Assembly: GCF_009811795.1 (NCBI RefSeq)
Contig: NZ_BLJE01000010.1
Location: forward strand, 1 to 35,362
Direction: 5' to 3'
Length of the DNA: 35,362 nucleotides
Origin: Litoreibacter roseus
GTDB taxonomy: Bacteria > Pseudomonadota > Alphaproteobacteria > Rhodobacterales > Rhodobacteraceae
A model generated the notes under the pieces. That model ran no database searches, was not told the origin of the DNA, and was given only the letters and a program-made list of their open reading frames with translations. Positions within the stretch are counted from its first letter, which is position 1. Each line of letters begins with the position of its first letter. Made by a program: the position numbers and the translations under genes. Shown here piece after piece: positions 1 to 35,362 of the stretch.

Positions 1-116
1 GACGAAACCAGCGCACGTGATATGACCTCTCGTTCAGCCCCATCAAAAGGGACAACCCAAGCTATCCCATTGCGTATCCGCGCGCGAAGGAGTTCTGTCA
101 GCATGGTGTCATCAAG

Positions 117-1373
117 TTGACAATACGGTCGATCCTTGCGGATCTCTTCCTCGACAAGGACAATAAGACACTGGACACGTTTTCGGAGGCGGGGAAATCC
201 ATCTTCGTCGCCGCCTGCCTTCTGGCGATCCAACGCGGGCGCGCGACATTGGGCGAGGTCAACAAGATCGTCACGGGCGGCGACTACAAGAATGCTCAGT
301 ACAGCGCCTACGCGGAAGAGGCCGTTGAACCCACCGTCAGGGAACTCTGGATCAATGCGGCCAGCGCGTCGTCGCGGCTTCTGACGTCCAATATTCAGGC
401 TCTGATGACAGCTGGTCTGAAACAATGGGACAACCCGGCGGTCCGGACCGCGACCGAGGCGAGCGATTTCATGTTTGATCAGTTCCGCAAGAAACCCCAC
501 GCACTCTATATTGCGGTCTCCGAGGATCATATCGCGACCTTGGCCCCGCTTCTGCGGCTTATGTTTGCCGATCTGATTGCCAGCCTGAGGCTGAACGAAC
601 CAGGCCCGGACGAGCCCTGGCCCGTCATGATCATGATTGACGAGTTCCAGCAGATGGGTGCAATGCCCTATCTGGAACGTGCAATCCATTCGCTGGCCAG
701 CTACGGGGGCCGGGTCGCGATGATCGCGCAATCCCTTGCCGCCCTTGACCGAATCTACGGTCCCGAAGGACGCGAAAGCCTCGAAAACGGGGCCGGACTC
801 AAACTCTATATAACGCCGCGGGACCAGCGAACGGTGCGTGAAGTGTCGACCGCTGTCGGCAGCACAACCCGTGAAGCCGTCACCCGAACGTATGGGCGCA
901 ACAAAGGGCTTTTCGGTGTAACCTCGACTTCCGCCCGGCTGGAGGAGCGGCCACTTCTGTCCGAGACCGAAGCCCGGACAATGGATCCGGATGATGTGAT
1001 TGTTCTGGCCTCACCGCAGCACCCGATCCGTGCACAACGGATCAAGTATTTCGAAGATCCCATTTTTATGAATATGGTCGACCGCCAAATGGGGCGGGAT
1101 TTTCCCTACCCCCCGCGTGTGGACGGGGGCGGGCCCTGGTTGGATGGTAACGCCGCCGCATCTGCGATGGAAACAGACCGCGAAGACAGCGCTCAAACCG
1201 ACGGACATGCGCAACTTCGACCGGCGCGCTCGATGCAGGTCCACCCGAAACATACTGGCGCCCAAGAACCACGGCCTGAAACTTCTGATCGGGCGGCGCC
1301 CGTCCCGCAAAAATGGCAGAAGGTGTTTCAGGAGCAGGAAGATTTTGTTGACCAATTGCTTGGGGAGGAGTGA
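117..1373 (+). CDS. virD4: VirD4/TraG-type coupling ATPase, C-terminal part (5' truncated or frameshifted)
   Basis: This is the C-terminal portion of the hexameric inner-membrane ATPase that delivers substrates to a type IV secretion channel. The reading frame is open from base 21 and is preceded by an in-frame TGA at 18-20. The first usable start is a TTG at 117, so the true start is unclear. A Walker B segment (MIMIDEF, residues 171-177) is followed by QQMG and a conserved block around MIAQS. The Walker A loop that must precede it is absent, and 418 residues is short for the family (about 600-700). The tail after about residue 340 is low-complexity. The gene either continues left of the window with a frameshift near bases 15-25 or is a remnant. 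It points in the opposite direction to the virB operon. The family call is firm; whether the gene is intact is not. Confidence 0.8.
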   Translation: MTIRSILADLFLDKDNKTLDTFSEAGKSIFVAACLLAIQRGRATLGEVNKIVTGGDYKNAQYSAYAEEAVEPTVRELWINAASASSRLLTSNIQALMTAGLKQWDNPAVRTATEASDFMFDQFRKKPHALYIAVSEDHIATLAPLLRLMFADLIASLRLNEPGPDEPWPVMIMIDEFQQMGAMPYLERAIHSLASYGGRVAMIAQSLAALDRIYGPEGRESLENGAGLKLYITPRDQRTVREVSTAVGSTTREAVTRTYGRNKGLFGVTSTSARLEERPLLSETEARTMDPDDVIVLASPQHPIRAQRIKYFEDPIFMNMVDRQMGRDFPYPPRVDGGGPWLDGNAAASAMETDREDSAQTDGHAQLRPARSMQVHPKHTGAQEPRPETSDRAAPVPQKWQKVFQEQEDFVDQLLGEE

Positions 1374-1400
1374 GGAAGTGAAGAGTTCTCAAAGACGCGC

Positions 1401-1417
1401 GCCTGATTGAGTCAGGC
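1401..1417 (+). terminator. Hairpin downstream of virD4, possible weak terminator
   Basis: GCCTGA and TCAGGC form a perfect 6-bp stem around TTGAG, extended by one further C-G pair, and are followed by GTTT. The hairpin lies 28 bp after the virD4 stop and before the ParDE pair. The short T run makes it a weak intrinsic terminator at best. Confidence 0.4.
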
Positions 1418-1528
1418 GTTTGCCCTATTGCTTACTGCCGTGATTGATCCGGTTAAACTTTACAATGAATGAAGCCCGGATTCACGGTCCTTCTTGACAA
1501 ACTTTGCCATTCCGCGCAGTTTGGCGTC

Positions 1529-1771
1529 ATGGCAACAATGAATGTATCTCTTCCTGATCCGATGAAGTCCTGGGCCGAAACACGCACGAAAGATGGGCGT
1601 TACAGCAATGTAAGCGACTACATTCGAGACCTTATTCGCAAGGATCAAGAGCGGGAAGCCTCGATCGCCGAGCTTCAGCAATTGATCAAGGAAGGTCGCG
1701 AAAGTGGTCCAGCGAAAGAATTCAGCATGGCGCGCTTTATAGCGGGTAAGGTTGCCGAGCCTCGGAAGTGA
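1529..1771 (+). CDS. parD: ParD-family ribbon-helix-helix antitoxin
   Basis: This 80-residue protein is the antitoxin half of a type II toxin-antitoxin pair. It starts MATMNVSLPD and contains the ParD-like core GRYSNVSDYIRDLIRKD, which forms the ribbon-helix-helix that binds the operon's own operator. The C-terminal part (from about residue 50) is charged and probably disordered, as expected for the toxin-binding tail. An upstream in-frame ATG at 1469 would add 20 residues that do not look like part of the family, so the ATG at 1529 is preferred. The stop overlaps the toxin start as GTGA. By family precedent the complex represses its own promoter. The pair probably stabilises the plasmid after segregation. 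Confidence 0.85.
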   Translation: MATMNVSLPDPMKSWAETRTKDGRYSNVSDYIRDLIRKDQEREASIAELQQLIKEGRESGPAKEFSMARFIAGKVAEPRK

Positions 1772-2070
1772 CGCGCAAGATCTTCTTACGTCCGGAGGCT
1801 GAGGTCGATCTCGCCTCTGTATGGGAGTATACTGTTGAAACTTGGTCTAGGGCTCAAGCCGAGCGCTATCTCCATGACATAGGCGAAGTGTTTCTTACCC
1901 TGGCCAACTTTCCCGAATTGGCTCGGCTACGCCCAGAATTTGACCCGCCTGTGCGCATCCACACCTTCCGAAAGCATGTCATTATCTATGTATTCGACGA
2001 TACGACCATTGAGGTTATCCGTGTTGTGCATGGCCGTACAAACTGGGCGGTGTATTTGGCAACAGAATAG
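1768..2070 (+). CDS. parE: ParE/RelE-superfamily toxin
   Basis: This 100-residue toxin partners the preceding ParD-like antitoxin. It has the compact ParE fold pattern: an N-terminal strand (KIFLRPEAEVDL), two helices (SVWEYTVETWSRAQAERYL), then strands with HTFRKHVIIYVF and a C-terminal VIRVVHGRTNW. ParE proteins inhibit DNA gyrase, while RelE relatives cleave mRNA on the ribosome; the HGR motif near the C-terminus occurs in both groups, but the pairing with ParD favours gyrase. It starts at a GTG overlapping the antitoxin stop by 4 bp, which indicates translational coupling. It is full length for the family. Confidence 0.85.
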   Translation: MTRKIFLRPEAEVDLASVWEYTVETWSRAQAERYLHDIGEVFLTLANFPELARLRPEFDPPVRIHTFRKHVIIYVFDDTTIEVIRVVHGRTNWAVYLATE

Positions 2071-2310
2071 TCTTAAGACGCTTAAACTACAGATCAGCCG
2101 TGTTCTAATAAGACAGTTCATAGCGCAAGTTGAAGTGAACTACGCAGCAGATGATAATGACTGGAAAAGGTGATTTTCTGGATGACCTGCAGCATAGAAG
2201 CGGGACCTGATCTTCTACTATGTTCGGTAGAATAAAGAGTTGACGCATCGGTCTCTCATAACGTGCGCCGAATTTAAATTTTGGCGTACTTTCGAGTTGT
2301 AGTCAGCTGC

Positions 2311-2742
2311 TTACCTCTCTGCCTTGAACCACATGCCGTCGCTGTTGGCGTAGCGCCCGTCATCGGTGCCTTTGCGTAATTCGGCGCGCAGCGAGACTTC
2401 TTTGACCATTGCTTCCAGATCATTCTCGGCGGTCGCAGAAATATCGGCGATCTTAACGCCGTTGCCTTTTCCGGCCTTCTCTATGGCGCGTTCGACCAAG
2501 GTGCGTGCCGTGCCGCGTGGCGCGCGCTTACGACCTTTGGGTGTCGCTGTTTTCGCCTTGCGGGGTTTTTTCGCTTGGGGTTTTGAACCCGGCTTAGCGC
2601 TGGTTTTACCGGGGCTCAAGACCGACAGAAGCTCTTCCCGTGCGTCTGTTTTCCCCTTGGCGATGCCGTCCTTCATACCAAGCTCATACGCGTCATCCAG
2701 CGCGCGTTCTACTGTCTTCAAAAGTTTCTGAGTGGCTTTCAT
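2311..2742 (-). CDS. Small basic Lys/Ala/Pro-rich protein, unknown function
   Basis: This 143-residue protein is not recognised. The N-terminal 45 residues (MKATQKLLKTVERALDDAY onward) look like an amphipathic helix. Residues about 45-80 form a basic, low-complexity linker rich in Lys, Pro and Ala, resembling histone-like tails. The C-terminal 60 residues (ERAIEKAGKGNGVKIADIS, then LRAELRKGTDDGRYANSDG) read like a small winged-helix domain with a final beta hairpin. A nucleic-acid-binding role is plausible but inferred only from composition. A longer frame begins at an ATG at 2808; the internal ATG at 2742 is preferred because it is preceded by a GGA-rich site and begins the regular helix. 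The gene lies downstream of virB11 on the same strand with a 377-bp gap. Confidence 0.6.
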   Translation of the reverse strand: MKATQKLLKTVERALDDAYELGMKDGIAKGKTDAREELLSVLSPGKTSAKPGSKPQAKKPRKAKTATPKGRKRAPRGTARTLVERAIEKAGKGNGVKIADISATAENDLEAMVKEVSLRAELRKGTDDGRYANSDGMWFKAER

Positions 2743-3119
2743 TTTTCCAACTTCTCTGCTGATTGGCGTAATCTCGCTATATGCCTGCGCTAATAGAACG
2801 TCAATCATGTCGGCATAGTGCTGTATACAGCGGCATGTCTATGGCCACTTTCGACGGCTGTTTCCTGAGGCGGCGAACGTATGCTTGCAATCCTACACGG
2901 TTGAGCTCGATTGTATTAGCTGAGATCATGGATCTGTGGCGGTTTGATACCGCACTTTTTGATAGCATTTACTGCAACAAAGCAGCGGTAAAAAAGTAAG
3001 ACAGGTCCAATCGTTGTCATGTGATACGACTTATTCTGGGAAAGGTGTACCGCACGCGCACTCTTGGCCGAACTAACGCCACGAGACGTTCTAAGCTCGC
3101 TCATTTGGAAGCCATAAAG
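2743..3119. other. Intergenic stretch between virB11 and the basic protein gene
   Basis: I see no convincing gene here. Short open frames on both strands lack protein-like composition or run into virB11 in an antisense frame. The stretch is more AT-rich than its surroundings and could carry the promoter of the minus-strand basic-protein gene, but I could not find a clear -35/-10 pair. Confidence 0.4.
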
Positions 3120-4100
3120 TCACCCGCTCCGCACTATCAAAACTTCCGTGATGCCCCGCCGTCCCTCCGATCGTCCAAGCTGGATAATGACATCGATGGA
3201 TTTTCGAATGTAGGTTTGAACTTCTGCAAATGTGAGAGGTGTGCCCGCTTGAAGCACCATGAGAGCCAAGCGATCAATAGCAAGCTCGGCTGTTTCGGCA
3301 TGAATGGTTGTGATCGACCCGCCATGGCCGGTATTGATGGCTTCCAGATATGTGAGGGCTTCAGAGCCGCGCAGCTCACCCAAAATGATACGATCCGGAC
3401 GCATGCGGAGGCTCGCCTGCAGAAGGGCGCTTGCGGAGCGCGTGGAAGTCGTTGATCGTTCAGCCAGAAGGCAGACAGTGTTTGACTGTGCTGGAAACAA
3501 CTCGAACGCGTCCTCAATTGTGATCAAGCGTTCTTTGCTTGGTACGGACTGAAGCAGATACCTCGCGAAAGTGGTCTTGCCCGTCGACGTGCCGCCACTG
3601 ACGAGAACGTTCAAGCGCCGTCTCACAAGCAAATCCAGCGCTTTCGGCAGATCTATTTCCGCCAGCGACGCGAGTTCATCGAGCGTCGAAAGCCGGGCCT
3701 TTTCCAGAGAGATCGCCTCGCTAAACAGATATTGGGGTTCAAACTTGGATTGGTCGCCGATGCCAAACAATCTGATCGAGATTGCTGCTCCCTGCTCGAC
3801 GGCTGGCGGAACGACAACCTGGATACGCAAGGGGCGGCCTCCATACGCAATTTTTCCTGACACCAGCGGCGAATTTTCCGAGACCTTGGCCCGCGCATCA
3901 CCGACCAAACTAGCAGCCAGATTGGCGGCAGTATGGTGTTCGATTTTGCGATTGATCGGCTCCATGGCACCGGCACCCTGACATTCGATCCAGACCGCAC
4001 CATCAGGATTTATCGCGAGCTCGACGACGTCTGCTCGCAAGACCAGATCCCGAAATGGTTCGAGGTATTGCTCGAGGTAGGAGGCAGGCAGATCAGTCAT
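3120..4100 (-). CDS. virB11: VirB11-type secretion ATPase
   Basis: This is the cytoplasmic hexameric traffic ATPase that works with VirB4 in pilus assembly and substrate transfer. At 326 residues it has normal length. The N-terminal domain (1-130) ends in the family's RIQVVVPP strand. The ATPase domain has Walker A GGTSTGKT at 169-176, an acidic box (ITIEDAFELF, about 193-202), Walker B IILGELRG at 238-245 and a His box GHGGSITTIHA at 258-268. All catalytic motifs are intact. It is the last virB gene of the minus-strand operon, 90 bp after virB10. Confidence 0.95.
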   Translation of the reverse strand: MTDLPASYLEQYLEPFRDLVLRADVVELAINPDGAVWIECQGAGAMEPINRKIEHHTAANLAASLVGDARAKVSENSPLVSGKIAYGGRPLRIQVVVPPAVEQGAAISIRLFGIGDQSKFEPQYLFSEAISLEKARLSTLDELASLAEIDLPKALDLLVRRRLNVLVSGGTSTGKTTFARYLLQSVPSKERLITIEDAFELFPAQSNTVCLLAERSTTSTRSASALLQASLRMRPDRIILGELRGSEALTYLEAINTGHGGSITTIHAETAELAIDRLALMVLQAGTPLTFAEVQTYIRKSIDVIIQLGRSEGRRGITEVLIVRSG

Positions 4101-4190
4101 GGGCAGCTAGACTCTGACCGGCTCGGATATCCCGATCGAGAACCAGCAACGTGAACGCGCTCTTGTTCGGTCTGGAGTACATACAAATGC

Positions 4191-5615
4191 CTACTGTCTC
4201 GGGACTATGATGTCCCTGTCGACAATCACTGTCACCATCGCGCCTTGATCGACATAGATTGTAGGCGAGATCGACACTTGATCGGAGATGACGGAGTCTG
4301 TTGCGTTTTCGAGATCCGATCCGACCTCCTCCAGAACGTCGCGTGTTACGTCGTCTTCCGCTGAGTTCGCGGCAATCGCCGGCCCCGCTCCTATAATCGA
4401 GATCAACGCCGCTCCACCAAACCGTTCGTCGAATTTGGTATCCACCAGCCCAGTCATGCCTGACCGGCCAAGTTGATCTGCCCCGACCGATGCCAATTGC
4501 ATCGACACGCCGTCTGGCGTCAGAATGCGGGTCCAGAGGATCAGGATTCGCTTTTGATCGACCTCTATGCCGGACCTGTACTGGCCGAACAGCCGCGATC
4601 CCTTTGGGATCAATACAATATCGCCAGTAAATGCGTAGACCGGCTCCGCCACGACCGCCACGACATTGCCCGGAAGATCGCTGTTGATCGCGGTTTGCAG
4701 TGCTGCCTGAACGACAGAGCCTTGCGCAAGTGTCTGGTCCGGGCGGTCCATGCGGGTGGCTTCCTCGATTTCAAGGGGGCGGGCGGCATTGCGAAGATAG
4801 GCTTCGTTCTCGGTCAGGGATGTTCCGTCACGAGCGGCACCTTTCTCGGGACCGCTTGCACCCGAAGCTCCTGTCGCCGCTGCCGTGGAATAGACCACCG
4901 AAGGCGATCTGATTTGGGCCACTAGCAGGTCTTCTGCCTGTTGTTCCGTCAGGCGATGCTGCTGTTGTTCTTGCTGACGCAGGCTGTCCAGGCGCTGTTG
5001 ATCTCGGATGCGCGCCTCATCCGCTCGCTCCGCTTCCACCGCCTCTCGCTGCGCACGCTCGGCATCCAGAAGGTTTTGAAGCGATGCCAGACGTGCTTCG
5101 GTTTCGCGCTCCAGAGCATCCAGTTTTTCATCTCGATCTGCGACGGCCGCTTCAAGGATTTCGGTCTGATCCGCAAAAGCATCCCGAAGTTCGGTAACGG
5201 TGGATTGGATCATAGCGTTGCGGTCAGCCTGAGCTGCCGCAACAGCCGCCCGCAGTTCCTCAAGTTCTGCGAGAATGTCCTCACTTGGATCTGCTATCGG
5301 AGCTATAGGCGACGGGGCCTCGAGCGCCTCTTCTACTGCAATTAGCGCGTCGTCGACGCGCTCATTGGCCTCTTCGGTTGGGAACTCCAGCCGTCCGCCC
5401 GTTCGGAGGCGATCATTCTGGAATGGCGCGACATCAGACGTCTGTAGTTGATCTGTTTCCATTCGCTGATCAGTCGCGAAGAAATATGCAACGCCCGCAC
5501 CGCCGAAGCCTAGAGCAAGCGCCAGAGCCGTGATCCCGAACCCGGGGCGCGATTTGGTCCGGCGGGAAGCTCTGAATGTGTCGAGGCGCTTTTTGAGGTC
5601 GGGATCATCTGCCAT
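4191..5615 (-). CDS. virB10: VirB10-type channel scaffold protein
   Basis: VirB10 spans the envelope and links the inner-membrane ATPases to the outer-membrane pore. This 474-residue protein has a short cytoplasmic N-terminus, one membrane segment (about 26-46, GITALALALGFGGAGVAYFF), a long Glu/Ala/Gln-rich coiled-coil region (about 100-225) that includes QQ-rich repeats, and the C-terminal TrbI/VirB10 beta-barrel domain. In that domain LIPKGSRLFGQYRS, RILILWTRILTPDG and LGRSGMTGLVD are characteristic. It starts 3 bp after the virB9 stop, consistent with one operon. Confidence 0.95.
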   Translation of the reverse strand: MADDPDLKKRLDTFRASRRTKSRPGFGITALALALGFGGAGVAYFFATDQRMETDQLQTSDVAPFQNDRLRTGGRLEFPTEEANERVDDALIAVEEALEAPSPIAPIADPSEDILAELEELRAAVAAAQADRNAMIQSTVTELRDAFADQTEILEAAVADRDEKLDALERETEARLASLQNLLDAERAQREAVEAERADEARIRDQQRLDSLRQQEQQQHRLTEQQAEDLLVAQIRSPSVVYSTAAATGASGASGPEKGAARDGTSLTENEAYLRNAARPLEIEEATRMDRPDQTLAQGSVVQAALQTAINSDLPGNVVAVVAEPVYAFTGDIVLIPKGSRLFGQYRSGIEVDQKRILILWTRILTPDGVSMQLASVGADQLGRSGMTGLVDTKFDERFGGAALISIIGAGPAIAANSAEDDVTRDVLEEVGSDLENATDSVISDQVSISPTIYVDQGAMVTVIVDRDIIVPRQ

Positions 5616-5618
5616 CGT

Positions 5619-6350
5619 TCAGTTGCTCACATAAATAGGAGAGCTGTCGCGGTAGATACAAAGCGCGTCTTCACCCAACCGCAGCGTCCAGAATTCGTTG
5701 ACGCCGGACACCCGGACCGTATTACCGTTCTGCGTCCAGTTCACTGTCCGCTCACGACCTTGCGCGTCAGCTTTGAAGACCGCCGGCTGGCGGCCGTTCT
5801 CCTGAAACGTGAAATACGTGAACCGCCCATCATCGGAGACAGAAACGGGTCGGAAATCACCTTCGCCTGCGATCTTGTAGGTATAGCTGCGCGGTGCTTC
5901 AAACTCCTTGGCTTGTATATCTCTTGAACGTGCGCGTTGCTCGTCCTCAGGATAGCGAAACCGCACCTCGAAAAACATGCCGGTGCGGCCAGGGATCGAT
6001 CCTTCGCGCAAATGAAACGCGTAGCTGCGGCGGTTGGTAAGCACAGTCATGTTGGTGGAGGCGTTTTGCACATGGGGTTTGATTGTCAGGATATTGCCGA
6101 GCTCCGGGATCGGATCGACCTGAAAGCTCTCCGTGTCGCCCACAATCACGGCCTCGAACCGTTCGCCGTCGCCAAATTGGATTGTCGTTGAATGTCTGAG
6201 ATCGGTCTCGATCCGGAAGACCTGGTCCATGTCATAGGCCGCGTAGCGGATGCGGATATCTTTTGGTCCGCCTCGGGGCGTTGCTTCGGGCAGGGCAGGG
6301 GCCGCGACAATGGCAGAGAGAAAAAATAAGAATATTGCGCGCAGCGGCAT
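5619..6350 (-). CDS. virB9: VirB9-type outer-membrane complex protein
   Basis: This 243-residue periplasmic protein of the outer-membrane core complex begins with a signal peptide (LRAIFLFFLSAIVAAPALPEA). The N-terminal domain starts IRYAAYDMDQVFRI and contains the family blocks VDPIPELGNILTIKPH and NMTVLTNRRSYAFHLR. The C-terminal domain includes YTYKIAGEGDFRPVSVSDDG and an aromatic-rich FTYFTF strand, matching the VirB9/CagX pattern that contacts VirB7 and VirB10. It lies 3 bp after virB8 and 3 bp before virB10. Confidence 0.94.
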   Translation of the reverse strand: MPLRAIFLFFLSAIVAAPALPEATPRGGPKDIRIRYAAYDMDQVFRIETDLRHSTTIQFGDGERFEAVIVGDTESFQVDPIPELGNILTIKPHVQNASTNMTVLTNRRSYAFHLREGSIPGRTGMFFEVRFRYPEDEQRARSRDIQAKEFEAPRSYTYKIAGEGDFRPVSVSDDGRFTYFTFQENGRQPAVFKADAQGRERTVNWTQNGNTVRVSGVNEFWTLRLGEDALCIYRDSSPIYVSN

Positions 6351-6353
6351 CGG

Positions 6354-7019
6354 TCAGTTCTCCAGAGTCTCGGCATCAACCCGGTAAGAGGTCACAACGA
6401 ACCCAAGGGGGTTGGCCCACACCTCTTGCAACCGTTGGCGGGTTTCCGGGCGGAATTCATAGGCGATGGTTGCGACATAAGGCCGGGTGATCACACGGGT
6501 GTCGCGAGGGGTGCGAAGGCTCTTCGTAAAGCGCGCCTGAGCCACGCCGGGCTCGATCTGGTTCACCGACCGGATGACGACCTCAATCTTGGCATTACGG
6601 CCATAGATGGCGACCGGATAGTCTGGATTGGTGGAAGACCAAAGATCTCGCAAGCTTCGGGCGGCATCTCTGTCCGAGCGCTGCAGAACGGAATTGATAC
6701 GCTCCTCGCTATCGGTCAAATCGTAGGTTTCACGATCATCCACGTAGGCTACCAGATTGGCTTGGATGATTGCGTCGCTCTCATCGACGCTGAGCGCTTC
6801 GACGGCTACGACGCGGTCCATCTCGCCGGTCTCCTTGTCTACGACGACCACGACCGTCTCCACGGTCTTCAATGGGAATAAGGTGACAGCACCCGCAAAG
6901 CCCAGCACGCCTACGACGGCACCCGCTGCCGCAACACAATAGGCGAAGCGTTCCCGCCGCCTTGGGCCGAAAATGACATCGGCCTCGAAGGCATCCTGAT
7001 CAAACGTGGTTCGGGTCAT
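6354..7019 (-). CDS. virB8: VirB8-type inner-membrane assembly protein
   Basis: This 221-residue bitopic protein nucleates assembly of the secretion complex. It has a short cytoplasmic N-terminus, one membrane segment (about 28-50, CVAAAGAVVGVLGFAGAVTLFPL) and a periplasmic NTF2-like domain. Family features are the strand containing ETVVVVVDKETGEMDRV, the SDRDAARSLRDLW helix region, the NPDYPVAIYG stretch and a C-terminal NPLGFVVTSYRVD. It starts with an ATGA overlap with the virB6 stop. Confidence 0.93.
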   Translation of the reverse strand: MTRTTFDQDAFEADVIFGPRRRERFAYCVAAAGAVVGVLGFAGAVTLFPLKTVETVVVVVDKETGEMDRVVAVEALSVDESDAIIQANLVAYVDDRETYDLTDSEERINSVLQRSDRDAARSLRDLWSSTNPDYPVAIYGRNAKIEVVIRSVNQIEPGVAQARFTKSLRTPRDTRVITRPYVATIAYEFRPETRQRLQEVWANPLGFVVTSYRVDAETLEN

Positions 7020-8029
7020 GTCTTCCGGAAGGATTTCGTGAGCGCGAGCGCCGCAGCGGGCGTACGACGGATCAATTCATTGCTCTTTGTTGCGGCACCG
7101 CTGATATCCTGGCGAAGTTCGTAGGGCGTCCGACCGGTCAGAACCCGTCCCGCGCCACCTGTCCCGTATTCGCCTGTATTGACCATACCGCGCCGGGCCA
7201 AGCCGGTCAGGCCAGCCGCGTTGGAGGCGATTCCCATAACGCCGGTGAGATTCGACGCAATGAAGGGGACGGCGGCCATCACGCCAGCGGAAAGAAGCAG
7301 AATGACAAGGAATGGCAAGATCAGGCCGACTGTCTCAACCGCATCCGGATCTGCAGACGTCTCGCCAATTGCCTCGGCAATCGCCACGATGATCCCGGCA
7401 GCGCCTGCTGCAGCGACTGGCATAAGCGCGTAGCCGATGGTCGCGCGCGACCAGGCTTCGAACAGGGATTGAGTCGGTTTGAAGAGCGACGTCAGGATCA
7501 TGAACGGAGCGATGACGATCATGAGGGTGAACACGATCCGCGCATAAGCGATGATCCCGGCGGTGACGGCTGCGAAAACGGCAGACAAGACGAAAAAGAT
7601 AGCGCCGAGGACTGCTCCAAACACCCAGCCTGCACGATCGCCGATTGCGTCACCGTAGGCCGTGATCCGGCTCACCATGCTGTCGAGGCTCTCGTAGACG
7701 CCCGCTTCGGTGCCGGTGTCGGTAAGGGCGAGTATGGATGCACCAACGCTGTCTGGGACTTCGGTGATGATCCGATAGACGATTTGAAAGTTATCCCAGC
7801 TTTGCGCGAATATCGCGATCAACGTGATCTTGATGCCGAAGGCGAAGCTGCTGCCAAAGGTCATCGGCCTGAGTTGTAGGACCACATTAATGCCGAGAAG
7901 AATCAATAGAAGCACTGATCCCGCCGACAAGACGTCTCCGACCGCACCAGCGGATGCGACAAATCCGTTCTCCGAGACAGTGTTGATTGCCTCATCCACC
8001 TGGGTCAGAATATCTGCGATGATCCCCAT
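7016..8029 (-). CDS. virB6: VirB6-type polytopic inner-membrane protein
   Basis: This 337-residue protein has about five or six hydrophobic segments, for example around SVLLLILLGINVVL, FGAVLGAIFFVLSAVFAAVT, YARIVFTLMIVIAPFMIL and LILPFLVILLLSAGVMAAVPFI. The YARIVFTLMIVIAPF block followed by the amphipathic stretch with SLFEAW is typical of the TrbL/VirB6 family, which forms the inner-membrane part of the substrate path. A TTG three bases upstream could also serve as start, but the ATG at 8029 gives a TGATG overlap with the preceding stop. The C-terminal 60 residues form a cytoplasmic tail. Confidence 0.92.
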   Translation of the reverse strand: MGIIADILTQVDEAINTVSENGFVASAGAVGDVLSAGSVLLLILLGINVVLQLRPMTFGSSFAFGIKITLIAIFAQSWDNFQIVYRIITEVPDSVGASILALTDTGTEAGVYESLDSMVSRITAYGDAIGDRAGWVFGAVLGAIFFVLSAVFAAVTAGIIAYARIVFTLMIVIAPFMILTSLFKPTQSLFEAWSRATIGYALMPVAAAGAAGIIVAIAEAIGETSADPDAVETVGLILPFLVILLLSAGVMAAVPFIASNLTGVMGIASNAAGLTGLARRGMVNTGEYGTGGAGRVLTGRTPYELRQDISGAATKSNELIRRTPAAALALTKSFRKT

Positions 8030-8427
8030 CAATTTGTCTTACAGGCGGCACTGCGCGCCGCTTCGGCCTTCGTCGCACGATTGTTTAGCGCGACCACATC
8101 GAAGGGCAGTCGGGGATTGTCGGATGTGACGAACTCTTGTGATTGTTCGACCACGTCCTGCCAGGTGAATTCACGCAGATGGCAGGTACAGTCACCGGTC
8201 TCTTCCCATCGCTCTGCGGCCAGGATTTGCAAGATGGCGCGATATCCATTGCGGATGTAGGCGGTGTCTGCGAGTGCCTTTGGGGGGCGAGGTGCTCTGC
8301 ACTCAGTTAAATTTTCTGCTGGCTGAGCCATCGAGTTGAACTCGGCTTGCGAGATCTGGGTGCTGAAGACGAGTGGAAGCCAGGCGAAGGTGATCGCGGC
8401 ACAGGGCGCAGTAAACGAGCGGATCAT
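8029..8427 (-). CDS. Cys-containing periplasmic protein of the virB operon, unknown
   Basis: This 132-residue protein begins with an uncleaved or cleavable signal sequence (MIRSFTAPCAAITFAWLPLV). The mature part has Cys in EC near residue 43, a CxC pair (DCTCHLREFTW, about 79-89) and a final Cys near the end. This suggests disulfide bonding in the periplasm. It lies between virB5 and virB6. In several conjugation systems that position holds an entry-exclusion or accessory protein, so such a role is possible by position alone. The start is chosen at 8427 because it overlaps the virB5 stop as ATGA; the longer upstream frame is not signal-like. I do not recognise a family. Confidence 0.7.
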   Translation of the reverse strand: MIRSFTAPCAAITFAWLPLVFSTQISQAEFNSMAQPAENLTECRAPRPPKALADTAYIRNGYRAILQILAAERWEETGDCTCHLREFTWQDVVEQSQEFVTSDNPRLPFDVVALNNRATKAEAARSAACKTN

Positions 8428-9188
8428 TCCGGCACCTCCATTGATCGGAATTTTCGTTCGTCGGCGAGTGTGGCCGCATCGACAACACCAAGCTGTCCGC
8501 CCGTGACCCCAGCGGTCGCCTCGAGCCGCCATATTTGGGTGAGGATGATCCCCAATTCTGCCGAGACACGCGTGTTGAGATCAACGGCGGCTTTCATTCC
8601 GTCCTGATCATCGATCAGGCCGACCATGGTTTCCAGGCGTCCGAGGCTTTCGCCGGCCTCGGCATGGCTTTCTTGGGCTGCGACGGACAACATCGTGCTG
8701 GAGCCCGCTTGGGTCGCGATCCGCTTGTCGGCGGGCTCTTCGCTCTCTGACAGTGATGTCAGACGATCTTGCGTGAGACCGGTGCCTGCGAGCACGCTTT
8801 CGGCCGCTGCCGTTAAATCTGCATTGGGCTTAAAGCCACTCACAAAATCCCCGCGGGACAAAGCCTCCGCGGTGGCGAGCGGTGCAGCCAATTTACCACG
8901 CAGGCGATTGAACTCCTGGACCGTAGCAAAGAGCTGCCCCAACTCGTTGCCCTCGGTGAGTGAGGCAAGCTGTCCCTCCAGGTTCAACAGTTGGCTCAAC
9001 TGCGTTTCGAGGTCATCGCGCATGGTCGTCAATTGTTGCAGCTGAATGTTCAAATCCTCCGCCATATGTTCGAGTTGCAAGACCAGCTGGCGGAGTTGAG
9101 AGCTGTCAAATGTTGGAACACCCTGAGCGACCGATTGTGATCCCGCGAGGAGTGTTGCAAGTGCCGTTCCGAAAACCTTGTTTTTCAT
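8424..9188 (-). CDS. virB5: VirB5-type minor pilus component
   Basis: This 254-residue exported protein has a signal peptide (VFGTALATLLAGSQSVAQ) followed by GVPTFDSSQLRQL, the N-terminal motif of mature VirB5 proteins. A long coiled-coil helix (residues about 30-80, rich in Gln and Leu) and a second helical bundle in the C-terminal third (around ALDLNTRVSAELG-like sequence at 200-215) match the three-helix VirB5/TraC fold. VirB5 sits at the pilus tip and helps in recipient contact. It starts with an ATGA overlap with the upstream transglycosylase hybrid, whose own N-terminus resembles it. Confidence 0.88.
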   Translation of the reverse strand: MKNKVFGTALATLLAGSQSVAQGVPTFDSSQLRQLVLQLEHMAEDLNIQLQQLTTMRDDLETQLSQLLNLEGQLASLTEGNELGQLFATVQEFNRLRGKLAAPLATAEALSRGDFVSGFKPNADLTAAAESVLAGTGLTQDRLTSLSESEEPADKRIATQAGSSTMLSVAAQESHAEAGESLGRLETMVGLIDDQDGMKAAVDLNTRVSAELGIILTQIWRLEATAGVTGGQLGVVDAATLADERKFRSMEVPE

Positions 9189-10291
9189 CTGATCTCTCCT
9201 GTTGCCATGAAGGGCCGCTCGGCCTGGTGATCTGCGGCGAGATGTAGGGTTCGAGACGCCGTCTGCTGATGGCTGGCAGCCATGAGACGCATCCTCGACG
9301 CAAGAATGCGGCCGATCTCGGCTTTGGCGTAGCTGTTGAGTTCAAATGCTCGCTTGATGTCCGGCATCTCGTCGATCTGCCGAATAATGATTGTCAGGCG
9401 ATTTAAGACCTGCTCGATCTTCGCCCGAGCGTCGGCGGCATAATTAAGTGTCGCATCCGAGATGTTGCTATACTCTGCGAGCGCCATGTCGGACGGGGAC
9501 AAGGTGCCAAGCGCATCCGCTCCCCCGATAGTCTCCAGATATGAATTATAGTACCGGGAGATGTTTCGCACGTAGCTCTGAGTTTCAGCGAAAGGGGGTA
9601 CGCCACCGTAGTCCTGGACCCGCGCGGGACCGGCATTGTAGGCGGCCAACGCAAGGGGAACGTTGCCGAATGTCTCCAGCTGCATCGTGATGTAGCGCGC
9701 GCCACCGCGCAGATTATCCATCACATCATGGCGATCCACCCCCATATCCAGGGCAGTGCCCGGCATGAGCTGCGTCAAACCGTAGGCGCCGACCGGGCTT
9801 ACAGCCGAAACGCTAAACCGACTTTCCTGCTTTATGAGCGCCTGAAACAGACAACGCCATTGGGTGGGGGTAAGTCCTGCGCGGCGAACGCCTGGTGCGT
9901 CTGCATATTCCTCCGCGACCTTGACCATCATCATTTCGATGGTTTCTCGGGCCTCGCCAAAGAGGCGGCTGTCCATAGGATGCGTATCGGCGGTGGGATA
10001 GATCGCACCCGCAGGGAAGTCCGTATGCCCCTCGAGTGCGCGAATATCAAGGCCTGGGCCAGAGAGTGCTACAGACATCGCGTCCAGCACATCCAACTGA
10101 TCGGATTGTACGGCCGACAGCCTGCCGCCTGTGTCAGACTTGTTGTCTTGTGTTTTCATATCTTTCCCCAGTGTCGAGTGAATTGCCGACAATTGAGCGA
10201 GGCCGGCGCTGTCCTGCGTGGGCACGCCTTGTGCGTGTGCTTGAGATGCTGTGCAGAGGAAAAGCAGTGAGAGAAACGCATGTGACTTCAT
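9185..10291 (-). CDS. Lytic transglycosylase (SLT) embedded in VirB5-like flanks
   Basis: This 368-residue exported protein has a signal peptide (residues 1-20) and then QGVPTQDSAGLAQL, the same opening as the neighbouring VirB5. Residues about 140-250 form an SLT/goose-lysozyme domain with catalytic Glu156 (IKQESRFS), GAYGLTQLMPGTA and ALAAYNAGPARVQDY. After this, residues about 285-345 (ARAKIEQVLNRLTIIIRQID, then ELNSYAKAEIGRILASRM) again look like the C-terminal VirB5 helices. The domain order suggests a peptidoglycan lyase grafted into a VirB5 framework, perhaps placing cell-wall opening at the pilus. The start at 10291 overlaps the lipoprotein stop as ATGA. The SLT call is strong; the VirB5 relation is my inference. 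Confidence 0.88.
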   Translation of the reverse strand: MKSHAFLSLLFLCTASQAHAQGVPTQDSAGLAQLSAIHSTLGKDMKTQDNKSDTGGRLSAVQSDQLDVLDAMSVALSGPGLDIRALEGHTDFPAGAIYPTADTHPMDSRLFGEARETIEMMMVKVAEEYADAPGVRRAGLTPTQWRCLFQALIKQESRFSVSAVSPVGAYGLTQLMPGTALDMGVDRHDVMDNLRGGARYITMQLETFGNVPLALAAYNAGPARVQDYGGVPPFAETQSYVRNISRYYNSYLETIGGADALGTLSPSDMALAEYSNISDATLNYAADARAKIEQVLNRLTIIIRQIDEMPDIKRAFELNSYAKAEIGRILASRMRLMAASHQQTASRTLHLAADHQAERPFMATGEIR

Positions 10292-10473
10292 GGGATCAAC
10301 CCGATCTCTTCGAACATGCAATCTTTTGTCGGCGGCGCTACAAATGGCAGGATCGCAGTATTGGCACCCTCGCGAGGGGAGCCGGTACCTTCGCCCAAGC
10401 AGGGTGACGTGGCGTCTGTATACTGCGTGCAGGCCACCAAGCTGGTTGTCCAGAGAAGGAAGATCATTCGCAT
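10288..10473 (-). CDS. Small lipoprotein, VirB7-like candidate
   Basis: This 61-residue protein has a short N-terminal hydrophobic stretch ending in a lipobox (SLVAC, Cys15), so it should be lipidated and anchored in the outer membrane. The mature part contains two more Cys and is otherwise low in secondary-structure signal. It overlaps the end of virB4 by 10 bp and the start of the transglycosylase hybrid by 4 bp. No separate virB7 exists between virB6 and virB8, so this may supply the VirB7 lipoprotein that pairs with VirB9. An entry-exclusion lipoprotein is an alternative. Confidence 0.65.
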   Translation of the reverse strand: MRMIFLLWTTSLVACTQYTDATSPCLGEGTGSPREGANTAILPFVAPPTKDCMFEEIGLIP

Positions 10474-12845
10474 ATGCGCCTCCAGAACTCCGGATTGCTC
10501 CGCCAATCATGGCCTACCTGAGCTTCCCCTGACCGACCACCGCCCAAGAGCGGAAGGAGGGAGCCGAGCCCGGAAAGGTCTGTATCCACAAAGACGCTAT
10601 CGTCTGTTGATCGGACCAGTGCGATACGTTGACCAGCGGTCGGTTGGGTGAGCAACGCGGCTTCTTTTTCGTTCAAGCGCAGAAAATCGTAGTCTTCTGG
10701 TTTGGCACGGTCGTTGGGAAATAGGATTTGCGTTGGAACAGTCTCGGCGATGGTTTTGCCAACTTTGGCATCCTGCAACTGACTGGGATATTGGGTCATC
10801 ATTACAACGACGCAGTTCATTTTTCGCAGCGTAACGAGCCAATTCTCGAGACGGTTCGAAAAATACGGATCATCAAGCAGCTTCCACGCCTCGTCGAGAA
10901 CGATAAGCGTGGGGCGCCGATCTTCCACAATCCGTTCAATCCGGCGCAGGATGTAGGTGAGAACCGCCATGCGTTCGGTCGACATGTCGAGGATTTCGGT
11001 CATGTCAAATCCAACGATGTCATCGTGCAGATCGAGAGCGCCATCATCAGGCGGGTCATCGAAGACCCACCCGAAGCGACCTCCGGGGGACCATGCGCTC
11101 ACGCGGGCCTGGAGTTCTTCGTTGTCATCGAGCGATTGGAACAGCGTCTGAAACGCGGTGAAGTGCTGGAGCTGTGGACCTGCCTGCGCATTTTGCACGA
11201 CGGCATTTTGAATACTACGGGATTGGGCGTTGGATAAGTTGCCATCTCGAGACAGCAGTGTTGCGAGCCAGTCTGTGAGCCAAGCTCGACCACGTTCGTC
11301 GGTTTCTGTCTGAAGCGGATTAAGCCCGGTCGGAATGCCGGCACGGATAACGTTGTAGCGTCCTCCCAAAGCCCGGATTGCCATTTCGAGGCCACAGTCT
11401 TTGTCGAAGAAGAACAGCCGGGCGCCCACGCGTTGGGATTGCGCGGCGAGAAAAGCCGTCGTGAGCGTCTTGCCGCTGCCCGTACGGCCCAGCACAAGGG
11501 TATGACCGACAGTCGGTTCCCGGGTTACAGGACCCGCCTCGTGGAAATTGAAGTTGTACCCGGACGTGCCTGTTGTCGGGAAAACGGTCAGGCGGGATCC
11601 CCAGGGTGTCTCGGTATCTGGTCGGCCCGGCGTGCATCCGTGGAGGGCGGAAAAATCCGCGAAATTGATTGTCGAGATGGGTGTCTTCCGTGCGCGGTAC
11701 GTGAAGTTGCCCGGCGCTTGCGCGAAGTAGGTGGCCTTGAGCGCAATCTTCTCGCGCACGATAACCCCCATGATTTCCTGGCCCAGACGCTTGATCTCGG
11801 CTGCGGCCTGTTCGAGCGTTGGCTGATCCGGGGCGTAAACCGCGATGGAGAGATGATGATCGCCGAAGGCGATGCGGTCGGCTTCCTGATCGTCTGCGGC
11901 CTCCAGCAATTGATCACGGAGGGATACTGCCGCATCATCGGAGGCATGCATTTGGCGAGCGATCCGCTGAATGCGTTCTGCCATGATATTGGTCGGAATC
12001 GGTGTGAATGAGTTGGTCAAAACCACATCGAGCGGCAGATCGAGCCTATCGAGAAGCGAGACATCTGTCAGGGCCGGATAGCTCTTGAGGCTGAAGAGCG
12101 CACCGAACCGCGTTTGGCCTGTTACTGCGCAGGTCATCCGCGCGGTATCTTCATTGAAAGTGACCCGGGAGGATCCGAGTCCGTGGGCGAGGGGCAGCAG
12201 CGCTTTTGGGGTTGCAATAGGGTTGAATTGACCGCTGAGCAAAGCGCCGAGATAGCCCAGCCACTCGCCGTTTGAGTTGTCGAGACGCGCGGGCTTGGCC
12301 GCCGCGAGAGCCGTCTGGAAGAAACCGGCCACCTCGTCGAGCTCCCGGGCGCGCGCTGCCCGATCTTTTATCCAGACCCGCTTTGCGAAGGCCCCGAGAA
12401 GCGGGACCCGCGCTCCCGGTTCGGGCCGCCGCAAGATGCTGAGATAGAGTTGTGGTGTTTTCAGGTCGAGACCGCCGACATGGGCTTGCCAGCGCCGATC
12501 AATCTCGGCCGCAAACCCATTGCCTTCGATGGATTTGAGGGTGACATCCTGTGGAATGGAGAGCCGGTGAATGTAGAACCCGTAGAGATTGCCGGTTTGG
12601 GCAACTACGCCAGCGACCGCCCGGCGTGTGGCGTCCAGGTCTTGATCGGGGGTTGTCAGTGAGTTGATGCCGTCAAGGCGCAGTGTCGCCATCAAGTCAC
12701 CCTCTCGCAGCGCCATGACATCGGGTTTGGCGAAAACCATAAATGGCAGATGTGTAGCAAGATGGCTCTCTCGGCCCAGTGCCGGGCCAGCTATCTCCCG
12801 CAAGGTTGCATTGGGCTGTCCGTACCGCACTCCGTCAAGCGTCAT
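10464..12845 (-). CDS. virB4: VirB4-type secretion ATPase
   Basis: VirB4 is the largest and most conserved secretion ATPase and powers pilus biogenesis. The 793-residue product has the CagE/TrbE N-terminal domain (about 150-400) and a C-terminal RecA-like domain with Walker A GRTGSGKT at 453-460, DKDCG at about 481-485 and Walker B LIVLDEAWKLLDD around 647-659. It ends with VVMMTQYPSQL and an arginine-finger-like region. All motifs are intact. The ATG at 12845 starts inside the last codons of virB3 (11-bp overlap); a longer frame reaching to 12944 is judged spurious. Confidence 0.95.
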   Translation of the reverse strand: MTLDGVRYGQPNATLREIAGPALGRESHLATHLPFMVFAKPDVMALREGDLMATLRLDGINSLTTPDQDLDATRRAVAGVVAQTGNLYGFYIHRLSIPQDVTLKSIEGNGFAAEIDRRWQAHVGGLDLKTPQLYLSILRRPEPGARVPLLGAFAKRVWIKDRAARARELDEVAGFFQTALAAAKPARLDNSNGEWLGYLGALLSGQFNPIATPKALLPLAHGLGSSRVTFNEDTARMTCAVTGQTRFGALFSLKSYPALTDVSLLDRLDLPLDVVLTNSFTPIPTNIMAERIQRIARQMHASDDAAVSLRDQLLEAADDQEADRIAFGDHHLSIAVYAPDQPTLEQAAAEIKRLGQEIMGVIVREKIALKATYFAQAPGNFTYRARKTPISTINFADFSALHGCTPGRPDTETPWGSRLTVFPTTGTSGYNFNFHEAGPVTREPTVGHTLVLGRTGSGKTLTTAFLAAQSQRVGARLFFFDKDCGLEMAIRALGGRYNVIRAGIPTGLNPLQTETDERGRAWLTDWLATLLSRDGNLSNAQSRSIQNAVVQNAQAGPQLQHFTAFQTLFQSLDDNEELQARVSAWSPGGRFGWVFDDPPDDGALDLHDDIVGFDMTEILDMSTERMAVLTYILRRIERIVEDRRPTLIVLDEAWKLLDDPYFSNRLENWLVTLRKMNCVVVMMTQYPSQLQDAKVGKTIAETVPTQILFPNDRAKPEDYDFLRLNEKEAALLTQPTAGQRIALVRSTDDSVFVDTDLSGLGSLLPLLGGGRSGEAQVGHDWRSNPEFWRRICE

Positions 12846-13113
12846 AGCTGTCGCCCCCATGGAGCGATCGGTTGCGCGTGGCGCGCACTGAACCATAAGA
12901 GACCCGTAGTATTTCGAAGAAATGGGGCTCCTTGTCCGCGACAAACCAGAGGACTGGATATGCCGACATACCGATGAGAAAGAAGATCAAGGACTTGGTC
13001 CAGATAAACGGCAGTACCACGCCGAGTGCCAGCACAACGAGATATCCGACGGGAAGACCCAGATACTTGGGCGGACGAGCGAGACCTAGAAATAGCGGCG
13101 AGCGTTCGGCCAT
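12835..13113 (-). CDS. virB3: VirB3-type inner-membrane protein
   Basis: This 92-residue protein shows the VirB3 pattern: a short N-terminus with PLFLGLARPPKYLGLP, two close membrane segments (about 21-36 and 41-58) and a charged cytoplasmic tail. VirB3 works with VirB4 in pilus assembly. The ATG shares one base with the virB2 stop (TGATG) and the end overlaps virB4. Confidence 0.9.
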   Translation of the reverse strand: MAERSPLFLGLARPPKYLGLPVGYLVVLALGVVLPFIWTKSLIFFLIGMSAYPVLWFVADKEPHFFEILRVSYGSVRATRNRSLHGGDSYDA

Positions 13114-13418
13114 CAGGTGAACCCTCCGACAATCGTGTCTGCGGAAAAAATCAATACGATCCCGATCACAACAGAGGCGAACCAGCCCCAGTTCAGCCGT
13201 CCCATCATGCACAGGAAGCCGGTGCAGATGACGGCGAGCGTGGACACTGCAACCCCAATGGGGCCGGTCAGTGAAGCCTCGACGGTCTCGAGCATGTTCT
13301 GGATCGGCGAGAGGTCCTGTGCCGCGCCCGGCACTGCGAAGAGCCCGGCCCATCCGGCGATGACTATCAATCGGGTCGTGGCACTGAAACGGCCCTGTCG
13401 ATGTCTTTGCATGATCAA
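13113..13418 (-). CDS. virB2: VirB2-type major pilin
   Basis: This 101-residue prepilin has a long N-terminal signal (about 1-34, ending GAAQ) and two hydrophobic helices (TGPIGVAVSTLAVICTGFL and GWFASVVIGIVLIFSADTIV) separated by a small polar loop (MMGRLNW). This is the TrbC/VirB2 arrangement that gives a small helical-hairpin pilin. It lies 7 bp after virB1. A second ATG two codons in could be the real start. Confidence 0.9.
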   Translation of the reverse strand: MIMQRHRQGRFSATTRLIVIAGWAGLFAVPGAAQDLSPIQNMLETVEASLTGPIGVAVSTLAVICTGFLCMMGRLNWGWFASVVIGIVLIFSADTIVGGFT

Positions 13419-13425
13419 GTCCCTT

Positions 13426-14112
13426 TCAGTGCCGCTGCTCGACGGTTGTTACTCTTGGTATGGAGGGTCTTTGCTGAGGCGACAGCGGCCGGAGAAGCTC
13501 CAGGCCCGAAAGGGCCAAGCGGGCCCGTATCCGATGGATCCTCGCGATATACCGCCGTGTTTCCGGAAAGGGCGGCACCTGCCCGTAGGTGCGAATACGT
13601 GTGGGCCCGGCGTTGTATGCGGCCAAGGCAAGGTCAATGTCACGGAAACGTCTCAGTTGTGTAAGGAGATACCGGGCCGAGCCGTCGAGATTCTGCTCTG
13701 GATCTTTGGGATCAACGTCCAGGGCCCGTGCCGTGGCGGGCATGAGTTGACCCAAACCCACTGCACCTTTTGCGCTGACTGCGTCCGAACGATAGAGGCT
13801 CTCTGCCTCGATCAGCGCGCGGAAGAGATAGTGCCAGTTTGGCGACGATAGGGACAGACGTTGCAGGATCTCTTTGTGTGCGTAGCGTGCAGCGGTGATT
13901 TCAATGGCGCGCAGGACTCGGTTTCGGTCGCCACTCTTCGTCTGGCCGCTCTTTGTATTCGTGTAGTTTTGGGCATGTTGGAGATTGTCTGGCTCATGGG
14001 CGACCCATCCCGCGGTGGTTCTAAGGTTTCCGTCGCTCCGGAAGATCATCGCCTCGGCCATCGGCATCGAAGGTGATGTCATAGTCACGATCAAAGCACA
14101 AAGGCCGACCAT
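13426..14112 (-). CDS. virB1: VirB1-type lytic transglycosylase
   Basis: This 228-residue exported enzyme opens peptidoglycan for assembly of the secretion machine. It has a hydrophobic N-terminal export signal (MVGLCALIVTMTSPSMPMAEA), a linker, and an SLT domain with catalytic Glu104 (LIEAESLYRSDAVS), GAVGLGQLMPATA at about 116-128 and ALAAYNAGPTRIRTYG at about 162-177. It is the first core gene of the operon, and the locus also encodes a second SLT protein at 9185-10291. The ATG at 14112 is chosen for its signal peptide; this makes the 5' end overlap the upstream small gene by 92 bp. Confidence 0.88.
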   Translation of the reverse strand: MVGLCALIVTMTSPSMPMAEAMIFRSDGNLRTTAGWVAHEPDNLQHAQNYTNTKSGQTKSGDRNRVLRAIEITAARYAHKEILQRLSLSSPNWHYLFRALIEAESLYRSDAVSAKGAVGLGQLMPATARALDVDPKDPEQNLDGSARYLLTQLRRFRDIDLALAAYNAGPTRIRTYGQVPPFPETRRYIARIHRIRARLALSGLELLRPLSPQQRPSIPRVTTVEQRH

Positions 14113-14368
14113 CGCCGAATTCCCGATGGTGTTTGAACAACCCCGGCCAGATATTAAACAGACGGGCCTCTGGCCCGTGAGGTCCAAACCTTGTGGAAAC
14201 GAGAACTGACTCCGGTTCTCCCTCGCAGAGGTAGACGCATTGGTAACGCGGCTTGCCATCATCGGTGACCCCGACACGCTCGTACCGACAGCGAAACGCA
14301 CGTTCCGATGCGATGAGGTCTTTCACCCCATCAATCGTGATCAGAAGTTGATGTTTCTTGATCGGCAT
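14021..14368 (-). CDS. Hypothetical protein at the head of the virB operon
   Basis: This 115-residue soluble protein is not recognised. It starts MPIKKHQLLITIDGVKDLIA, has regular alternation of charged and hydrophobic residues and contains YERVGVTDDGKPRYQCVYL and FDRDYDITFDADGRGDDLP, which read like strands of a small alpha/beta domain. No signal peptide or membrane segment is visible. Its 3' end overlaps the start of virB1 in another frame. Lying first after the divergent control region, it may be a regulator or accessory factor of the operon, but that is only positional. Confidence 0.65.
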   Translation of the reverse strand: MPIKKHQLLITIDGVKDLIASERAFRCRYERVGVTDDGKPRYQCVYLCEGEPESVLVSTRFGPHGPEARLFNIWPGLFKHHREFGDGRPLCFDRDYDITFDADGRGDDLPERRKP

Positions 14369-14429
14369 CGGGCTCCCCCACTGGCAGCCCTTCTACACGT
14401 TGCAAGAAAGCGCGCAAAGACACCACTTT

Positions 14430-14446
14430 GCAATATGTAATATTGC
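14430..14446. promoter_or_regulatory. Perfect inverted repeat in the divergent promoter region
   Basis: GCAATAT and ATATTGC form a perfect 7-bp inverted repeat around GTA. It lies between the virB operon (minus) and the TrbM-like gene (plus), and overlaps a possible plus-strand promoter: TTGCAA at 14428-14433 and TATATT at 14453-14458 with a 19-bp spacer. This is a good candidate operator controlling both directions. The regulator is unknown. Confidence 0.5.
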
Positions 14447-14502
14447 GCAATGTATATTTTCAGCAGATATGTGCTCATCATCCCTCGAAACGGAGCGAGC
14501 CC

Positions 14503-15075
14503 ATGCTGCGAAACTTATCACTTACACTCTGCACGAGTTTTTTTCTGACGGGTACTATCCCGGCCAAAGCTTACGATATGGATTGCGCGATTTTGCTCTG
14601 CATGGCGGGCGGATTTCCAGAAAGCGCTGTGTGTGCGGCGGCCCATACGGAAATGATCCGGCGTGTGACGCCTTGGCCAAGTAAGCCGCCTTTTGGAGTT
14701 TGCAGCTATAGCGCCTCCTCGGAGACACCGAGCGCAGGAGCCATCCGGCGCCAATACACCGCCATACCGGATTTTGCGTGGCTGGAGCGAACGCGGGTAA
14801 TCTGGTGGTCGGGTTGGTCAGTCGAAGATGCGCAAAAGGCGCGGCGCTGGACCTGGCGGATCCGATCCTGCGAGGCCGACAGCAAGGACTGCAAACTTCT
14901 TTCGAGTGGTCATCGGCGACACAGCCCGTGGCCGAAGGAGTTTATAACTGAGAATGGTCAGAGCATTGCGAGCCCGGTTTTAGCTGATCACGGCCCTGTT
15001 CGCAGCCGCGGCATCATCCTTGAGTACAGTGACATCGACGGCAAAATGTCCCATTCTGACTGGATCAGATATTAA
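14503..15075 (+). CDS. Exported TrbM/KikA-like conjugation accessory protein
   Basis: This 190-residue protein has a signal peptide (RNLSLTLCTSFFLTGTIPAKA) and then a Cys-rich segment: DCAILLCMAGGFPESAVC, then MIRRVTPWPSKPPFGVC. The CxxxxC spacing and the LCMAGG block recall the TrbM/KikA/MpfK family of small exported proteins found beside conjugation operons. I make that match from memory and hold it moderately. The C-terminal 100 residues include a Trp-rich stretch (VIWWSGWSVEDAQKARRW). A GGAG site lies about 8 bp before the ATG at 14503. The gene diverges from the virB operon. Confidence 0.65.
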   Translation: MLRNLSLTLCTSFFLTGTIPAKAYDMDCAILLCMAGGFPESAVCAAAHTEMIRRVTPWPSKPPFGVCSYSASSETPSAGAIRRQYTAIPDFAWLERTRVIWWSGWSVEDAQKARRWTWRIRSCEADSKDCKLLSSGHRRHSPWPKEFITENGQSIASPVLADHGPVRSRGIILEYSDIDGKMSHSDWIRY

Positions 15076-15275
15076 GGCGACCAGATGCCATACATTATCC
15101 CCATGATTTCACGCTCTTGGACCTCTGTGTTCCCCAACATCTCTGGATCCACAAGCCAACTTCGGGTCTGCAGCCCTGTATTCCATTCGTGATCGAGCCA
15201 CACCGACACCTCCTCGCTATCGCGCAGGATGTAGCCTTCCCGGATCGGTACGGCACGTGTCAGGCGATCTTTCAT
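15072..15275 (-). CDS. Small protein downstream of the luxR-desaturase pair
   Basis: This 67-residue protein starts MKDRLTRAVPIREGYILRD and has well-mixed, protein-like composition with three Trp. An AGGAAGG ribosome-binding site lies just before the ATG. It follows the desaturase by 61 bp on the same strand and converges with the TrbM-like gene, overlapping its end by 4 bp. No family is recognised. It could be a third gene of the luxR-desaturase operon. Confidence 0.55.
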   Translation of the reverse strand: MKDRLTRAVPIREGYILRDSEEVSVWLDHEWNTGLQTRSWLVDPEMLGNTEVQEREIMGIMYGIWSP

Positions 15276-15336
15276 GGCCTTCCTCAGATTGTCAGGCGCA
15301 GCAATTGCGACGGGTCAATTGGTTTGTCGCATCTTC

Positions 15337-16401
15337 CTAGACTGGCGCTCGGACCTTTGCCGACAGTGCCCGACGTTGTCCCTCTTCGGAAAAGCTGACC
15401 ATCTTTTGGCGCTGCGGATCCCAAAGATGAAAGCGAACGGACCGAAGGCTCTCTCGCAGACTTATTCGGTTGATTTCGCGCAGTTCGGGATAGTCCCGCA
15501 GAACCTCCGGAATTCTGTAGAACGGAATGCGTGCATAAAGATGATGGACATGGTGGACGCTGATATTGGCGGTGAACCACGCGAGCCAGCGTGGCAAATC
15601 CACATAGGAGGAGCCAGCAAGCGCTGCTTCGTGCACCTGCCAGTCCTGTGCTTGCGCCCAGTAGGTTTCTTCGAACTGATGCTGCACGAAAAACGTCAAC
15701 ACGCCTGCCGTCGCCCCCACCAGGACCGATGGGAACAAGATGACGAAAACCGGTGCCCAGCCACCGAGGGCAACCATGGCGCTGATCAAGATAGCAAGGC
15801 TCAAGTTGAGCCCCATTGCGCTGGCCCAGCATCGCCCGTCGCGCCAGAGCCCGAAGGGCAGGCGGTACTTGATGAAGAAGAGCAGAAACGGCGCCAGCCC
15901 GAAGAGAAAAAGAGGATGGCGGTAAACCCTGTAGGCGAGCCGCCCAATTGGCGATTTCGCCTCGTATTCCCAGACGGTCAAGGTCAGCACCTCTCCCAGA
16001 TCGCGAGCGTCCAGATTGCCATGCCCCGCATGGTGGGCGCCATGCATCCGGCACCAGAGCCCGTGGGGCGTGAACGTCAAAAGCGAGAGAATGCGTCCTG
16101 TCCAGGTATTGGCCGGGCGCGTGCGAAACAGCGCAAAATGTCCGCAATCATGCTGGATGCAGAAAATGCGCATCAGGAAGAACCCAATTGGCAGCGACAA
16201 TGCTAAGGCCAACAACGGGCTTACCGTGAGTGCAGACCAAGCACAAAACCAGAGCAGGGCGAAGGGTACCAGAGTGTTGCAGAGGCTCCAGGCGGTCTTC
16301 CGGGGGAGAGGGTCCCGGTATCGCGCGAGGCATCGAACCCAGTCTTGCGGTGAGCGCGCTCCGGACACCCTATCATGCTTGAGTTCTCTTGTGTCATTCA
16401 T
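15337..16401 (-). CDS. Membrane fatty-acid desaturase, coupled to a LuxR solo
   Basis: This 354-residue integral membrane di-iron enzyme has three histidine boxes: HDCGH at 84-88, HGAHH at 120-124 and HHVHH at 283-287. Four or more hydrophobic segments surround them (for example about 41-62, 64-82, 163-180, 200-240). This is the DesA-like acyl-lipid or acyl-CoA desaturase pattern with all iron ligands present. The start at 16401 overlaps the stop of the LuxR gene as ATGA, so the two should be translated together; the open frame reaches 16569 but the extra residues run antiparallel through luxR and are not family-like. It probably changes membrane or signal-lipid unsaturation in response to the regulator, by inference from coupling. 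Confidence 0.9.
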   Translation of the reverse strand: MNDTRELKHDRVSGARSPQDWVRCLARYRDPLPRKTAWSLCNTLVPFALLWFCAWSALTVSPLLALALSLPIGFFLMRIFCIQHDCGHFALFRTRPANTWTGRILSLLTFTPHGLWCRMHGAHHAGHGNLDARDLGEVLTLTVWEYEAKSPIGRLAYRVYRHPLFLFGLAPFLLFFIKYRLPFGLWRDGRCWASAMGLNLSLAILISAMVALGGWAPVFVILFPSVLVGATAGVLTFFVQHQFEETYWAQAQDWQVHEAALAGSSYVDLPRWLAWFTANISVHHVHHLYARIPFYRIPEVLRDYPELREINRISLRESLRSVRFHLWDPQRQKMVSFSEEGQRRALSAKVRAPV

Positions 16402-17168
16402 GGCTTCATCGACAGAAACAGGTTGGCTGATGACGCCTTCATGACAGCGTGGGCCGTGGTTGTGCTGTTGAGCGCGGCACGGGCGAGGCGGAGATGCTTT
16501 TCCACCGTGGCCCGGGTCAACCCCATGATCTGTGCCATCTCGTCCCCTGTCTTGCCTTGTGCTGCCCATTGCAGCACCTCCTGCTGGCGCTGGCTTAACC
16601 GGTGGATCAGGCCGGATTTGTGAGGTAGGCGGCTGACCTGCAGATGCATGAGATAACTGCTGAGTTCGATGAACGCATGATGTGCGGCCCAGATCTGCTC
16701 CACATCGTCTTGCGAAAGTCCACGGCGCGCGGCGAGGCCGATTGCCGCCTTTGTGGTATCCGTCCCGCTGTGGAAGCTGATGGTGTAGCCCGCGGTCACC
16801 GCAAAGCGTTGATTGATCTGGATCACCTCCAACTCATCCGCGGACAGGGTCTGTGCCTCTGCCATCTGCGCGATCATGCGCCAACTGCAAGTTCCCTCAT
16901 TCTCTGAGGCCCAGCGGGTCATCGGTCCGTGCAGATACATTCGTTTGCCAACGAAATATTCCATGTAATCCGGGCTGTGATTGCTGAGAACGAGTGCGTC
17001 GTTCACCTCTCCGACGCCGATATTCCGACCGTGGATCGGGAATCGCGTGAAACCGTAGACCATCCGATCAAAGCCAAGCGCACGCATCGCGCGGCCATGT
17101 GTCGACCAGACTGTTTCGATGTCCTTGGACTTGGCCATCGGCAGGAGCGTGTCGTCCAACGAAAACAT
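16398..17168 (-). CDS. LuxR-family regulator (solo) with divergent signal pocket
   Basis: This 256-residue protein has an N-terminal autoinducer-binding-like domain (about 20-175) and a C-terminal LuxR HTH (about 188-250: LSQRQQEVLQWAAQGKTGDE, then GLTRATVEKHLRLARAAL). In the pocket, the usual W..Y..DP..W pattern reads Tyr68, Gly81-Pro82 and Trp96. The Trp and the Asp that normally contact the acyl-homoserine lactone are therefore changed, so the ligand may not be a standard AHL. The start at 17168 follows a GGTAG-type site. A lux-box-like palindrome lies about 155 bp upstream. It overlaps the desaturase start by 4 bp. No luxI is in the window. Confidence 0.87.
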   Translation of the reverse strand: MFSLDDTLLPMAKSKDIETVWSTHGRAMRALGFDRMVYGFTRFPIHGRNIGVGEVNDALVLSNHSPDYMEYFVGKRMYLHGPMTRWASENEGTCSWRMIAQMAEAQTLSADELEVIQINQRFAVTAGYTISFHSGTDTTKAAIGLAARRGLSQDDVEQIWAAHHAFIELSSYLMHLQVSRLPHKSGLIHRLSQRQQEVLQWAAQGKTGDEMAQIMGLTRATVEKHLRLARAALNSTTTAHAVMKASSANLFLSMKP

Positions 17169-17324
17169 GGTTGGTCTACCTTTGTCCGAAAGAGGCGCCG
17201 AGGGTGGACGATCGCGCAGCGACACCGGTGGATGGCGCAATTGCGGTCGGAGAATTCTCAAGATGATCCGTCATGGCCGCATGAAAGACTTGGGAACTCC
17301 GCCATGGCGAGTGCCGAAATCCAG

Positions 17325-17354
17325 CCCCGACTTATCCGATCGGATAAGTCGGGG
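17325..17354. promoter_or_regulatory. 30-bp perfect palindrome with lux-box-like core
   Basis: CCCCGACTTATCCGA is followed directly by its exact reverse complement, giving a perfect 30-bp palindrome centred between 17339 and 17340. The central 20 bp (ACTTATCCGA/TCGGATAAGT, 17330-17349) have the size and layout of a lux box, with ACxT at the edges and GATC at the centre. It lies between the two luxR genes, upstream of luxR1-desaturase. An operator is more likely than a terminator because there is no loop and no long T run. Confidence 0.6.
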
Positions 17355-17477
17355 GTTTCCAGGTCAGGTTTTCTGAAGTTCCGACTTGCCGATGGCGAAA
17401 TTCTGCGCGCTGGAGGCACGGCAGCAGGTGATAGTTTTAGGGCATCTGCTCAAATTCCAAGCAGAGAACCTCATCTG

Positions 17478-18113
17478 TCAAATGTATCCCCGCCGGATCG
17501 CAAGGGCGACCGCTTCGATCGTTGTTCGGACCTGCAGCCTTCGCCGCGCGCTTTCGATCCGTTTCTTGACCGCCGGAACCGATAGTTGGATCTGAGCAGC
17601 TACGTCTTCAATACTATGCCCCTCGGACAGGTGCTTCAGAACGATCGTTTCCTTCTCTGTAATGGCTGGAACCTCAAACAGCGCAGTGCTCCATGCTCTG
17701 AAAATCTTGTCCAGGCGACCAATCTCGTGATCATGTAGTTGGCGGTCCGGTCTGGCAACGGACAGGATCGATTTGTGACCGTTGATCGTGGCGGCGAGAA
17801 TTCCACCATAGACAAGGCCATGCTCACGCGCCGTGCGGAGAACATTATCCAGATCTGGGAAGGTCACGTCGGACCACCGTTTTCTGCCGTCATTGCCGAG
17901 CGCCCAGATCATCAGGGGGTCAGAGCTTGCGTAGTTTTTAGCCATGTACAAATTCTGCCACCGCTCGGGGAACGTTGTCGTGGCAAAGTCGGCACCCAAG
18001 GTAGACATATTAAATGCAAGAAAAAAACCGGACCGGGCAACTGCATCGATTTCCTGGAGACCCGTTTCGACGTCCGGAAGATCCAGATGGCGAATATCCT
18101 GTGTTTCGAGCAT
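17478..18113 (-). CDS. LuxR-family regulator (solo) with canonical AHL motifs
   Basis: This 211-residue protein has an N-terminal autoinducer-binding domain with the expected residues: Trp52, Tyr56, Asp65-Pro66 and Trp80 (RWQNLY, YASSDPLMIW, RKRW). The C-terminal HTH (about 150-208: ITEKETIVLKHLSEGHSIED, then LSVPAVKKRIESARRRL) ends with RRGYI. The start at 18113 is preceded by AGGAG; an upstream extension to 18293 is not family-like. It is on the same strand as the second luxR, with the palindrome between them. With no luxI present it is a solo that could sense signals made elsewhere in the genome or by neighbours. Confidence 0.88.
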   Translation of the reverse strand: MLETQDIRHLDLPDVETGLQEIDAVARSGFFLAFNMSTLGADFATTTFPERWQNLYMAKNYASSDPLMIWALGNDGRKRWSDVTFPDLDNVLRTAREHGLVYGGILAATINGHKSILSVARPDRQLHDHEIGRLDKIFRAWSTALFEVPAITEKETIVLKHLSEGHSIEDVAAQIQLSVPAVKKRIESARRRLQVRTTIEAVALAIRRGYI

Positions 18114-18517
18114 GCTATATCTCCTGACCTCTTCAGTGAAAACAATAGAGATACGCCGCTGAACCACCAGCACCGTTCCAAGGGTGGAGGTTTTGGCTCT
18201 GCCTGTTTGTTTTGAAAGGTAGATTTGAGCGTGTTTAAGGCTGGGGCGATGACATGATGAGCGTAGTTCGGCAAAGAGGTTGCGACCAATCAACAGCGTT
18301 CAACGCAACAGTCTCGTTGGCATAACAACTAAGGCTACCCGTCATCTTGCCGAAGATTACCACGTCAGTCAGACCGACTGTGAAACTGCACAGCGATCGT
18401 AGAAACACGGTACATCTGCCGACGAACACGGAGTGGATGCCGAATTATGCGCATGAACCATACGTATAATTGACGGGCATTCTGTTCCGCGATATTCTCA
18501 TTGTAGGAGGCTAGGCC
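18114..18517. other. Divergent region between luxR2 and ccdA
   Basis: No gene is supported in this 404-bp stretch. It contains the upstream region of luxR2 on the minus strand and, at its right end, the ccdAB promoter and ribosome-binding site. Short antisense frames here do not look coding. Confidence 0.5.
18470..18498 (+). promoter_or_regulatory. Sigma-70 promoter of ccdAB
   Basis: A -35 box TTGACG (18470-18475) and a -10 box TATTCT (18493-18498) are separated by exactly 17 bp. AGGAGG follows at 18505-18510, 7 bp before the ccdA ATG, so the leader is very short. The palindrome ATACGTAT at 18460-18467 abuts the -35 box and could be part of the autoregulatory operator. Confidence 0.65.
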
Positions 18518-18748
18518 ATGAATTCTCAACCACGAAAACCTACGAATCTTTCGATGGATGTCTCTTTGCTTACGGAAGCAAAGGCGCTGAAGGTGAACCT
18601 GTCTCGCGCAGCCGAGGAGGGCGTCAGACAAGCCGTTGCAGCCGCCAAAACAGAGCAATGGAAAGAAGAGAATGCCGCTGCGCTTCGCAGTTCTAACTCT
18701 TATGCGGAGAAGCACGGACTGCCGCTCGACAAATTCCGTCAGTTTTGA
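18518..18748 (+). CDS. ccdA: CcdA-family antitoxin
   Basis: This 76-residue antitoxin protects against the following CcdB toxin. The N-terminal part (KPTNLSMDVSLLTEAKAL) is the CcdA ribbon-helix-helix that binds DNA, followed by the conserved LSRAAEEGV helix. The C-terminal part (EENAAALRSSNSYAEKHGLP) contains the N...Y/N..GLPL tail that wraps the toxin. It is of normal family length. AGGAGG precedes the start, and the stop overlaps the ccdB start as TGATG. By family precedent, transcription is repressed by the CcdA-CcdB complex. Confidence 0.88.
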   Translation: MNSQPRKPTNLSMDVSLLTEAKALKVNLSRAAEEGVRQAVAAAKTEQWKEENAAALRSSNSYAEKHGLPLDKFRQF

Positions 18749-19047
18749 TGGCGAAGTATGGCGTTTTTCTGAACCCGACCGGTGACGGCTTTCTCCTAGA
18801 CGTTCAGACTGACCTTCTCAGTGACTTGAATACACGCGTTGTTGTGCCACTGCTGCCACAATCCCGCGCGCCAAAGCCCGCCACGAGGCTAAATCCGACC
18901 TTCATAGTAAACGGGGAAGTTGTCGTCATGGTAACCCAGTTCATGGCGGCCGTCCCGGCAGGAATACTCAGGTCTTCCGTTGGAAAGCTTGATGGAGAAT
19001 TTGAGAACGTCACAGCAGCCGTCGACATGCTCATGCAAGGTTTTTGA
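18748..19047 (+). CDS. ccdB: CcdB-family gyrase-inhibiting toxin
   Basis: This 99-residue protein matches CcdB, which poisons DNA gyrase. It starts MAKYGVFLNP and contains the family blocks FLLDVQTDLLSDLNTRVVVPL, a short PATRLNPTF region, VVMVTQFMAAVPAGILRSSVG and a C-terminal helix ending MLMQGF. The length is typical. A TTG one codon earlier is possible, but the ATG overlaps the antitoxin stop. The gene ends 12 bp before the left end of the IS6 element, so it is intact but adjacent to an insertion junction. Confidence 0.9.
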   Translation: MAKYGVFLNPTGDGFLLDVQTDLLSDLNTRVVVPLLPQSRAPKPATRLNPTFIVNGEVVVMVTQFMAAVPAGILRSSVGKLDGEFENVTAAVDMLMQGF

Positions 19048-19059
19048 AACAATAACGAT

Positions 19060-19880
19060 GGGCCCGTTGCGTTATCGATGTTGTGGGTGCAATGGTTCTG
19101 TTAGGGAGGGCCAGCCATGCCACGCTGTGATCCGTTTGAAGGCAATCGTTTTCCGAAGGATGTTATCCTATTGGCGGTGCGGTGGTACTGCCGCTTTCCT
19201 ATCGGGACGTGCGTAACCTTCTCGAGAAGCGCGGGATCACGGTAGATGCGGCGACGGTTTATCGGTGGGTTCAGAAGTTCGGTCCCGAGATCCGCAAGCG
19301 CGCGCATGGTTGGCATCGTGGCTGGCGCGGAGTTCGGTGGCATGTCGACGAAACCTATGTTCGCGTGAATGGGCGATGGTGCTACCTGTGGCGCGCGGTT
19401 GACCAATGCGGACAACTCATCGACGACCGACTGACAGCGCGGCGTACGGCCAATGCAGCAAGGGCTTTCATGCGTCAGGCCTCGGACACCGTCCGTTGCG
19501 ACCATCCGCTGACAATCGTCACAGACAACGCCCGTAGCTGCGTGAAGGTGATAGGTGAGTGGAATGCCCGCTCAGGTCCCGACGACGCGATCCGCCATGT
19601 CACACGAAAGCACCTCAACAATCGGATCGAGGGCGATCATGCAGTGCTCAAGCATCGATTGACGCCCATGCGCGGGTTTCACAGCCTGGGCTCGGCGAAG
19701 GCAGTGCTCAAAGGCGTCGAGACCTTCCGCGCCACCCGCAGAGGCCACTTCGCCGGATGTGAGCGCGGCGTTGCTAACGAAATCGCCTTTGTCTGGAATC
19801 TGTTTGTTGACGGGAAAAAGACGGCCTGAAGCTACCCGAAATGCCGCTCAACAAACTCAACTGATCAATGCAACGGACCC
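19060..19880 (+). mobile_element. IS6-family insertion sequence (defective)
   Basis: The ends GGGCCCGTTGC (19060-19070) and GCAACGGACCC (19870-19880) are near-perfect inverted repeats with one mismatch. They enclose 821 bp, the usual size of IS6-family (IS26-like) elements. The only gene is a frameshifted DDE transposase. The 8-bp flanks (ATAACGAT on the left, ATCTCTAC on the right) do not match, so there is no target-site duplication. This is expected if the present junctions arose by replicative cointegrate formation or deletion. Confidence 0.85.
19117..19829 (+). pseudogene. IS6-family transposase, frameshifted near its N-terminus
   Basis: The ATG at 19117 opens MPRCDPFEGNRFPKDVILLA and continues to about RWYCRFP. 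The family sequence then resumes in another frame at PLSYRDVRNLLEKRGITVD (from about 19190) and runs to 19829. A loss of 7 bp (or another length equal to 1 mod 3) near 19185-19195, inside a repeated CTTTCC-like stretch, would explain it. The downstream part keeps the DDE residues: Asp in RWHVDETYVRV, Asp in VTDNARS and Glu in NRIEGDHAVLK. The break separates only the first about 27 residues, so a protein starting downstream might still be made, but the intact enzyme is lost. Confidence 0.85.
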
Positions 19881-20396
19881 ATCTCTACATTTATTTGGCA
19901 AACAACACCGGCTCACTTGTCAACTGCGGGAGGCGATATCGTCGGGGCTTGCCGATCTCGACCTCTCGCGCCGAAGGCTGTGTCGATGACATCAGAAACG
20001 CGCGCATGGGCAAACGCAGGCGGATGCGATGGTCGCCACAAGGTGCACACGACGTGGCCGTCACCAGAGCAGCTGTTCTCGACGGGCGCATGTCAGTCGC
20101 AGATACAATGTTGGCAGCGTGAGACCCCCAGGTTTTGTCCACGCCCGGCCCGACTTTGGTGCCACGCGCCTGTGGTCCAGCGCGGCCTTGCCAGAGGCTT
20201 AGGGTGTCATTCTGGCCTCCACGCTCGCGCATATGGTCGAATTTGGCTACACGGGCGACATTGTTTGGGAGGGCTCGCCTGACTATGCAGACTGGGACCG
20301 GATGACGATGGTACGCTAGCTGCACGCGCTTGCCTATCCTGTTCGCAGGAACGCGATGCGAAACCGCGTTCCCGACCTTTGTTCAGGCTTTCCGCA
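19881..20396. other. Gene-poor stretch with degraded fragments
   Basis: This stretch between the IS6 element and phoD contains no intact gene. A short plus-strand fragment at about 20000-20122 looks like a transposase tail. Another open stretch at 20232-20320 (starting MVEFGYTGDIVWEGSP) looks protein-like but has no recognised family and no complete gene. The region reads as decayed accessory DNA. Confidence 0.5.
20000..20122 (+). pseudogene. Possible transposase C-terminal remnant
   Basis: The plus-strand frame reads KRRRMRWSPQGAHDVAVTRA followed by AVLDGRMSVADTMLAA and a stop. The RWSP.GAH...RAAVLDGR pattern resembles the C-terminus of some transposases (ISKra4/ISNCY-like, from memory). 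No upstream catalytic part is present, so this would be a small remnant. Confidence 0.35.
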
Positions 20397-21953
20397 TCAA
20401 ATGGCAACGCCTTCCGGATCGAGCGTCACCTTGTAAAGTTCGGTGTCGGCGCGATCCATCAGGCGCACGGTCATTTGCTGGGTTGCGCCGTCAATGTCGA
20501 CCAGGCCAAAGAACTGGAGGCCCATGGACGGTGGCAGGTTCACGCCTTGACTCTCAGCTGGTGCTTTGACGAATTTGACGTCCGGCCCGAAGGTTCCGTC
20601 GAGCTCATTCGGTCCAAACGTCCCGGCATGCAGCGGACCGGATACGAACTCCCAAAACGGGTCAAAGTCGCTGAACTGCGCCTTGTTTGGATCGTAGTAG
20701 TGCGCCGCAGTGTAGTGCACATCCGCGGTGAACCACACGGTGTTCTTGATCCCACCCGTCTTGATGAACCTGAGCAGGTCCACAACTTCCAATTCGCGGC
20801 CTTTCGCGGGTCCGCTTGTCCCGTCGGCGATGCCTTCGGAGCCGGATTGTTCGCGGAAATTGTCCCAGACGATCAGGCCAATCGGCTGGTCGGAGGCGAT
20901 CACCTTCCAGGTCGCCTGGCTGCTGGCCAGTTCGCGCTTGAGCCAGGCCATCTGATCTGCCCCCAGCACGCGTTGATCATCGGTTAAGGTTTCGCTCATC
21001 GCAGCATTGTTTGGGCCACGATAGCTGCGCAGATCCAAAAAGAAGACATCAAGCATCGGGCCGTAGCTGATCTTGCGATAGACGCGCGAAGGTTCGGTCG
21101 GGTGGATGCGCAAGGGCGCCATTTCGTGGAAGGCACGAGTGGCTCGGGCCGTGAGCAATTTGACTGACTTTTCGCTGTAGCGATCATCGTTCAGCAAATC
21201 CTTGCTGTCCGACCAGTTGTTTACGACCTCGTGATCGTCCCATTGCATGAATGTGGGCGCAATCGCGTTCATGGCCTGCACGTGGTTGTCCATCATGTTG
21301 TATTTCCACTGGTCGCGGAATTCCTGCAGGCTTTCTGCCACCTTGCGCTTGTTGTCGATCAGCGTGGTGTTGCGCCAGATCACCTGGCCATCGCGCTCAA
21401 CCTCATCTTCCATCGGGCCGTCGGCATAGACGGTGTCGCCCGAGTGGATGAAGAAGTCAGGCTGATGTGCGGCCATGGTGGCGTATGTCACCATACCGTC
21501 GTCGTCGATGCCCCAGCCTTGGCCAGCAGTGTCACCCGACCAGGCAAAGCGGACTGAGCGGCGCGACATAGGTGCCGTTTTAAACTGACCGATGATCGGC
21601 TCGGACACTGCATTCCCGTCACTCAGGTCCGTCGCGGTAAAGCGGTAGAATATGTCCTGGTCCGACGGCAGGCCAGTCACAAGGCGTTTGACGGCCATGT
21701 CCGAGTTGGGGATCGCATCCATAGTGGACAGTCTGCGCGCATTTGAGAAGCTTTCGGTCGTGGCGATCTCCATGTCGATGCGGGCAGGACGGTCTGTTCG
21801 GGTCCAGATCATACCCGAGGTCATATCTACGTCACCGGACTGAACTCCATGGCTAAAGACCGGTCGGCTCGCGGCCCGGCTTAACGCGGGCATCGCAAGG
21901 AACGCGGCCCCCGAGGCGAGGACAGCGCGGCGGTTTGCTTTGAAGGAAGGCAT
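20397..21953 (-). CDS. phoD: PhoD-family alkaline phosphatase/phosphodiesterase, Tat-exported
   Basis: This 518-residue enzyme is exported folded by the Tat pathway: the N-terminus has ANRRAVLASGAAF with a twin Arg at 8-9 and an Ala-rich cleavage region. The N-terminal PhoD domain starts FSHGVQSGDVDMTSGMIWTR. The metallophosphatase core carries the metal-site motifs SGDTVYADGP, QWDDHEVVNNW, ASDQPIG and WFTADVHYTAAHYY. PhoD enzymes release phosphate from mono- and diesters in the periplasm or outside the cell, using Ca and Fe. It is full length. It stands alone on the minus strand between accessory genes, so a Pho box would be expected upstream, but I did not find a clear one. Confidence 0.93.
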   Translation of the reverse strand: MPSFKANRRAVLASGAAFLAMPALSRAASRPVFSHGVQSGDVDMTSGMIWTRTDRPARIDMEIATTESFSNARRLSTMDAIPNSDMAVKRLVTGLPSDQDIFYRFTATDLSDGNAVSEPIIGQFKTAPMSRRSVRFAWSGDTAGQGWGIDDDGMVTYATMAAHQPDFFIHSGDTVYADGPMEDEVERDGQVIWRNTTLIDNKRKVAESLQEFRDQWKYNMMDNHVQAMNAIAPTFMQWDDHEVVNNWSDSKDLLNDDRYSEKSVKLLTARATRAFHEMAPLRIHPTEPSRVYRKISYGPMLDVFFLDLRSYRGPNNAAMSETLTDDQRVLGADQMAWLKRELASSQATWKVIASDQPIGLIVWDNFREQSGSEGIADGTSGPAKGRELEVVDLLRFIKTGGIKNTVWFTADVHYTAAHYYDPNKAQFSDFDPFWEFVSGPLHAGTFGPNELDGTFGPDVKFVKAPAESQGVNLPPSMGLQFFGLVDIDGATQQMTVRLMDRADTELYKVTLDPEGVAI

Positions 21954-22121
21954 TCAACATCTCCTCATGTCGATCACGGAAGACAGGAAAGGTCGGCTCT
22001 GTAACAGTCAGAGCATACGCGCTTGAAGTGTTTGCGAATTTTTTGTGACTTTCCGAATGCAGCGAGCGCAAAATCTGATAGCCGAATTTCGGGTTGCTCA
22101 CCCACAAACGCCGCATTTCAG

Positions 22122-22158
22122 CCTTGCAAAACTTCCATATTATGGAATAAATGCAAGG
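22122..22158. promoter_or_regulatory. 37-bp interrupted palindrome over the start of the DUF4143 gene
   Basis: CCTTGCA (22122-22128) and TTCCATA (22133-22139) are mirrored exactly by TATGGAA (22141-22147) and TGCAAGG (22152-22158) about a central T at 22140, with 4-nt spacers on both sides. The first ATG (22151) lies inside it. It could be an operator, or an RNA hairpin that hides the start codon. Confidence 0.6.
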
Positions 22159-23329
22159 TATGATCGAGCGTAGTCACAGACAAAAGGTCGAAGAGGCCTT
22201 GGACGCTCAGGCAGGGGTCGTCCTGCTTGGTCCGAGACAAGTTGGCAAAACGACCTTGGCCCAAGATATTGCGGAAAGCCGGGATGCTGTCTATCTCGAC
22301 ATGGAGCGGGTGGCAGATCGTCAGATCTTGGAGGAGCCGGATCTCTATCTCGATGAGCAGATGGGGCGGCTTGTCGTGATCGATGAAATCCAGCTTATGC
22401 CAGACCTGTTCAAAACCTTGCGCGGTCAAGTAGATCGGCGCCGGAGGGCAGGGCACCGGACCGGGCAATTCCTGTTATTGGGGTCGGCGTCAAACACGCT
22501 GCTGCATCAAAGCGCTGAATCCCTCGCCGGACGGGTGAGCTATCACGAACTGACTCCCTTCCTGATATCGGAAGTCAGCGTCGACGAAATGTCGACGCTT
22601 TGGCTGCGGGGTGGCTTTCCTGACAGCTTTCTTGCAAAGACGGATCGGGCCAGCCTGTCCTGGCGAGAGGACTTCATTCGAACCTATCTGGAACGTGATA
22701 TCCCGTCCTTCGCCTTGCGCATTCCGGCTGAGACGCTGCGCCGTTTCTGGACAATGCTGGCCCATGAGCAGGGTGGTCTTCTCAACGCAGCGAAGCTGGC
22801 GGGGAATCTCGGTGTCTCGGGGCAAAGCGTTGCACGTTACCTCGACCTGCTGGTTGATCTTATGTTGGTGCGGCGGCTTCCGCCTTGGCATGCAAATGCG
22901 GGCAAGCGGCTGGTGAAGTCACCGAAGATCTATATTCGGGATTCAGGGATGGCCCACGCCCTGCTCGGTATTGAGAGTGCCGAAGCTCTCTTAGGACATC
23001 CTGTCATTGGGGGAAGCTGGGAAGGGTTTTGTATCGAGAACCTCATTGCCGCCGCACCGCGTGGGACTGAGGCCAGTTTCTATCGTTCTTCAGCTGGGGC
23101 TGAGATAGACCTTCTGCTGAAACTTCCCGGCGGTCCGCTTTGGGCGATTGAGATCAAGCGGACGACGTCGCCGAAGGTCACGCGGGGGTTCCACATGGCA
23201 GCTCAAGAACTGCGCGCGACCGAGCGCATCCTTGTTTATGCCGGAGAGAGGGAAGTTCCCGGCTCGAACGGCTTGCGGGCGATGTCCTTGAAAGACGCGA
23301 TAGAGCGATTGGTTTCCGCTGAGAAATAG
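22151..23329 (+). CDS. AAA-family ATPase with DUF4143 domain
   Basis: This 392-residue protein belongs to the large AAA_14/DUF4143 family of unknown function common on mobile DNA. The N-terminal ATPase has Walker A GPRQVGKT at 27-34, Walker B RLVVIDEIQ at 73-81 and a sensor-like LLLGSASNTLL. The middle part (YLERDIPSFALRIPAETLRR, then AKLAGNLGVSGQSVARYLD) includes a winged-helix-like segment. The C-terminus has a PD-(D/E)XK-like nuclease core with GAEIDLLLKL and WAIEIKRT, so DNA cleavage is possible. The start may be the ATG at 22151 or at 22160. The palindrome across the start suggests autoregulation. Antitoxin, defence or transfer roles have all been suggested for such proteins; none is shown here. 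Confidence 0.88.
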   Translation: MQGMIERSHRQKVEEALDAQAGVVLLGPRQVGKTTLAQDIAESRDAVYLDMERVADRQILEEPDLYLDEQMGRLVVIDEIQLMPDLFKTLRGQVDRRRRAGHRTGQFLLLGSASNTLLHQSAESLAGRVSYHELTPFLISEVSVDEMSTLWLRGGFPDSFLAKTDRASLSWREDFIRTYLERDIPSFALRIPAETLRRFWTMLAHEQGGLLNAAKLAGNLGVSGQSVARYLDLLVDLMLVRRLPPWHANAGKRLVKSPKIYIRDSGMAHALLGIESAEALLGHPVIGGSWEGFCIENLIAAAPRGTEASFYRSSAGAEIDLLLKLPGGPLWAIEIKRTTSPKVTRGFHMAAQELRATERILVYAGEREVPGSNGLRAMSLKDAIERLVSAEK

Positions 23330-23696
23330 GTCGGCCAATCCATCACGGTTCTGAACAAGATTGAGTTATTTGATTCAGCAACATCACTGGACTGGCCCGG
23401 AATACTTGTCCGATTGTCGCTTCATGACCGAAGCCGAAACAACGCATGTTCGCCATTCTTGGTCCTCCGTTTCCTAAACATAGCGTTGGACCAATTCAGT
23501 TGGGGAGGCTCAGCGGGCAACTCCCGACCCTCTCGCCCCGACATCAGCCGGCACGCCTGGCTCGCTCACGCCGCCGTCGGTGCGCGGATTCCCGCCCGTT
23601 TAAGGCGAGCTGCGAGAGCAGCGACACAGCCAAGAGATATGTCACGAATTCGTTGCAAAGCGCACCTATCGCTATCTCCGGTTGTAGAAGAGCAAG
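23330..23696. other. Upstream region of the biosynthetic operon
   Basis: No gene is supported in these 367 bp. The stretch separates the DUF4143 gene from the first biosynthetic gene and should contain the operon promoter. I could not identify a convincing -35/-10 pair or a strong operator. The ribosome-binding region of the first gene (AGAGCAAG) is weak. Confidence 0.45.
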
Positions 23697-24896
23697 ATGA
23701 TGAAAGACATAGAAGAACCAAGTCTGAGGACAGAACGACTCAAGCTCATTGATGAAGTTTTTGATCTCATTTCAGCCAAGAAAGACGATCTGGCCAATAT
23801 TCTTGGACGACTAAACGGCCCGAAGGCGACCAAGCACGAAATCGATGCATCCCTCGATGCGATTTTGACAGTCCGGGCAGAAATCTCAAGAACGAGTCCG
23901 AGTTTCATAAATAGATTCGGCGTGTTTCATTCGCCAAATGCAATTCTGTATGAATACGTGCTTCATTGCGTGATACCGTGCCTCTATTCGCGGCATGTCT
24001 ATATCCGACCCGCCAGCAAGAGCCTTATCGATACCGTCCGTCTTCACGATTTTCTCACCAAAGCCGTCGCGCTGCCGATCGAGATTTGCCCGGTCTCGCA
24101 GACGAAGTATTGCGACATCCTAAGCGGATCGGAAGCCGTCATATTCACCGGCCGCTACGAAAATGCCGTCGAGTTGTCCCGGCATCTGAACGTGCAGCTC
24201 TTCATGTTCGCGGGCGCGGGGTCGAACCCATTCATCGTGGGGCCGGGATGTGACAAGGTCGGCATCGTGGACAAGTTCGTAAATGCGAGGCTGCTCAACG
24301 CCGGTCAGGATTGTGTCTGCCCGAATGCGATGTTCGTTTCAGCGGCTGAAAGCGAAGCCTGGACGTCTCAATTCGCCCTTTCTCTGTCCGAACTGGATGA
24401 TCACGACCGCTTCCCCACCGCAGAGGTCAGCCCGCTTCTGGATCCCGACCAAGTCCGCACGATTATGGAGAGGATGCTCGCAAATCGCGACGACATCTTC
24501 CACGGGGGACATGTCGATCTTACCTCGTTGGCCATGCAGCCGATTGCGCTTTACCAGCATATTGGCCGCGCGATGCAACCGGAAGAGTGGTTCGGTCCGG
24601 TTTGCCTACTGATCGGCTATGACACGATCGACCAGGTGTCCGAAATGCTGCTGCGCCCAGAGCTGCGCGACTCCGCGATGTACCTGTCGACCTTCGGTGA
24701 CGTCGATCTTAGCCCTAAGGTGTCGGCCCGCTACATAGATATCGGCCCGGTCAGCGTGCTCGAAACAGAAGGCGGCAACGAACCGTTCGGCGGCTACGGC
24801 GAGAAAGCCAGCTTCGTCGAGTTCAACGGAACGCGCGTGTCCCGGCCAATCCTCATCTCACAAGAGATCGCAGAGGCGTTCGGCTGCGCATTATAG
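23697..24896 (+). CDS. Aldehyde dehydrogenase-like protein lacking the general-base Glu
   Basis: This 399-residue protein has an ALDH fold signature but is shorter than usual (about 480-500), mainly at the N-terminus. The cofactor-binding part includes VYIRPASKSLIDTV. The catalytic nucleophile is Cys206 in LLNAGQDCVCPNAMF. The segment that normally reads ELGGKNP is AGAGSNPFIVG (172-182), so the conserved general-base Glu is missing. The C-terminal EWFGPVCLL and NEPFGGYGEKAS motifs are kept. ALDHs without this Glu include CoA-acylating or reductive types, so it may form a thioester or reduce an activated acid rather than oxidise an aldehyde to a free acid. It is the first gene of the operon. 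The start is one of two adjacent ATGs. Confidence 0.8.
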   Translation: MMKDIEEPSLRTERLKLIDEVFDLISAKKDDLANILGRLNGPKATKHEIDASLDAILTVRAEISRTSPSFINRFGVFHSPNAILYEYVLHCVIPCLYSRHVYIRPASKSLIDTVRLHDFLTKAVALPIEICPVSQTKYCDILSGSEAVIFTGRYENAVELSRHLNVQLFMFAGAGSNPFIVGPGCDKVGIVDKFVNARLLNAGQDCVCPNAMFVSAAESEAWTSQFALSLSELDDHDRFPTAEVSPLLDPDQVRTIMERMLANRDDIFHGGHVDLTSLAMQPIALYQHIGRAMQPEEWFGPVCLLIGYDTIDQVSEMLLRPELRDSAMYLSTFGDVDLSPKVSARYIDIGPVSVLETEGGNEPFGGYGEKASFVEFNGTRVSRPILISQEIAEAFGCAL

Positions 24897-24963
24897 AGCG
24901 CCTTTTTTCAGGTTTTCCTCGGCGGGCATTGCGCGACAGTATCTCAGACACGGAGGCATCAAG

Positions 24964-25956
24964 ATGAATCAGAACAAAGAAATTGAGCCGTCCTTGGACA
25001 AAGTCGACCCGATCTCCGAAGTTCGCAGAAAATACCCAGTTCTCCTTCCTGGGACGCTCAAGAGACGGATCGAACAGGGCACCTATTCCGAACGTGCTGC
25101 ACGCCAGTATCAGCCGCAGGCCCAGGAGTTGTTGAACTCGAACCAGCTGTCTGCGGATCCGTGCAACGAAGGCGACTACCGCGTCACCGAGAACCTGATA
25201 AAGAAATACCACAACCGCGCGGCCCTGATCGTCACACATCGCTGCATAGCCTACTGCCGCTTCTGTTTTCGGAAGGATTTTGTCGGGCAGTCGTCGCAGG
25301 CAATCAATCCCGCTGGCCTTGAGCACAGCATCAGTGAGATCGAGAAAGACGTCACGATCTCCGACGTCCTTGTCTCGGGCGGTGATCCCCTTGCGATCCC
25401 TAACAAAGAACTACTGCCGATCCTTTCGCGGCTCTCGCAGGTCGACCACATCAAGAGCATTCGCATTCACACACGCGGAGCGTCCCTGACGCCGCATCGG
25501 ATCAATGATCGCTTGCTGGAGTACCTGAGCACCGACCGTAAGATCTGGTTCTACACGCATATGAACCACATCGATGATCTGCGCGATCCGGATGTGGAGG
25601 ATGCGCTCTACCGGATTTCCCGGACAGGAACGCCGCTTCTCAATCAGGCTGTCCTGCTGGGCGGGGTCAACGATACGGTCGCCGATATCCATGACTTGCT
25701 ACTGGGCTGCTACGAGCGACGAATCGTTCCCTATCACCTCTATTCCTTCGATCCAGTTCAGGGTGCAGGCCACTTCTCGGTCGACCCCGACGTGTCACTG
25801 GAAATTTTCACCTCCCTCGCCGGGCTTCCGGGGCCGGCACAGCCCGTTTTCGTCGTCGTCGACGAAAAGAATAGCAAACGGCGGTTTGTCTTCGATCCGT
25901 CCTCCGGCACCGACACCTTGAAAGACCTGCTTATGTCGAGGCACCCAAATGCTTGA
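24964..25956 (+). CDS. KamA-family radical SAM enzyme (lysine 2,3-aminomutase-like)
   Basis: Enzymes of this family use a [4Fe-4S] cluster, SAM and PLP to move an alpha-amino group to the beta carbon of lysine or a related amino acid. The 330-residue protein has the cluster motif with Cys94, Cys98 and Cys101 (CIAYCRFC), SGGDPL at 138-143, and the carboxylate residues that bind the side-chain amine of lysine in clostridial lysine aminomutase: Asp237 (GGVND) and Asp300 (FVVVD). The PLP-binding Lys would normally lie 7 residues after the second Asp (DAPGGGGK); here the sequence is DEKNSKRRF, with Lys302 and Lys305 as candidates, so the site is altered. The tail is short. A good GGAGG site precedes the ATG. 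Its stop overlaps the aminotransferase start by 8 bp. The substrate is probably a basic amino acid. Confidence 0.88.
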   Translation: MNQNKEIEPSLDKVDPISEVRRKYPVLLPGTLKRRIEQGTYSERAARQYQPQAQELLNSNQLSADPCNEGDYRVTENLIKKYHNRAALIVTHRCIAYCRFCFRKDFVGQSSQAINPAGLEHSISEIEKDVTISDVLVSGGDPLAIPNKELLPILSRLSQVDHIKSIRIHTRGASLTPHRINDRLLEYLSTDRKIWFYTHMNHIDDLRDPDVEDALYRISRTGTPLLNQAVLLGGVNDTVADIHDLLLGCYERRIVPYHLYSFDPVQGAGHFSVDPDVSLEIFTSLAGLPGPAQPVFVVVDEKNSKRRFVFDPSSGTDTLKDLLMSRHPNA

Positions 25957-27319
25957 CAAGAGCGCGTCCGGACCTTCCAGCCAACTCTCAGGGTTTTCGC
26001 AACGCGGGTGGTTGCATTCCTACCAGATGAGCCGGTTCGGCGACGTCCCCTTCCTGCCTACGGCACTTTCAAAGGCCGAGGGATGCCGCGTCCGCGACGT
26101 TGACGGTACCTGGTATCTCGACGCGTTGTCGGGCGCCTATTGCGTCAATATTGGCTATGGGCGCCAGTCGGTGCTCGATGCCGCCTCAGAGGCTGCATCA
26201 AGCATCCACTATGTTTCGCCGTTCTCGTGCACCAGTCCTCAAGCAGCGGCGTATTCGAAGGCTCTGACGGATGCGCTGGATGGGTTCATGGGGCCTGAAT
26301 CGCGCATATTCTTTGTGAACAGCGGTTCCGAGGCGATCGATGCGGCGATCAAACTCGCCCGTGCCTGGCACTTCGTGAAAGGAACCGGCCACAAGACCAT
26401 CCTGTCACGGCGCGGGTCCTATCACGGCTCGACATTCGGTGCGGCAACGGTCTCGGACAGCGAATTCCTCAAGCAGGTATTCGGTCCGATGATGGGCGGC
26501 GCGGCCAAGTTCCCCACGTCCTCCTGCCATATCTGCGAATTCGACGAAACGCCGGACAGGTGCGGGGTGAACTGCCTCGGGATCGATGCGCCTGACCCGG
26601 CCGCACTTCTGGTCGAGGCGGTCGAGACGTGCGTTGGAACGGGTCTGACGCATCGGGACTATTATCGCCGGCTGCGGCGCATTGCCGATGATCTTGGCGC
26701 ACTCCTGATCTGTGACGAAGTCATCACCGGTTTTGGCCGAACGGGCGCTCTGTTTGCATGCGAGAAGCTCAACATTCGCCCGGATGTTCTGGTCCTGGCG
26801 AAAGGAATTACCTCGGGCTATGAGGCGATGGGGGCCATTGTCGTCCGCCGGGAGGTCGCAGATGCGTTCCTCGGCGACGACAGCAAGACTTTCTTCCATG
26901 GAGCCACATTCGGCGCGCGTCCTGGCCCGGCGGCGGCTGCGCTGGCAAGCCTCGACATTCTGCTGGACGAGGCTCTGCCTCAGGCTGCCGCCCGGTCTGA
27001 GGCCATCATCCGGTGCCAGATCGAAGCAAAGCTCACATCACGCCCCTCGATCCGTGCCTTCCGCGGGACCGGGATGCTGTTCTCGGTCGATGTCGACTTT
27101 CACGAAGGTCCCGCGCGGGTCCACGATATCGAGTTACTTCGGCAATGCATCTTCGAACAAGGGATCATCAATTGCCTCTACTCGACCAAAGACGATGGCT
27201 TTGTCGACATTGCGCCGCCCCTGATCTGCTCAGAAGGGGATCTTGAGGAACTGGTCGAGGGAATATCAAAGGGTTTTGACAAATGGGAAAACCAGCGCGC
27301 CAAGGGTGACAGCGCATGA
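25949..27319 (+). CDS. Class III PLP aminotransferase
   Basis: This 456-residue enzyme transfers amino groups, usually to or from an omega-amino group or an aldehyde. Landmarks are NSGSEA at 124-129 (phosphate binding), YHG at 158-160, CDEVITGFGRTG with Asp256 binding the PLP ring nitrogen, and the Schiff-base Lys285 in LVLAKGITSGY. A cysteine cluster (CHICEFDETPDRCGVNC, 193-209) lies where related 4-aminobutyrate-type enzymes carry a metal or Fe-S site. It overlaps the radical SAM gene by 8 bp and the ATP-grasp gene by 4 bp. It may act on the terminal amine of the aminomutase product or on an aldehyde made or used by the first gene. Confidence 0.92.
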   Translation: MLDKSASGPSSQLSGFSQRGWLHSYQMSRFGDVPFLPTALSKAEGCRVRDVDGTWYLDALSGAYCVNIGYGRQSVLDAASEAASSIHYVSPFSCTSPQAAAYSKALTDALDGFMGPESRIFFVNSGSEAIDAAIKLARAWHFVKGTGHKTILSRRGSYHGSTFGAATVSDSEFLKQVFGPMMGGAAKFPTSSCHICEFDETPDRCGVNCLGIDAPDPAALLVEAVETCVGTGLTHRDYYRRLRRIADDLGALLICDEVITGFGRTGALFACEKLNIRPDVLVLAKGITSGYEAMGAIVVRREVADAFLGDDSKTFFHGATFGARPGPAAAALASLDILLDEALPQAAARSEAIIRCQIEAKLTSRPSIRAFRGTGMLFSVDVDFHEGPARVHDIELLRQCIFEQGIINCLYSTKDDGFVDIAPPLICSEGDLEELVEGISKGFDKWENQRAKGDSA

Positions 27320-28377
27320 CGCGACGTGCGGTACTGATAACGAGCGTTACGGACGAGCAGGGGCGGAGATACGGCTTTGCCGAGAATGAGCTTGGCGAGT
27401 TCGACAAGGTAGAAGACCTCGATGTCCTGTTCGACTTGGTTGAGAAGGCCGGCTTCCAGCCAATCTTCGCGGGTCACGGAAGGGACTTGGCCACGGCACT
27501 GATCGAGCATACGCCCTGTCTCGTGTGGAACCTCAACCAGGGGCTCTACGGACGCGCGCGCGAGGCAGAGGCGCCAGCTCTGTGCGAAATGCTCGGCTTC
27601 GAACTGCTTGGTTCTGGGTCCTGGACGGCCATGCTCACGCAGGACAAGCTCGCCGCGACCCTGCTTGTCGAAAAGGCGGGTATCGCAGGGCTTGCGGTGC
27701 CCCGGACGATTGCGATCGACGAGCCCGGACATCTGGGCCAGGTCGACGCCCTGAGCGCCGAGATCCGCTGGTTCATCAAACCGCGCTTCGAGGGAAGTAG
27801 CCGGGGCATCGACAATCAGGCCATGCACGCCGATGGCAAGGCTCTGAAGGCTCGCGCGGGGGAGGTCCTAGACCGATGGGGTCCTGTGTTGATCCAGGAC
27901 TTCATCGACGGGATCGACATCTCGGCAAATGCGCTCACTGATGACCTCGGCGTCCTGACACCGCTGGCTCCCATAGTGATCGACACGGAAACCGGATTCG
28001 ACTGTATCGACATGAAGGCGGATTACACGAATCTCCGCCGTCGCCAATTGCCCCTGAGCGAACTTCATCCCGAACATATTCCGGCAGTCAAACGCATCAT
28101 ATCCGATCTGTCCCGCCTCTTTCACGCGCGGGACTATTTCAGAACCGACCTCCGGCTCGACCCGCGCACAGGAAGAATAGTTTTCCTCGAAGCGAACCTG
28201 ACACCGACATTCGCCGATCATGACGAATTCATCTTGGGCGCTAAGCTGGACGGACAAAGCCTCGACGACGTTGTGAAATGCATTCTCGGCGCCGGAGATA
28301 GGCGATTACAGGCCCGCAAGAAGAAATCCACAAAAAATCCGCCAATCGAACACCGGAGTATTCAGAATGCTCATTGA
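27316..28377 (+). CDS. ATP-grasp ligase, D-Ala-D-Ala ligase-like
   Basis: This 353-residue enzyme belongs to the Ddl-type ATP-grasp family, which activates a carboxylate as acyl phosphate and joins it to an amine. The N-terminal domain has LVWNLNQGLYG (69-79), equivalent to the substrate loop FNxxEG of Ddl. The ATP-binding part has WFIKPRFEGSSRG (152-164), the Ddl KPxxEGSSxG loop, and IQDFIDGIDIS. The Mg site is in FRTDLRLDP and LEANLTPTF (291-299). In this context it most likely makes a peptide or amide bond between amino acids rather than cell-wall D-Ala-D-Ala. It begins with an ATGA overlap and its end overlaps the JmjC gene by 11 bp. The start fits the family. Confidence 0.9.
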   Translation: MTRRAVLITSVTDEQGRRYGFAENELGEFDKVEDLDVLFDLVEKAGFQPIFAGHGRDLATALIEHTPCLVWNLNQGLYGRAREAEAPALCEMLGFELLGSGSWTAMLTQDKLAATLLVEKAGIAGLAVPRTIAIDEPGHLGQVDALSAEIRWFIKPRFEGSSRGIDNQAMHADGKALKARAGEVLDRWGPVLIQDFIDGIDISANALTDDLGVLTPLAPIVIDTETGFDCIDMKADYTNLRRRQLPLSELHPEHIPAVKRIISDLSRLFHARDYFRTDLRLDPRTGRIVFLEANLTPTFADHDEFILGAKLDGQSLDDVVKCILGAGDRRLQARKKKSTKNPPIEHRSIQNAH

Positions 28378-29182
28378 GCGCGGCGATATTGCCCAATACC
28401 GATCCATTCAGGACCTCAAGTCCAGTGGGAACCTTCGCAAACCCGGCATCATTTCGGCCAGTGAAGAGTCCTATAAGTTCTTCGACGACTTCAAATTCGA
28501 GCGACTGTCATCGCTCCACGGCAAGGATGTCCGAATGGAGCAGAACAATTTCCTCCATACCAACCCCACGTTCTCGATGGTTCCGATCGAGGAATACATT
28601 TCGGCGATCTCCAAGGGAGAGACGTTCGAGAAGGACGGGCGGGAATACTACCTGAGTGTCTACAACATCTTCAAAGACTTCCCGCATCTCGTGCCGGACG
28701 ACATGGTGCAGGACGTTCGCAAATTGAAAGGTCTTGTCGAGCCACTTTGCTGGATCGGGCCGAAAGGGACCGTGACCGGTCTTCATGCGGATTGGCCAGA
28801 CAACTTCCTCTGCCAAATCCAGGGCAGAAAGCGGGTCATGCTGATTGCGCCCGAGACGGCTCGAGAGATGAAGCGTTCGGATCGTTTCGATCCCGAAACC
28901 ACCGTGTATGATTACGATATCGATACGGTCGACGACCCCCGGATGCCGAAACAGTTCTGGGATGCTGCGACCATCCTGGTGATCGAGGAAGGGGATATCC
29001 TCTATATCCCGCAAAACTGGGTCCATTGGGTCGCTGGTCTGTCGCCGACCGTTTCGATCAACCTTTTCTTCCAGACTCCGATCGAGCGCATGCGGTTCCG
29101 GGCCATCGAAGTGCTGCAGAGACTCTCGTCGGCTCTGGGCGTTGCGTACCGCGAGAACACGCACAAGGCAAAGCAGGTCTGA
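28367..29182 (+). CDS. JmjC/cupin-type Fe(II), 2-oxoglutarate oxygenase
   Basis: This 271-residue protein has the cupin_8/JmjC core. The iron-binding triad is His140 and Asp142 (TGLHADWPDNFL) and His220 (YIPQNWVHWVAGL). The QIQGRKRVMLI strand supplies the basic residue that usually binds 2-oxoglutarate, and EEGDILYIP is the family's conserved turn. Such enzymes hydroxylate amino-acid side chains, in free or protein form. In this operon hydroxylation of the basic amino acid or its peptide is the natural guess. The 5' end overlaps the ATP-grasp gene by 11 bp. All metal ligands are present, so it should be active. Confidence 0.9.
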   Translation: MLIERGDIAQYRSIQDLKSSGNLRKPGIISASEESYKFFDDFKFERLSSLHGKDVRMEQNNFLHTNPTFSMVPIEEYISAISKGETFEKDGREYYLSVYNIFKDFPHLVPDDMVQDVRKLKGLVEPLCWIGPKGTVTGLHADWPDNFLCQIQGRKRVMLIAPETAREMKRSDRFDPETTVYDYDIDTVDDPRMPKQFWDAATILVIEEGDILYIPQNWVHWVAGLSPTVSINLFFQTPIERMRFRAIEVLQRLSSALGVAYRENTHKAKQV

Positions 29183-29185
29183 CCG

Positions 29186-30055
29186 GTGACACAGACCCTC
29201 AATGAACTGCTCGCCCACGAGCTGTCCGAACGTGGTTTCAAACCCAGGAATGGCGCGATCCTGCCGACCCATTTGATTGAAAGGCTGAAAATCCGCGACG
29301 TCACCCTGGCTCCATTCTCCGCAAGTACCTCGCAGCTCTGGGCGAAACTCACCGATGATGAAGATACCGCGCTGTTCCTGAAACTGGCGGTCCGGCGGCT
29401 GACCAACCCGTTTTCTGCCGAGCGCGACCGGCTGATCTGGATCGGAAGGTTCTTCGATGCGCCGGAAGTCGTCGATTACTGGGCCGGCGAAGAGCATGAG
29501 GTGATCGTCACGACATGGCGCACCGGCAAGACCGTCAAGGACTGCGTTCTGGAGGGTGCGGACGCCGAAGGGGCAATCAGGCGGGCAGGGCGGTTTCTGC
29601 GGGAATTGCACGCATCACCTGCCGTGAGCGCGTGTCCCTTCCATCGCGATCTCCCGGTTCTGCATGCGGATGCGACCTTGTTGCTCGACATGGAGCGGCC
29701 CTGGGAAGGTGCGGTGCCTTCCGAGTTCGAGGAGACATTCGGTAAATCGCCGGCAGAATATCTCGCGCCGCTCTTGGCCGATTTCCCCGAGAATGATCGG
29801 ACAACGCTCGTCCACGGCGAGGCTAATCTAGCGAACTTTCTGATCGGGGACGATGGCGGGTTCAGTGTGCTGGATACCGGCCGTCTCGGCCGCGGCGACC
29901 GGCACCTCGATCTGGGGCTAGCTATCTGGGAAATGGAGGTGATGTCTGTGCCACACCTCGTCGCACCGTTTCTCGACGAATATGACCGTGACGCCATCGA
30001 TGACAACCGTCTCGAGTATTTCCGGCGACTGGCAGGGTACTTTTGGCACACATGA
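29186..30055 (+). CDS. APH/choline-kinase-like phosphotransferase with HGE motif
   Basis: This 289-residue protein has the aminoglycoside-phosphotransferase fold: a small N-lobe with ALFLKLAVRR (Lys66 as ATP-binding residue), then TLVHGEANLANFLIGD (207-222) and FSVLDTGRLGRGDRHLDLGL (226-245). In active kinases the first motif is HGDxxxxN; here the catalytic Asp is Glu212, with Asn217 kept. The second Mg ligand Asp230 is present. It may be a weakly active or altered kinase. Possible roles are phosphorylating the product as self-protection or a biosynthetic intermediate. The start is a GTG 3 bp after the JmjC stop, and its end overlaps the transporter start as ATGA. Confidence 0.85.
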   Translation: MTQTLNELLAHELSERGFKPRNGAILPTHLIERLKIRDVTLAPFSASTSQLWAKLTDDEDTALFLKLAVRRLTNPFSAERDRLIWIGRFFDAPEVVDYWAGEEHEVIVTTWRTGKTVKDCVLEGADAEGAIRRAGRFLRELHASPAVSACPFHRDLPVLHADATLLLDMERPWEGAVPSEFEETFGKSPAEYLAPLLADFPENDRTTLVHGEANLANFLIGDDGGFSVLDTGRLGRGDRHLDLGLAIWEMEVMSVPHLVAPFLDEYDRDAIDDNRLEYFRRLAGYFWHT

Positions 30056-31230
30056 GTGGTTTGTCGGTCATCAAACCAGTCGCGTTGATGCTGTCTGGAT
30101 CCTTCCGGGCCTTCCAGAACGCATTCATCCTGCCGTTCGTTTCCTGGCAGGTTTACCTGTCGTCGGATAGTGTTGCCGCGGTTGCCTACACGATCGCGCT
30201 CGGGCAACTTGTGATCCTTATAACAAGCCGTCTGACCAAACGGCTGATCAGGCCCGATCATGCCGCATCGATTGTCGCGGCCTTCGATCTATTCCGATTT
30301 CTGGTGCTGGTGGTCTACAGCGTCCTGCCGAGAGAACTGCAGATCATGGCTCTGCCGGTGGTCTTTTGCGTGAACACCGGCTTCTATGTGCCGATCTCGG
30401 TGTCGATGAAGGTGTTAAGCAAGATGGACGTTCTGGACAAGCACCTGCATTTGTTCAATGTGCTCCTTGGAAATCTGCGCATTGCCGCCATGCTGATCGG
30501 TGGCCTGTCCGCTGGCCTGGTCATCGCGCATCTGGGCGCTTTTGGGCAGTCCCTGACTGTCGCCACGATCGGTCTTCTGCCGCTGCTCTGCTCAGCGGTC
30601 TATATCTACCTCGCCCGCGGGACCGGGGGCATACCCGCCAACGCCGCGCTGACCGTGTCCGCAGACTTCAGTCTCGCCAAGCTCAAGCCCCATCTGCGGC
30701 TGCTGCTCATCTGGGTCCTGATCGCCGACAGCTTCATCATCCTGTTCGATGTGTACTTCCCGGTCTTCGCCGACCGGGTCTTCGCAGGGGACACGAGGCT
30801 TTTTGGCCTTGCGGACTTCTCCGTCGGGATCGGCGGGATCATCGGCGGGCATGTCGGGTGGCTCTTCATCAAGTATCTGAATCAGCGGACCCTCGGACTG
30901 ATGGTTGTCGCGTTTCTCGCCGTCTTCTTTGCGCTGAAATTTGTGACCTTTCCGATCACGTTCATCGTTGCCGTCGCCCTGATCGGCCTTACCTACGAGG
31001 TGTCGGTCGTTCTCCTGTCTCAGATCCAAAAGGAGACCCCCCGAGAACATCAGGCAGCGATGCATTCGACCTTCTACACAATCAATTCGCTGATGGTGAT
31101 CGCATTGGTCCTGCTCAATCAGCTTGCTGGCGTCACCGCGTCAGCGCTCATCGTGTTCGGCATCGTGCTGGTTCTTGGAACCATGACCGTCATGCGCCCC
31201 CGTCAGGCCACTTTCGAGAGGGCTCCCTGA
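30052..31230 (+). CDS. MFS transporter, probable product exporter
   Basis: This 392-residue protein has about 10-12 hydrophobic segments and short charged loops typical of the major facilitator superfamily, including a first loop with SRLTKRLIRPDH and a central break near residue 190. Examples of membrane segments are AAVAYTIALGQLVILI, LFRFLVLVVYSVL, LLLIWVLIADSFIILF and LMVVAFLAVFFALKFV. An in-frame TTG at 30043 is possible, but the ATG at 30052 overlaps the kinase stop as ATGA and is preferred. In the middle of a biosynthetic operon the most likely job is efflux of the product, though uptake of a precursor cannot be excluded. Confidence 0.87.
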   Translation: MSGLSVIKPVALMLSGSFRAFQNAFILPFVSWQVYLSSDSVAAVAYTIALGQLVILITSRLTKRLIRPDHAASIVAAFDLFRFLVLVVYSVLPRELQIMALPVVFCVNTGFYVPISVSMKVLSKMDVLDKHLHLFNVLLGNLRIAAMLIGGLSAGLVIAHLGAFGQSLTVATIGLLPLLCSAVYIYLARGTGGIPANAALTVSADFSLAKLKPHLRLLLIWVLIADSFIILFDVYFPVFADRVFAGDTRLFGLADFSVGIGGIIGGHVGWLFIKYLNQRTLGLMVVAFLAVFFALKFVTFPITFIVAVALIGLTYEVSVVLLSQIQKETPREHQAAMHSTFYTINSLMVIALVLLNQLAGVTASALIVFGIVLVLGTMTVMRPRQATFERAP

Positions 31231-32186
31231 TGGGCACAGGCACATCGATCAATCACGGGCTCGACATGGTGTTCTCGAACACCAAGCCAGCTGATGCGAC
31301 ACCCGAGGCGATATCGGGCGAGCTGCAGGATGGCATTGCCATCGTCGGTCTCCCTTTCGACGGAGGGTCGAGCTATCACCCCGGCAGCAGGTTCGCCCCT
31401 AATGTCATCCGCGAGGCAGGCCGACAGGTGTTTTCGCATCCGGTCTGGCCCTTTGGTTTTGATCCGAAAATGGTCCAGACGGTCGTCGATACCGGAGATG
31501 TTCTTTATCCCTACTGGAAGCCGCAGACCTTCCCCGCCTGCGTCCGGGAGCACGTCGACCACTGGATGGGCTCGAAGATGCGTGTGCTGGCCTTCGGCGG
31601 TGATCACTCGGTTACGGTCCCGATGATTCAGTCCTTTCTCGATTGCAACCCAGGCGGCAAGCTCCTCGTCCTCGACGCCCATTGCGACGTTGCGGACTTC
31701 GACCCAGGTGACATCAACCACGGCAGCGTACTGTCCGAGCTTCTCGCGGACGGCGCTCTGCAGGACACGGACCTGATCCATGTCGGGATGCGTACCGGCG
31801 CTCGGTCTGATTTGCCCGCCGCATCCCATGTCTTCTCAATGGATGAGATCGACCAGGACCACTGCTCGATCGAGCGTCTTGCCGCGAAAATCAAAGAGAT
31901 CGCTGGAAGGGCACCGCTTTATATTTCGCTGGATCTCGACGTCTTCGACCCCGCATTCGCGCCGGGCGTCTCGACCTATGCGACAGGCGGGCTCACCTCT
32001 CGGGCCGGGCTCGATCTCTTGCGCGGGCTTGCCGGCTGCAACCTGCGAGCCATGGACATCGTCGAACTCTGTCCGCCTCGCGATCCAGGCGGCGTTACCG
32101 CATCGCTTGCCGCGATGCTGGGCGCATACTTCATGTGCATTTCCTCGAAGCACTTCAACCAAATGAGCAGGACAGATGAACGCTGA
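31230..32186 (+). CDS. Arginase/agmatinase-family ureohydrolase
   Basis: Family members use two Mn ions to remove urea (or a similar group) from guanidino compounds. The 318-residue protein keeps the full metal set: His126 (FGGDHSVTV), Asp149, His151 and Asp153 (LDAHCDVADF), and Asp235 and Asp237 (SLDLDVFDPAFAPG). INHGS lies in the substrate loop. It is full length. The ATG at 31230 shares one base with the transporter stop; a much longer open frame starting at 30366 runs out of frame through the transporter and is not real. It could convert an arginine-derived or guanidino intermediate to the amine, or remove a protecting group late in the pathway. Confidence 0.92.
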   Translation: MGTGTSINHGLDMVFSNTKPADATPEAISGELQDGIAIVGLPFDGGSSYHPGSRFAPNVIREAGRQVFSHPVWPFGFDPKMVQTVVDTGDVLYPYWKPQTFPACVREHVDHWMGSKMRVLAFGGDHSVTVPMIQSFLDCNPGGKLLVLDAHCDVADFDPGDINHGSVLSELLADGALQDTDLIHVGMRTGARSDLPAASHVFSMDEIDQDHCSIERLAAKIKEIAGRAPLYISLDLDVFDPAFAPGVSTYATGGLTSRAGLDLLRGLAGCNLRAMDIVELCPPRDPGGVTASLAAMLGAYFMCISSKHFNQMSRTDER

Positions 32187-33033
32187 CCACAAACCGACCG
32201 CTCAGGAAATCAAGGCGCTCAGCGCCAAGAACAATATGAGGGGCATCGCCGCACTCGCGAGGGACTGGCTCTTGATCGGTCTGGCGATCGTGCTTGCCGA
32301 AACGCTGGACAGCCCCCTTGCGACGCTGGTCGCGATCTGGATCATCGGCAGTCAGCAATATGCCCTGGGGGAGGTGCTCGTCCACGAAGCGTCGCATGCG
32401 AACCTGTTCAGGACCCGCGGTCTGAATTGGTGGCTGCAACCCCTCTTCGCCTGGCCGTTCTTCAAGACGGTCGATGGCTACCGCAAGTGGCACCTGCCGC
32501 ATCACACGCAGTTCGGCACCGAGGGGGATCCGATCGTTCCCCGGTATAAGGAGTTGCGGCAGAATTTCACCACAGCCAAGGCGTTTCGAATCTGGTTCAT
32601 TGAACCTTTACTCGGGCCGGCCGCCTGGCGCTACGTCTCCGAGGATATCTTCGATGAGGAGTTGAAGGTGTTGCTGCCGGGACTGGTCATGAACGGCGCC
32701 GCGCTTGCCCTGTCTATTGTCTTCGGCGTCTGGCCCGAATTTCTGATCTATTGGATCCTTCCCCATCTGTGGGTCTTCGTCGCCTTCTATCACTGGCAGG
32801 AGATCGAGGATCATTTCGCCTGCAACGGCACGGGCAGAAATACGATCGGGGCGGTTCGCAGCGTGCTGTTTCACAACTCCGGCCATCACGAGACGCATCA
32901 TCAGTTTCCTAGCATACCGTTCTACAACCTACCCTCGGCCCGACACATGACTGACCCGCAACGGACCTGCACCAGCACGGGCTTTTGGGAAAGCTACCGG
33001 CAGCTTTTAGACTTTGCCCGGAGGCCTACATAG
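32176..33033 (+). CDS. Membrane fatty-acid-desaturase-like di-iron oxygenase
   Basis: This 285-residue integral membrane protein has three His boxes: HEASH at 70-74, HLPHH at 106-110 and HHETHH at 237-242. Hydrophobic segments lie around residues 32-60, 85-97, 165-187 and 188-205. The motifs match the short fatty-acid desaturase superfamily (FADS/sphingolipid desaturase-like), which also includes hydroxylases and enzymes acting on small molecules. It differs from the other desaturase in the window (354 residues, different His-box spacing). It overlaps the ureohydrolase by 11 bp. It may act on the pathway intermediate or on a lipid part of the product. Confidence 0.9.
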   Translation: MNADHKPTAQEIKALSAKNNMRGIAALARDWLLIGLAIVLAETLDSPLATLVAIWIIGSQQYALGEVLVHEASHANLFRTRGLNWWLQPLFAWPFFKTVDGYRKWHLPHHTQFGTEGDPIVPRYKELRQNFTTAKAFRIWFIEPLLGPAAWRYVSEDIFDEELKVLLPGLVMNGAALALSIVFGVWPEFLIYWILPHLWVFVAFYHWQEIEDHFACNGTGRNTIGAVRSVLFHNSGHHETHHQFPSIPFYNLPSARHMTDPQRTCTSTGFWESYRQLLDFARRPT

Positions 33034-33076
33034 CGTAATTAGCCACAGTTTTGCACAGAACAACACTTCGGACGCC

Positions 33077-33952
33077 ATGCGCAAAGACAAGGACGCGATC
33101 TATCGATTGCAATTGCCGATCGACGACGAGATCTCCGCGGATGTTCTTGGCGACTGTCTCTGGGTCAATATCGGCGACACGTTCAAGGGCGGATTGGAGG
33201 CGGCCCAAGCCGCTGCGATCGAGCTTGCAGATATCCATGGGTGCCGCCACTGGCTGGTCAATCGCCGCGTGAACCGCGGAAGTGATCCGCTCGAGAAGAA
33301 GCGGGTCTGCAGCCCGGATTTCCCGGATACTTGGACCGCGCGCGAGAATGGAGCCACTTTTCTGCTCAAACGCGACGAAGGGGTCGCCAGCGGCTTCTTC
33401 ACCGATCAGTCCGCCACGCGCTTGCGGGTCGCCGATCTGAGCAACGGTGCCCGCACGCTGAACCTTTTTTCGTACACCTGTAGTTTTAGCGTCGCCTCCG
33501 CACTTGGCGGGGCCGCCGAAGTGACAAGCGTTGATGTCAGCAAGAAATACCTCGAATGGGGCCGCCAGAATTTCGAGATCAATGGCCGGGAGCCCGATGA
33601 CCACACCTTCTGGAGCGGAGATGCGCGCACGTTTCTGAGACTGGCTAAGAAACAGGGGCGTCAGTTCGATATGGTAATCCTCGATCCGCCAAGCTTCTCA
33701 CGCTCGAAAGGCAATGCCTTCCGGCTTGCGCGCGAATATCCGTCGCTGGTCCGCGATTGCCTCACGGTCGCGGCGCCTGGGGGGCGTGTCCTTCTCATCG
33801 TCAACTTATCGTCCTGGTCCGTGAACACGCTCAAAATGATCGTTGGATCCGAAGCCCGAGAGATTGGGCGCTCCTACGAGCTCGAGTTCGCCAGTGATCC
33901 GGACCCCAGTACGACGGCCAAATCGATCATGGTAAGGAAAGCGCCGGGGTAG
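33077..33952 (+). CDS. RlmI-like class I SAM methyltransferase
   Basis: This 291-residue protein resembles the RlmI/RlmK group of 23S rRNA methyltransferases. The middle SGFFTDQSATRLRV matches their substrate-domain to catalytic-domain joint. The Rossmann part has LNLFSYTCSFSVASALGGA (SAM-binding motif I), VTSVDVSKKYLEWGRQN, and the catalytic DMVILDPPSFSRSKG (DPPSF). The N-terminal PUA-like domain of full RlmI is shortened. The frame is also open upstream to a TTG at 33014, but the ATG at 33077 is preferred. It lies 43 bp after the desaturase and ends the operon. It might methylate the natural product, or the ribosome as self-protection. Confidence 0.85.
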   Translation: MRKDKDAIYRLQLPIDDEISADVLGDCLWVNIGDTFKGGLEAAQAAAIELADIHGCRHWLVNRRVNRGSDPLEKKRVCSPDFPDTWTARENGATFLLKRDEGVASGFFTDQSATRLRVADLSNGARTLNLFSYTCSFSVASALGGAAEVTSVDVSKKYLEWGRQNFEINGREPDDHTFWSGDARTFLRLAKKQGRQFDMVILDPPSFSRSKGNAFRLAREYPSLVRDCLTVAAPGGRVLLIVNLSSWSVNTLKMIVGSEAREIGRSYELEFASDPDPSTTAKSIMVRKAPG

Positions 33953-34015
33953 CTCCTTCGATTTGAACGAAAAGTGACCTAAACGATCACTTGGGGCGGC
34001 ACAAAAACGGGACAG

Positions 34016-34090
34016 GTCCAGTATCGGTGGGCCCAGAAGTTCGGCCCAGAGCTCACCACGCGCACGGAGAGATATCTCCGTCGGGCCAGC
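34016..34090 (+). pseudogene. IS6-family transposase fragment
   Basis: The plus-strand frame reads VQYRWAQKFGPELTTRTERYLRRAS, which corresponds to the YRWVQKFGPE region of IS6 transposases and is close to the same region of the 19060 element at DNA level (about 19258-19290). Both ends are lost. It lies between the operon and the IS30 element, so IS6-type sequence exists on both sides of the biosynthetic operon. Confidence 0.7.
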
Positions 34091-34092
34091 GC

Positions 34093-34156
34093 CCCTACCC
34101 TCAAAGGCAATGTGAGCGATAGCTGAAGCGCGACTCTTGTTAGCCTGAGGGTAGGG
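34093..34156. repeat. 11-bp inverted repeat straddling the IS30 left end
   Basis: CCCTACCCTCA (34093-34103) and TGAGGGTAGGG (34146-34156) are exact inverted copies 42 bp apart, and GCGC beyond them also pairs with one base bulged. One arm is outside the IS30 left end (about 34126) and the other is inside, just after the transposase stop. The transcript could fold into a long-loop hairpin. Confidence 0.45.
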
Positions 34157-35212
34157 CGCTCATCGTAATTCCTCCATCATCTTTTCGCGAAAGACTTCGG
34201 CAGGCGTCTTCCACCCTAGGCACTTACGGGGCGTGTTGTTGAGGCGATCGCAGATCACCTTCATATCGTGATCTGTGCATCGGCGGATGTCCCGCTTGCA
34301 CGGCAACCATCTTCTGAGCCTGCGATTGGTGTTCTCGACTGTACCTTTTTGCCAAGGTGAGGAGGGATCACAGAACCAGGTCTGGGTGCCGATCTCGGCC
34401 TGCAAGTGCGGCCAGCCGACAAACTCTGTCCCGCGATCAAACGTGATCGACTTGCGTGCCGAGAGGGGCAGGTCGCGGATGGCCTCCATGATCTTGCCCA
34501 TGACAGGTTTGGTGCGCTTGTTTGGGTTCTTCAGGATGACTGTGAACCTGCTGACACGCTCGACCAGTGAGGTCACATTGGTCTGGCCAAGCTTTTGTTT
34601 GAACAGCATCAAATCGGCTTCCCAATGACCGAACTGGCGACGGTGCGCGACATCATCAGGGCGGAATAGGATGCTCACATCACGATGGAACTTTGGTTCT
34701 CTGCGCCTTCTGGTGCGACGCGGCCTGCGGGCGACACGATGCGTGGGAAGATACCACCAGAGATCATCGCGCTGACCTTCTTTGGAATAAATATAGCGGT
34801 AGATCGTCTCTTGGCAGACCCTTGGCATCGCGCCTTCATGGATCATACGATTGCCGATCTGCTCGGGCGTCCAGCCGTTTTTGATCCGCTTGATCACCCG
34901 ACTGCGCAGTTTGGGATATTTGATCAGTTTTCGCTGCCGGGCCCGCCGATCTGCCGCCATCAGCTGAGCGGCTGCGCCGTAGTAGCCATCACACTTTGGC
35001 ATGCATTCATCAGAGAAATGATTGCGTTTCAGCTCTCGGAAAATCGTCGAACGACAGCGTTTCAATACACGCGCCATCTCATCAACAGGGACCTTTGCAT
35101 GTCTCCAGCGTTCAATTTTGCGTCGTTCTGTGATACTCAGTTGGCTATAGACAGCTCCCATCCCGATTCCTCGCGTCAGATAACATACTGTTTTCTAAAA
35201 AGAGTCGCAGTT
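34126..35212 (-). mobile_element. IS30-family insertion sequence
   Basis: Inverted ends GCGACTCTT.TTAG (left, from 34130) and their complement CTAAAAAGAGTCGC (right, ending 35208) flank one intact IS30-type transposase gene. The outer limits are uncertain by a few bases. The length is about 1.08 kb, normal for the family. Target-site duplications were not resolved. Confidence 0.75.
34160..35161 (-). CDS. IS30-family transposase
   Basis: This 333-residue DDE transposase has an N-terminal HTH (SQLSITERRKIERWRHAKVP, then CRSTIFRELKRNHF) and a second HTH-like part (GWTPEQIGNRMIHEG), as in IS30. The catalytic residues are Asp in FGHWEADLMLF, Asp in SITFDRGTEFVGW and Glu in PWQKGTVENTNRRLR. The C-terminal NNTPRKCLGWKTPAEVF is the family's signature ending. 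The reading frame is complete, so the element may be mobile. Confidence 0.95.
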   Translation of the reverse strand: MGAVYSQLSITERRKIERWRHAKVPVDEMARVLKRCRSTIFRELKRNHFSDECMPKCDGYYGAAAQLMAADRRARQRKLIKYPKLRSRVIKRIKNGWTPEQIGNRMIHEGAMPRVCQETIYRYIYSKEGQRDDLWWYLPTHRVARRPRRTRRRREPKFHRDVSILFRPDDVAHRRQFGHWEADLMLFKQKLGQTNVTSLVERVSRFTVILKNPNKRTKPVMGKIMEAIRDLPLSARKSITFDRGTEFVGWPHLQAEIGTQTWFCDPSSPWQKGTVENTNRRLRRWLPCKRDIRRCTDHDMKVICDRLNNTPRKCLGWKTPAEVFREKMMEELR

Positions 35213-35260
35213 GGAAGTAGAGCGCGTCTGCTACTAATGAATGTAAACACCATTCAGAAA

Positions 35261-35292
35261 TGTCACCGGGTTTGCAAAGCAGAAGTGTCACC
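35261..35292. repeat. Direct TGTCACC repeats near the right edge
   Basis: TGTCACCGGG starts at 35261 and TGTCACCGCC at 35286, each followed by GGGT-like sequence and preceded by AGAA. Closely spaced direct repeats like this occur at the tips of some IS21-type elements. No transposase gene is visible before the window ends, so the identity is open. The final 150 bp hold no other recognised feature. Confidence 0.35.
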
Positions 35293-35362
35293 GCCGGGTG
35301 CTTCGGTAGCAAGGCTTAGCGGCCCGGAGACCGCAAACATCGCAGGGCTGAAAAGCCTTGCG

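Follow-up and report, generated by a model that had tools for sequence, protein, structure and literature searches.

Ten genes lie tightly packed on the plus strand of a plasmid-type contig of Litoreibacter roseus (positions 23697-33952 of the window, as we term the whole stretch of 35,362 nucleotides that was analysed), and the question arises whether these 10.3 kb form a single biosynthetic unit and, if so, what it might produce. ORF coordinates and strand were checked and, together with the spacing between successive genes (+67, -8, -4, -11, +3, -4, -1, -11 and +43 bp, with the MFS gene starting from the ATG at 30052 and the methyltransferase gene from the ATG at 33077), agree exactly with the original prediction. 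All ten frames follow the order GC3 > GC1 > GC2 that is expected for coding DNA. Pfam confirms the predicted families for nine of the ten proteins (Aldedh, Radical_SAM, Aminotran_3, Dala_Dala_lig_C, Cupin_8/JmjC_2, APH, Arginase, FA_desaturase and Methyltrans_SAM), and neither NRPS nor PKS genes are found among the ten by Pfam and NCBIfam. We assign a probability of roughly 55% to the reading that the ten genes, as a single operon, direct the synthesis of a small natural product with self-protection of the producer and without NRPS or PKS. The concept of a tight biosynthetic-type operon that combines enzymes for a basic amino acid with an ATP-grasp ligase is supported by our analysis.

The widest gaps, 67 bp after the ALDH gene and 43 bp before the methyltransferase gene, are the weak points of the single-operon reading. 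As they sit exactly beside these two genes, they lend themselves to the notion that two or three units are present, namely a biosynthetic operon extending from the KamA to the FADS gene, an unrelated ALDH gene before it and an unrelated methyltransferase gene after it. We regard such a division as unlikely, since all genes share the same strand and a similar base composition, terminator-like sites do not exceed the number in shuffled sequences (10 found, 9.3 expected) and no close relative was detected for ALDH in 21 genomes or for the methyltransferase in 198 genomes, where only the own genome matched at 1e-25. Promoter-like sites are not above shuffles either (4 found, 2.7 expected). Downstream of the operon and outside the pathway, a gene for an IS30-type transposase (34160-35161, minus strand; Pfam HTH_38 and rve) is located close to the contig end at 35362; it has IS30 matches in Sulfitobacter plasmids.

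The catalytic residues checked are kept in most of the encoded proteins; ALDH and the kinase depart, and the PLP lysine of the KamA-family protein is ambiguous. The latter, a radical SAM aminomutase-like protein of 330 aa (24964-25956, plus strand), carries the cluster motif CxxxCxxC as CIAYCRFC at residue 94, with the three cluster cysteines invariant in 11 aligned sequences, and matches lysine 2,3-aminomutase in the PDB (2a5h, E=2.3e-37). In the column of the PLP lysine R307 is in place, and K305 aligns only with a two-residue gap. D263 stands opposite Asp293 and R103 opposite Arg134 of lysine 2,3-aminomutase, and this correspondence fits a basic substrate. The highest NCBIfam score is obtained with EpmB (TIGR03821, 207.2 bits, cut-off 369.3); the general KamA model (TIGR00238, 183.7 bits, cut-off 199.2) and that of arginine 2,3-aminomutase BlsG (TIGR04468, 175.6 bits, cut-off 600) score lower, and all three scores lie below the respective cut-offs. 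Judged by these sequence comparisons, the protein is a divergent relative and not a filed family member.

Two oxygenases and a ureohydrolase accompany the KamA-family protein. The FA-desaturase-fold (FADS-type) oxygenase (32176-33033, plus strand, 285 aa) contains all of the histidine boxes (HEASH, HLPHH, EIEDH and HETHH) and matches the NCBIfam model for GntB (NF041365) with 109.4 bits, below the cut-off of 380; this match fits arginine or lysine hydroxylation. The JmjC/Cupin_8 oxygenase (28367-29182, plus strand, 271 aa; Cupin_8, 105 bits) exhibits HAD at 140 as well as H220, and its nearest solved structures are those of JMJD5, with C2orf60 (TYW5) also among the matches. The ureohydrolase (31230-32186, plus strand, 318 aa; Pfam Arginase, 210 bits) possesses the metal-ligand motifs GGDHS, DLDVFDP and DAHCD, matches agmatinase, guanidinobutyrase and proclavaminate amidinohydrolase in the PDB and scores 149.4 bits with the agmatinase model TIGR01230, below the cut-off of 174.3. 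The class III PLP aminotransferase (25949-27319, plus strand, 456 aa; Pfam Aminotran_3, 246 bits) has its lysine motif AKGI at 284. The ALDH-superfamily protein (23697-24896, plus strand, 399 aa) is short and divergent: Pfam Aldedh (57.6 bits) covers residues 146-367 only, and the structure model is poor (pLDDT 44). An alignment with 13 ALDHs and a motif scan revealed that the GQxC cysteine and the EWFGPV/PFGG motifs are kept; the same alignment showed that PWNFP has lost its asparagine and ELGG its glutamate, residues that ordinary aldehyde oxidation requires.

A ureohydrolase, an aminotransferase and an ALDH together represent the classic route by which agmatine-like compounds are turned into an acid. 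The three families are present here, the ureohydrolase being closest to agmatinase and guanidinobutyrase, and the operon could serve to degrade or salvage an uncommon guanidino or beta-amino acid, with the KamA-family protein isomerizing the substrate. Genomic context provides a further hint, as a RocF-type arginase gene and an AblA-like KamA gene are no more than about 2 kb apart in three of 20 KamA loci from the family (L048, L050 and L062), and an agmatinase gene lies about 11 kb away in a fourth (L043). On the other hand, the arginase genes of the former three loci lie on the opposite strand and both partners belong to other subfamilies (arginase rather than agmatinase-like, AblA_like_2 rather than EpmB-like); at E 1e-3 the 20 loci contain an ATP-grasp gene in three cases, an arginase-family gene in four and none of the remaining operon genes. 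A known catabolic operon that covers most of the ten genes, which would have spoken against the original prediction, was not found. One further locus (L055) gave a weak ALDH match (24%, E 8e-4) that fell below the limit in a repeat search of the KamA loci. A degradative route would leave the ATP-grasp ligase, both oxygenases, the APH-like kinase and the RlmK-like methyltransferase without an evident role and would have to rely on an ALDH that is devoid of the residues discussed above. We therefore consider it quite improbable.

The ATP-grasp ligase (27316-28377, plus strand, 353 aa; Pfam Dala_Dala_lig_C) scores 54 bits with the D-Ala-D-Ala ligase model TIGR01205, below the cut-off of 245.65, and its structure model (pLDDT 82) matches Ddl structures with a TM of about 0.7. 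K111, K155, D278, E292 and N294 are invariant in 13 sequences, and according to model and alignment the protein is a ligase of the Ddl fold with catalytic residues kept. The APH(3')-like kinase (29186-30055, plus strand, 289 aa; Pfam APH, 65 bits; APH_3p model, 119.7 bits, below the cut-off of 205) carries HGEANLAN at 210, that is HGE for the usual HGD with glutamate replacing the catalytic aspartate. The hydrophobic membrane protein encoded at 30052-31230 (plus strand) yielded neither a Pfam nor an NCBIfam match at E 0.001, and a simple hydropathy scan indicated nine hydrophobic segments; the MFS assignment, the one predicted family that Pfam did not confirm, is therefore only probable. The class I SAM methyltransferase of the RlmK/RlmI type (33077-33952, plus strand, 291 aa; Methyltrans_SAM, 99 bits; DPPSF at 203) scores higher with the RlmKL model (134.9 bits) than with that for RlmI (92). 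Modification of a ribosomal protein, factor or RNA by an EpmB-like aminomutase, the ATP-grasp enzyme, a ribosomal-type JmjC oxygenase and an RlmK-like methyltransferase would agree with the top score of the KamA-family protein and with JMJD5, C2orf60 and RlmK as the relatives of the other two, but appears very improbable, as Pfam reveals neither an EpmA-like gene nor one for EF-P within the set of ten, the ATP-grasp fold is closest to Ddl, the gene set is rare and plasmid-borne, and a small molecule is suggested by the ureohydrolase and the GntB-like hydroxylase as well as by the kinase and the exporter-like protein.

For a biosynthetic operon, with substrate, order of steps and product as we infer them, KamA-type radical SAM chemistry would convert arginine or lysine into its beta-amino isomer, and hydroxylation would be performed by the GntB-like FADS enzyme, perhaps also by the JmjC protein. 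If the precursor derives from arginine, the ureohydrolase could cut the guanidino group, releasing urea and leaving an amine; aminotransferase and ALDH might then modify this amine or its neighbour. The ATP-grasp ligase would then activate a carboxylate as acyl phosphate and form an amide, and the product would leave the cell via the exporter-like membrane protein. The most likely role of kinase and methyltransferase is protection of the producer, which the methyltransferase may achieve by methylation of 23S rRNA; in that case the product would be a translation inhibitor. Alternatively, the substrate of the methyltransferase could be the product rather than rRNA. Known basic beta-amino-acid antibiotics are translation inhibitors. 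In its most specific form, which we put forward tentatively and with a likelihood well short of even, the proposal is a new class of pseudo-dipeptide antibiotics, in which an arginine-derived hydroxylated beta-amino acid made by aminomutase, desaturase-fold hydroxylase and ureohydrolase is joined by an ATP-grasp amide and inhibits translation, while kinase, exporter and an RlmK-like 23S rRNA methyltransferase with a new target protect the producer. The pathway is supported by tight spacing, the coding signal, the families and intact motifs in aminotransferase, ligase, JmjC protein, ureohydrolase and FADS enzyme. Points that count against it are the lack of a second operon, the ambiguous PLP lysine of the KamA-family protein and its score below the general model, the conserved residues missing from ALDH, the glutamate in place of the catalytic aspartate of the kinase, the lack of BLAST similarity between the ligase and its blasticidin-type counterpart, and the KamA-type genes near true arginase genes in three of 20 family loci, possibly reflecting arginine catabolism.

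All ten proteins are orphans, with at most about 40% identity to any relative among the matches listed. The ATP-grasp ligase matches 114 of 289 genomes of the class at E 1e-3, its own included, with the best other at no more than 34% identity among the matches listed; none of 52 pattern matches in a collection of genomes from 84,980 species was a relative, a scan by six 8-residue patterns that is sensitive to close relatives only. The KamA-family protein was found in 29 of 295 family genomes at E 1e-30 and in two of 21 genomes of the genus (own genome included in both), the best other being 37% identical in the former and 39% over 227 residues by tblastn; viral contigs contained no relative. 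FADS matched seven of 292 genomes of the order at 1e-15, its own included, and its own genome only among 299 of the phylum at 1e-20, and the best 80 of 232 relatives in the genome collection are 23-36% identical. JmjC matched two of 270 class genomes, one being its own, and its own genome only among 275 of the family. Aminotransferase, ureohydrolase, kinase and MFS-like protein were searched for in a plasmid collection, with up to 12 best matches of as many as 1870 records considered, and the MFS-like protein gave no tblastn match there.

For the ten genes as a set, a conserved neighbourhood did not emerge; scattered relatives of this kind are an outcome that the original prediction had named as speaking against it. 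Among 94 loci (six FADS loci with 1.5-kb flanks, eight plasmid stretches and 80 FADS loci from the genome collection) only two gave a match at E 1e-4 to one or more of the nine remaining genes, one (L077) picked for its KamA and one (L112) with an aminotransferase of 28% identity. None of the loci examined holds more than three of the ten genes; a Thioflavicoccus locus combines KamA and ATP-grasp genes with one for an aminotransferase of 26% identity. As no second copy of the ten-gene operon was found in the genome, plasmid and locus searches, conservation does not support the operon as a unit. No close relative of any of the genes was found, and the scatter therefore counts no less in favour of a cluster that is rare than of one that is false.

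Much cluster detection relies on NRPS and PKS genes. If the proposal is true, a plasmid-type contig carries a compact ten-gene pathway that leads without such genes to a probably bioactive amide and for which the collections searched yielded no close relatives. Aminomutase/ATP-grasp antibiotics, a small group, would then gain a branch that starts from arginine and involves trimming by a ureohydrolase, and an rRNA methyltransferase acting in self-protection would be a direct pointer to a ribosomal drug site. Even with a trivial product, the locus would be a useful case of ATP-grasp natural-product logic beyond Actinobacteria.

Single components have counterparts in guanitoxin and clavam biosynthesis. 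GntB, the L-arginine gamma-hydroxylase of the guanitoxin pathway, shares the FADS family and the histidine boxes with the operon oxygenase and is its best curated match; no other guanitoxin family occurs in the ten genes among the matches listed. Proclavaminate amidinohydrolase is a ureohydrolase that cleaves an amidino group within a biosynthetic pathway; its structure (1gq6) matches the operon ureohydrolase, although agmatinases score better, and no beta-lactam family is present in the ten genes among the matches listed. In terms of core logic, the operon resembles the blasticidin S-type (bls) cluster on a plasmid of Kitasatospora sp. NBC_00039, in which genes for aminomutase (blsG), aminotransferase, ATP-dependent carboxylate-amine ligase and MFS protein are consecutive and followed by one unassigned gene and a methyltransferase gene. 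The bls cluster differs by cytosylglucuronate genes, which Pfam and NCBIfam do not detect among the ten, and by a DegT instead of a class III aminotransferase. The two ligases share no BLAST similarity (a profile comparison gave a probability of 73% over 103 columns), the similarity of the methyltransferases is not convincing, and the operon contains ureohydrolase, FADS, JmjC, APH and ALDH in addition.

The negamycin (neg) genes of Kitasatospora purpeofusca, compared by description, combine beta-lysine formation, lysine hydroxylation, N-methylation and ATP-grasp (PMC12154649). The hydrazine-forming NegJ has no assigned counterpart in the operon: with respect to NegJ/KinJ, Pfam places nine of the ten proteins in different families, and the remaining one is the hydrophobic protein. 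In the Pbo cluster of Pseudomonas syringae pv. phaseolicola, the KamA-like pboF adjoins the ATP-grasp gene pboG and is accompanied by a 2OG oxygenase and MFS genes (PMC8473136). That cluster carries NRPS and PKS domains, in contrast to the ten genes, and the portion of its gene table examined (PMC8473136) lacks ureohydrolase, desaturase and APH, all present in the operon. Finally, KamA and Ddl-like ATP-grasp genes form an alphaproteobacterial pair, adjoining each other in 17 of 29 ATP-grasp loci (with a second ATP-grasp match in eight) and in three of 20 KamA loci, with 22-32% (ATP-grasp) and 31-38% (KamA) identity to the operon proteins; the other eight operon genes are absent at E 1e-3 from the 20 larger ATP-grasp loci, 17 of which contain KamA. 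Searches of open-licence articles in PubMed Central listed none that, judging from title and opening of the abstract, deals with this gene set. The statement that no characterized pathway exhibits this combination agrees with the full ten-gene set, which matches none of the systems compared, but does not apply to its core: KamA plus ATP-grasp is already known from blasticidin-type and Pbo clusters and from the alphaproteobacterial pair and is probably shared by negamycin.

The ten genes of the operon (23697-33952) and their arrangement are real. Open reading frames, strand and spacing given in the original prediction were reproduced to the base, all ten frames exhibit the GC3 > GC1 > GC2 pattern of coding DNA and nine of the ten genes are named by Pfam; the exporter owes its identity solely to a hydrophobic profile with nine segments. 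The window spans an entire contig of 35,362 bases, which also carries VirB-type conjugation genes; their closest counterparts are on plasmids of Dinoroseobacter shibae, with 74.5% identity across 30% of 22 kb. On the operon side, near plasmid matches are listed only at the IS30 end (Sulfitobacter and others). An AAA/DUF4143 ATPase gene (22151-23329, plus strand) lies directly upstream of the operon, separated by a 367-bp gap, and an IS30 transposase (34160-35161) forms its downstream border. The contig ends in 133 bases (35230-35362) that are repeated with 99% identity at the end of another contig of the same assembly, C6, which points to an assembly break at a repeat just past the IS element, so that the sequence carries on elsewhere. 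Two neighboring LuxR-type autoinducer-binding regulators (16398-17261 and 17478-18293, both minus strand) may have the conjugation genes or the operon as their targets; no autoinducer synthase was recognized among the nearby open reading frames scanned around the pair. A second desaturase-family protein (15337-16569, minus strand), a relative of DesA Delta(5) desaturase (291.7 bits against a cut-off of 500), differs in type from the fatty-acid-desaturase-fold oxygenase (FADS) of the operon.

The KamA-like radical SAM protein retains the motif CIAYCRFC and was aligned to lysine 2,3-aminomutase (2a5h) over 255 residues. R103 and D263 correspond to the residues with which that enzyme contacts the carboxylate and the side-chain amine of its substrate; a further aspartate, D300, is found near the second amine-binding position. 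The PLP lysine is ambiguous in the alignment, being either K305 or lost. The top curated match is EpmB, no cut-off was passed, and the general KamA model gave 183.7 bits versus a cut-off of 199.2. The ATP-grasp protein retains the residues expected of a D-Ala-D-Ala (Ddl)-type ligase, and its structure model (pLDDT 82) reaches a TM of about 0.7 to Ddl structures. The AKGI lysine motif is retained in the aminotransferase, as are HxD and the distal histidine in the JmjC protein, to which JMJD5 is closest. The ureohydrolase retains its metal-ligand motifs and is closest to agmatinases, guanidinobutyrase and proclavaminate amidinohydrolase. In the FADS protein the histidine boxes are kept and the top curated match is GntB, named L-arginine gamma hydroxylase in NCBIfam and described as a transmembrane enzyme making the linear precursor that GntC cyclizes (PMC10367076).

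The set has three weaker members. The ALDH is short, its Pfam match is confined to the second half and its structure model is unusable. It retains the cysteine and lacks an asparagine and a glutamate conserved in aligned ALDHs, which we take to be the oxyanion asparagine and the general-base glutamate; the protein may reduce an activated acyl group, or it may lack catalytic activity. The kinase is only putatively active, because HGE replaces the usual APH motif, HGD. The best score of the methyltransferase, 134.9 bits, is to the RlmK portion of RlmKL; the two m5C families reach 101 and 92. Enzymes of the m5C type are expected to carry cysteine in motifs that here read DPPSF and VNLSSW, and its absence from both argues against such an enzyme.

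In the pathway that we infer, with regard to step order, precursor, partner and product alike, a basic amino acid would be isomerized to a beta-amino acid and then hydroxylated, the guanidino group would be trimmed if the compound is arginine-derived, and the resulting product would be coupled to a partner via acyl-phosphate chemistry. Kinase, exporter and methyltransferase, the latter with rRNA or the product as candidate targets, would protect the cell. Since two of these three protective-looking genes (APH and rRNA methyltransferase) resemble determinants of resistance to ribosome-directed drugs, a translation inhibitor is our best guess for the product. Basic beta-amino acids have precedents in such drugs, namely blasticidin S, negamycin, viomycin and streptothricin. 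A recent case of self-resistance conferred by an in-cluster rRNA methyltransferase is ManE (PMC13372681).

No second operon was found in 1962 genome look-ups across overlapping samples of the phylum, class, order, family and genus, among 72,556 plasmids searched with nine of the ten proteins, or in a collection of 84,980 species searched for the ATP-grasp protein, by a scan that detects close relatives only, and for the FADS protein, for which the best 80 of 232 relatives were covered. The MFS protein had no match in plasmids, and for all ten proteins the top identity among the matches listed was about 40% or lower. This apparent uniqueness is the chief reason for interest and for doubt alike.

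KamA and ATP-grasp genes occur together widely, that is in 17 of 29 ATP-grasp loci, in three of 20 KamA loci taken from the family and in Thioflavicoccus; none of the other eight operon genes was found in the 20 larger loci of this type (17 with KamA). In Alphaproteobacteria, KamA is accompanied by two ATP-grasp genes at loci L002, L004, L007, L009, L012, L013, L016 and L017, a neighborhood that resembles a separate pathway for amide formation. At L161, L166, L170 and L172, a gene next to the ATP-grasp genes encodes a protein of about 160 aa. A Thioflavicoccus plasmid (L031, 6691-12172) unites KamA, ATP-grasp, ornithine-cyclodeaminase-like, SbnA and diaminobutyrate transaminase genes, probably for a diaminopropionate-containing amide. 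The closest thing elsewhere to a KamA-ureohydrolase link is a true RocF-type arginase gene no more than about 2 kb from a KamA gene of AblA-like type and opposite to it in strand (three of 20 family loci, in three genomes: L048, L050, L062); both proteins belong to subfamilies other than those of the window, and the association may be catabolic. FADS-type relatives (L070, L071, L074, L075) adjoin transporters of the LysE or DMT type on plasmids from Staphylococcus and Salmonella; in Pseudosulfitobacter their neighbors are genes for an AzlCD transporter, proline dehydrogenase and an aminotransferase. These settings suggest stand-alone amino-acid hydroxylation systems.

Assignment of the operon to the Pbo cluster was rejected, as it is devoid of the defining genes of that cluster, and the same holds for membership in the blasticidin-type cluster; a negamycin-type cluster is a further candidate assignment. 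By order of functions, the blasticidin-type cluster is the nearest parallel, with aminomutase, aminotransferase, ATP-dependent ligase, MFS, one unassigned gene and methyltransferase on a plasmid of Kitasatospora sp. NBC_00039. BLAST showed no convincing resemblance of its ligase and methyltransferase to their counterparts in the window, and a profile comparison of the ligases gave 73% probability over 103 columns. The likeness is therefore one of logic rather than of demonstrated common ancestry. The operon is best filed as an aminomutase/ATP-grasp pathway, a known type, with an unusual set of tailoring enzymes.
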